Source of the DNA: Desmodesmus armatus
Lineage: Eukaryota; Chlorophyta; Chlorophyceae; Sphaeropleales; Scenedesmaceae
Reading direction: 5' to 3'
DNA: 64,000 nt
Assembly: GCA_007449985.2 (NCBI GenBank)
Contig: VIIQ02000836.1
Location: 62,001-126,000 of the forward strand
A model generated the notes under the pieces. That model searched no databases and was not told the DNA's origin. It saw nothing but the letters and a program-made list of their open reading frames with translations. Shown in pieces: positions 1-64,000 of this stretch. Position numbers and translations under genes: made by a program. Every line of letters starts with the position of its first letter. Position 1 is the first letter of the stretch.

Positions 1-1021
1 GTGTCTATGTAGGGTGTCTGCCAGATCTGACATCTAGAAGCAGGCTCTATGATGAGCCCAGCATTGCCAATGCCCTGTGACAGGGCGGTCTGAACTTCAG
101 ACTGTGCTCAAAGATGTCCAACTCCTGCAAGGCTTGCAGGACATCTGTAACATTGTGGTACGCTGAAGTGGGGTGCGCTGTTGCTTGTGAAAGTGCAAGC
201 CTTGCTTTGCAAGGCTTGCTTTGGCAGTTTGCTGGCCTGCTCAATTGCAGAAAGGGCCTCCCTGAGGCAAGATTGCTGAATTTCAAGTCGCATGTTTGCA
301 CACGGCTGCGGTGCGTAACACCCAACCTGAAGTGCCAAAGTTACCGTCAGGGCCATACACTCAGTAGCAAAGCCCAGCAGAATTTCCAAAGCGGTGAACA
401 TTCAATGTTTCCAGCTGCACCTACATTATCGTGAACAACTCAATGCTGCCATTGCGAATGGCATAACCATCACCTGGTTTGTAGCAGTGTGTGTGACCAA
501 TGCCCAGTCTGCCCACACATGGTGTAGAAGTGCTGCATGTTGATGGCTTGCAGCTGCTGCCACAGCTGTTTGAAACCAGACTGGTGTAGTGGTCTGTTGA
601 TGAGTGCAGAACTGTTTGTGTTTGTTGCTGTTACGGTTGGAAGCTCTGCACTTCAACTCCCGGCAGGGCACCCCTCAAACGTGCATTGTCCACGGCAACA
701 CAGCACTTGCGCCAGCTGATTTGACCCAGCTGTTTCCACCCATGCATGTTGGGTCCCTTTGCCCTGGTTGAACAGGAATCTGTGTTGACCCGATGTTGGG
801 CATGACATAACCCAATGCCGTGCTCTAGTTACCTCCCAGCACAAGTGACTGCATCCAGACATAAACTGACAAGTAATGTGGCCACGGCTCTTGATACTGC
901 TTGTGTCCAGAATAAACGCACAAACACCAGCTGTACAAAGCAGCACTCAGCACGTTTCATGTGCTGTGCAATGCATGCATGACGGCCACTAAGACGGCCA
1001 GCACATCACACAACAGTGCGA
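1..1021. other. left edge, no gene supported
   Basis: Short open frames occur on both strands, but none has a recognisable domain, a consistent splice pattern or a strong ATG context. The region lies downstream of the minus-strand gene at 1022-3963, so part of it is probably that gene's 3' untranslated region. I see no TTACA (minus-strand TGTAA) here that would mark its end. Confidence 0.4.
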
Positions 1022-3303
1022 TCAGTCTGTCTTCCCTCCACCCTGTGTCAGCAACTCCTTGACCAGCCGCAGCGCAGTGGGCTGCAGCTGTGCTGAGCGC
1101 CTGTGCTGCAACTCCATGTCCATGTCAGCACTGCGCTGCTGCTGCTCTGCTGCCTGTGCTGCCACAGCAGTGCCCTCCGCCTGCTCAGAGTCACTGTCGC
1201 TGTCGATGTCGCTGCCAAGCCGGGTCTTGCTGGCTGCTGCTGCTGGCTTGCTTTCACTGCTGGCAGCTCCCTCCTCTTTCAGCTGTGCAGCAAGCTTGCG
1301 TAGGGCAGACAGCACCTGCAGACAAAAACAGTGCAGCAGCAGACACAAAAAGACGCTTGAAGTGGAGGACAGACAAATGACTATACACTGACTCCATCTG
1401 GCCAGATGTGAAAATGGATAGGCAACATCAACCCCTGATAAGACAGCTGCAACAACCATCCTGCCCCCGGTCAGCAACATCTCCCTCTCCTGCATTGCTC
1501 ACCGCTTCACCCCAAAGCCGCTGCCTGCTGCCAGCCGCCTTCTGCCCATCCACCATGAGCTGCAGTGCCACTACCTGCCGCTGCAGCTGCTGCACGTTGC
1601 CGCTCTGCAGCTGAAGCAGAGCCAGCAGCTGCTGCTGTGCCTCTTCTCCTGCAGCTGCTGCCGGGTGTACTGCTGTTGGCTTGCTGCTGGTGGCTGCCTT
1701 GGCGGGTTGGCTGTTGCCTGAGTGCAGCAACAGCTGCCACAGCGCCCCATGGGCTTCATAGGGTCCCCCCAGCTTGAGCTGTTGCTGCAGCAGCTGCTGC
1801 TTCACAGTTGGCACTGCCAGCACCCAGGCTGCTGTGTGGGGTGAACAACAGCACGCCAGCAGCAGAGCACGCCTGCGCATGCACAACACAGAAATAGGCT
1901 TGATGCGTGGGCAGAGCAACATGTACTACTGGGGCTGTTCCCCAGCAGTCCACAGGGCTACTGGCAGCAGTGACACCCCCACCCCCCCCCAAGTGCACTC
2001 ACCTACAGGAGCTTCCCTGAAGGTGTCAGGCTTGTCAAACCTACAATATTTGTCGCTCAGCCTGAAGCATCCATGGTGTGCACCATCAATGCTGTGTGAT
2101 GGCAACATCCAGCCCCACCTCACCCTTTCCCTAGGGTTATAAGTTGAGCGAACCCTGATCCTTATCCTCCTTAAACCCTAACACTTGCCGGCCTCATACC
2201 TACCTGAGGGGTTCAGCGGCCACCTCACAGCTCCACTTGCAGTACAGCTGCACCAGGCTGCGGGTACAGCCCAGATCCGTAAGCTGCTTGGCCACATCCA
2301 CATGACCCGGCCGGCCTAGCACCAGCAGCTCCAGCACATGACTCAACAGCAGCATGTGGGCAAAGGCTGTGCCTTGCGCACAGGCCCCACTGCCACTGCT
2401 GTTATTGCTGCCACCATTGCTGCTGTATGCTAGCTGCTCTGCACATGACTCCAGCAGAGGCAGTAGGTGGCCGTGCATCAGCTGCCATAGCTGCCTGCGC
2501 GCAGACCCCGCTGGCAGCTGCTGCCAAACCGCTGCAGCAACACTCAGACCCAGCACTGCCTCAGGGTACAGCCCCTGCTGCTTCTGCTTGCTGGAATTCA
2601 AATCTGAATTCAAATCCTGCAGCTGCTTCACAGCCCCAGACCCTGCTGTGAGCCCCAGTGCCTCCCAGAGCTGCTGCAGCAGGTGAAGGTCCTGTGGCGC
2701 TGCTGCCAACCGGTCCACCAACACGGCCACATATGCATGCAGCAGCGGCTGTAGCTCCTGTGCATGGCTGTGCACCCCCAGGAGCCGCAGCAGCTGTAGC
2801 AGGTGCTGGTCAGCCCCCTGCTGCCGCCACAGCAGCTCACAGCTGAAGAGGCTGTAGTGCACATTCTCAGACAGAGCCAGTAGCTTCTGGTGGAGGGCCG
2901 CCCAGCTGAAAGGACGACTGTCCTGCTGGCAGGGGTTGTGAGTGTGGTTGTGCTGCAGCTGCGGTTGCAAGGCACCTGCCTCTAGTGGCTCATACTCTTC
3001 ACTGTTCCCATCCTGCTCTGCTGCTTCTGTGTCGTCATAGATGTGGCAGCTGCTGTTGCCACTGCCATGAGCGGCAGCACCAGATGCTGCTGCTGCTACA
3101 AGTGCGTCAATGTCTCTCATGCCCTCTGCTGTCCCATCCACCTGCTGCTGCTGTTGGTGCTGGCATGGCTGTTCCTGCAGGGCCTCTGGGCAGTAGGCCT
3201 GCATGAGCTGCCATGCCTCCTGGTCAGGCAGCGAGGCGACCTTAGCCGCATACTGCAGCAGCAGCACTGCTGCCAATTGCTGGTACAGCTGCTGCTGATT
3301 GAC

Positions 3304-3337
<34 letters not shown>

Positions 3338-3963
3338 GCGGCTTGCTGGTGCGCAGTGCCGCCGCTGCTTGAGCGGCCCAGGACTTTCTGTGTCAGGGCT
3401 TCCTCCAGCACCTGCTGCACCTGCTGCTCCTGCTCAGTCAGCGGGGGTGCATGGCTGCCAGCACCCCTTGCACCGCTGCTGATGTTGTCCAGGGCCTTGT
3501 GGGTCAGCAGGTAGCAGGGCCACCCGGTCTTGCCCACAAGTGACGAACTGCAGCAGCAGCATTGCAAGGCAGGCCAGTCAATAAATTGAAGGTGGCTCCT
3601 GCAGACAGCAGTGCTGTAGCTGTCCAAACCACTGGCAACCCACAACTTGCTGGTGCAGCACAGGTGACAGGCAAGATGGGGTACCCTGCCCTGCTTCCAG
3701 TCGCAGTGTATCACACAAATGCCCTGTTACCCCACCTGCTCCCTGCAACCCCACCTGAATGCCTCCAGCAGAGCCTGCAGTTCAGCTGTCTCCACCAGAG
3801 GAAAGTCATATTGCAGCTTCTGCCACGCTGCATCAGCCAGCTGCTGAGGAGAGCGCTGGATGCGGCGGACCTCCAACTCCTCAATGGCACGTATCAGCCC
3901 AGAGGTGAACTTGCGCCTGTCTTTGTCCATGGTCTGATCCCGCATGAGGGTATCCCCTGGCAT
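1022..3963 (-). CDS. unrecognised Gln-rich helical protein
   Basis: I do not recognise this gene. A model with five exons keeps frame throughout: 3963-3755, 3547-2204, 2061-2003, 1828-1503 and 1315-1022, giving about 743 residues. The start is the ATG at 3963; downstream ATGs at 3945 and 3930 are alternatives. The N-terminus (EELEVRRIQRSPQQLADAAW and following) is charged and helical. The middle has a CTG-encoded poly-Gln run at about 3307-3340 and many Leu-rich helical stretches of alpha-solenoid character. The C-terminus has a Leu/Gln coiled-coil-like segment, an acidic DSDSDSE patch and a helical end. The exon 4 acceptor is the least certain. Gene starts here and at 4418 point away from each other, so 3964-4417 is a shared promoter region. 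A solenoid scaffold protein is possible, but no family can be named. Confidence 0.55.
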
Positions 3964-4417
3964 GCTTGTCTGGGGCTGTTGCCTTGCCAACAGACAGGAC
4001 AGAACAAGTAGATCACACCCAGTGATACTCACAGCAGATAGATCAACACAAACACACCTTCAAGGCAGACGGAAGACAACATGAATACAACATGTAGCTA
4101 GGTTTTTACTTAAAAAGGCGTTGAGTTGTTCTGCCATAGTTTGTGACACCCACTGGCGGTTTACTAAAACGCGCAGTCCCGCCAACTTGCAGAGCTCAAG
4201 AACACAGTTGTCAAGGCATACTGTCAGGTGAATGAGCTTCTTCAAGCCGTCCACCAGCTGCCCGCAGCAGCAGCAGCAGCGGCAGCAAACCGACACACAG
4301 GACCGGCGCTTTTTCAATCGGTATCAGCTGTTGTTATTTGGGTCTCGAGGATTCTGCTATGTTTGCTATGTCTGAGCCTCGTGCGTGAAGCGGTTGCCGG
4401 CAGGCAGGCAGCAGATC
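3964..4417. promoter_or_regulatory. divergent promoter region
   Basis: This 454-base gap lies between two genes transcribed away from each other, the unknown protein to the left and the Pol I subunit to the right. It must hold both 5' untranslated regions and core promoters. I see no clear TATA box and a GCAGCAG-rich stretch at about 4265-4290. Confidence 0.5.
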
Positions 4418-7400
4418 ATGCTGAAAGGCCAAGCAAAGGGGCCTCAGACGCCTGAGGAGTTTGAGCGTCTGGTCGCCCCCCATGTCGCGTCCTTCGACTA
4501 CTTCATTGGGGAGGGCATGAAAACCGCCGTGAGGCTGCTGGAGCCGCTGGAGGTGAGACTTCACCCATCTGCAGCAGCACGGCAGCAGTGGCAGCAGCAG
4601 CAACGGAGGTGGCAGCAGCAGTGGCAGCCAAGCTGCAGCTGCAACTCACCACATGCACTGTGTTGATATGTGGAAGGCTGAAGAGGGGCTTACGCTCGTG
4701 GAAGGCTGAAGGGAGGCTTGAGCTCAAAATAGCTGTGTTTGTGTCATTTCACAGGTTGAGCACCCAGTCACCAAGCAGGTGCACAGGTACTGGTTTGAGA
4801 ACCCCAGGGTGGCCAAGCCCTACCATGAGAACACCGTTGGTGATGAGGGCAGACTGTTCCCCAGGGACTGCAGAGAAGGGGTGAGTGTGAGCATGGCAAC
4901 ACTTGCAGAAGCATGCCCCCTGGCAGCGCTTGTAGCTTGCTTTACCTGCTGTTGTCTTATGCAAGGCCTTGCCTGCAGTTGTTTGACGTAAGGCTTGCTG
5001 TTGGTCCGTGCAGCATGCTTCTCACAGCCATGCAGTGGTGTGCAGTCCTGTCTAACAATCTCGGCTGTATTGCATTGAGCCGTGTTGATGTTTGCTTGTC
5101 TGCTGGCTGCTGCCTTACCCTGCTCAGGGTGCCACCTACAAGGGTGCCCTCACCCTGGACCTGTGCTGGGATGTGGAGGGGCTGCCAGGCACCCTGCAGA
5201 CGCTGCAGAAGCGCCTGGGCTCCATGCCTATCATGATTAAGAGCTCAGCCTGCCACCTGCATGGTGAGTGAGACAGCAGCTGTCAGTCTGGTTGCAGCAG
5301 CAGAGTCTCTTCTGCTCCAACATCGCTGCAGCAGATGTACTGACAGCTGCAGCGGGCTGACATTGCCTGTCGAGTTGATTGAATGGGTTGGATTGTGCAG
5401 CCTCCATGCATAGTGACAGGGGGTGTGTTGTCAGCAGGTGTTCATGGTCACTGCAATACCCCCCCTGTGTCACGCAATGTTGTTGGGCTGTGGCAGAGCC
5501 AATGTGCCGTCAGCTTGCATTTCACATTGCTACAGTGACCCCACAAGCAAGATCTTTTGCCGCGTGCAGACTGCACTTCTGCATGTGGTTCTTTCCCCTT
5601 GCTACATGCCTCGACCAACCTTCACAGTCCTCCCTTTAGATGCCTCAACCAACCTTCACAGTCCTCCCTTTAGATGCCTCAACCGACCTTCACAGTCCTC
5701 CCTTTAGATGCCTCAACCGACCTTCACAGTCCTCCCTTTAGATGCCTCAACCAACCTTCACAGTCCTCCCTTTAGATGCCTCACAGCACAATGCACCTTC
5801 ACTCGCTCTGACTGCCCCGTGTCCTGGCCTGTCTTGCCCCCTGTGGTCCTGCGTGCTGTGCTGTGCTGTGCCAGGCATGACTCGTGACCAGCTGGTGGTG
5901 GCCAAGGAGGAGAGCACAGAGTTTGGCGGCTACTTCGTCTGCAACGGCATTGAGCGCATCATACGCATGCTCATCCTGCAGCGCAGGCACTACATTATGG
6001 GGCTTAAGCGAGGCGCATACCTCAAGCGCGGTGCCAACTACACCCCCTGGGCGACCACCCTACGCTGCGTCAGGCCGGACCAGAGCAGCGCCACTGTGCG
6101 GCTGCACTACCTGGCAGACGGCGGTGTGAACTTTGCCTTCACAATGCGCAAGTCGGAATATTTCATTCCTGTGGGCCTCCTGCTCAAGTGCTTTGTGGAG
6201 GTGAGGCCAGGCAGCTGGCAGTCATGAGGCAGTGCTGCTTTTAGAGATGGTGCTTCTGGCACTGCTCTCCTAGTCTGTGAGTGGTTTGCTGTCCCCGGCG
6301 AACTGCTTACTTGGCTGGGCTGTGCACCTGTGCTGCGCTGTTTATGGGCAGCTGCCTGGAGGGAAGAACTTCTTGTACTGCATGGTAGAGAACATGCATA
6401 ACTTTGTTACAGGGGCAAACTGTTACAGAAGCAGAGCAGTCCAGCACAAACTGAGTTGCCTGTGACCCCGGCTCATGCTTGTGCTGTCCTGCTGCTGCGT
6501 GCAGATGTCTGACAAGGAGATGTACCAGAAGGTGATCAGCGGGGCAATGCCAGGCACAGCCCACTTCTCCTGGGTGGGTGCACGCGCACAGCTGCTGCTG
6601 TCGCAGCTGTCCAACGCGGGGCTGAGCACCAAGCGGCAGTGCCTGGAGCACCTGGGGTCCCACTTCAGGATCGTGCTGAACTCACCACACAGGTAGGCAG
6701 GACACACTGCCGCAGCAGGGACAGCAGCGATGATGAACCAGGGTCGCTGAGCACATGTTGTACTCCTGCATCCCCACCTGCTGACGGTCGGCCTTGCTTC
6801 GTCAGCCCTGCTTTGAATGCTTTCGGGCTGCCACAGGGCGGGCGTCCATGTCGTGCTGAGTTGCAGGAAGCCTGCATGCTGCAGCAGTGCTCTCAGCCCA
6901 AGTCCGGTGCTCACAGGATTGAAACCTGATGTCACTTGTGGTTTGTGTGTGCAGGCGCACCGACTATGAGGTTGGGGAGGAGTTGCTGCGCAAATATGTG
7001 TTCATCCACCTCAGTGAGCCGGCAGACAAGCTGCAGCTGATGCTGGCCATGCTGCACAAGCTGTATGCACTGGTGAGTCAGGACAGCAGGGTGCAGTCTT
7101 GTGAAGGGCATCAGTGGCACTGCAGATCATCTGTAGTAGTGGGTTTGCTTTTGGCGAGGTCATTGATGAGTGGATGTAGCTGGTGGACCAGTTTTTGGTG
7201 TGACTTGTCTGGTGGTTGGGTGGCGACTCGCTGATGAGTCATGAAGATCTTCCTGCACATCTACGAGATCTGAGGCACCCGCCTTTGCAGACACGATCTC
7301 AACTCACTCTGAGAGTCCCGCCAACCATCTGTTGCTGAACTTGTTGACTGTTGCTGATGCTGGTGTTGCTGCCTGCGGCGTGTGTGACGGAAGTGCATGT

Positions 7401-10400
7401 GTCATGTGGTGATCTGACCAGTTGTGGCCCTTGCATCCCTTCCCGTCTCGTCTCAACCTCAAGACTTTCAGCAACTGCGCTCTCAATTGTGCTGACCGCC
7501 CTGCGCTTCCCGCAGGTTAATGGTCAGTGTTGTGAGGACAACCCTGATGCCCTGACACACCACGAGGTGCTGCTGCCTGGCCACCTGCTGCTCAAGTACT
7601 TCAAGGAGAAGCTGGAGGACTGCCTGGAGGTGCTGCAGGAGGCTATCACCAAACGCCTGGAGGCACAGCCAGACACAGAACTCAAGGTAACCCATCACAT
7701 CAGCCCACCTACGCTGCCTATCTGTTTTTTTTAGTAAAAAGAGTAAAAGAAAACGCACTTTGGTGAAAAGTACAGTGATTATGCTCTGGTTGTGGAGGCA
7801 ATCAGGGGATCAAACAAACCTGCAACGGATTGATGGCAACTTGAAAGGAAAGCAAGACCCTGTAGCCTGCAGTCTGTAGTAGTCATGTGTGGGCCGCTAT
7901 ATGCCTTGGGGTGCGCCAGCCCATGGTGCAACTCCTTACTTCCGTGGCCCAGATCAAGTCATCTGCATGGCTCCGGCTGTGCGGGTGCGGCTGACAACCG
8001 GAGTCCCTACCCACGGTCGGCTGCAGCAACCACTGCAGCCAGCCACTAGTACTGGGACCACATCTAGGTAACAACCTGCCACATTTCATTGCTCCACCGT
8101 CACACCTTCCATGCGTGCTATCAAGGGGATACTGCTTCAAGGTTTGTACTTGCACTGTAGCTTCACAAGCTGCATGGGCCTGACACCAGCGCACCTGAAA
8201 GTTGCTGCTGCTGCTGTTGTGTCCAGGACCCTGCTGTCGTGCGCAAGCTGTCTGAGCGCATGCCTGACATTGGTCGTAAGGTGGAGTACCTGCTCAACAC
8301 TGGCAACCTTGTCAGCAAGAGTGGCCTGGACCTAACCCAGGTGTCAGGCTTCACAGTGGTGGCAGAGAAGCTCAACTTCTTCCGCTACATCAGCCACTTC
8401 AGGTGGGTGGGTCAGTCATGCAGATGGCAGGGGGGGGGGGTTGCAGGGTCAAGTCCTTTGCATGCAGTGCCAGTTAGCGTCGATCTGGGTGTGGAGCAGG
8501 TGACTGATAACATCACTGGCCTCCAAGGCTTGTTCAAGACGTCGCTTGGCATCTCAGGCTTGGCCCAGCAAAGGCAAGTAGGGTTGCGCCAGTCCCACAA
8601 GGCTTGATGACTCACTGTGTTGTGACTGGACTGGTGGCTGGTGTTGTGATGCCCGCAGGTCGGTGCATCGTGGTGCCTACTTTGCTGAGCTGCGTACCAC
8701 CACTGTGCGCAAGCTGCTGCCAGAGAGCTGGGGCTTCCTGTGCCCCGTGCACACCCCTGACGGCTCGCCCTGCGGCCTGCTCAACCACTTCTCAGCAGCA
8801 TGCTCCATCATCACTGAGGGCCCTGCAGAGCCACAGGCACGGGAGGTGGGGCTCACTCAGGTAAGCACCACCTGACCCTCTGGCTCCCTTGTAGGCTGCA
8901 CAGCTATGCCCCTCTGGCTCCCTTGTTGGCTGCACAGCCTTGTCAAGCTCTAATGAGCCCCAAACTCCACCTTAAACGTCGTCTTGGTTGGTCTGCTGAG
9001 CTCAGCCAACTACCGTGTGGGGCTGAATCGTTGTGGTCAGAACAGGATTGTGAGTGTGTTGTGGTGTGCTTGTGGTGGTGTTTGTGTGTAAGTGGCCGTG
9101 TTGTTGTGTGTCCTTGCGGTTTGGTGGGTGTGGCTTGGTGATGACAGTTCCTAACGCCTGAGGGGGCACTTGCTCAGTACCTTCTCCTGATTGATACACC
9201 AGGAATAAATTCACACCATCTTTCGGGGCTGAAAGCTACTCCTGCTGTTGCCGTTTGGGTTTGTGGCTGACTGTGTGTTTTGTCAAACAGCTTGATTGTG
9301 TGGCATGTCTAGGTTGTTTTGACACTGTGGCGGCTGCTTGGTGATGACAGTTCCTATTGCCTGAGGGGGCACTTGCTCAGTACCTCCTGTTGATTGATAC
9401 ACCAGGAATAAATTCACACCATCTTTCGGGGCTGAAAGCTGCTGCCACAGTGTTGCCTTGTTGTACTGTTGATTGCTGATGCTGTGCTCTTGTTCACAAG
9501 GATACTACGTGTAGGGCTTGTTGTGATGTGTGCCTTCATCTTGTGTGCCTGATGTGGCAGTTAGTGTTGCTGTTAGTACGCACTGTCACTCTTTTCCCCT
9601 GTTAGGGACCAATCCCATCCCTGCAGGGACGTAACCCGGTGCAACAGTGATGTGGTCGTGCAGCATTCACTGCCAGGTGCTAAGTGGCCTGCAGTATCGC
9701 AAGCGACCCGACATGCCATTGTTGTGGTTGGGCCACAGCTTTGTGGGATCAAAGCATCCCTGTCTGCTGCTAGTACTTCAATATGACAAACGGCCAACAG
9801 GGCAGTGCCAATAGTGTGCTGCTGCTGCTGCTACCACTGCTGCTTTGTTGGTGTGGCCTCAGGTGCTGTGTGACATGGGCATGGTGGCGTGCTCTGTGGC
9901 GTCGCTGACCCCTCCAGCCCCTGACTACCTGTCTGTCAGCCTGGATGGCAAGGTGCTGGGATACTTGCCAGCATGTGTGGCGGACAAGGCGGTGCGCAGG
10001 TGAGGGACCTGGGTGACGCTGGGCCAACACACCCACTACTATTGCCACATGCGTCAACAGAGAATGTCAGGCCTGCGCCACACATCGCAACACAGGATGT
10101 ACGCATGCACTCCAGCACCTGGCAACGACCCTGAAGTTGCTCATGTGAGGTGGTCATGTTGATTGTTGCCGGGTTGCTCATGCTTGTGTGTGTGTTTGGG
10201 TTTGTTTGCCAACAGGCTGCGCATCCTGAAGTCCTTCCAGCTGGCTCTTGACCGCTTCAACATGACCGACGGCAAGCTGCCCCAGGCAAAGCCCTCAGAC
10301 TTTTCCGACCAGGACCGCCACTGGCTGAAGCTCATGGCCAAGATGCTGCGCGCCACACAGCGGGAGTCTGCCACACTGGCGGCTGCAGCGGTCAAGGGTG

Positions 10401-13400
10401 GGAAGGTTGACAAGGCGCAGGACAAGGGGAACGCGGGTGCTGTCAGTGCTGTGCTGCTTGTGGGTGAGCAGGATGTGCTGGACGTGATGTTCACCCTGAA
10501 GGTCCGGGATGGCATGGACGCTGTCATGGTGAGTCTTGAGGGGTGCGAAAGGTTGGTACAGTGACCTTGTTTAGTGGCAATGTAGCTCAAATGTAGCACC
10601 GGACGCTGTCATCGCTTATTCTACTGCAGGGTTGTGTGTGGGACAGCAGGTTATCAATTAGCGTCACACCTCACCGTGGCAGGAGGGCAGCAGCCTGCTT
10701 GGCTGCCATGCTGCTCATGGCCAAATGACCGGCTGGCTATCTTGGTGAGTGTGGTAGCGAGGGACTGACTTTTGCCGGGTCGTGCTGCGCTCTGCTGTGC
10801 AGGCGGGCATGCTGAAGGGTGAGCGCTGGGTGCCTGCAGACCTGGAGGTGGCTCACCTGCCCCACCTGATGGGACACCCCTACGGCGGCCTGTTCCTGTT
10901 CAGCCAGTCAGCGCGCATGATGAGGCCTGTGCGCTACTGGGCGGGAGGAGGAGGCCTGGAGCTCATCGGCACATTGGAGCAGGTGCGAGTGAGAGTACAG
11001 TAGCAAGCAAGCCAGTACTGCTGTACTGTCGCTGGCATTGCAGCAGTACAGCAGCAAGCCACAGTGGGGGGGCACTAACGGAGTCATGCATGCCGACTGG
11101 TGTAGGCATGTGTCGTTGATCATTGAAGGCATCTTGGGACCATGATGTGCAGTTGTGCAGCATGTTTGCTGATCAGGCTGACAGGGCATTTAATGATAAT
11201 GGGCTTTGTTTGTTGCTGTGTGTGTGTGTTCAGGCGACGCTTGACATCCACTGCCCAGATGGTGGCGCTGGTGGCACACCAGGAGTGTCCTTCACACATG
11301 GAGAGCTAACACCTGGTGAGATCACCCACTTGGTTCTTGGTGTCATGTGTCACAATGCACACTTCGCCTCATCAGACACTCTGCATCACTAATTGCAGCG
11401 GTGCTTCCCTGTTGACAGCAACACATGCACACTGCAAACACACAGGCTGTTTTCTCACCCCCTTGTTGCTGTTGCTGTGTGCGTGTCACCTGTTTGCCCT
11501 TAGGCCACATGCTGTCCGTGATCGCCAGCCTGACCCCCTACAGTGACTACAACCAGTCGCCGCGCAACATGTACCAGTGCCAGATGGGCAAGCAGACCAT
11601 GGGCACCCCAGCTATCGCCCTACCCCACAGGACAGACACAAAGCTCTACAGGATCCTCACTCCGCAGACACCCATCGCACGCACATCCAAGTAGGTGGCC
11701 TTGCAGTCCTCCTGCTGGCTCTGTACTGATCAGAACGTGCAGTGGTACTTGGTTTGCCTGGCCAGTTGACACCCCATTCAGTGTGCTGATGAGTCAACTC
11801 TTGGGAGTGCTTTTGGGAGCGGGGGCACAGCCGTTACCAGTTTTGGCAGGCACAGATCGCAACACCAGCACCGCACAGTCTCTGCTTGTGCCCTGCGAAT
11901 ACAACAACGCCATGCTATGCTGTGATTCCACCGCAGATGCACACACTCACACCACCTGCAAACGCCGTGTTCGAGGCTCAGTCTCACACACCTTATCACT
12001 TTGTATGCCGCAGGTACGATCAGTTCCACATGGACGAGTTCCCTGCAGGCACCAATGCAGTTGTTGCTGTGCTGGCCTACACCGGCTATGACATGGAGGA
12101 CGCCTGCATCCTCAACAAGTCGAGTGTTGAGCGCGGCTTTGCTCACGGGCGGCTCATCAAGACTGAGATGATCAACCTCACCAAGGAGCGTGGCAACAAG
12201 CAGGTCTTTGAGGCAGAGCCACAGTTGGTGAGGGAGTGCTGCGTGACTGGGTTGCTGCAGAGCAGCAGCATGTTGTCCTGTGTCTTGGTCATCGTCTTGA
12301 GACAGGCACTGTCTGTGAGGTGTTGGTGTTCTCAGCTGGGTGCCTCCAGGTTGGATCGTTGGGTTCCGCCATGTCGTTACAGCTGGGAGTGTCAGATATA
12401 GGCTGCATCACGCAATTGGTGGCCGCTGGTCAAGACCTTGACATCCAGCTGTGTCCTCACCATGAGTTGGTTACAGGCAAGATATGCCAGTTGAATATCA
12501 GGTCCCTGTAGCTCAGGTTGGTGTAACCTGCTGCATTGCTGACATGCAGGACCGTGATGCGCAAATGGAGGCGCGTCAGCCTGCCCCCAAGGGTGCCTTT
12601 GGCCAGGCCTACCCGCAGCCCCGGCCCTCACGGCCCTGGCTGGATGGGCCCTCGGCAGCGGTGTCACACGGCAGGGTGGTGCCAGTCGGCAAGCACAAGG
12701 CTGCTGAGAGGGTGGACAGTGATGGGCTGCCCATGCCAGGTACGCCAGTTGTGAACACCAGCTGTGGCTTTGGTTTTGCTGAATGAACGCAGCAAGGCAC
12801 AATATGTCAGTCCTGTATGGCAAGACAGGGCTGTATGCAGCTGCACACATGCCTGCATGCAGCACAGGGGCGGGGTTTGGCCTCTCGTGTGTTGGACCTA
12901 GGTTCGGCATACTGCCTCCAGCTGGTTGCTTGATTATGCGTGTGTCTGTGGTGCTGCAGGTGCTGTGATCTGGCCCAACCAGACCTACTACTCCACCAAG
13001 GATGTTGTCACTGGGCGCTACAAGGCACACAAGCTCAAGGGAGAGGAGGTGGCACATGTGGAGCAGGTGAGAGGCGGAGACACGGCACCAACTCACTAGT
13101 GATCATGATTTTGGCTGGGAGCTTTTGCAGGCTCTTGGTGTACCTTGCTGACCGCTGAACATCTGACTTTGGAGGCAAGGCCTGGCAGGATTGCAGCACT
13201 CCAGATTTGGTTGGACTCACCTCCTGCTTGCTACGTGTTGCTGCGGAAGGTACTTGTTTGCAGTCCTGATTGTGCGCTGTGCTGATTGCGTCCTGCAGGT
13301 GACTGTGGTTGGGGACAAGTCTGGGCTGCGTCAGCACGCCAACATCAAGATGACCTACAACCGCAACCCAGTGATTGGAGACAAGTTCAGCTCACGCCAC

Positions 13401-15242
13401 GGGCAGAAGGGAGTGCTCAGCATCCTGTGGCCTGACGTGGACATGCCATACTGCGCCTCTACAGGTGAGGAGGGAACAAGGACACGTAGGGTTTCATATA
13501 TAAGTCGACAGCCGACCTTTTCCTACTTGGCGAGCACCAACAACACACCTGCTGTTTGTGACAAATCATGCGTGCCATTGTACACACCCTGGATGGTACA
13601 GCCTTCACCCACTCACAATCATCCCGTGATGCAGGCATGCCAGTCTGTCGCCAAGTCTGGGTGCAGTCTGTCTCCGCACGTAGACAGACTGACTACACCA
13701 GACGTGGCGACAGACTGGCATGACTGCATTGGGGGATTATTTGAGCGGGTAAAGGCTATGTACATCACCATGCAGTGGTTCGGCAGTCTCTGACGTCCTG
13801 GATGTTGCTGTGTTGTCCCTCCCGCCGTCCCCCTTCAGGCATGCGGCCAGACCTGATCATCAACCCCCACGCCTTCCCCTCCCGCATGACCATTGGCATG
13901 TTGGTGGAAAGCATGGCGGCCAAGGCAGGTGCACTCACTGGGCGCTTTGTGGACGCATCACCCTTCCAAAAGTAAGACCAAATCCCCTCCCTAGTGCTGT
14001 GCCTAAGCATGCCTCTCGGCCAGCATGATTGCCTTCATGCAGCCACATCATGCCATGTCCCATCTTCAGCCTCTTGTTCAGCGCAGTGTTGCGCACATGA
14101 AGTATTGTTGATGGGTAGGTGACCTGCTTGAGAAAGCAGTAGGGCTACTGATCCTTGTGGGGGTGACAAGCATGTGACTGACAGGGGTTCGTGTGCTCCT
14201 CCTACCTGCCATGTCCCGTGTTACTGCAGCTGCACCACCCCCGGCAAGGGAGGCCAGCAGGAGCGCATGAACCCAGTGGAGGAGTTTGGGCAGCAGCTGG
14301 AGGCTGCAGGGTATGCCAAATATGGCCAGGAGAAGATGATCAGTGGCGTGACTGGTGAGGAGATGGCCTGTGACATCTACATCGGGGTCGTCTACTACCA
14401 GCGCCTGAGGCACATGGTGTCAGACAAGTTCCAGGTGGGTGTAGGTCTTGCTCGGTGGCGTTGGTTGGGCACTTCTGTGACTTTCGCTGCTGCATATGTT
14501 GTTTGGAGACATGATCCTGTGTTGAACCGTATGGGTTGATATGGCTGGTGCCAAGGATGCTGGCTTGATCACTGGGAAGATGTAGATATAGTTCTAAAGA
14601 TGGTTTTGACCTGTCATCCTGCAGGTGCGCTCCACCGGCAAGGTGAACCAGCTGACCCGTCAGCCCATCAAGGGCCGCAAGATGGGTGGAGGCATCCGCT
14701 TTGGAGAGATGGAGCGTGACAGCCTGCTGGCACACGGGGCTGCTTACCTCCTGCACGACAGGCTGCACAGCTGCAGGTGAGGCAGGACGACAGGCTCTGC
14801 ATGCAACATTTCAACAAGCACAAACACATGAACACGACTCGAGCTTGAAGTATCAGCTTACCTAGGTACGTATCTGAACCTTCAGGGGTGCACAAGCTTT
14901 GGCAGCTGTGATCCCCACTCGGGTTGCCTCACCACTCCCGCCTGACGCATGCACTGCCCGCGCTGTTGTACTCTACCTTGCAGTGACTACCACGTCTGCG
15001 ATGTGTGCATGCACTGCGGCAGCATCCTGTCTCCTGTGGCCAAGCCCCCTGCGGTCAGCGGCCTGTCTCAGGGCATGATTGCTGGGGTGCAGACCGGCAC
15101 AGGCTCCAGCCCCACAGTAATCTGCCGCATGTGTGATAACTCCAGCTCTGGCATAGAGCGTGTGGCCATGCCGTATGTGTTCAGGTACCTGGCTGCTGAG
15201 CTGGCTGCCATGAACATCAAGGTCACTGTGGGTGTCAAGTGA
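4418..15242 (+). CDS. RPA2: DNA-directed RNA polymerase I, second-largest subunit (RPA2/RPA135)
   Basis: This is the beta-like catalytic subunit of nucleolar RNA polymerase I, which transcribes pre-rRNA. Twenty-two exons keep frame and give 1,300 residues: 4418-4552, 4755-4880, 5128-5263, 5875-6200, 6505-6692, 6955-7072, 7516-7686, 8227-8402, 8659-8860, 9863-9999, 10216-10528, 10803-10982, 11234-11315, 11504-11690, 12014-12227, 12550-12739, 12960-13066, 13299-13464, 13839-13971, 14230-14434, 14625-14776, 14984-15242. Beta-subunit hallmarks are present: [33 protein letters not shown] with [33 protein letters not shown] (around 845), [12 protein letters not shown] (around 1020) and a terminal zinc site CDVCMHCG...CRMC. 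The ending [15 protein letters not shown] is typical of Pol I rather than Pol II or III. Yeast and human orthologues have about 1,135-1,200 residues; the excess is low-complexity inserts near 10380-10440 and 12560-12700. The ATG at 4418 is chosen because [15 protein letters not shown] follows it closely. Confidence 0.96.
5607..5776. repeat. 34-bp minisatellite, five copies, RPA2 intron 3
   Basis: Five head-to-tail copies of a 34-base unit begin at 5607, 5641, 5675, 5709 and 5743. Each starts TGCCTC and ends CCTCCCTTTAGA. They differ only at one or two positions (TCGACCAACC, TCAACCAACC, TCAACCGACC). The array lies wholly in the intron between 5263 and 5875. Confidence 0.95.
9133..9440. repeat. 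105-bp direct repeat pair, RPA2 intron 9
   Basis: Two near-identical copies lie at 9133-9237 and 9336-9440, offset by 203 bases. Both begin GCTTGGTGATGACAGTTCCT and end TTTCGGGGCTGAAAGCT, with only a few substitutions and an identical core around AATAAATTCACACCATC. The intron, 8861-9862, is one of the longest of the gene. Confidence 0.93.
13636..13722. repeat. 87-base imperfect foldback, RPA2 intron 18
   Basis: The left arm begins CATGCCAGTCTGTCGCCA and the right arm ends TGGCGACAGACTGGCATG. The arms pair over about 38 bases with a few mismatches and a short loop near CCGCACGT. It lies inside the intron between 13464 and 13839. It could be a decayed MITE or a small-RNA hairpin; the sequence alone does not decide. 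Confidence 0.85.
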
Positions 15243-16456
15243 GGGGCTGTTCACTTCACCTGGCCGCTGGTTTTGCGGCTGGGGTCTTTACCTTGCTGTG
15301 TGGACTTGCACCTTGCTTTTGCGAAGGGTGAACATGCTGCACCGTGTTGCCCTCAGAGTTGCATGTGTGGTCCTTCTAGGACCTGGCACTTGTGGCATTT
15401 TTGTCGTCGTGGTGAAGATGCTTTATGGTGCCAGCCCTGAATGTGTGGCTGGGTCCTTTTGGTGCTGATGTGGTTCTCAGCCCAAAATGGTGTTTTGATC
15501 ACCAGGTATTGAGCCATCCCAACGCCGGCGTGAAATCTGGCTGCCGCAATGCAGCACTTGCCACTGAAATATGCTGGTGGCATGGACCCAGCTGACACAA
15601 TCTGGCCTTGCACAAGTACCTTGGCATCTCCAGCCGTGAAGTGTGCTGTGGCTGTTGCCGTTGTGTGTTGATGTGTACCATAGTCCTCCTTGTGTGTCCC
15701 ATGTGTTGTTGGGGTGTTGTTGTGGATTGAGCTCAGCTGTATTGCCTTCCTGCAAGTGTGTTGACACCCTGTGACAAGCGCGCAGGCTACGCACACCCAT
15801 CCCCAAGTGCTCTGCAGGATGTGACGAAGGTAAGCAGGGCCGTGCAGGGGTGGGCTCTCAGCCTGTGGGCAGACTTTGCGCTGTAGGCGGCATTTTGTGC
15901 CAGTCAACATACTGCTTGATCACTAGTCAGCGTAAGCTCCAACTAGGGCTGGTGGGCTCTTGTTCAGTGAGCCTTTCGGCTTCCTTTTGGAGCAACAGCA
16001 CAGTGCACACCTGGGTTTGTGGCTGACGTCACATCCATTGCGTCAGCCTTGAACTGGGGTGCATACAGATGTAACAACATACACACACATCCCCAAACCG
16101 TGTCATACAGTGTGCCGTTGTACAGCTGCTGTCAGGAGGTGATATAGCTGCTGCTGCGTTGGGGGGCGTGCACTATGTTCTTGAACTTCAGTTCATGGTC
16201 CTGACATGGCTGCATTGCACTTCCTGTGTTTGTTGCCCCAGGTGGTTTGAGGACGCCGCCTCCATGTTTGAGGCGCTGTGAAGACCAGGCCTCTCATTGA
16301 TGTTGAAGATGACGGAAGTGCTTACGCTGTTGGGTCAGCTTTGAATGTGTGGCAGTGACTCACTAACAGAGTCTGTCAGCCTTGACATGGCTTGGTTGTA
16401 GCAGCTTGCAGGTTGCTCTGGGTGTGACGACAAAAGCCCTTGGGGTTTGCTTTGGC

Positions 16457-16479
16457 TGTAATTTGTTGGCACATTGTAA
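16457..16479 (+). promoter_or_regulatory. candidate TGTAA poly(A) signals, plus strand
   Basis: TGTAA occurs at 16457-16461 and 16475-16479, with an earlier copy at 16070-16074. TGTAA is the established poly(A) signal of chlorophycean nuclear genes such as those of Chlamydomonas. These are the likely ends of the RPA2 transcript. Confidence 0.45.
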
Positions 16480-16939
16480 CTACTGTAGCAAAGTTTCGTC
16501 AAGAGTCTAGGGGAGCATGCTGTGCCACAATGTGCACAACATAATGCTGGATGACAATCAGGGAATGATATACTACACGATGGTAGCACCATGAGAGATT
16601 CAGTTCAGCAGCAATCAAAACATTCCCGCCAACAGGTTGAAGAGGACATTGTCGACCTGCCTGACATGTCATACAGTGCTTGAGCATGTTGCCATGCACG
16701 TGTGCTTTCCTGCCAAGTGACTGTGCACCTTATACAGCACGTTACAACTGCGTAAGGAGGTGGCTTCGGCACGCCTTTTAACATCTCCCGCATTCTCAGC
16801 ACAGTCAGAGCCACAATCTGGGCAGCTAGGTGCACCAGCATGTACGTGCACCTCCCCTGTCTGTCACTCCACTGCGGCCTCAGGCAAAATTTGGCCAAGC
16901 TGTGCGTGATCGGCATGCCAGGGTGTGTGTCAGCACAGT

Positions 16940-16944
16940 TACAC
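16940..16944 (-). promoter_or_regulatory. candidate TGTAA poly(A) signal, minus strand
   Basis: TTACA here reads TGTAA on the minus strand, about 515 bases beyond the stop codon of the histidine kinase gene. It is a reasonable transcript end, with a second TTACA near 16741. Confidence 0.35.
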
Positions 16945-17459
16945 TGTACAAAGCTGCACCACTTCCAGCACAAGCTTCATGGTCCATCAACATGACACTT
17001 CTTCACATAAATAGTGACGGCTTACCAGCCACAGCAACTGCGACGACAGGTGACAACAAACGTGGTGTGTCATGGTGTCGTGATGTGTCAAACAGCACAC
17101 CAAGTGCTCAACGGCATTTCAACAGTCCAGTGCAATTCACCCCCCCCCCAGAACAACCAACGCTCAGGGGCTGTCCTTCAATGCATCAAGCAGCAACTCT
17201 CCCACCCCAATCAACCGACCAACCAAACAAGCAGCAATTCCACCCAACCCAAATCCAGCCTGCACAACACCCCCCGAGAACCCTGGCAGCTGACTGTACA
17301 TCAAAAAGCCACAACCAGGGGGCACTCGGCGTCGCTATGCACAATCAACAATATAAGATTCAGCAGCCCTAGAGCAACAACACACATGCAATCACCAATG
17401 CATACAAAGCACTGCCAGCCATCAAACTGCCAGCCATGCTGCCAGAGCAGCTGGCCCCC

Positions 17460-20400
17460 CTAAGTACCTGTGACAGCTTCCACACCCCCTGCCGCCCCCT
17501 CTGCAGCTTCCACAGCTGCCAGCATAGCCCTGGCCAGCTGATCACGCAGCACAGGCTTCGACAGGAAGCCATTCATGCCAGCAGCAGCACACTCGTCCCT
17601 GTCCTTGTCTGACGCGTTCGCTGTCATCGCCACAATCGGCAGTGTGAAGCCATCCTCCCGCAGGGTGCGGGTGGCCTCAACACCACCCATGACAGGCATT
17701 GCCATGTCCATCAGGACGATGGCAAACGGCTGCTGACTATTGCTGCTGCTGCTACTGCTGCTACTGCTGCTGGTGCCGACCTTGCCTGCCGTGCTTCCTG
17801 CCAGCTGCTGCTGCCCTGGACTGCCCCCCTCCTGACCAGCACCCTCCTGTTCCTGCCGCTGCTGCTGCTGCGTGCTATCCGCATCTGCGGCAGCTGCTGC
17901 TGCTGGGCGGGTCCGCCGCACCGCTGCCACTGCCTCTGCACCGTTGGATGCCACCTCCACCTGCATGCCTATGCTGCTCAGCATCTTCCTTGCCACTGTT
18001 TGGTTGATCAAATTGTCCTCCGCCAGCAGCACCCGCTTGCCCTTTAGTAGGCCTGTATCCAGGGCAGACGGCTTCTTCCCATCCAGACTCAACTGACGGG
18101 AGCGCGGCGCACTGCCCGTGCTGCTGCTTACATCGCTGCCAGCTTGATTCGCAGCCGCCGCAGCCGCCGCAGCAGCTGCTGCAGCGATGGAGCCTGATGG
18201 AGGGCCTGGTGCCGTCGGCGGCAGCTTGTCCGAGGGAGCTGGACTGACAGCTGCGGGCAGCAATGCTGCTACACCAGCAGCAAGTTGGCCTGCAGCTGCA
18301 GGACTGCCCTGCTGTCCTTGCAAGCTGCCGCTGCTGCTGCTGTCAGCACCCTGCATGAGTGGCCTGCCACCCTGGGCTGCATCACCACCAGAATTGCTGC
18401 TGGTGAGGGCGTACAGGCTGCTCTTGGTGTAGTCCCCTTGCTTGGCCTCCCTCCGCTGGTTGGGGGAGTCCAGCACGCCAAACTGCTGCTGCTGGGGCTG
18501 CCGGCCGCCTCGCTGCTGCTGCTGCAACGCCGGCGGCTGCACCTGCTGGGCAGACTGCTGCCTGACAGCAGCAGCGACGGCAGCAGCGATGGAGCCACTT
18601 GAGGCGTTGCTGCTGGTGCGCCCAGGCTTCACTGCCCGCACAGGGATCTTGAACCAGAAGTTTGAGCCATGGCTGCGGCAGGAGTAGGCCCCTATCACAC
18701 CACCCAGCACGGCCACCTGCAACAGGAGACACACAGACACACACACACACACACAGAGGCGGAGAAAAAACAACAGTCAGCGCCTGGTCAGCGGCATGTG
18801 TAAGTGTGTCGTGAATGCAAGCCACAGACTGTCAGACTTCTGTGAGCCTCTGAGCACTACCTTGAACTTTGGCCGAGGGACTTGCAATTAGGCCGCCATA
18901 CCCTACAGACTGTCCACGTAAAGCAGCACTGCACCACAGTGTCTGATTGGAGATCACCTCATCACAACTGCAAGGCAGCGCAAAACTCACAGTCTGCCAC
19001 CTGCTGCTTGTGCTGTCCTCCTGCTATCTAGATACCTGGCGCACCAGCCCTGGCGTGCAGTGGATGCATACCCTCGGCCTGACCAGCTCCCCCCCCCCCC
19101 CGGCGCTCGCTGGCTGTGCTTGCTCCTCATCTCTCACCTGCTTACTGCAGATGCTGAGCCCCAGTCCTGTGCCACCTCGCGTGCGCGGCTTGCACATCTC
19201 ATCCTCTGTGCCCTGCACATACTCCCTGAACAGCGTGGCCAAGCCGTCACGCGTGATGCCAACACCTGCAGCGACGGACAGACACACGGGGCTGATGTCC
19301 CATACTCTTTGCAAACTTTCTCACAATGTGAACACACTCCCTGTGTTTGCATAATGCCGGCCATGCAACAGTGGAAGCCCCATGTCAACACACACTCTGG
19401 CGCCCCCGTTGTCTGTGCAATAGGGGGGCTACATGACACCCTGATCTCTGCACTACCAGTACAGCCGCCATACAACCCAGCCTCCCCGTGCTGCTGACCC
19501 TCGTTATCTTTGTGGCCGCAGATGTGTTCACCTGTGTCCTCCACCTCAAACAGCAGCCAGCACGCATCATCTGCACTCGCCAGGCTGTTGCGCCTGTTGC
19601 GGTGCCCACCCGCAGCCGCAGCCGCAGCCGCCGCTGCCGCTGCCGCCGCCGCTGCTGCCACAGCTGCCTGGCTGTCGCCCCCCTGCTGCTGCTGCCGCCG
19701 ACTCTGCTGCTGCTGGGCCTGGCTGCTGCTGGTGGCATGGACATCAAACTGAAGGCCACCCTTACCACCGCTGCCAGCTGCAGCAGCATTGTAAGGCCCA
19801 TCCACCCCCGCCTGGCCGTCACAGTTGCTGCTGTAGGCTGCTGCGTCGCCTTTGCTGCCTGCTAGCAACGCCTTGCCTGGGTCGCTGTCAGCAGACACTT
19901 CAAGACTGGCCAGGCTGCTGCTGCTGCTGCTCCTGCTGACGGCAGTCCTTTGCCGCAGTGACAGCGTGAGGTCAATCTCCTGCTCACGAAGGGGCAGCAA
20001 GCTGCAGGCCCATTGGGAGGCCTGCTGCCAAAACGGTACATGCTGCTGCTGCTGCTGCTGCTGCTGTGTATGGCCCAGCAGCTGCGTTTGGCTGCTGCAC
20101 TGCTGCTGCTGTTGTTGCTGCTGAGCGGCTGCTGCCACAGCTGTGCTTGAGCTTGCTGGGCCAGGTGCTGCCCCTGCAGCAGGTTGCGTGACGGCTGCAG
20201 TGTCTGCGGCGGCGCCCTCCGCAGCTGCTGTGCCCCCGCTGCTGCTGGTGCTGTGGTTGTCCTGCACTGCTGGCAGGATCACAAGCGCTGACATGTCCAT
20301 GCTCCTGCACAACACAGCGCAGCACAGCACAGTGGCCATTCTTCAGGCTTGTCCTGGCGCATCTGGTTTATTATGTGGTATCTGGCTTTGTTTGTGGCCC

Positions 20401-23400
20401 ATATGCCTGTAAGATGCCATCCCAGCCAGCTATACTTTGTACCAACTGCTGTCATAGTTGCGGACGTGTCCCAGCAAGCAGCCCTCCTGCCGCAGCACAA
20501 TGCTGAACACCGAGCACAACCTCGATGAGTCACACCAATTGATAGTTTTTTGCGCCATGCACCCCACACGGGACCCAGAGCTTGTCTGGAAGCTGACAAA
20601 CGCCCTGCGCTTTCCGAGGCTAACCCAAAAAAAAACACGAGGCTATCAAGCACCCAGCATACTTGTCAACGCTTGCTTTCAAGAAAGGTACCCCAGCAAC
20701 CCCTCCCCACCCTCACCCCCAGTACACAGTGTGGACCCCCCACCCACCTGTCAGCGCTGCTGCTGGGCAGGTAGCTGGGCTGCAGCATGATGGCATGGTA
20801 GCCGGCAGGTGCTGGCGGCGTCCACTCACGGCCCACGGAGCGCACACGCAGCACGATGTGACCACGCTTGGTGAATTTGGCTGCAAGACACAAGTGGCAG
20901 GACGCACACACTGACTGTCATGATGACCGTTCATCTGATGGGCGCAACTCATGTGCCAGCCAGCCAAGCGCAACACCAGACTAAACCCCAGGGTGTCAGC
21001 ATTGGACTTTGTCAGCCACAAGACAATACACAGCACATGCCAGCCAGCCGTGTTGGGCGCTGTGTTGCAGCTGCAGGACTCCCTTGCCATCAAAGGTCCC
21101 GTGTCCAAGCATAGGCACCCAAGGTTGCTGCCTACCTCCCCCCGTCAGCACCCCTTCAGCGCTCACCTGCATTTGTGTAGAGGTTGAGCAGCACCCCCCT
21201 GAGCCTGTCGGGGTCGCAGCACACCATGTCGGGGACGCTGTGCAGCTGAGGGGGGTGCAGCTGCACCGACCCGCCCCGGCCTATCATGGCCTCTATGATG
21301 CAGTGCACATCCCCCACCAGGTCTGCCAGCACCACCTCACTGCGCACTATGTCCAAACGCTTGCCCTGCACAGACAGACAGCCACAGGGGGCGAGGCGGG
21401 CGGAGCAAGGGCAGGCGGGACAGAGGGGGGGGGGGTAAGGCAGGCAGAGGGGGAGGAGGCAGCAGCAGTCAGCCAGGCAGCCGTAGGAGCGGGCAGGGGC
21501 AATATACCACCGCATGCATGCAACATGTTTATGCACGCCATGGGCACAAGGGAGCCCACACAGGCACAGCTAGCAATGGTCACCAGCAGCGGAGTTGAGA
21601 TATGCAGTACGCATGCTGCTGGCCTGCGCCACTCACAGCTTCCAATTTAAAGAAGTCCAGGAAGTTGCTGACAGTGGACAGCAGGATGGATCCGCTGACA
21701 CGGATGGTGTTGGCAAGCTCACGCTGCTCCTCCTGCAGGCAGAAACAGGGTTTGGGGCGACATACAACAGCACAACACCATGATCAGCACATCCATGAGG
21801 GATCAAATGACCCAGGTGCAAGGGGCATCAAGCCTCAACCAGATAGACGCTGGCTGCAAAGAGTGTGAGGTCCCAGTTGCTTTACCACACATCGTCACAA
21901 CACATTCCAGCCCTGTTGCTGATGCGCGCAAAGTTTTGGGCAAACATGCAGCGCCTGGGCTCAACATTCTTTGCTGCAGCGTCATGAAAGGCTCGTCGTC
22001 CGTACCTTCAGAGGTGTCTCCAGCAACATCTCAGCACTGGCCAAGCAGCCATTCAGCGGTGTGCGCACCTCATGGCACATCAGGCTCATAAACCTGCGCA
22101 CCGGCAGACAGGAGCACACCCTCAACTGCAGCTCAACTACTTCTTTACTCCACTCCAGCAATCACAGCCAGTATACAACTACTCGACACCAGCACATGAA
22201 AGCCAAAGTGCGGTGGGAAATTGCGCAGAGGACCAGCCAAACTTACTCGCTCTTGGCCTCATGCGCGGCCTTTTCCCGAGCGACTGTCAGTGCGCGTTGC
22301 GCAGCCTGCGCCTGCGCTGCTGCGAGCTCACGCTGTGCTTGTATGCGCGCCTGCGCCTCCTTCATTTCCTTCTCATGCGCTGCACAGGCCAGGCGCGCGT
22401 TGGCATACATCTGCCTGCAGAACCACAGCAACACAACCGTGCCGCGCTTGACGCAAGTAGCAGAGTGGCAATCCCGCCTGTACAACCGCTGGTGGTGTCA
22501 GTTAGTCAAGTAGCACTGATGCTGTGGTGTGGCGTGTTGCGCCACAACTGCTGTCCCGTCAGCAAACACACCGCTGTCATGGCTCCCCATCAGCTTCCTT
22601 GGCTCCCCACAGGTGTCCAGACACTTTCTCAACCATGTTACGAATCCCCATACTACTTGGTGACAAGCAGACCCAGTAGAACCAGCAGCACAATCAACAG
22701 CACCAGCAGCAGCAGAGGAGGCTCACCTCCTGGTCCAGTCTGACAGGTAAGCCATCAAGCCCCCCACTGCCCACGCGACGATGATATGCACCACTGCATC
22801 CTTAGGCAGCAGCGCCGAGGGTGCAGGACTGCTGTACCACAGGGACACAGCCAGGGTAGGGGTGGCCAGCAGGCCTGTGCCCACCCACCAGCGGATCTTG
22901 AGAAAGGTGCTGGTGCCTGCAGAACCCGACAGCACACCAGGATGTGAATGAGTGAACATTGCAAAACCTGCTGTCATAGACCCACCACCCCAGTCAATTT
23001 CTGGTGGCAGCTGCACTGCAGGCATGCTCATCCAGGACTGCCTCTTGACTGCCTCTTGCTGATTGTGCTGGCTGCAGGTGAAAGCAACACACCAGCCGCG
23101 TTGTTGAAGCAGACACACAGTGCTGGGCGTGCAGGCCACCGCCCTCAAGAGACAGACAACAAGAGAAAGAGAGAAGGGGGATGCAAAGCCCTGCTTACAT
23201 ATGAGAAAGAAAGACAGGTAGACATAGTCCTGTGCGTTGTCGGTGCGCAAGCTGGCCAGGAGGTTGCAAATCGCCAGGCCCATGCAGATGGAAAGTAGCA
23301 CCTCCTCCTGCACGACATCGCAGCATGGCATGGCACAACATGGCATAACAAAAGAGGTACAGAGCAGGGCAGAACAGCAGGGCAAGGCACAAGGAGATAT

Positions 23401-24363
23401 GAGGGTGCAGCTTGGAAGCAGCAGTGCCTCTACATGCAGAGCAGTGTGTTATAGTGTGATGCTGCAGCAGCGGTCACACTGAGAGCCCTCTACTGCTGGG
23501 GCTGGATGAGATGAGCACACCTGCCAGCTGCAAGCAGGCCTAGCTCAACAGGACTGCTAGTTGTAATGACTGATCAAATGCTGTTGCTGACTGGCTGTGT
23601 GTTACCATGCTGGGGGCTCTTGAGCACGGTCACACATGCCTTTGCTGCTGCTGCTGCTAGTCGCCTGCTGAGCTGCGCACCTGGCGTGCTGCATTGTCGC
23701 CTGCCTTCCTCGCCCGTTTGTTCAGCAGCCCAATCAGCACATACAGCATCGCCATGTTGGCCAGCTGGTGCCCCATCTCTTGCACTACATCAAATGGGTG
23801 CACAGCTGCACAGTGGAGGGCAGCAGACAGCAGGTACAAACCTTCATACAAGCGTGTGCCTGTGCACACACCCAGCTGCAGGACTGGTGCAATAGCCGCC
23901 CGCACTCATGTCGACTTGGAACAGCAGCAGAACTGCGACCCAGCTGTGTAGTCATGTGCAGACATGATGAAGCTATCGAAGCCTTTGCTGTCCATCTAGA
24001 TCAAACCTATCCATGTCAGCATCAGGCACTTGCTCTTGCACCACAACTGCAGCATGCGGCACTGGCATTGATGCTCACAACTGCTGCAACTGCATTATGC
24101 AGCAAATACCAACAAGCAGGCCCCCTCTCCTTGCTGTTGACTGCGTATGCAGTGCAATCAGCTCCAAACTCACCACCAGGGCTGCCTGTGGCACTTGAAA
24201 GCTTGGCAGTGAACCGAAACAGGAAGCACAAGACGTCGAAGCAGAAGATGAACATGAGCACCGGCCAGCGCTTCTGGGCCACTTCTCCCAGGAATTCACC
24301 CTCCATTTCTGCTGACTTGAAGGCTAGAGTGAATGGCTGCATCGCCAGGTTGGTGGTGTCCAT
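17460..24363 (-). CDS. membrane hybrid sensor histidine kinase with receiver domain
   Basis: Twelve exons keep frame and give about 1,169 residues: 24363-24174, 23859-23681, 23307-23199, 22916-22727, 22414-22247, 22093-22006, 21732-21637, 21365-21167, 20880-20748, 20304-19532, 19265-19138, 18716-17460. The N-terminus holds about six membrane helices (e.g. PVLMFIFCFDVLCFLF, HIIVAWAVGGLMAYL). A charged coiled coil follows, then the H box SLMCHEVRTPLNG with phospho-acceptor His286. The ATPase has its N box LLNLYTNAAKFT, G1 box DTGVGI and G2 box GGTGLGL. A receiver domain (from about 975, LLAEDN, VLMDMAMP with Asp1088, MTAN, LSKPV) ends the protein. Exon 10 inserts about 250 Gln/Ser/Ala-rich residues between N and G1 boxes. 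No PAS, GAF or rhodopsin domain is seen, so the signal is unknown. Autophosphorylation and relay to the own receiver are expected from the family. ATG 24363 is the first in-frame ATG. Confidence 0.93.
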
Positions 24364-25069
24364 AATTGCTGAAGGAGGTGGTGTGGGTGAACTGCTCACT
24401 GCTGTAGTAGCACCACTGCTACTGATGGCAACCGCATCGTGAAAAAAGGCGCCCCGAGCAGAAAACTCAAGCAAATTGTGCCCAACCGTCAGTAATCTCG
24501 CGCGTTTGCAGCCTCGGCGCAACTCGTCAGCTTCACCAGCAGGAATGAGCTCGCGATGCTCGCACTCTTTGCCGAACCAATATGATCAGACGGGCACCAA
24601 ATGTGATCGGACATGGTGTGCTCCTGGGAGACCACTCTGTCATTGGTCATGTCATATGACATGTAAAGAGTGACGGTGGTTACATAATGATCATTCAGAA
24701 ACGGTTACAGCACGTTGGATCGCGCCTGACTTCATGAACGTGTTTGATCGCTGCTTCTTTGGCACTGGGAGTGTTTGCATGGGCCCCACTCCTTCCTGTT
24801 CCCGCCCCTTCCTGTCCCCCCCCCCCCCCTACAACAACCACTGCAGGCAAGGCTGTACCTATGAGATGAGTGGTTGCAAGGATAGCCTGCAACGTAACAA
24901 GCCAACACTGACAGCTTGGTCTCCGCCACCCCAAACACATGTGAACAGCTTTTATGGCAAGTCATCTCCACTAGGCACCCTGACATAGGCAACACAATGC
25001 CTCAACCATACCGCAACAAATACAAGGGAGGCCCAGCTGCATTTCTTGCTGCCACTAGTCCCCACTTTC
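24364..25069. promoter_or_regulatory. gap between two minus-strand genes
   Basis: This holds the 3' end of the tafazzin-like gene (TTACA at 24705-24709 and 24680-24684 reads TGTAA on the minus strand) and then the promoter and leader of the histidine kinase gene. The frame of the kinase stays open upstream of its ATG to about 24522 but has no earlier ATG. A C-run lies near 24820-24830. Confidence 0.5.
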
Positions 25070-25645
25070 TCAGTGGTGAGACAACTCAGACTGGTGTTCA
25101 ACAGCTGCCTTGCTGATGAAGGGAGCCCACGCCAGCCACGACCAGCTGCTGCTGCGGTGGACCTTGCCAGCTGCTGCTGAGCCGGAACTGCTGCTACTAC
25201 TGCTGCCGCCGTGCCCCGTGCTGTTGCTGCTGGCCGCTTTTGACCACGCCGACAGCATTGCCACCTGCCTGTCCTGCAGCTGCTGCCATGTGTGCAGCAG
25301 CTGCTGGCTTTGCTGCCACTTCCTCTGCAGAGCCTCCTGCCACCTCCTGTGCGAGGTGTCCTGCTGCTTCACCTCCCCATCCCGCTGCCCCCCATGCTGC
25401 TGCTGCTGTGACGCCCCCTGATGCATGCTGATGTCAACAATGTGCTCCAGCTCCGCCTGCTGCTGCCTGTACACACGCCGCACAACCGCCAGCAGCTGCT
25501 GCTGCTGCAGCTGCCACTCCTGCTCTGCCGTCAACTCCTGCTCAACCTCATCATCACTCCCCTGTGCGCTGCGCCACGGCTGTCGCTGCTGCTCCCGGCT
25601 ACCAGACCCCTTCGGATGCCCACCACCTTTCCCCTCCCCTTCCCC

Positions 25646-25678
<33 letters not shown>

Positions 25679-28058
25679 GTGGCCGGCCATAAGTGAGGTG
25701 GACTCTGGCGCGCCTGTCAGCCGCTGCTGTTCGCGTGCCTGGCGCATGCGCTCCTGGTACTTAGCCTCATAGGATGCTACCTCAGGGCGCTGCAGCTGGT
25801 TGGGGTTGGGTGGCACCTGGTCCTGCAGCTCAGTCACTGCATGGCGCAGCGCAACAGCCAGGTCCCGCCACACCTCCGGCTGATCCTCACCTGCACGGGC
25901 ATGGGCGGCAGCAGCAGCAGCAAGCAGACGGCAAAGCTGTCATGCAAGACAGACCGAGAACTTATGGAGGCCTACCAGCGGCATAGCTTGTGATGGCACC
26001 AGCTGGCGACGACACACCTCGCTGGGCAGGCACTGCACGCAACAACCCTGCAGTTGCTCCGGCCAGCTGGTGCAAACGATTTGACAAACAAGACCATTGG
26101 TGCTTCCACATAGGAATACTTTTGTCGAAAGGGCCAGCCCATGCCGCTAAACACCAGAGCCGAAGAGGACACACCCAGTTCAGCAGTGCCTCCACTCTCA
26201 TGGCCCACTTCCCTGCTCACGTTGCACCCTGCTCATCACAAGGCTGACCATGGCCAGGGCAGGCCAGGGCATGTGTTCACGCACCTGGCTGGTTGCACCT
26301 GCAGGTGATGTGGCTGAGGTCCAGCGGCTGCCCCACAGCCACCACCACCTCATTACCCAGGCGGGGCCGCATGGACTTGAAGGGCATTACCTTGCCCATG
26401 CCGCTGTGGAAGAAGGGAAGGATGATGGGGTCGCTGCGGGGGGGGGGGGGGGGAGGGGGAGGAGGGGCACAGGGGCTGTGTCAGAGGGTGGTTTAGAGGG
26501 GGAGAGCAAGAGGGGGGGGGGGGGTCAACAGCAGCCAGCAGGTGTGCTGCTAGAGCGCTTGCATAAGCATTTGTCGGCATATCTCTGTAATCAGAACTGG
26601 CCACACTGTGCATCTGGGGGCAGCAGGACCAACACACCCCTGCGCTGCACGTGTATGCCACACACCGACCTTCGTGGCAGTGACTGCCTCAGCTGCCAAG
26701 CTTGCAGCACATCCACTCTCCCCTTATTTGGCATCTCCTGCCCACACTCCCACCCTTAACCCAACCTGACTGCTGCTGTTGACCTGCTGCGCACCTGCCC
26801 TGCACAGCGCGTGCCTCGCAAATGAGCTTGCCAATGCCCTGCCTGAAGGGCCCGACCTGACCGCTGGGCACCACTCGCCCCTCAGGGAAGATGTGCAGCC
26901 AGTCACCACTGCCCAGGGCCCGAGCCGCCACACTCACACTGCTCTGGTTCACGCCAGCACCACGCTCCACTGGCAGCACCTTGCCATTCAGGAAAAACTG
27001 CCTGCACGGCGCAGCAGTTGATTGTCAGGCGTTGTCACAAAAACTGCAGCAGCTGCACACTGCATCTGACAGGACTTGCACCACTACTTTCTTACCACTG
27101 TGGCCATGCATGCTGGGCTGTGCATGGGACTGTGACACAAGTTGCCAGCCTGGCACCAACAGGAGGTGCTGACCAATTCAGGAGCCAGACATTGAGCACC
27201 ATCCAAGTCACATGGGGTGCTATGATTGCTCGCTTGGACACGCGAATCTGCAGGCACCGAAGCCAAGGCCCATGTCTACTGCCCTGTGTCCTGCACAAAA
27301 TGCTCAGGACTGCCGCTGCAGAGTGTGCATGCCTCCCACACCACGGCGGCCTCACTGCCAGGCCCAGGCAGCGCCCCTGCTGCCTCGCAGCTGCCCCTCA
27401 CCTGAAGAACTCCGTTGTAAAGCAGATGTCCTTGGCACACATTGTCCACCTGTTCTTGCGGTGGGTGTGCTCTGTCCAAAAAAAGGACAGCGGCAGCAGC
27501 GCACACGGCAGCCCTGGGTCATCATAAGTGCTGCATGCAGGGACACACCACAGCGCACACCTCAGCAGTCTCCGCAAGCTTTGACGTAAAGAGTTACTGG
27601 CGTATACGCAGCACACAAGCAGTCATGTATGCTCCACCAGGTGGTCAGTGACAGTTCAGACACACTTCAGCATTGTGCAGATGGCTGCGGCACAGAGTGG
27701 ACTGAGTGACACTTTGATATGCGCTAGCAGCAGCCTGACAGATTCAAACAAGGGACCACTGCAATTGGCTGCTTCACCAGCACGGCAACTGCTGTGGTAC
27801 AACCTCGGGGTCTCACGTCTGACCCAAGCGCCCTGATGCATCCTACCTTGTGTGGTTGCTGATAGTGAGAAGTCCCACACCAGGGGGCCTGTGCATGACC
27901 AGGTCCAGATATGTTTCATGATTGATGGCCCGGGTGGTGTTAAGCACATTCAGCAGCAGCTTGGTGACCGTGGCCACTGCACCAAGCACGGCATCGCGGC
28001 CCAGGGAACCCCAGGGAGGTGCCAGCAGCTCCTGATCATAGTCTAGCAGACTGTCCAT
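25070..28058 (-). CDS. TAZ: tafazzin-like phospholipid acyltransferase with Gln-rich C-terminal extension
   Basis: Tafazzins are membrane-bound lysophospholipid transacylases of the PlsC family that remodel cardiolipin in mitochondria. Exons: 28058-27847, 27530-27402, 27001-26795, 26433-26299, 25890-25070. The catalytic NHX4D motif is split by intron 1 and restored by splicing as SNHTSTYDDPGL. RWTMCAKDICFT, NGKVLPVERGAGV, GDWLHIFPEGRV, FRQGIGKLICEAR and PIILPFFHSGMGKVMPFKS follow in the order typical of tafazzins. The last exon starts EDQPEVWRDLAVALRHAVTE, then carries about 230 residues of Gln-, Ser- and Arg-rich sequence not seen in usual tafazzins. The ATG at 28058 precedes DSLLDYDQELLAPPWG; an in-frame upstream extension to 28163 is less likely. 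The junction between exons 4 and 5 does not keep phase with simple GT-AG ends, so an exon or an unusual donor may be missing between 25891 and 26298. Confidence 0.88.
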
Positions 28059-29037
28059 GCTGCAGCGGGCGCAAGGGCACCTGTGCCAAGGGTCAAGCCC
28101 TCCGCTGTTGTGGTGGCACCGGTCTATGGTTGCCGCAGCTGCTCGTTGCGTCCTTGAGGCCAATTAGGAAGCACCTGGCTCCTCACTGCTGCACTACTGC
28201 CTATACCTCTACCCCGACATGATGCAAGCCATTGATCATGACATTGCTGCAGCCCCGGTGACGAACAGCAGCAGCATGATCTGCAGGAATGATTCTACTC
28301 TCGGCGGAATCTGGCCAAAAGAGACGGATCAAACAGCAACTACCTGACAACACCACCTGCTTTGGTTGAGCAGACTTCGATGTGCCCTGTGCGGATATTG
28401 TATGCAACACGATCACCGTCAACTGACTGTGGGTGGGTAAAGCACAACGAGGCAATGAAGACTGCAGGCACTGTGTCAATCAGATAGACATGATGAGTAG
28501 GATGCCTCCCAACAGTGATGCTGACGTCATATTGTGAGCATGCCCTGTGGAAGTCAAACAGCTGAAGTCTGGGCTGGAAGGCTGCAAACATCGCTATCAG
28601 GTGCAGCGATGCAGAAAGAGTAAGATTTTGAATGATGGATAGCTGCAGTACTGCAGTTGAGACGCATGCGCTGGCTGTGCATGTTTCAGCACTGCGCAGA
28701 CCAGCCTGGCAGGCTGGCGCAGCCAACACAAGACCGCTGCACCAGCTGGTGACACAGCTGCATGGCTGCACAAAAATGCTTTGGTAGGCGGTGCTGCTGC
28801 TTGAAAATGTTGCAATAAGCCGTTGTTGCCTCACAGTGGCTGGTTGAGCCAAACAAGATGCGCAGTGGGTCCCCCAGCAGTACTGCTACTAGTGGGTCCA
28901 TTCTGCATACCGTCTGCCACATGACCCTGCTGTAGCTTTGCTGCCCGCCGACACGGCCCATACAGCCTGTCACCAGGCTGGGCAGGCTCCTGCCCGCTGT
29001 GCTGTCCAGAGCTCCTCAAGCTGCTTGACTGGATGGT
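28059..29037. other. gap between Smr gene and tafazzin-like gene
   Basis: This is the promoter side of the tafazzin-like gene and the 3' side of the Smr gene, both on the minus strand. One open frame of 170 codons, listed separately, is the only candidate coding segment. Confidence 0.45.
28340..28852 (-). CDS. orphan 170-codon open frame, doubtful
   Basis: I do not recognise it. The frame lacks the Ala/Gln bias of neighbouring shadow frames, and its end (DVSITVGRHPTHHVYLIDT, then AYNIRTGHIEVC) has a mixed, protein-like composition. It has no clear splice partners and lies between two minus-strand genes, where it may be only 3' untranslated sequence of the Smr gene. Confidence 0.2.
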   Translation of the reverse strand: MAQPATVRQQRLIATFSSSSTAYQSIFVQPCSCVTSWCSGLVLAAPACQAGLRSAETCTASACVSTAVLQLSIIQNLTLSASLHLIAMFAAFQPRLQLFDFHRACSQYDVSITVGRHPTHHVYLIDTVPAVFIASLCFTHPQSVDGDRVAYNIRTGHIEVCSTKAGGVVR

Positions 29038-32000
29038 TCAGCACAGTGCTGGCCACATCCCCCCGGGGGCATGTGGCAGGCAGGGCCCTGCCTGCCCTCC
29101 AGGTATGTGCACCTCAATCACGCCATCATTGCCAGGCTGCAGCCCAAAAGTGATGGGCCAAGCCCTGCCCTGCCTATACTCAAAATCACGCTTCATGTCT
29201 TCAAGCCGGCTCAGCACAGCAGGCTTCACCCGTGGGACGTTGGCAGCACTGTGCAGGCCCTTGCCCATGATGATGCTGAAGATGACGCCGCCTGGGTGGA
29301 CCTGTGCCAGGTGCTGCAGGGGCTGGAGCTGCGCCTCCATGCTGCTCACAGCAGCCATGACTGTCAGGCCGTGCAGGTCCAGCTGGTGGCAGGCAGGGGG
29401 GTTGTGCACTGCCAGGGCAAGGCCGTCCGCCTGTGCGCGCCACGCCTGTGCGCTGTGGAAGGAGCCTGCCTGCTCGTGGGCCCGAGCTGTCTCATGCAGA
29501 GCGTCGATCCTGTGTACATGCAGTTCAACAGGCAGAGACAGCAAGCGGTGTGTTGGGTTTGTATGGTGTCCTGTAGCTGTTTGCCTTTGAAGCTGTGTTC
29601 AACACAGTGTTGTGAGTATGAGAAACCCTGGAGTACTGCGCGGCTCGTCCGCCGCGGACGTGTCTGACACTCCCAAGCCGTAAAATGCATTTGCTTCCTG
29701 TGCACAATGTCACCGTCACGCACACACAAGCCGGCTGCGTAACAAGCCACCCAAGGCACTTGTGCTGCACACTGGCATTATGTTTACCAGCCAGCTTGAG
29801 TGCAGGTGCATGGAACAGCAAGGCTATCTGCAGACTTACTCGAGCTTATCCCGGTGGCTGGCTTGGAACCTGTGCCAGGGCCAACAGAGCTTGCGCCGCT
29901 TTTCCTGTGCCTGTGGCTGCCACAGCTGGTCTGTGTACGCATCCGCTTCAAAGACACTCCTGCTCCTGCTGCCTGTGCTACTGCTGCTGCTGCTGCGATC
30001 TACAGGCATGCTGACTGTGGAGGGCTCAGCTGCTTGTGCTGAGGGCCCAAGCACCACTGTGGCAGCCGCAGCCTGACGCTCGTCAGCTCCCAGTGAGGAT
30101 GCTGATCTGTGCACACCTGCCTGCTGCTGCTGTTGTGCGGCACGCACCCCTGCTTGCTGACCGTCATCAGCAGCGCTAGCGTGCCCTGCAGCCTTTGCCA
30201 ACAGGCCCCTCACAAGCTGCAGCCCACTCTTACGCTCCTTGGGCCTGTTGAATGCCACAGCCTGAGGCCTGCCACCTCCCACTGCAGCTGCTGAGTTGTG
30301 CGCAGCTGTCTGCTGCTGCTTCTGTGCCTCAGACACCCCTGCTGGTTTCAAACCAAAAAAGTCACAATCACTGGGTGCACGCACTGCAGCCTTTGCTGCC
30401 GGGAACCTCACCACACGCAGGATGCGCCTGGTGCTCTTGCCCTTGCCCTTCTCAGGCCTCCTGGCTGCACAGGATGCACCCGCCTGTGCTGAGGGCCCAG
30501 GAGCCACAGTGGCAGCCACAGCCTGAGGCTCGTCACCTCCCAGTGAAGGTGCTGAGCTGCCCCCGCCTGCCTGCTGGCTCCTCTGTACCCCACCCACCCC
30601 TGATTGCTTGCTGCCTCCGCGCATGCGCTCTGCTGCTGCCTTGGGAAAGGACCTCATCACATGCAGTATGCGCCTGCCAGGGCCGCTGCTGGTTTTTGAC
30701 GACTGCTGCACCGGCACATTGGGCGCTGTGCTGGCAGCTGCCTGTGCTGAAGGCCCTGGTCCCACTGGCAGCGCAGCTTGGGGCTTGCCACTCACCAGTG
30801 CTGATGCTGAGCTGTGCACTGCTGCCTCTGGGCCCGGCTGTGTCTCACTCACCCCTGCTTGCTTGGCATCATCAAGTGTGGCAGCTGCAGCGGGCTGCAT
30901 GGATGGCTCTGCCGTTGACAGGGACCTCGCAGCATGGAACAAGCGCCTGCTGCAGCTGGGGTCTGCTGGCACCTGCTGCAGGGGCGCAAGGGGTGCTGCA
31001 CCATGCGCAGCTGCTGTGCAGGTTGCGGCTGCCTGTGCTGACGGCCCAGGTTCCACTGTTGCAGGTGCAGCTTGGGACTTGCTGCCGTGCAGTGCTGATG
31101 CTGAGCTGTGCACATCTGTCTCTGGGGCCGGCTGTGCCTCAAACACATCTGCTTGGTTGCTGTGAGCAGCTGCGCACACTGCAACTGCCTCTGACTTGGA
31201 CCTCACAGCACGCAGCACGCGCCTGCAGCTGGTGGTCTCTGCTGCCTGTGCCGTCAGTGACACCTGCTGTTGCACGGCAGCAATAGTGTTGGCTGCAGCA
31301 CCATTCTGCTGGGCCGCTGGATTGCTGCGCTGGCCATCACAAGAGAAGTGCGGCGGAGGGGAGAGGGGCAGGGGTGGTGCAGGAGACAATGCCAGAGGTG
31401 GTGGAGTAGCCAAGGGCAGAGGTGGCCAACATGGTGCAGGGCCCGACGCAATGGGCTGTGGCTGTGGCAGAGGTGAGCGCCATGTGGGGCCCCATGTCTT
31501 GCATGCTGGAGCCCATGTCACATGGGGTCCACCTGTTGGACCCCATGTTGGGCCCCAGGGTGGCCCCCATGGTGGAGGGGAGAGCGGCAGGGGGGGTGGT
31601 GGAGACCCCTCTGCCGCTGCCGCAGCTTTGGCCCTTGTCTCTGCCCAGGCTACAGCCGCTGCCACTGCCGCTGCCACTGCTGCTGGCAGCGCCTCAGCAT
31701 CCGAGTCTGCCGCTGGCAGCGCCTGGGCCTCTGCTGCAGGCAGCACCTCTGCCTTTGCTGCTGGCAGCGCCTCGGCACCTGCCGCTGTCTCTGCCGCTGC
31801 TTTCTCCTTTGGCTCAGCCGCTGCTTTCTCCCTTGGCTCTGCCGCTGCTTTGCCCCTGGACTTTGCTGCTGCTTTCTCCCTTGCGATTTCTGCTGCCGCT
31901 GTTTTCTCCCTTGGCTCTGCCGCTGCTTTCTCCCTTGGCTTTGCTGCTGCTTTGTCCCTTGGCTCTGCCCTTGCTGCTGCCGCTGCCTCTGCTCTGTGTT

Positions 32001-32940
32001 GCTTTGGTGGCCTTTCCAGCACCGCTGCCACGGTCAAGCCTGCCCGGGCCAGGTGGCGCTTGAAGCCTGCCATCACGCTGACGGTCTTGCGCTTGCGACT
32101 CAGGCCAGCAGCAGCTGGGCACCCTGGAGCTGCGCCAGCTGACAGGCTGTGCTGGCTGTTTGTACCATCTGCTGAGCTGGCAGCAGTGTCTTCTGCAGGC
32201 GCAGGAGAGCTGCAAGCCTCAAGGGTGCCTGCAGCAGCTGCCATCCTCTGTGCCCAGCTGGAGGCTGTGCCGATGGTCTGCACAGTGGAGCCCTGTGCTG
32301 CTGCCTTGACGAAGCCAGGCCTGCGCGTGCCCAGGACAGCACTGCTGCGTTGGATCTTGAATGGTGGCACTGGGAGGTGGCTGTCTGCTGGTGATGCCTC
32401 TTCTGCAAACATCTGCAACTGCGTGCTGCCTGCATCGCCATCCTGCAGTGCTGGCTTTGCTGTGCAGGTGGGTTGTGGCAAGTTGGTGATTGCCCGCAAT
32501 GCAGCAACTGGAGCCGAGGCTGCAGTTGCTGCCTCTCCACTGCACTGCCCAGCCTTTGCCAGCTGCTGCTGTCCAGCACTCCGCCTGCCAAGCCCCAACC
32601 GTCCAGCTAATGCACTGCTGAGAGCGCCCAGGGGGTTCTCCTTGTTGTGCTGGCTGCTTGCAGGTGCTGCACTGCGTCCTGCAGCTGTGCTGGCTGGCTG
32701 CATGCTGCCCTTGCCTACTGCCATGGAACATTTTGGCGGAGGATGTCCTGCAAGGTGAGTGCCTGATTTGCAAAGACCACTGCTGCTGCTGTTGATCTGC
32801 ATGCCAGCACGATGCTGCAACAGTCCTGCAGCACTGCTGCTGGATGTGCCGTGCTGGCTGCATTCTGCTGCTGCACGTGCCCTAGGCTTGACAACATGAC
32901 TGTCATCAGTTGCAGGAAACCTGGAACGGCTGCTAGGCAT
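29038..32940 (-). CDS. Smr-domain protein with long disordered N-terminal region
   Basis: Two exons, 32940-29840 and 29509-29038, join in frame (donor CTCGA/GTAAGT, acceptor CACAG/GATCGAC) and give about 1,190 residues. The C-terminus is a Smr domain: HQLDLHGLTVMAAV, then FSIIMGKGLHSAANVPRVKP with the conserved GKGLHS. Smr domains are nicking nucleases found in MutS2-type and RNA-binding proteins. A charged helical stretch just before it (DAYTDQLW... through AWRAQADGLA) resembles the DUF1771 helices that often precede Smr. The first 960 residues are low complexity: Lys/Glu/Ala repeats (KAAAEPREK) at about 320-400, a Pro/Trp/Gly segment with WGPTWGP units at about 455-500, and five imperfect repeats at about 560-990 (separate entry). 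The start is a true ATG at 32940. A substrate cannot be told from the sequence. Confidence 0.85.
29965..31240 (-). repeat. five imperfect protein repeats of about 65-95 residues
   Basis: Within the Smr protein a unit recurs five times. It starts with an Arg-rich motif of the form RRxLxxxR and is followed by an AGVxExQ-like segment, then SSASAL, PQA and a PGPSAQAA-like end. Units start near 31240, 30965, 30690, 30440 and 30235 on the minus strand. The spacings are about 90, 92, 82 and 69 residues. Examples of the first motif are CRRVLRAVRS, SRRLFHAARS, GRRILHVMRS and TRRILRVVR; the fifth copy is worn (SGLQLVRG). Confidence 0.8.
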
Positions 32941-34647
32941 TGGGCTGCTGTGGCCCTCTGGTGTGGCTTTGTCCTGTTGGCCTGTGCTTGGTGACGTTTG
33001 GTGCTATATTCCTGCAGGCAGAGCACCAACAGTTACAATCAGCACGTGAATTGCAAGCTGCAGGTGCTGCCTTTGTGCTGGCCTGAGGCCAAACATAGAG
33101 CAAGGTCAACGTCGTTTAGCTGACTGTATGGAAGCAAAACACGTGTGCTGATGCAGCACGGCTGTGCAAGGCATGAGTGCACCAGTGGTTTGGAACATGC
33201 CTTCACAGTGCCTTCACCTGTCCACCTATCGGTGCCGCCTCAAGCTCCTGGTAGAGGCTCAACGGAACCTGGCTGCATTCTTGCCTGTCTTCCTGATGTA
33301 ACCTTGGTAGGTGGTGGCGGAGGGCTGGAGCAGATGCTTGTATGCTGCTGCTTGGCGTGCTGGCTGGGATGTGCCTGGCTGTCCACACAGAATTCCACAC
33401 AGCTGTGCGCCACAACAGGAACCACCTAAACTCCTGAGAGCAAGCAGCACGTAAGCAACACGTACAGAGGGGATTTGAATAGGATCTCATGCTGCACCGA
33501 CTGGGCAGCTCGTGCTAAATGCAGGTGCCTGCATGTTGGTGGTCACCTGCTGCTATGCTGTGCTGCAAGGGAGGCCAAGAACAATCAAAGGCCTGCATAC
33601 TAGATGTGCGAGCTGCAGATGTGTTGCAATCACTGTCGTGGATGTTACAGTGGATACATGGGCTAATGCAGCTGCCTTGCTTGTACACAGTACGTACTGT
33701 GTTGTTGTCCTTGGACTGCTTCTTGTCACACGCCAAACCCTTGCGAAGTGCTTATCGTGGAAACGAATGTAGGAGAAACCAGCCTCCAGGAATTTGGAGC
33801 CGAATACGTTCTTTTTGACTTCAGCTGTCATTTTAGTCATTGTTCAGTTGGAGGTAACAGTTATAGGCCTAGGTCTGCACAACGACATATGGGGTGGATA
33901 GCTGCAGCAGCTTCAAATAAGGTAGATGGTCATATCAGCAGCAGTTCTATAGGTGAGTCTAGAACTGAGCAGTGCTGTGACTACATTCACTTCCAGTGCC
34001 TTGCACTGCTGCTGGCAACATCCACGCGGGTCTCCCACTGGGAATTCTCGCAACTGCAGAGGCACAGCAGATGTGTAGAAGGCCTTGCACCATCCAATAT
34101 ATGATAGAATAGGAGGGATAGGTCCAGCCTAAGTTTGCTGATCCATGAATCTGGACCGTTGGACCCAAAGGTCCCTTTGGGTCCCTGGTCGATGATGCCT
34201 GTTTATCCAGGCTGCTTGCCCAGAAACAGCTTCTAGTTCACTTCCTGTGTTACTGCCGCGTTTGTTCTTAGGGTACACACCTACGTATCGGTCATGGCGG
34301 TTACAACGGTCGTTGGTCCTGTCACTGCAGAACTAGCAAGCGCTGGCGTTTAAAATTCTTTGTACACTAGAATTTGCGCGAGGGCTCCCGCAGAAGGGCA
34401 CCGCTGTAGCTCCGGCAGGATCAGGCAGTGCGTCGCGGATGGACTCACTGCCTTCACAATACTACAAAAGCCCACCTTTGAAATAGAAAGAATCGCCTGA
34501 TTCAAGAAAAGGCTGGCGCGGTTCCCTGCTGGCCCTCAGCATCGGTAGGTAGAGAAGAAGCAATCCTGGACACCTCTCCTTCTCCTGGCTTCCACGCTAT
34601 AGCGTCTGTAACAGCTGGTGATGTGACCCCGTCTCCTGTTGCAGGAG
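32941..34647. promoter_or_regulatory. divergent intergenic region, Smr gene and glucan synthase gene
   Basis: No gene is supported in these 1.7 kb. The two flanking genes are transcribed outwards, so both promoters lie here. The short open frames have no recognisable domain. A perfect inverted repeat occurs at 34161-34184. Confidence 0.5.
34161..34184. repeat. perfect 11-bp inverted repeat
   Basis: GGACCCAAAGG and CCTTTGGGTCC are separated by two bases. It lies 464 bases upstream of the glucan synthase start codon. It could be a palindromic protein-binding site or a chance hairpin. Confidence 0.6.
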
Positions 34648-37600
34648 ATGGGAAGACTGCTGGCGCTCCTGTTGCTTTTTTGCGCTGGCGCAGGTCCCCT
34701 AGGGGTTGCGCAGGCCGCATCGCAGGAGGAATGGCGCTCGAGAACGATCTACCAGGTGAAGGCTCTCTTTACAGGCAGTGGCGAGGGCGTGCTTGGGACG
34801 GGTTCCCTGCAGTGAGCGTGCTCCCTGAAATTGCCAAGTTGGCAACAGGCTTGCTGTTTCAAAAGCAGCACGTTTGCTGAACTGCCGGGTGCCTGTATAT
34901 CCTGGCTTTTGCAGGTGCTGACCGATCGCTTTGCCACCACTGATGGGTGGGGCAGGCAGTGCAAGGACATCAAGCAGTATTGTGGGGGTACCTTCAGAGG
35001 TCTTGTGAACAGGCAGGACTATATCGAGGATCTTGGCTTCGATGCTGTTTGGATCAGCCCCATCACCATGCAAGGCGCTGACTCCATGCACCTCGCTGGC
35101 TACCATGGCTACTGGCCGTCCGATTTCTACCAGGTCAACCCCTCTTTTGGCTCGCAGCAAGATCTGAAGGCCCTAATGCAGGCATATCATGACAAGGGTG
35201 AGTCAGCACACCTGCTTGCGTGCCAAGTTTATGTGTGTGCGCACTGAGTCATGCTTGCATGCAGATGCCGGCGAGCTGCTGCTGACCACATGCTTGCCAA
35301 TCAGGTGACACAGCTGGCCTGACTAAGCGCATGCAAGTCAGCCTGTGATCAAGCACGCTTGTGCTGGCCGTGTGCTGACTAGTCCCTGCGCATCCGTGCT
35401 GGCACTTACCGAGTGCTGAGCATCATGCATGCTGGTGCCAGCTGCTAGTACACAGTATGTGCTGATCAGCCTGCGCCCATGCATTATGGTGCTGGATGTG
35501 TGCTGATCAGTCTGCACCCATGCATGCTGTGCTGGCTGTGTGCTCATCAGATGTCCTGGCCTGCCTGCTGTTGAACTGCTGCACGCATGAATCACAGGGA
35601 TGTACGTCATGTTTGACATGGTGATCAACCATGTTGGCTACGGCGACTACTCATCATTCTACCCCTTCAATTCTGCTGAGGACTTCCATGACTGCGAAGG
35701 TGAGACCCCTGCATTTGGCATGTGCACATTGGCGCTCACCAACAAGCATGCATGTTGACGTTGCGCGTGCCTACGAATGCAATCGTGACTTGGAGCACGT
35801 TGGACGTTGCAATGCGCACTGTTGCGCACTGTCAGCATGATGCGTGCTTATTCCAGAAACAGATATGTGCAGAGCATCCCAGATCCCACCCTAGTAGGGT
35901 GGGATCTGGGACACCATTAATAGTATCAATGGTGTCCTGGAAGTGCGCGCTGCCATATTTTGGCACGTCGTGTCAGGATCAGTGACCTCGTTGCACTGTG
36001 ATTGTCGCCCTCATCCCTTCTGTTCACCTCATGCAGGTTGCTATGGTCTTTACTGTGAGATCGGCTCATCAGGCCCGTTTGTCAGCCCCAAGACCGCCCA
36101 TGCCTTTGAGCACTGCAAGCTGTCCGGGCTGCCCGACCTGAACCACACCAACCCAAAGGTGCTGCGGCTGATGAAGGAAGTCTTCGACCACACCATGGCC
36201 ACCTATGCCCCCAATGCCCTGCGCTACGATGCTGCTGGCCACTCAAGCACGGTATGTTCACTGCTGTATGTGCTGCTGGCACTCTAATGCAGTATGTGTG
36301 CGCTTCAACCGTTTGCTGCGCTGCAAGGGCTTGCAGTACATGTGCTACATGGTGTCACGTTGGAAGGTGCCGGCTGGAAGCCACGGGTACACACGCTCCC
36401 AGCATGCCTTTTCTACCCTTTGGCCTGCATTGTGCAGGAGTTCTGCAGTGAGCTCACCCGCCAAGTTTCGAATTCAACCTGGACAGTTGGGGAGCTCTTC
36501 ATTGTCGACAACCCCCCTTTAGCAATGAAGGCCCATGCAGATTTCCTTCATCAGCAGGGTTCCCACAGCGTCTTTGCATTCCCCATGGCAATAGCAGTGG
36601 CAAAAGCATTCAGGGTGAGTGTGTTCAGCGCGCTGACAAGTGTGAGCTTCGGCCCTATGTATTGCACGTGTGTTGGTGTCACTGTGTGCTGGTGTCAAGT
36701 CGACAGCTCTCCCGCATTCCCCACCTGAGATCAACATGAACGAAATTGTCACTGTAAGTCACATGGTGAATCTGCCACAAAGTGGTGTGTGCCGCATGGG
36801 GCACTGCACCTGCCATGCCCCTGAGTAGAACATGGTGAATCTGCCAAAAAGTGGTGTGTGCCGCATGGGGCACTGCACCTGCCATGCCCCTGAGGTTGCA
36901 TGACCACACTGGCGCCTGCCGCTGTTGCTTCTTTGCGCAGGACAACCAGCCTGAGTATGACATGGTTTGGTTGTCCCAGCAGCGGTCTGCGTGGTTGGCC
37001 GTGATGGGTGACAGGGTGCACGACACCGTCACCTTCGCAGACAACCATGACCTGCCCCGCTGGCTTCACGCAAACTACAGCTCCATCTCCCGTTTCAAGT
37101 GAGTGCCCAGGGCAACCCGCTGAAGCGGTCTGAACAGCCTGGGGTGTGACCTGTGCGATGCCTCCTGTGGTCAGCACAGTCACTGTGCTGGCAACGGTTG
37201 CCAGGGCACCTTTGGAGGGGTGGAAGGTAGCCTACCGTAGGCTATCCGGGGCCAGTTGAACTGTTTAGCCCCTCGATCTCTGGAGAACAGGCTGGACAGG
37301 CTGTGTCCTAATGGATTCTGTGTGATAAGGAAGCGTGAGCCTTTCATGATAGGCACAGGAGTCGACGAGGGGACTGATAGACTAGACTAAACTGGCATAG
37401 GCCTTGAGAAGTCTGTCCTGCCTCAACTCAAGCCATACTCTGTAGAGGGAAGCTTCATGGATGGATCATGTACTGTAACTTACAAAAGGAAGCATGACTG
37501 ACCAAGCCAATCCACTAGGGACGACAAAGGTGACCAGCACCGAACGGCGCCAGCCTTTGATGAGCTTCACAGAGTTGACCCACATAACTGTCACACTCTG

Positions 37601-40600
37601 TCCCAAGGGTCAACTGACTGACCCACATCATCAATACGCCAGAATGCTCCCAAGATACTCACCAACATGATGTCTATTCAACACAGGGGAAGATGCTCTC
37701 CCAACAGAGCCTCTCCCAAGCCGCCTCAATCACTACATGCGGCTCCCTCTCACCAAGGCAACGCCCTCGTTGCCTGACGGCAGAACGGAGCCAAGGGGAA
37801 GACTCGCCAACACAGTAGAGACGTCGGAGGGATGCTGATCAACGGGCGGGTAACACCAAGTGCGTCAGACCACCGACCCGTGACACATGCATTGGACTGC
37901 AACTGAAAACTGCCCAAACTTCACCACAAGGCATAGGCAAGGACAAAGGATGCATGGAGCCTTTCATGATAGGCACAGGAGTCGACGAGGGGACTGATAG
38001 ACTAGACTAAACTGGCATAGGCCTTGAGAAGTCTGTCCTGCCTCAACTCAAGCCATACTCTGTAGAGGGAAGCTTCATGGATGGATCATGTACTGTAACT
38101 TACAAAAGGAAGCATGACTGACCAAGCCAATCCACTAGGGACGACAAAGGTGACCAGCACCGAACGGCGCCAGCCTTTGATGAGCTTCACAGAGTTGACC
38201 CACATAACTGTCACACTCTGTCCCAAGGGTCAACTGACTGACCCACATCATCAATACGCCAGAATGCTCCCAAGATACTCACCAACATGATGTCTATTCA
38301 ACACAGGGGAAGATGCTCTCCCAACAGAGCCTCTCCCAAGCCGCCTCAATCACTACATGCGGCTCCCTCTCACCAAGGCAACGCCCTCGTTGCCTGACGG
38401 CAGAACGGAGCCAAGGGGAAGACTCGCCAACACAGTAGAGACGTCGGAGGGATGCTGATCAACGGGCGGGTAACACCAAGTGCGTCAGACCACCGACCCG
38501 TGACACATGCATTGGACTGCAACTGAAAACTGCCCAAACTTCACCACAAGGCATAGGCAAGGACAAAGGATGCATGGAGCTGTTCGGCACGCACTGGCCT
38601 CCAGGTACAGCTAACAAAACCCGCATGAAAGCAAAGGAGAGATGAATGCCTAGCCTTCTGCAAAATGCAGTTCACCAATACCTACCACACCTTTGACCAA
38701 CCAACAACATCGATATCTGCTCACCTATCACAACACGACAAGGACACTTGCTCAGCACCAAGACATTTGCGCCAACTGACAGCGCAACTGACCTCATCAT
38801 AGATGGCGTACGCACAAAGATATCGCCACCATGTCTTGACACACTGTCACCGCTGCTGCTGTCTACAACTCAGTGCACAGCAGTCACGGCAACACAATCG
38901 TCGTCTCCAGAAATCTGACCACCCAAAGGCACTGCGACTGGGCACAAACATGCACTTGCCAGACACCATCTACTGGCAACCTTGCACAAGCACACAACAT
39001 CTCAGAAGACACACTGGCTTGCACTGCATGTACTACAACCTTTGCAGCCTGCATACCACTCAAGGCTGCAACAAGCCACGAAGTTGTCACCATTGTGCAA
39101 CCTGCAGAAGAACCGACCAAAACGCACAGCGCTAGCACACAACCCCAACAGGGCCATGCAATTGCGCTACTCCCTATCACAAGAGCGATGCTACTGCTCG
39201 TCGATGCCACTCACGCGATCCAGCGACTCGCGCCAGCCAAGCCAAAGTGCGATCGACACACGACAAGTACAACCATCAACCCTGCAAACACGCTGGGAAA
39301 ATCGCCAAAGTAGCCAACACACACAACATGAACCTCACAGCGCAAACCGGGGATGGCGACACTTGCGTTGCCATAGTGGACAAGCGGCAGGGCGCTAGGC
39401 CAACACGCCGCACTGTCACACTCGGACTGTCACACACGACGACAAAACGCCGATACAAATCCCTAGTACTTGCAAGAGTGCGACACGCTTAAAGAGCACA
39501 GCCGCACGAACAAGCTCGCATATCAGCACCAGGAACTGCAAAGCACTCAGCAGGAGGCAGATGTCGCTCTGCAGCAGACAACTTGAAAACCAAACTGAGT
39601 GTACCTGTGCTCACAATACAAACCAGCAACGAAGCACAAAACACACACCCAACTGCTTGCCAATTTTGAACACACCACTGCGCGCACCACGTCAACATGC
39701 AATCTAGGACTGCACAGGGTAGCTCAAGCACGCGACAATACCTTATCAAAGAGCTCCTCCAAAAGGCAGATGCCTTTGCCAACTGCGCCAACATGCACAA
39801 CACAAAAAAAAATAGGCTGACATGTGACTCACAGCCCAAACCTGTTAGGACCAGAAAATGATAAGCCATACTACCGTGGAACACATTGGCACTCTAGCCA
39901 CTGCAACAATCAGCGTCTGCACAAGCGTGTGCACAATACCTGAAGATGCAGCACGCCACTGATGCACATCAGCCAGATAAACTCACAGTGTACACCCGGC
40001 CATTGACTGTTGTCCCTAAGGAGGCAACACAAGCTCCTTGGCGCATAGGCCAGCACCCTGGCTTGCTTCACATGCACAGCCATGGAGTACACTTCCACAC
40101 GGCAGCCAGACACAGCCACACAAGACTGCCAAACACAAATCTCCTTCCTGTGTATACACACGTCAGCACACTGAAGGCATGTCAAGTAACCATGCAAAGG
40201 GCTTCAACCACACAAGCAGCTGAACTCTGTCCTCTCCACGTTGAGCTTGTCGGAATCGCCACAACAGTAAGCATACACAACTTTGACTACCATGCAGCCG
40301 ACATAGCCATGCTTGCAGGCGGTGTATTGCTTCTCAGCAAGAGGGCTCCAGCTGTCCTCCTTTGACTTCAACGGCCACGATGCAATGGCACTGACAACCT
40401 CACAACCAAAACACCACAAGAATTTGGTCTCTGCATCACACATACATCATCCCAATGCTGCCACGGCTTACAGGAACACCGATGCAGCCTTCATCACACA
40501 CTGGAACTGACAACATCAGCACACAACAACATCCATGCAACTGGCAACCATCGCTCTGAACAACTTCTACAGAGCTTCTGCTTCAGACCACAAAGACCAC

Positions 40601-43600
40601 TTCATTGGTTGTAATAGAAACACCACAGACATGGCTTGCACAACCACCACTCTTGCACTATCAAGACTTTCACGGTGCAGATGCCTCTGTGCCACATACT
40701 GGAGTGCACACAAGAACTCGGGGGTCACCCACAAAGTCAGTAGCACTACCACAGCATGAGCAACCTTGTCACATGCCCAGGGCGAAAAGCCACACAAGCA
40801 TGGACCTCTGACTCAGTGCAACCACGCAGGTCAACAGAATAACACACAGACAACCAGGCGGTACCTCCACCACACCGGGATTCAACCAATGCCCGCCGAT
40901 ATAGACCGTAAAGGCGTTGAGGAGGGTGCGTGCACATATTGCAGCCATGACAAGAGAAACACCTGGGGCCAGCAGGTGGGCTTCTCTCACTCACAAAGAG
41001 TCATGCGCTGTGTGCCATGAACGGGCCCATGCACTGGAAAGTCTGGTACTTGCTGAACAAAGCACTCCGCAATGCAACCCCATAACTTGACACATGCGCC
41101 AGCGACTTACGAGGGTATGCATGCGAGCCTCATACACCAGGCGCGACCTGATGCTACTGCGGATTGACACCTGGCTCTTGAGCTTGCGGGGGACTAGCCT
41201 ACACCACAATGAGCCACCACTGGAACACCACAGCACCACCACAAGGACAACTAGGGAGGCAGAACTGTACTTCGCTCACGCAACTCCACCTAGTGCCTTC
41301 CAACATCGGGGACTGTGCATCTCACACCCGGCGCCCTGTGTGCTGTGTTCCTCTCCCATGTCAGAGCAAGGCATTCTCCAAAACAATCACACACTGAACA
41401 CACCAACATTCAAGCAACAGCACATGCTGACCACCGTCACAAGGGACACATCATATTGAGCGCCATACTGCTAGCAGCGCTGCTTGCACCAAAGACACAA
41501 CCACACAAGCTTTCTGCGCACCTGCAGTGCAAGTCCAGCGCCTCACACTACAGCATCCAAGCAGCACACATCTTGCACATAAGAGCACATCAAAGCAACA
41601 GACAGCACAAGTGAGTCCAATCCACTGCATGTGGCGCTGCTCTGCACTCATGTAGCTTGCATGCGCAGCTGAAAATGCTTAGGCCTGCTGCCGTGCACAA
41701 AGCACAAACACTCTACCACAGGAACCACAGGAACAAGGAAACATGGATCTGACAGCTGACAAAACCACTGGCTGACAAGCCCAGTAGCTGCCTTTCACAT
41801 GCACTGTCAGGGCAGAAGGGCTGAAGCACAAGCCAGGCCAGACATAAGCCTTCAGGCAAGGCAAGGCTCAACAGCAGGTGACACTACAACCTGGGGCAGA
41901 ACCTGACACAACACACAGACACACAACTGTGTGGCAGGGGGAAACACCTCACTGCTTCATGTGTGCAAGAATACTGCCTACACCCAGGAGGGGAAATGCT
42001 CAATCCACACTGGAGAGTCTCATGGAAGGTAGAGGCATGCAGCAAAAACCATTCCGACAGCAGCTCACTGTAGCAATCAACATGCTCCTCCAGCACGTGC
42101 TTGCTGCCACTGTACCCAGCAACTGCAACTGTGCTTGCTGATACTGCTCCTGGCAGTTACTGTCTCATTTTCACTGCAGCTCCGAGCACGCGCTGCACTT
42201 TGAAGACGCGCTGCTTACAACACACACAGACGCTTTGTCCTCCTTACTTGTCCCATCGGTCAGTCGAGCATTGCTGTCCTCCAGAAACGGTACTGCTGTC
42301 CCACACCAGCAGCTTCGTCGTTTGCCAACAGGGGAAACTGCCTAGCAAACACCCGTCGTTCGCCCATAGAAGAGCAAACAAATGCCATGTCTCCGCTACC
42401 ACTGAACTGTTTAGCCCCTCGATCTCTGGAGAACAGGCTGGACAGGCTGTGTCCTAATGGATTCTGTGTGATAAGGAAGCGTGAGCCTTTCATGATAGGC
42501 ACAGGAGTCGACGAGGGGACTGATAGACTAGACTAAACTGGCATAGGCCTTGAGAAGTCTGTCCTGCCTCAACTCAAGCCATACTCTGTAGAGGGAAGCT
42601 TCATGGATGGATCATGTACTGTAACTTACAAAAGGAAGCATGACTGACCAAGCCAATCCACTAGGGACGACAAAGGTGACCAGCACCGAACGGCGCCAGC
42701 CTTTGATGAGCTTCACAGAGTTGACCCACATAACTGTCACACTCTGTCCCAAGGGTCAACTGACTGACCCACATCATCAATACGCCAGAATGCTCCCAAG
42801 ATACTCACCAACATGATGTCTATTCAACACAGGGGAAGATGCTCTCCCAACAGAGCCTCTCCCAAGCCGCCTCAATCACTACACCAGTTCATCAAGCGGC
42901 ATTTCGGGTTCTTGGGGGCTTCTTCACTGCCCATGGGGCCCCATGCCTGCCGGCTCAGTCAGTCTGATAAGATAGTCCAAGACCCTAGGAGACACAGCTG
43001 GGCAGATGCTGCCAGCGACGCCGCGTCGGACGTTCCTGGTGTTTGCCATATCCTTATCTGCTGCTGCACTGCTAATTTGGTGGTGCGCCTGCAGGAATGC
43101 CCTGGCTTACACGCTGTTCACGGAAGGTGGGTGCTGCCTCGGGCATGGAGCACAGGGCATCAGCCTGGTACCCAGTGCTGTGCACTGGCTGAGTCATCCT
43201 GCTACTTTTGGCTTTGGTTCCAATTGGGCCTGCTGACAAAGACAAGCTCTGCAAGAGCCTAACCAGCATCTGAGGGTGTGCCACCACCCTCAGCAAGTGG
43301 CAGCATGACGTGTTGAGCCACACAACCCTGACGTGCTGCTTGCTGCCTGATGCCTGCAGGTATTCCTGCCATCTACTACGGCACGGAGCAAGGCTTCAAA
43401 GATCCCCACCCTTTCCGGCCTGACCCCAGAGAGCCCCTGTGGCACAGCGGCTACAGCCATGACCACCCCCTGTGGCTCTTCCTGAGGATCTCCATATGGT
43501 ACCGCAAAGCGGCACGCACATGGAACTCTGGCATTGCCCAGCAGGTGTTTGTCGACCACTCCACTCTTGTGCTGGCGCGCGGGGACTTTGTGCTGGTGCT

Positions 43601-46600
43601 GAGCAATGTGGATGAGTGGGAGTGTGAAAGAAGGATCAAGCAGAGCGGCCCCTTTGGTGTGCACACGCTGCAGGGCCCTTTACCTGAGAGGTTTAGGGAC
43701 AAAACACTCACCAACATCTACAACATGCAGGTGCGTTCTGTGGATATGCAGCCATGCCACATATGTGGCAGAGTATGCATACCTGCTCACCCTATGTCTG
43801 CTTTCTGGGTTGCAGTGCGCCAGATAGATCAACAGCTGCATTGTGACAGACCATATGCCTGCTCAGCCCTCGTCAGATAGCCGGCTGCACTTGCAGACAT
43901 ACAGGCAAGCGGACTGCACCGTGCGCCGCAGCGCCGCTGATTCAAGACTGGTGCCGCAACGACAGTGTGCATCACCACTGACCTGTTGTGGTTCCGCATG
44001 CTGATTCCAACAGGACACGCTGGGTGTCAGCACCGGTGGTGTGGGACTGTACACACCAGATGCTCGTGGTGAGCCTCAGGTGTATTACTTGGGCCAAGTC
44101 CTGCCTCCTGGAAGTTTCTACAAGCCTGCACGTCAGGTGAGGGTGAGGTGTTTGCATAGGAAGCCCTACCGGCTGGTGCTGCTTGTGCTTGTTCTTCTGC
44201 TGTGGCAAACGATGTTGTGCTGGAAGGTGACAGTTAACCCATAACTGGGCTAGGCAAAAGCACCCCTTGGCTTTGTACTGCCACAACTTATGCTTGGGGC
44301 CCCCAATGCTGCTGGGGGTTGGCCCGTTGGAAAGCCAGGACCACAAACTACCTGCCTGTGCGGTCAACCTTGGTCAAACATTGACCAGGGTTTAGCTATG
44401 TGGGTTCAAACACCGCCTGGTTTGCACAAAATGGCCTTCAAAACAGGAGCTGGCCCTGTTGTACTGCTCAATGGGGTGGGACCACTGGTGCCACCCTGCA
44501 GTGCTGCAGTCCTTGAGGTAGTGCAACATAACAAACATCCATAACCTACTAAACCCTGCCGAGGCCCTACGGCCAGAGGCCCTGAACTCACAAGGCACCT
44601 TTGACCAGTCCCAGTACACCCTGTTATGGCAAGTTTGCTTGGCACTAAAGCACCCCAGGCGTCAGTTTGATGTTGCTCATGACCTTTATATTGTCTTCGG
44701 TTAGTCAGCATACGCTGCATGTGCGGACTGCAGCAACAGCACTTGCCATCAGCAGCAACATGGACAAGCTACTGAAAGAGCGCTTCATCGCTTTGTGGGC
44801 CCTTTTGCAGATGATCAAAGCTATTTTGCTTATGTTTGATAGCATATCGTGTACTGTGAGCCTGAAACAGAGTCACGGGCCACCATCTCGATCTTCTACA
44901 ACCCACTGCCCAACGCGATCAGACTTCAAGACCAAAGATTGTGAATTCAACCCTACGGTATCTTTTAAGGACATCAGTGCGTGCTGCAGAGCCAAGGCAG
45001 GACATATACAGTCGCTGTCCATGTTGATGGCTCCTGCTGGCACTTGCTGCCAGTGCCCCGCCAAGTCAGCCAGAGCAGGCATACAACAGCAGCATGGTAC
45101 CATCATACATTTATTCTGAGGCTGCTGAGCCATTGAATCACCGTGCAGGCACACTTTTGACACTGCTGCCAGCATCAGCCAGCCGACCCACAGAACCCTG
45201 CTCCCAAACAGGGCCACAGACAGGGTTAGACGACGGGGCTAGGGGTCCCACCCAGCTGAGGAGCAGCAGCATGAACCAGGTCAACCTTTTATGGGGTGCT
45301 GTGGTGTAGAAATGCCCGGCACTTTGGAAAACTTTGCATGACAAGGCACTGGGTAATATATTACCCGGAGGCCCACTTATGGGTTAAATCGCGCAATCTA
45401 TCTGATAGCCAAAGCAGCACCTGACAAAGCAGGCACTGGCACTGTGTATGGCCGGCATGACAGACAAGCCCTGGGGGCGCCTGCACTGAAGTCTACGAAT
45501 GAGCGTCTGCATTCGACCACCAGCCATGCCATGATGACTGCTTGCTTGCAGGCACGAACAGTGGCATCGACTGCGGTATTTGTTGCCTTCCTGGTGGCCT
45601 ACGCCCTGCTGCCCCTGGCAGCGGCGTATCTGCACCTCCTGAGGCGGGACTCTTCCCCCGCCCCTGAGCGCACAATACCCCTGGCATCTTTTGGTCCCTC
45701 CCGCACTGAGAGCAATTACTCTGCCAGTGCCGGCAACCAGGCCCGTGCTGGCTCTGGCATGTTGCGAGTGGACAGCAGGGTTGCTCTCCTGCCTGTGACC
45801 ATTGCTACGGTTCAAGGGTTGGGCGTGGTGCCTGCAGCTTGTGCTCACCCAGCGAGCCCTTCGTCCTCAAGCAGCACCCTGCAGGGCAGCCACCGCGTCC
45901 ACTGGCAAGCCCCTGACAACAGCATCAGTGCTTCACGCCGGGGTAATGCTGGCGTCCATGTCACGGTCATGCCTGACAGTGCCCCAGCTACGCCAGAGCG
46001 CACGCCCCCTGCTGCTGCTAGTGCCAGTGCTGCCAGTGCAGGCAGCTGCATGACAGGCACTGCCAGCTTTGTTGCAGGTCAGGGTAACAGCATCAGCAGC
46101 ATGCCTCGCCTGCGTCTGCACCCCAGCAGTGCTCCCCTGTTAGGATCCGGAGCCTCCCCGTTCTCTCTGTGCCAGCAGTACGCCGACCAGGCCAGCGATA
46201 CCAGCATCAGCAACGACCAGCAGGCAGCGCCCAAAGCAGCGCTGCACAGCTCATCCAATAATGCTCAGCGGGTGCCACACCTGTGTCAAATGTTGCAGCA
46301 GTCAGTGGCGGCAGGGGGTGCCCAGCACATCGATGATACAGAGGCAACAGCAGCCACTGCCTCCATGGCCAGCGAAAGCTGCTGCACACACGGGGACAGT
46401 GACAGCTGTGTGGTGGACTTCGACCCGCTTGAGGAGAACGCCAGCCAAGCCTCAAACACAGATTGGGTGTCCTCTTGGCAGCTTAGAGTGGATGCAAGAG
46501 AGGACAGCGAGGATATTGCTGCGGCTGAATCTGTCTCATCACCACTGCAGTGCTACACAGCTTCTGACTCAGAAATCCCACAAGACCAGGACCCAGTGCG

Positions 46601-49600
46601 GCACAGTTCTGGCCTTGTGGGAGGTCCGCTGGGCAGGTTCCAGGAGGCCTGGCACACTGTGTGAGTTGTCATGAGCTGTGGCAAAAGTCCATCTGAACAA
46701 GGCATGCGTGCGCACAGATGTACACTGCAGTGACTACCATGATGGAGCAACATGCTTCAACTTGATTTGCGCACATGCATGCAAGCCCTGATGTGGTGAG
46801 CCCTTCATTGGCTTACTTGCCCACCGGGAGTGTGCTGGTGTCATGCTGTGGGCTTACATGCCATGTCAGTTGCCCATGTCATGTTGCGCTCTGTAGGGGT
46901 CGCTCCTTCTCGAGGCAGGCGCTGCCAGCACCACCAAGCTTCGTTCCTACCCGCAGCCCCATCCTGCACGTAGCCCTGGAGTACACGCTTCCCCATGTGG
47001 CCAGCAGTCAGCTGATGTACGGGGGCATGGGCCTGGTGGTGGACACCTTCCTGCAGGTGCGGGGTGCTTGCGGTGATGGTAAAACACAGGCAGAATAATA
47101 CACAGTGGCTGCTGTCCACGCGTGTCCATGCCAGCGTACATGCAGGCTGTGCTGCTTGACTCAAGTCGGACTGCCACAGTGCAAGTGAAGAGCTAAAAGA
47201 TGGGCATTGCAGGGTGAACCTCTGGAGACTGTCGCAGGCCTGTCCTGGCGTGTGTTGTGTTTAGAGCACACCCTTACAGTTTCTTATGTCTTATGGCTGC
47301 CGTTACAGCATTGGTGCGGACCATTGGCCTTGTGTGCCCCTCTGTACAAGCCCTGTTATGGAGGTGGGTGAGCTTGAGAGATCAGGCCCTGCACACGAAG
47401 CTCGGACAGGCGAGCTTGATATGTTGCAACACAATTGCAGGGCGTCCTGCCGGCTATTGCATGCACTGTGCAGGAAGCATTGCTCGCAACATCATGGCTG
47501 CCTGTCCTGCTGCTTGCAACGTACAGTCGTTCAGAACATGCTGCGCCGGCCGCATGTTGTAATTGCTTGCCCTATGCATGACCCAATTATTGACGGCTGC
47601 GTGCGCAGGTGAAGGTGATGACCGGCCCTTCTTCATCCCTGCCTCTCAGCCCCCGCTGCTGAGCCTGACAGTGGATGTTGCCAGGGGCTGGCAGCTGCCT
47701 GTTGAGGTCTTCAAGCTGCAGGCTGAGGTGCAGGATGGACCTGCAGCAGGACAGCCACGCACCTACTACCTCATACAGAGCGACATGTTCAGGTGAGAGG
47801 CACAGCCTTGGTTGAGGGAGCCGATTAAGTGGTGGTCGCTGATGACTAACAGACAAGTGCACATTGATATTGTGCAGACTACAAAGCTGAGCGCACTGTG
47901 TGACTGCGCATGCTGCCTGCGTGTCCGCAGGAACCGCAACCGTGCTGGGCTGTACAATTTCCAGGATGAGTCAGAGATGCTGACATGGCTGGCGGTGTTC
48001 AACAAGGCTGTTGCAGCTGTTGTGGTTGCTGAAGGCTACCAGCACATGCAGCTGCATGACTACCATGGTGCGTTTGCAGTGCGTCATCTCCCTGCAGACG
48101 GGCTGTGAATTGGGGATCAGCGTAATATGCCCTGCACTCAAAGCACTGGAGCGAGTTGCGCAGTTTTTGCATGCGGGTCTGCCTACCTATTTTCCTCACA
48201 AAGCACAAATCTGAATTGCCACATGCTTTCCTGCAGGTGCCCTGAGTCTGATGTACATGCCCCAGGAGCTGCGCCCGGCAGTGATGTATGTGGCACACAA
48301 CGCACACTATGACGCCCGCTTTGCCATCCCCACACCTTCACGCAAGCACCAGGTGTGCTGAACAGTGTCTGGCAGCTTTGGCTGCTTGTTTCAAGGGGTA
48401 CATATAGCCAAATACAGGGTGATGTTGATGCCAGGCAGCGGCTTCTGTGTTTCTGCTTGGGCTGCTGCACTGCTGTCCCGCCTTAGGTGTAACTTGCTTG
48501 ATACATGCTAAAAACACTGTCTGCATGCTGCTCCACTGGCAACCCGTTACAGGTGTATAAGCTGCTGAACCTCACCCCTGACGCGTCCACATACATAGAG
48601 CACAACGGCAGTGTGGACATCTTGAGGCCTGCCGTGGTGCACATGAGGAAGCATCAGCATGGAGAGGGGGTGGTTGCAGTCTCACCAAGGTATATGAATA
48701 GGCGCATGTTCGCTGAGGCCAAATGCAAGCCAGATTCACCTGGACAAACTCTGTACAACAGTTATCCTCATGAGTGCTGATCAGGACAAAGCCTGCCAGT
48801 GCTGTTGGGGCCCTGCTGCTATCAATCACAGCGTGCAAATGTGTTTACGTGTAGGTTGGCACCACTGCTTCGCTCAGGCAGAGAACCCTAGACGCAGGTT
48901 GTGCCACAATCCAGTGGCGGAAGCAACACTGTGCCTTTGTCTGTTCTGCAGGTATGCCAGGCAAGTATCGAAGAAGCTGAGCTGCTTCTGGGACCTGGCC
49001 CCCTACGGCCGGCCCGGCCACATCATTGGCATCCTCAACAGCCTGGACATGAAGGACAGCCTGGCAGCAGCAGGACTGAGCCTGGGCGAGGTGAGCCTGA
49101 GTTGGCGTGAGCGTGTGAGGGAGAGAAGGCAGCAGGACATTATGCCTGCTGCCTTCTCATCCGATGTGTCATGTGAGTTTGGCATTGTTTCTATCACTGA
49201 TGTCAGAATCCACTCCGGAGTACCACGGTGGCACTATAACCACCATAATGACACAGTCGCTGTAGGCAATGCGCTTACTGCCAGCCTTTGCAGAGCAAGG
49301 TTGGAGCTCAAAGAGTCTGGAGCTCCGAGCTGCAAGCCGCTGAACAGTTTGTACTGCTGCTGTCCTTGGTTGCTGTCAGGTCTTGAGCATCAAGGCTGCT
49401 GCCAAGCGCAGGCTGCAGTCCCAGTACGGCCTGGCTGTGGGGGAGCAGTACAGCTTGGCTACCTTTGTGGGCCGCATGACGCAGCAGAAGGGGTGTGACG
49501 TCATTGTCGAGGTGGCTGCTGCGCTGATGGCTAAGCACCCACATCTGCAACTGGTCGTGCTGGGACCGTCAGGTGCGCGCTTGTGGCAACAGCTGTGTCG

Positions 49601-52600
49601 CAGCGCGTGCACTGCAGTTTTTGCTTGTACAAAATATGGCTGGAATGGCTCATGGCGTGTTCACGCTGTGTTAGGACTTGACGTCGGGTCTGCAAACATT
49701 GTGTAGGACTCCTGACGTGTCTTTCTCTGAACTTGGGCATTGTTGGTGGTTCTATCTGCAGGCGACCCTGTTGGCGGGGCAGCTGCGCGGCGCCTGTGGG
49801 AGCTGTCTGCCGCCCACCCTGACCGCATGCACTGCCCCGTGGATCACTACGTGTCAGGCCCTGAGAAGGAGCTGCTGCTGCAGGCCACTGACTTCTGCAT
49901 GCTGCCCAGCCGCTTTGAGCCATGCGGGCTGGTGGACGTGGAGTTTGCCTGGGTGGGTGGGCTGACAGGGCAGCTCGTCACCCTGGCACGCTTGTGTTCG
50001 TCAAAGTTTTGAAACTTGCATATGTCCCATATCGTGTGCTTGTCATGCCATGATTACTGAGGGAACAACAAGCACAGCGTGCGTGTTTTGGGGCCACTAA
50101 CCACTTCATAAGAGACCAAAGACGTAAGTTGCATGTGTTTGTCTGTGTCTGCAGAATGGGTCCATCATCATTGGCCATGACACTGGGGGCCTTGGCAAGA
50201 TGCCTGGGTAAGTCCACATTTGAGTTGGCATTTTTGTCCAGTGCTGCCATGTCCTCTTCAAGAGGCACATCCTGCTGCGCATATCTCGGGTTTCATTGGT
50301 ACATTAACCCCATGTGTTGTTGCCTGGGCTAATTTGAACTTGAAGCAGCTTGTAGGGAATGGCGTTGGTCGGTGCTTTGCATTGAATTGGGCTGCCCGTC
50401 ACTTTTTGTGTCATGCAGTGTGTACTTCACTGCCCAGGCGAGCCACCTGGAGCACCTGGCGCGGAAGTTTCAGCAGTCTGTAGACAAGGCCATGGGGCTG
50501 TCAGTGCCTGAGCGACACAAGCTGCAGGAAGCCGCACTTGCACGTCGCTTCCCTGTGGCCAACATGATGCAGCAATATGCCGATGCCTGGGTGAAGGTGG
50601 GTGACTGTGAGAAGCGTGATAGCCTGCCCATGTGGAGGGCTGTACACGTGATGCTGCTGCTCGCTAGCCACCAGACTTACTTGGGCCTGTTGTCACAAAC
50701 AAACTCCGTGCCACCTTGAAAGGTTGTCATACATCAGGTTTTGGCCAACCATGGTTTGTCAATAGCACCATGCAAATGCTGTCCAACCATAGAGGCTGCT
50801 TTTGCTCTGCATGCAGGTTGACAGCAGCTGCACCAAAGGGCAGGCATCCAGAGTGGCTGTCCACAGACGCATGGCCCGCCAGATATCCTTCCATGCTGAT
50901 GCCTGGAGCCGCTGTAACCAACATGGCCCTGCCAGCACAGCCCTGCAGTGACCTCATCGCTTCCCCCTGCCAGCAGCATCGGCACCACCAGCCAATTCCT
51001 GACAGAACCCAGCAGCAACAGCGACGGCTGCAACCCCTGCGTCATCAACCAAGGCTTGATCAAGTGCTGTGAGATGGCAACAGCAGAGACCCCAGGCGCC
51101 CAGTCCTCACGCAACCAGCGTGTGTCCAACAGCCTGATGGTTGTCCTGCAGCCCTTGAGCCTTGGGCCAGGCATCCTGCTGCTGAGCTTCCTGCTGCTGC
51201 ACGAGGTCATGGTGGGCTCCAAGCACAGGGTCGGGCTGTATCTACCAGACCTGGTGTTTGGTCTGCTGCCTTACCACATCAGCATGACGGGGCCGCTGGT
51301 CATGGCCTTCCTTGTGCTCAGCACAGGTGAGAGCGCTGGTGCCAAAAGGCAAGGCCTGGTTGGGTTTTGACATGTGACATTCTGTGCTGGCACCAAATGG
51401 TAAAATTGCAGGCATACCCGGTGAAAGACTGCGAGCAGTCAGACAGTTTGTGGGCGCTCTCACAGACGCAGTGAATGTGCAGTGCACAACGCTACCTGAG
51501 TCCCTCTCCCACCTGCTGTGCCACTTGATGTCTGGTTGGCTGCAGTTGCTGCTCCCCTGTGGTTCTGGCTGGCGGCACGCCTGCGCCCGTCAACCTACAT
51601 CCGCATGGCTGCCGCCCTCGTCAGCATCTCCTTTGCGCTGGCCTTCATAGCCCTGCAACTCACCCAGGTGTTCAGCATAGCCGTGGGGCTCACAGCGGTG
51701 ACAAACCTGGTGACCTGCCCCTTTCTCAGCCTAGGCATGCTGGGCGAGGAAGGGGTGGATGTCTTCAAGGTGAGATCCTGCCATGGGCCTCGTACTAGTA
51801 CAGTACTTTTTGTGTTGTGCGGTCAGCACAGCTTTTTTCCCAACTGTAAAGCATCCAAAAGTTGGCGGTTGTGCATGGCATCTAAGTGGCTTGTCGAGGC
51901 TAGGTTGACCCAATCAACACCGAGTGCTTACTTTCTTGGCTTCCGCTCCTGCCGCACAACCCTCAGGTTGGTCGCAACATGCTGGCCCTGAGTGAAAGCA
52001 CCAAGTACGGCCTGCTGGCAGCATGCCTGGCCATTGCAGCAGCAGCCACTGGGCCCCTGCCACACCAGGTTGTGGGCGGTGTGCTGCTGCTGGTGTCCGG
52101 CTGCATCGCCCTGTGGATCTGCAGCCCCGGCTGCCTCAGTGACGCCTACAGGCACATGAACCTCACACTCAGGGGCCAGGGAAGGTTCCTGCGACACCTC
52201 AGGTGGGTGTGACTGCAGGACGACCTCTGTTGCTGGCTGAACTGACATCATGCATCAGTTCGCCCTCGAGTCCAAGTTGTGTGGGTAGCTTCAATTTTCC
52301 TCGGCAGGCTGTAACCTGCTTGAACGCACAGCACAGGTTTGCACCAGGTTGTTCTGCAAATGAACACCTGGCATAGTTCTCGTCTGACATGCCTTCTGTG
52401 ATGCTGTCGCTGTGTATGTCACCCACAGTTGCTTCTGGCTGAGCCTGGTTGCTGGTGCCTGCGACAGCCTGACCATGGTGCTCAACGGCTTCCTGCTGGT
52501 GGTGGTGACCAAGAGCCTGGGGCTGCTGGCCACCTTCCAGGTCATTGCCTTTGGCTGCAGCGCTGCTGCAGTGCTATGGAACTGGCAGGTGCTGTGCAGC

Positions 52601-53313
52601 CGGACCGCTGAGCTGCGCCTCAACAAGGCCGTGCTGCTGCTGGCATGCCTCCCCTTCTACCAGGCTGCCAAGGCTGCTGTGCTGCTGGCTCCACTGCCGA
52701 CAGGTGGGAAGAACAGTGGTGGTGCACGTGCTCACCCTGCTAAGTCATGCAATGATTGCCTGCTCAATAACGTTCACTATGCTTTCAGGACACTGAGGCC
52801 TGTAGCAGTGGGCACTGCATGTCCTGACAACCACTGACTGCCGTTGTGGCTGCAGGTGTGATGCTGGGTGTGTGTGCTGGCCTTGATGTGCTGCTGGCTG
52901 GCAGGAGCAGCATCCTGGGCCTGGCGGGCTTTGTCACACTGCCGTCCCGCGAGATCGTTGCTATTTGGCAGTTTGCTGGCATTATGGTTGGGTCAGGTGA
53001 GCTACTGGATGGAGAAATTGTGCACAAATTTCTCACACTTGCTCACCTGTCATGGCGTATGTAGATGGTCAGATAAGTTCCACACCCCACAGATGCACTG
53101 CCAGCTGTCAGTAACCTCTCCGCTGTGTTGCTGCTGTCCTCTGCAGTTGAAGGCATCTTGTTGCTGGGTTGCGCTTCTGCCAGCATCCTATCTGGCATCC
53201 TGTGGAGCCCTTGGGTGCTGTTTTGGGTGATTGTTGGGTTCGAGGGTCTGAGGGCAGTGGTCATGGTCGCTTTCGCCAAGCTTTGGCCCCAAGAGAACCT
53301 GTCTTCACCATGA
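34648..53313 (+). CDS. AGS-like: fungal-type cell-wall alpha-1,3-glucan synthase homologue (GH13-TM-GT5-multi-TM)
   Basis: In fungi this enzyme (Ags1/Mok1) makes and exports wall alpha-1,3-glucan. About 28 exons: 34648-34755, 34915-35197, 35598-35699, 36037-36251, 36438-36614, 36941-37098, 43095-43126, 43360-43730, 44014-44136, 45552-46660, 46897-47056, 47535-~47595, 47609-47792, 47931-48067, 48237-48352, 48553-48689, 48952-49090, 49380-49572, 49762-49952, 50155-50207, 50419-50596, 50817-51326 (with a frame problem), 51501-51769, 51967-52202, 52429-52703, 52856-52996, 53147-53313. Order: signal peptide MGRLLALLLLFCAGAG, amylase domain, transmembrane helix near 525-550, Ser-rich linker, GT5 domain from about 893, then 12-14 helices. 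Phases agree at all but two junctions. The ATG at 34648 is fixed by the signal peptide followed by WRSRTIYQVLTDRFA. Intron 6 is about 6 kb because of an LTR element. The protein, about 1,900 residues, is shorter than the roughly 2,400 of fungal enzymes. Confidence 0.93.
35459..35550. repeat. approximately 41-bp tandem repeat, glucan synthase intron 2
   Basis: The segment beginning GTGCTGATCAG recurs at 35459 and 35500, and as GTGCTCATCAG at 35540, with CCCATGCAT in each full unit. That gives a little over two copies. Confidence 0.7.
35878..35937. repeat. two adjacent perfect hairpins, glucan synthase intron 3
   Basis: Hairpin one, 35878-35910, has perfect 15-base arms (CCCAGATCCCACCCT and its complement) around a 3-base loop. 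Hairpin two, 35909-35937, has 10-base arms (GGACACCATT and AATGGTGTCC) around nine bases. They overlap by two bases, so the two structures abut. Confidence 0.9.
36761..36896. repeat. 69-bp tandem duplication, glucan synthase intron 5
   Basis: Two head-to-tail copies start ACATGGTGAATCTGCCA at 36761 and 36830. They share the core GTGGTGTGTGCCGCATGGGG and end CCATGCCCCTGAG, with about one internal mismatch by eye. Confidence 0.92.
37257..37737. repeat. left LTR, 481 bp
   Basis: It begins TGAACTGTTTAGCCCC and ends CAATCACTACA. It matches the right LTR base for base as far as I can follow by eye. It is followed directly by TGCGGCTCCC of the internal region. Confidence 0.95.
37338..38577. repeat. 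620-bp tandem duplication of LTR plus leader
   Basis: The unit 37338-37957 is followed immediately by a second copy at 37958-38577, each beginning GAGCCTTTCATGATAGGCAC and ending AAGGATGCATG. The unit covers the last 400 bases of the left LTR and 220 bases of leader. Most of the LTR thus occurs three times in the element. Confidence 0.95.
42403..42883. repeat. right LTR, 481 bp
   Basis: It has the same sequence and length as the left LTR. It is followed by the second copy of the 5-bp target duplication CCAGT and then by host intron sequence that leads to exon 7 at 43095. Confidence 0.95.
46897..50596 (+). other. cytoplasmic GT5 glycogen/starch synthase-type domain of the glucan synthase
   Basis: Exons 11-21 encode a two-lobed synthase. 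The N lobe has HVALEYTLPH, MYGGMGLVVDTFLQ, LQLHDYHGALSLMYMP-like sequence, YVAHNAHY and GVVAVSPRYARQVSKK. The C lobe has FVGRMTQQKGCD (Arg and Lys that bind the sugar nucleotide phosphates), MLPSRFEPCGLVDVEFAW (catalytic Glu region) and GHDTGGLGKMPG. The order and spacing follow the Ags1 type rather than plastid starch synthases. One oddity is that the Lys of the usual KxGG loop is Met933. Confidence 0.92.
51121..53313 (+). other. C-terminal polytopic membrane domain of the glucan synthase
   Basis: Six coding segments encode about 12-14 hydrophobic helices. Examples are GPGILLLSFLLLHEVMVG, AAALVSISFALAFIALQL, VVGGVLLLVSGCIALWIC, LNGFLLVVVTKSLGLL and WVLFWVIVGFEGLRAVVMV. In fungal alpha-1,3-glucan synthases the equivalent C-terminal domain is proposed to carry the polymer across the plasma membrane. 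The stop codon at 53311-53313 follows LWPQENLSSP. Confidence 0.88.
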
Positions 53314-56192
53314 TGATTATGTCAAGTGAGGTACACGTTTAGGTCTGGCGGTTGCCTGGGGTCCTATTTTCGACAGTTATTGCATCACTTTTTGTTTGGT
53401 TGCATCACTAAGGTGCACTTCCCACGAAGCAGAGCTTTAAGGTACTCCTGGTGCCTACTAGCCTTGGCAAGGTGGTTGACTTGCTGCTGCACTGTGCAGT
53501 GCACCTGCAGCAAGGACAGGAGGATTGGTTGAAGTTGCCCTGTTGTTGTGTGCCAAGGACCGCCCAGCGGCTATAGCATGTGTGTCTCAGGCTCATTCAA
53601 ATGATTGGTTGCTTTGCGCAGGCTCGAACCATTGGTTCAAAACACATGGCTTGAATGTATGTTGATGTATATGCATGTTGATTGTGTGGCTTGGATATGT
53701 CTTGTAGTGCACGTGCATGTTGTGGTTTGTGGCTTGCAAGCAGGTTTAGGTACCGCACAGTTTTTTTCACATACATGCATCTGATGGCTGCCATTCAATG
53801 GGTTGGCATAGGTGCCAAAACATGACGCTCGCCTGCTGCGCAGCACTGAACAACTGTCATGCTGCCTGTGCACGGGCTGTCTAGCTGTGCCAGTGCACAG
53901 CTGGTTGCCGGCCCTCCTTGCTGGTAGGCATCTTGCAGGCTTGCCGCTGGCAGTCATCCTTCATTTGTATTCACTCTGTAGGCATTCACAGTTGGCACAA
54001 ATACTTTGCAGGTCTGAGTGGGGTGCTTGTCATTGCAGCCTTGGTGTTTGGGGTTCAACCACAGTGGGTTGTTGTAGAGAGCTTGCTCTGCAGGCCAGGT
54101 TCAACATTGCACTCTTGCATTGCTTTTGTATGCCATACTTGAAGTAGGTCAAGTAGCAAAGCGTCTGCCTGGGGCAGTTGACTCAATTAGGCTCTATCAT
54201 AGCAACCTTTTGGCCGAGCTGTGCCGGGGCTTTCCTGCGCTGTTATTTCAGATGGGGTTGACACAGTGGTAGAGTGTCACAATGCTCAATTGCTGTGCCA
54301 TACAGCGCTTGAGCGCACCATGTGTGGCCATGTGCCTGGCACTGTGATGCAGTTGCTTGTGCATGCACACATGCTTTGCAGCGTGCCTTCCCTGGATGCA
54401 AGAAACTGTACAAGTGGCAGTTGGGATTGTGTCGTGTGTCTGGGTTCCCAGGCTTGTGCCCAGAAGAATTGGTGCTTGGCCTGCTGTGTCTGTGCTGTGT
54501 TGTTGCATCGTTGCACCTGTTTTGCTGCTTTGCTTTGTTGTGCACACCTTGTGCGGAAAAGTGTGCTGCAGGCGGCAGCGTCTCCGCGGGTGGTGATGAG
54601 CTGTAGGCCTGCACACACATGAATATGTGTGGTCGGGCCATGTGGCGCGTGCATAAATGTGGCATGCCAGGCAGCCATGCTTGGACTCAAGGACTGAAGT
54701 CTGCCTCCCTAAGTGGTCTACTTAGGCATCTGTCCTCATGGTGGTGTGCTGGTGCAAGACTGCTGAAGGGGTGGTTGTGGTTGCATGTGTCCCTGGACAT
54801 GTTGCAGGCAGGATGCTACAGCTGCCGCAGCTGCGGCATGCAAGGCTGTGCAGATGTGGTTCCTGTTCCAAGGGCCAGAATACGTCTCCGAAAACGTTTG
54901 GCCTGCATCATTGGCGGATGGGTGGCCAACTTGGCAAAGCTGGCACCCTCCTGATGTGCACCATATCCTTCCTTTGGCTTCATTTCAGGGTCCCACATTA
55001 GAGGGCAGTTGCATTTGTTTTCTGTAGAATAGCTGTTGGCCAGAGCCACCCCCTAGCCTCGAAAGCATCTGTTTGGCAAGCAGCGCTGGTCAGTTGTGCT
55101 AGGGCTGTCATGCCTCATGCCATCATGGCCATCAGAAGAGTGCTGAGTGGTACTCAACATGTGCACCATGCATGAAGCTCCCCTTGGAGCTGAGGGTTGC
55201 AATGCATTGTCCAAGCATGGCACCTTCTGGAGGGCCAGATTGTGAAGGGGAGGACAGTTGCTGGTGGGTGTTTGGCAAGGCCTTCTATGTGGCTGCAGAA
55301 TTCCCTTGTCTCAACAAAAAGTGATGAAGTGTGCCTGTGGGGTGGGTATATGTGAGGGGTGCAGAGAGTTATGTACATTGGAATTGCACGTGCTGGAAGG
55401 TAAAATGGCCGTGCTTGCAATGTTTGCGATGCAAGCATGCATCAGAATCCATGCAGGGCTGACGCAGGTTTGTGGCATGATGTTTGTGGCTCACCAACAA
55501 CACTTTGTAGATGATGCCAGGGCGCCTGGCCCAGGGGGTGTGTGTTTGGGTCTCTTCACATGTATTGCAACATGAGCAGGCTGTATGGCAATCAGTTTGG
55601 CAGTTGATGAGTATGTTGTTGTGCGGAGTGCTGCCTTGCTTTTGCTGCTTTGGTATGCGCAGTGTCGTATTGCTGCGGACAGCCATGGAATGACCCCAGT
55701 TCAAAGGGGTCACAACAAGTTGTTGGGGTTGCAGTGGTGCCATTTGCTGTGGCAGTTGGAATTTTACCAGTCAGCCGCCGTGCGTTTGCAGCAGAGAGGT
55801 TGCATCTGATCCCACAGTGCACCTACTGTTGTGTGATTGCTAGCATGTGTGTCTGGGTTGCAGTTGTCCGCAGGACTATTGACCAGCAAAGATTGATGCA
55901 CGCAGTGCGTTGGTGCTTATTGGGGGAAGAAAATGTTACACGCAGACACATTCGCCACACATCAATGGCATTGCCTGCCAGGGTTGAACCGGTTGAAACA
56001 CTAAGGTGGGGAAAAACCCCGATCCCCGTCAGTGGTTTGCACCACCTAAACCAGATAGTAGCCTGATTCAAAGCAAGACAGCAAAGGAGACTTTGTTGAC
56101 ATCCTGAGGCAACACGACAACCTTGTACAGAAGTGGGAAGCAAACAGCTAGGATCCAGCAGGCAGCAACACCAAGAAATACCCCTTGTCAGG
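53314..56192. other. gene-poor, T/G-rich region
   Basis: No gene is supported. The first part is the 3' untranslated region of the glucan synthase gene, although no TGTAA was noticed soon after the stop. From about 53.6 to 56.0 kb the plus strand is rich in T and G, with many TGTG, TTGT and GTTG words. The last few hundred bases before 56193 probably belong to the 3' untranslated region of the minus-strand non-LTR element. Confidence 0.5.
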
Positions 56193-59100
56193 TCAGATAC
56201 CCAAAGTCAGCCCAAGAAGGCGCGCCCGGCGCACTTTCATCTTGTACAGAGTGTATGCCAACGCAGACTGCTCTCCATGTTGAAACACTGATCGCACACA
56301 TTCAGGGTCGTCCAGTACCACAGCATCAGACAGGGGGAAGGCCGGGCAAGCGGCGCGCAAATCATCGTAAACAGGGCACTCCAACAGGAAGTGCTTCAAG
56401 TCTTCCACATTACGACTAGTACCTGTCCTTGCCAGTACAGCTTGGCGGTGGGCCAGGGTAGCATCCTCTCCACAACACAATCGACACAGGCGGTCAGCAC
56501 GGGGCACAGAGACCCTTCGCTTACGGCCCTGTTCTATTTCAAGGTGGGCTGAACCAATACGCAACTGGGCAAGGTTACGCGCTACATCAAAGGGCAGGCA
56601 CAACTTGATATGCGGAGGTGCATCGTCCCTTGAGAAGGGATTGAAGCCAGGATCTAGCGGGTAGACCCATGCATGATGTGTAAGCTTGTGAATGCCGATA
56701 GAAGGGGCGGAGCGTGGGTCACCTTGGGTGAGACCTCGCCACCGGGCCCTGAATAGGGCAGCCAGCGCGGCCTGCACTGCAGACTCCTCCCACCTCTGTT
56801 GCATCACCCAGTCAAGCGACTGCTGCCGCCAATCACCAGCAAGCAACTGCAACGAGCACATAGTTTGCAGGAAACAAGAGGACCAACACTCCCGACAACC
56901 TGCAAGTGCAAGCGCGACATCCTCACGCCACACACACCCCGCCAGGGATCTCGGCTGACCGTCACGAGCATCAGACAACTTTGTCCACCATCGCGCAGCC
57001 AGCACCACCCAGTGATACATAATGGGTCGACGATGCATGTCCCTGTACACGACATCAGTGGCAATGCCTTTGATAGACCCAGTCGTGATGCGCAAGAACG
57101 ATGTGTGTACCTTCTCGGCCTGGGTATCGTAAGGCGTGTTCTGCAGGCGCTTAGCAAATATCGCGGGTCCCCATATGTGAGATGCGTACGAAAGGACTGG
57201 CTCAACAAGTATATCGAACATTCTGCACTTGATGTCAAACTGAGTCAAACAGGAGCGGCGACAACGGGTCAGCATGGCATGCATTGCCTTGCTGCCAGAC
57301 ACCGCCAGAGCATCAGAGGCGCCCAGAAGCCCACGGGTCTCATGCACGCGCACACCCAAATAGACGTACTCACTCTGCCGCGCAATCTCGCGCCCTCGAT
57401 ACACAAGACTGAACCCTGCCGGCACCTTCATGCCACGCTGGCGGAAACAAACGGCACAAGTCTTGTGCGGGGCAAGATTCACCTCCATCCCAAACAGGTG
57501 GCAGAACACACTCAACACATCAACAAGCTCCTGCAATTCGCCCTGCTCAAAGCTCAGGAGACCAACGTCATCAGCATACATGACATCTGGCACATGCAGT
57601 CCACTAAGCACCGGCCCTGCCCCTGGCAGCTTATGCCTGAACATGTAATGCAAGAGCTCTATGAACAAGCCAAACAAGAGAGGGCTAAGTTCGCTACCCT
57701 GCTTGGTGCCAGAGGCTGTGGTGAAAACCTCACCCAGCTCACCATTAACGGCCACCTGACAGCAAACACGGTCATACATGGAGACCAGCATGTCCATGAA
57801 GGGACCATGCACTCCCAATTCGCGGCACCGCTCAAGCAAGAGGTCTCGCCTCACCGTATCGAAAGCCTTCTTAAAATCAACAAACACCACATACAACCGC
57901 CGCCGCTGATGCCGGGCCACACTGATGAGGTGGTTGAGCGTGAAGAGTGCATCAAGTGTACCATACCCAGGCCTGAAACCACACTGAGTAGGGGCGCGAA
58001 GAGAGAGCAGGGATGCCAGCCGCTCAAAACGCTGATTCATGAGACGCTCCAACAGGCGAGAGAATACATGCGACACAGATATCCCTCTGTACTGGTCCCT
58101 TACCGCCAAGGCAGCAGGGCTAAGGGACTTCGGCACCGGAACCAGCTTGCTGGTGCGCATAACCTCTGGTACACATGCACATGAGAGCATGGCCTGCAAC
58201 AACCACTGCGCACACTCGACCACAACAGGGGAAGCAGGCGCTGCGCCGCCCCCAGAGCCACCCTCTCGGACAGGAGCACATGCCAACCTCAACAGCTCAC
58301 CCGTCAGACCCTGCGAATCAGGGGCTTTGCCTGTCGGCAGAGCCATACACTGTTGCACCTCAGCATATGAGACAGGCTCATTGAGCGCAGCCATGGCAGC
58401 TGGGGCACCCCTAGGGGCTGCCGCATACAACTGGTGTTTGAGAGCCACCTCCTCTGCGCCCAAGGACTGAGGCTCAGGTACCCTCCCCAGAAGATCCCGA
58501 AAGTACCCTGTCCAAGCTGCCACATCTGTCAGCGGTGTTTGCGGGGGCTGTCCACCAAAAAAGGCCCTCCAGTAATCCTTCTGGGTGTGGCCAAAATATG
58601 TTTCCAACATATCAACCTGGACCCGCATCTCATGCTCCCTCTTTTTGCGCTTACAGCAGCGCTTGTACTCACGGCGCGCAGCCTCAAGGGCCTGCCGTGC
58701 AGCCGGGCAGCCATTGTGAGCCCCATAGACCATCCCTCGGCTCTCGTGCCATGCACCCCATGCCACATCCAACTCCCGCGACAGGCGCCGACACTCTGCA
58801 TCATACCAGGGCTGGTCCCTTCCCGTAGGCTGCACGCCCCGGTCTTGGACGTTCCTGTCCCCCCCAGCACACAACATAAGCTGTTCTGTAAATTGCTGGA
58901 GAGCATCCTCAACAGGGACATCACCAGACTGCCAAGCTTGCAGCATGGTCTGAAAAAAGCCCTCGCGCCGCAAGAGAGCACTAGTGTACCCTGAGCCAGG
59001 AGTCGGACGATACACCCGGCCCCTCCTCCCCCTGCGCGGAACCTCATAGCAACGCCTTGGCAAGTCAGTGATTGACACATACAGACCACAGTGATCTTTG

Positions 59101-59655
59101 GAGGTAGACGGCTTGAACGGCAGCACCCGAAAAGACTCCACCAAGCCATACAAGGAGGTGGAAGCGCACGCCAAGTCTACCACACTAGCGCCAACAGAAC
59201 CAGCAGACAATGGGTTAGATACACAAGTGAACTCACCATTCTGATCCCCCGGAGCCCTACCATTGAGCACAACAGAAGACACAGCAAACAAACCCCCAAG
59301 GAAGTCCACCGCTCGCGACCGGTTGGGTACCGACAGGTCCATAGAGCTCCTTTGAGGAGGGACACAGCGTAGGTGATGTAGTGTGGGCAACACAGAGGGG
59401 TCACTGAGGCCGGGGGGTACTGCCATATTGCTCGGGACGTCACAACTGAGGGTGCCCAGGCGGACATTTAGATCACCCAGCACCAGATGCTTGTCCCCCC
59501 TGGCCTCAGCCTCACGCAACCCAGCAAACAAAGCAGCCAAGAGGTCAGGGTCAACTACCCCTGAAGCATACACCGCTGAACCGGGGGGGCTGAAGTAACA
59601 CACTGCGACTGTGAACCGGAACGCCGGCACCACCAACCACACAATCCCCGCTGCA
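56193..59655 (-). mobile_element. 5'-truncated non-LTR (LINE) retrotransposon, APE endonuclease and reverse transcriptase
   Basis: One open frame of about 1,149 codons runs 59642-56193. It starts inside an APE-type endonuclease (HLVLGDLNVRLG, later KDHCGLYVSI), so the 5' end is missing. The first codon of the frame is GTG, an in-frame TGA lies just upstream, and recognisable homology begins near 59655. The reverse transcriptase follows: VVFVDFKKAFDTVRRDLL, SGTKQGSELSPLLFGLF and MYADDVGLLSFEQ with the catalytic YADD. The C-terminus has a CCHC-like knuckle (CRLC ... HFLLECP) usual for L1-clade elements. No RNase H domain is seen. The frame is uninterrupted, suggesting a fairly recent insertion. 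Target duplications and the 3' tail could not be placed. Confidence 0.95.
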
Positions 59656-60257
59656 GGTCACTCGTAACACACATTAGCTTGTAAGAAGTTGACTTTGAAG
59701 GTGCAAGCTGTGCCAACCCTCAAGTGTGCCCACGCTCAAGTGTGTGCAAGCACTGGCATGAGTGCAAAAAAATCAGCTGCAGCATTACTGTAACAGTTAC
59801 TGTTACTGTGCATGGTTCAGGCCATGCCTGAACACCCAGAAGGGAGCAAACGAGGCTCATGTTGTGTGGCACTGTCGTAGAACACATCAGAGTAAACATC
59901 CTACTACTCATCTGAGAGCGCACTAAGGAGGGGATCAGACGTCTCAGGAGGCAACCCATCCCCAACAGCACTCATGGGGACACCAGCTTCCTCAGCTGAG
60001 AGCCCGTCAGCAACTAAGACCTCCAACGGTGAGTTGGCCCACTGTCGCTGGCAACATCACAACTGACTTCTGACAAGTCCAGTTCAGTTCATTGCTGAAT
60101 TCTTGACAACAACCTGCAGAACTTCCACACACTGCATGCACAACCATGCAGTGAAGTGCTTTTGTTCCCTCCCGAAACGGGCGATGCTCTGTGTAACATC
60201 CGATTACTGATTGCAGTGATAAGCTGGCGCAACTGCTAGTAGGTGCAATAGTCAATC
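59656..60257. other. gap between LINE and fasciclin gene
   Basis: This is probably the 3' untranslated region of the fasciclin gene and the unoccupied flank of the LINE insertion. A short palindromic run built from GTAACAGTTAC lies at about 59785-59810. No open frame of note is present. Confidence 0.45.
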
Positions 60258-61985
60258 TCACAGCCCGGCAGCTGCAACAACACCCACAGCCATGGCCAAA
60301 ACTCCAGCTAATTTGAACCCTGGCAGCTGAACGCTACTGCTTGCTGGCTTGCTGGCCGCAGCGGATGCAGGCGTATCAGCCACTGCACTGGAGGTTGCAG
60401 CTGCCAGCGCTTCCCGGCTCTGTGGTAGCGGCTTCTGCTCTGGCGCCCACTGAGCCTTGGGGGGCGCTTGTGGCATTGTGCCCAGCTCCTCCATCCAGGC
60501 TGTCACCATTGCATTAGAGGTTGGGGGCACCATGGCCTGCAGCGCAAAACGCACAGCAGCAAGGTTGACTCAGGATTGAGCGCCCCGACAGCCATCCACA
60601 CATGCACAGCAACAATCATGCAAGATAATGAAGAGCTCTTTTGCACACCATGTGCTAACACCGTGCTGCACTAGCAGCTTGCCCCACTGCTGCAGTGTCC
60701 TACATGTGACCATTACCCAAGCACAGGCCCATGCAAGCAGTTTCTGGACGGGACTGGGTACTGCTGTGCTGCATGATTCACTCCCCGTGCCACCTGAAAA
60801 TCTGGCAACTTGCTCAGATATACCTGTCAGCGTGCTGTTTGTAACTGGTATGTCCTTGCATGCTGTCTCCAGCGTTTGTAGCAGATGCTTGGTGCAGGGT
60901 TCATGCAGCTGCCCAACTGTTTGAATCATGGATGCACTCACCATGTCGACGCTGTGAACGATGCACTTCCCGGCCTTGATGTTGGTCATTGTCAGGCCAA
61001 CAGGGTAGTCACGTCTGCTGTAAACACGGGGCTTGCCCCTGCAGGTTTTCACCAGCAGTAACAGAGCATGAGATCACTCAGCGGCATTCTTAGATTGCCT
61101 GCGCTACCTAGTTGAGCTGTGGCGGCCATACAACTCCGTTGCGCTTCAGCGTTGCTGTGGACAGCAGCAGCCACGTTGTGGTTGGTGTACTGCTGCCTAG
61201 TATGCAGAAAACTCACCCCTGCCCTTCCCAGAAGAACATCGTCTCGTTGGCTCGTGTCAGCTGCCTGCCTCCTTTTGCAATCTGCTCTGTTGTCAGCTGC
61301 TGGCCAGGGATGACGTGGTAGTTCAAAGCGCTGTTCATGAAGGTGGTGTTCTGCACTGCCCTGCCTGCATACTTGCCAAACCATTTCATCCAATTGGACA
61401 TAGCCTATAGGATGGCAGGCATTCAGCAGGCAGGTGATCCCAACAACATTGTGATCCATGCTGGTGGTGAGCATGAGCCTTGGTGTCTGCTAAGCTGAGT
61501 GTGACCTTCCCCCAAACACAACCACTGTTCAGAAATCGTCTCATCATGTGTCAGCCTATCAAGTGTGCAACAAACTTCGCATCAGGTAGGGTCAGCTGCT
61601 CGACACATCGTCACAGCGCTGCTAGCATACCTTATTGGTGGGAACAAAAAGTGTGCACACTGTCCCGGGTGAGCTGAGATACATTGCAAGCTCCTTCTCA
61701 TTGTTCCTTATTGCTTTAAGGGCTGTACCAAGTTGGTCTGGGTAGACTGTTTCCAGAGCCATAGCATTGCTGGCTGCTGCTGCAGGGGCAGGTGCTGCTT
61801 GACAGCAGACAGCTGCAGCGAACAGGAACAGCAAGCTGCCTGCGACAGTACACGACGAGTGTCATGAATCACCATGAAAGTGAAGTTTGCACAATCAAGG
61901 GGTCCGTTCAGCAGCTGCGCTCTCAACATTGGACCTGCAGACCTGCAACATGCCGCCAGCCATAGTACTGTGACGAAGCCAACAT
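60258..61985 (-). CDS. secreted fasciclin (FAS1) domain protein with GPI-type tail
   Basis: FAS1 domains mediate adhesion at cell surfaces and in extracellular matrices. Five exons keep frame and give about 271 residues: 61985-61943, 61839-61631, 61404-61217, 61038-60942, 60536-60258. The N-terminus has a hydrophobic signal (SLLFLFAAAVCC). One FAS1 domain follows: TLFVPTNKA, LNYHVIPGQQLT, GGRQLTRANE and KAGKCIVHSVDMV, matching the two conserved boxes. After it come an Ala/Ser/Pro-rich linker and a final hydrophobic stretch (LAGVLAMAVGVVAAAGL) with small residues before it, as in GPI-anchored proteins. The first exon uses a weak GTCTGC donor, so the start is the least certain part. It may sit in the cell wall, the proposed site of the glucan made by the neighbouring synthase. 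Confidence 0.85.
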
Positions 61986-64000
61986 CTTAACAACTATGAT
62001 CACAAGTGTTTGATAATGTATGCGCGCCGCACTCCGCTGCTTCGAAACAACGTTGAATTGGCTTCGATCAAGAGTTGGGACCGATTTTTCACGCGGACTC
62101 TGGGGACTGCAGATTTGTTCACACTATGTATAATTAAAACTGCGCATCAACTAATATCCGTGCATGCTTGTGTGAGCAGTGCTTGAAGCCAGTCAAGGTG
62201 TTGTACCGCGAGGTGGATGGGCCCGTGGAGTAACCTCGAGTGATTCCACAAAGGATGCATGGGACCCGGAGAGAATTTAAAAGGCATCAAAGATTGAGGG
62301 CTCGACAGGGGCGCACTTCCGGCAAAGAACCTTGCCATACACAAAGCAACACGCCTGCACAACAGTGCCTTGCCACAGCTGTCAACAGCATGTGCCTGAT
62401 TATGTGCCTGAAGCCCCAAGAACATGTTTTTGGCGGAGCCCCGCCAACCTAAGTTGACCCTGTCTGTCAACATTGTCATACGTTGGTGCTCCGTGCGGGC
62501 TCCACAGGGCACGGCTGGCAGCGTAACTTGAGAAATGCCTAAATCACGCGTGAGGGGAACTAAAACTGCATCACGAGGCCTGGATACACCGGTTTGCCTG
62601 CGGTTGCCACCCAACATGCAATTGTCAAGCAACGGTCACCCCGCATGGCTGCTAGGAAGGCTGCTAGCTGCATCATCAGAATTCAAGTCACGTTGCAAGT
62701 GGTTTGTTGCAGCCAAGACCTCCAAGCTCCCACACGCAAATCAGCACGCAGCCATGCACGCAACCAAAGGGCATGCCACAAAACCGCAAACTATGTGGCG
62801 TTGCTCGCTGGACTTTCGTGGTCAGCATGTTCACACATTACAGCCGGTAAGACCATTGCAGCAGCAGCAGCCGGGCCACTCGGGGTCCCTGTCAGCAGTT
62901 GCTGCTGTTGGGCACAGCAAGGCGGGTAGGCTGCCACCCTAGCGGGTCCACTGTATATGCCTACTCACAAATCAGGCTCCAGTAGCTAGCTGGCTTGGTC
63001 ACCTCTAGCTAGAGGATCCTGTAGGAGTTGGCTATCTAGTACCAAGCGCTGGTGACGCCGCTGCAACAACAGCATGATAGATGGAGACTAGGGAGTGTGC
63101 GTTGTTGGCAGGCAGGGAGTGTGTGGTTTGAGGCGATGGCTGAAAGGGAGCTTGTGGCACAGGGGCAGCTGAGCCGCAGCATGGGGATAGTTAGGGCTGG
63201 CACTGGCCAGTGCCATGGCAGAAGCAGTTGAAAGTAAACATGGGGCGGTACATTGCTGGCAGACTGCTTCACCAGTTTGCAGCATCCGTGGGGCAGGCAT
63301 GACCGAGGGGGCTGTGCAAGTGCCTGAGCAAACAAGAAGGGAGGGCTGTGAGTACGGATTGAGTTCCCATGTGGGTTGGGGGCAGGAGCTGGCAATTTGG
63401 GACCAAAGTCAGCAGGCGCTGCGCAAGCATAGGAGGGAGGAGGGGGCGGATACTTGCAGACGCCAAAGCAGCCAGCAATGGAAGCAGGAATCATCGTGCC
63501 GTTGCAGCAGGGCGCACGGCAAGGAGCCGTAGAACGTGTTGGAAGCGACACTCGTTGACTAGCAGTTGCATGTCAACCTGGCAAAGCGCATGCTGCTTCC
63601 AGTTCTAGCATTGAAGTCTTATTCAATAGAAAAGTGGGGGGGGGGGGGATGGGCTGTGCAAAAGCATTGACATAGCATGAAGGCAGGCTGAGAGAATGGA
63701 CGAGGTTCGAATGTTGGGTGGGGATGAAGCTGGGGAGTTGACAACAGAGGTAACAAGGAGTGGTGAGTTGCACAGGAGGGATTTGGCATCAAAAGAAGGA
63801 CGGAACTTCAGGGCCATGGCAGATAACAATGTGAGGGGCGGGGGAGGGCACAATCCCACCAACTGAATGGCACGCGGTGACGCTGTAGGGCACTGAGCTG
63901 ATCATATTGCTGCTAGGGGTGTACACTCTCAGGGTGGTTGTCAAGACTGCAACAATCAGCTGTTGTTACACTGAAGGACTTGGAAAGAGACCCCAGTCGG
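61986..64000. other. right edge, no gene supported
   Basis: The left part is the fasciclin promoter. Open frames at 62147-62632 (-), 62535-62942 (+) and 63036-63551 (-) have no recognisable domain or splice pattern, and I do not call them. TTGGCGG and CCGCCAA form an inverted pair at 62430-62447. A run of about a dozen G lies near 63637-63648. A gene continuing beyond the window cannot be excluded. Confidence 0.4.

Follow-up and report, generated by a model that had tools for sequence, protein, structure and literature searches.

A candidate membrane alpha-glucan synthase/exporter of fungal Ags1-like domain order in the green alga Desmodesmus armatus

Fungal Ags1 combines two carbohydrate-active enzymes in a single protein, and the accessible part of the published scheme (PMC5753165) gives its order as a signal peptide, an extracellular GH13 domain, a helix, an intracellular synthase domain and a multi-pass domain. 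A glycosyltransferase survey of those green and red algae whose genomes had been sequenced by that time lists, in its accessible part, starch synthases as the only members of GT5 (PMC3797821). The window analysed here, a whole stretch of 64,000 nucleotides from Desmodesmus armatus whose first letter is position 1, holds a gene that a first-pass annotation had read as having the fungal architecture. This raises the question of whether an alga owns such an enzyme, where its parts came from and what it might produce.

Gene model and domain order

The gene, referred to as A, runs from 34648 to 53313 on the forward strand and is confirmed as intact, with one fused gene as the supported reading. Its 27 exons and 26 GT-AG introns yield a coding sequence of 5655 nt including the stop, with every exon in frame and no internal stop in the spliced model, and the product is a protein of 1884 amino acids. 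Exons 1 to 9 lie at 34648-34755, 34915-35197, 35598-35699, 36037-36251, 36438-36614, 36941-37098, 43095-43126, 43360-43730 and 44014-44136; exons 10 to 18 at 45552-46660, 46897-47056, 47309-47363, 47609-47792, 47931-48067, 48237-48352, 48553-48689, 48952-49090 and 49380-49572; and exons 19 to 27 at 49762-49952, 50155-50207, 50419-50596, 50936-51326, 51546-51769, 51967-52202, 52429-52703, 52856-52996 and 53147-53313. Exon 22 was started at 50936 because the acceptor at 50817 leads into a stop. The first-pass annotation had the start codon and the end of the stop right and had seen that phase is kept at nearly all junctions, but its count of 28 exons was one too many.

Read from the N-terminus, the protein consists of a signal peptide, a GH13 amylase, one helix, a Ser/Ala-rich linker, a GT5-type synthase and about 12 hydrophobic segments. 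Pfam and hydropathy bear out the earlier view that signal peptide, GH13, helix, GT5 and polytopic part belong to a single gene, all being in one frame. The same genome carries two further genes of this domain order, an inverted neighbour (B) and a distant copy (C), and both also begin with a hydrophobic stretch like the signal-peptide-like start of A (aa 1-23, 34648-34716, forward strand, hydropathy peak at aa 4-22). The single helix (aa 532-550, 45576-45632, forward strand, hydropathy 2.31) is followed by HLLRR, and the comparable stretch of copy C is open in frame. The linker behind it (aa 553-904, 45639-46930, forward strand) spans intron 10 and contains 17% Ser and 15% Ala. It includes a second hydropathy peak at aa 600-618, where copy B has a gap and polar residues; if this peak were a helix, the synthase would face outside. 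The polytopic module (aa 1476-1871, exons 22 to 27, 51140-53271, forward strand) contains 12 hydrophobic segments by hydropathy and is 92.1% identical between A and B and 47.9% between A and C. No Pfam family was found for the C-terminal third of A at E values up to 1, and a short fungal Ags membrane fragment, a provisional sequence of no database origin, gave no match to this module.

Ancestry of the two catalytic modules

The amylase module with its C-domain spans aa 24-523 (exons 1 to 9, 34717-44136, forward strand), with PF00128 at aa 36-375 (E 4.5e-43). It has the attributes of a secreted GH13 alpha-amylase, namely similarity across the amylase and the catalytic D, E and D, which are D229, E255 and D332, as the first-pass annotation had claimed. 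Its matches in the PDB are headed by amylases, from E 2.3e-62, and it aligns with 6sao at 34% identity over 424 aa (E 2e-65) and with 6sav at 32% over 422 aa, whereas the amylase of a provisional fungal Ags sequence, usable as a lead, matched over only 87 aa (31%, E 5e-4). The likeness is thus to the secreted Taka-type alpha-amylases, which we take to be those labelled GH13_1. These are free enzymes, whereas in A one frame continues from the amylase into the helix and synthase, so that the amylase forms the N-terminal part of a membrane-bound synthase. Two introns of A and three of C share alignment column and phase with introns of a separate amylase-like locus in the same genome (the C73 locus), the model of which is unreliable past about aa 345. 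The module therefore probably came from a resident secreted-amylase gene, which would make the protein a mosaic rather than the fungal enzyme copied as it stands.

The synthase module (aa 905-1407, exons 11 to 21, 46931-50596, forward strand) was recognized through PF00534 at aa 1224-1351 (E 3.1e-11) and PF13692 (E 2e-7), while the Pfam search found no PF08323 in the protein. Its nearest solved structures are glycogen and starch synthases, with glycogen synthase 3d1j at E 9.1e-21. Residues R1234, K1239, E1319 and E1327 are present, and in the alignment the equivalents of GlgA H161, R300, K305 and E377 are kept; homology to the plastid SS/GBSS and bacterial GlgA enzymes of GT5 is detectable. 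An E1526A mutant has been tested in S. pombe, and E1319 is a candidate counterpart of that residue. The GT5 tree left out four loci of the genome, L035 and L038 because their models contain stops and frameshifts, and L037 and L040 for which there was no model. In this tree the module nevertheless falls outside seven bacterial sequences and six starch synthases of the same genome with 100/100 support, and fusion to amylase and membrane domains sets it further apart from them. The first-pass annotation had named placement within ordinary plastid starch synthases as the outcome that would count against it, and the six tested point the other way. The start motif K-x-G-G-L-x-D is altered in A, B and C, with M or I at GlgA K15 and L or M at D21; with K15 replaced, the use of the nucleotide-sugar donor may differ. 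Starch synthases of the same genome begin KTGGLGDV or KVGGLGDV, the three aligned with A, B and C keep both K and D, and the provisional fungal Ags sequence has K at the K15 position.

That same provisional sequence provides a lead that the synthase half may be akin to fungal Ags: its GT5 region matches A, B and C at E 2.6e-57 to 4.7e-48, with the next best match at 7.4e-16, and joins them in the tree at 100/100, where long branches meet. The domain order of A equals that of S. pombe Ags1 and Aspergillus AgsA/AgsB. Together these points are what would be expected if A were a genuine alpha-1,3-glucan synthase of the fungal type that makes alpha-1,3-glucan, acquired as a unit by descent or transfer, with an amylase half that has diverged or been exchanged. 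We consider this unlikely, as the amylase half aligns far more extensively with secreted amylases than with the provisional fungal one, intron positions are shared with a separate amylase-like locus, and the meeting of long branches weakens the grouping with the provisional sequence. Of the fungal-type architecture first proposed, the domain order stands, but the amylase half resembles the ordinary secreted type. Fungal Ags proteins are also longer, at about 2400 aa. They have extra modules where A has about 100 aa, between amylase core and helix.

Relatives were sought in other sources as well. Among viral contigs, 36 pattern stretches included no relative, 8 motif stretches gave nothing better than E 0.47 and a second motif gave 0 stretches. 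Contigs of prokaryote genomes yielded 23 pattern stretches without a relative and 0 for the pattern GGLG[QK]MPGW. In plasmid records, the best 25 of 485 records for the synthase half were all at or below 30.0% identity and the best 20 of 522 for the amylase half at or below 30.1%. A transcript of a non-fungal alga may be comparable, judging by the name given to it.

The affinity to glycogen and starch synthases, together with the conserved GlgA residues, would also suit a storage-pathway synthase in membrane-bound form, one that makes a starch-like alpha-1,4-glucan, has a built-in amylase and is no wall enzyme. We regard this as improbable: the start resembles a signal peptide, membrane segments are present, the clade is separate from the starch synthases, and ordinary GT5 matches already occur on nine contigs of this genome.

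Paralogues, introns and selection

All 27 exons of A pair one to one with B at 66-98% DNA identity, while 25 of the 26 introns average 58% over aligned columns. The automatic model of B has 28 exons through a 45-nt intron placed in exon 18, which is counted here as one exon. Identity to A in the folded domains is 83-92% for B and 48-60% for C; the model of C is wrong at the helix exon and uncertain past the synthase, and its helix and linker values were disregarded.

The comparison with the paralogues bears directly on whether A could be two adjacent genes, one for a secreted amylase and the other for a membrane synthase, merged only in the model, as the 1415-nt length of intron 9, between exons 9 and 10, might suggest. 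In B an intron of 302 nt occupies this junction and in C, judged by eye, one of about 0.2-0.3 kb; the domain order is kept in all three copies and the fusion requires no stop or new start, which makes a split near 44.1-45.5 kb, the outcome the first-pass annotation had set against its single gene, very improbable. Equally hard to credit is a decaying family on its way to pseudogenes, even though B and C each appear to carry a single frameshift in their membrane domain and an intron of A has a repeat-bearing insertion of 6 kb, for A is intact, the frames of B and C are open on either side of the frameshift, an assembly indel would equally account for it, and A-B dN/dS is low in the folded domains (GH13 core 0.194, GH13 C-domain 0.203, GT5 0.212, membrane 0.29; linker 0.545). 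These estimates show purifying selection between A and B.

The insertion mentioned is intron 6 (37099-43094), which lies outside the product, measures 5996 nt and contains three identical 300-nt direct repeats; its counterpart in B is 997 nt. When the 52 introns of A and B were compared, matches at E 1e-4 occurred only between same-position A-B pairs, and for the introns of A other than intron 6 a search of the rest of the window found no match at E 1e-6. At this level of comparison the introner-rich structure that had been put forward finds no backing. The old residence it was meant to support is upheld on other grounds: three diverged copies indicate long residence in the genome, and that genome is green-algal, with starch synthases of its own and, on contig C612, an rbcS sequence split into three pieces.

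A predicted synthase and exporter at the plasma membrane

On balance we think it probable, judging from the sequence, that A is an intact green-algal nuclear gene whose product synthesises and exports an alpha-glucan at a membrane in the manner of fungal Ags1. This membrane is most likely the plasma membrane, and a role in the wall is putative. The GH13 part would face the cell exterior and the synthase part the cytosol, where it would draw on a nucleotide sugar to polymerise glucose. The polytopic part would pass the glucan chain outward, and the GH13 part may then trim or join chains at the surface to give an alpha-glucan of the wall or mucilage. Its linkage could be alpha-1,3, alpha-1,4 or mixed. 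The frameshifts of B and C, the C-terminal third without a Pfam family, the hydropathy peak at aa 600-618 and the replacement of GlgA K15 sit less easily with this picture.

More tentatively, and at somewhat less than even confidence, chlorophytes may own a class of plasma-membrane alpha-glucan synthases in which an Ags-type synthase/exporter was combined with a resident secreted amylase and then duplicated. Their product would be an alpha-glucan of wall or mucilage that has yet to be described. If so, a green alga would build and export alpha-glucan through one fused membrane protein, with a bearing on algal walls, on mucilage and on the origin of amylase-synthase-exporter fusions. An amylase ancestry differing from the fungal one would suggest that the mechanism needs an amylase beside the synthase, a proposition that can be put to the test.

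Copies of the fused gene and their conservation

Spliced by reading frame and GT-AG signals, copy A comprises 27 exons, from the ATG at 34648 to the stop at 53313 on the forward strand, and encodes 1884 amino acids with all junctions in phase; one boundary, the start of exon 22, was chosen as 50936 because the acceptor at 50817 runs to a stop. Pfam places PF00128 at residues 36-375 and PF00534 at residues 1224-1351, and finds no family in the C-terminal third. Hydropathy reveals a signal-peptide-like N-terminus, a helix at residues 532-550 followed by HLLRR, and 12 hydrophobic segments across residues 1476-1871, with weaker peaks within the enzyme modules (residues 421, 1042 and 1192) and in the linker (residue 600). 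Intron 6 (37099-43094, 5996 nt) carries three identical 300-nt direct repeats at 37337, 37957 and 42483, and has the look of a mobile-element insertion.

The assembly (115.8 Mb, 831 contigs), of which the window is G000:C789:62001-126000, contains two more genes sharing this domain order. Copy B lies on the same contig as A, just beyond the window, inverted and tail to tail with it (G000:C789:143554-130454, loci L025 and L026), with a reverse transcriptase domain (PF00078, E 7.2e-28) between them at 57345-58097 on the reverse strand. Copy C is a distant third (G000:C666:120153-111003, loci L027 and L029). When the genome was searched with A's synthase and membrane modules, membrane-domain matches fell, among those listed, at A, B and C only; the remainder, at least five matches on at least four contigs, lay at starch synthase loci and covered just a short stretch of synthase. 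Elsewhere in the window, the reverse strand carries a piece of an acyltransferase domain (26812-27012, PF01553, E 8.9e-8) and an Ala/Ser/Pro-rich open frame of 1055 codons (29836-33003) with no Pfam match at E 0.01, which is a candidate gene or a product of chance.

Identity between A and B is 83.0% in the GH13 core, 90.9% in the GH13 C-domain, 88.5% in the synthase and 92.1% in the membrane domain, the corresponding values for A and C being 47.8%, 48.1%, 59.5% and 47.9%. The 27 exons of A pair one to one with those of B at 66-98% identity, while 25 of the 26 introns average 58% over aligned columns. Nei-Gojobori dN/dS between A and B is 0.194, 0.203, 0.212 and 0.29 in the same four domains, against 0.545 in the linker. 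Together, the exon-by-exon match and these ratios provide strong sequence evidence that A is one functional fused gene. Counting against a functional reading are apparent frameshifts in the membrane domain, one each in B and C, with frames open on either side: exon 24 of B is one nucleotide shorter than that of A, breaking the frame, and the shift in C lies near the first membrane segments. An assembly indel fits these equally with recent decay.

The synthase half

The first-pass annotation had staked its reading on a GT5 half lying outside the plastid starch synthases, and this held: in a tree with six of the alga's own starch synthases and seven bacterial sequences, A, B and C are set apart at 100/100 by a branch some 3.5 changes per column long (the drawn root divides it into 2.75 and 0.8). 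Among solved structures, GlgA and starch synthases come closest (best E 9.1e-21), and a profile built from the three copies matches 6gng at E 4.5e-22; none of the 54 solved-structure sequences matching at E up to 1 is an alpha-1,3-glucan synthase by name. All three copies keep the equivalents of E. coli GlgA H161, R300, K305 and E377, and do not keep the residues of K15, D21 and W138. No relative turned up when the prokaryote and viral collections were scanned by motif and pattern.

An approximate fungal Ags GT5 region matches C at E 2.6e-57, B at 4.5e-48 and A at 4.7e-48, the next best match being 7.4e-16. It groups with the three copies at 100/100, in a tree where long branches meet, and has in common with them Y at GlgA W138 and E at Y385; unlike them, it has K at K15. 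Kinship with fungal Ags is thus a lead, drawn from this approximate sequence.

The amylase half and the history of the introns

Amylases lead the solved structures matching the other half (251 PDB sequences at E up to 0.001), from E 2.3e-62, and the 60 best listed are all amylases and related enzymes; A is 34% identical to 6sao over 424 residues and 32% to 6sav over 422. The GH13 residues D229, E255 and D332 are all present. In a comparison that serves as a lead only, an approximate fungal Ags GH13 region matches A over only 87 residues (E 5e-4), and is closer to 6sao (126 residues, E 5e-8). An amylase-like locus on another contig of the alga (L028, G000:C73, about 1395-5181) shows 36% identity to A (147 of 409 aligned) and shares introns, by alignment column and phase, with A at two places and with C at three; the genome search described above gave no synthase or membrane match on that contig. 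The likeness to solved amylases and these common introns suggest that the module was probably supplied by a resident amylase family.

In the amylase part, seven of the eight first introns agree between A and C in both phase and position (six share a column, one is a column off), against two of 18 beyond it (one-sided Fisher about 4e-4, worked by hand), and C has far fewer introns than A in its synthase and membrane parts. On one reading, an intron-bearing amylase would have been joined to an intron-poor synthase before A and C duplicated, with later gains; on another, C may have lost introns with a 3' bias, a known pattern. The asymmetry is a lead only, because the model of C is weak past the synthase. 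The gene had also been called introner-rich, a description that was not borne out, as comparing the 52 introns of the A and B copies revealed no introner-like similarity.

Host genome and possible role

The genome is well supported as green-algal, and fungal contamination, which the first-pass annotation had also discounted, is unlikely: contig C612 carries rbcS as three separate pieces, the modelled starch synthases start KTGGLGDV or KVGGLGDV, and the contigs that bear the copies are 345 and 531 kb long. Literature searches, mostly by title and abstract start, returned no green-algal enzyme of this kind. The part available of an algal glycosyltransferase survey describes GT5 solely as starch synthases in the genomes it covered (PMC3797821), and neither alpha-1,3-glucan nor glucan synthase was found in the part available of a review on extracellular matrix in green algae (PMC10762512).

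According to the available portion of one account, Schizosaccharomyces pombe Ags1 has a GH13-amylase-like extracellular part and a glycogen/starch-synthase-like intracellular part, E1526A abolishes alpha-glucan staining, and in a speculative Aspergillus model the multi-pass domain exports chains synthesised inside, which transglycosylation then joins outside (PMC5753165). For A, topology, export, product and cellular place are predictions from sequence, from which the linkage cannot be read. The parts of A, their order, residues and conservation are directly observed, and the algal protein is equipped with parts for the fungal scheme.
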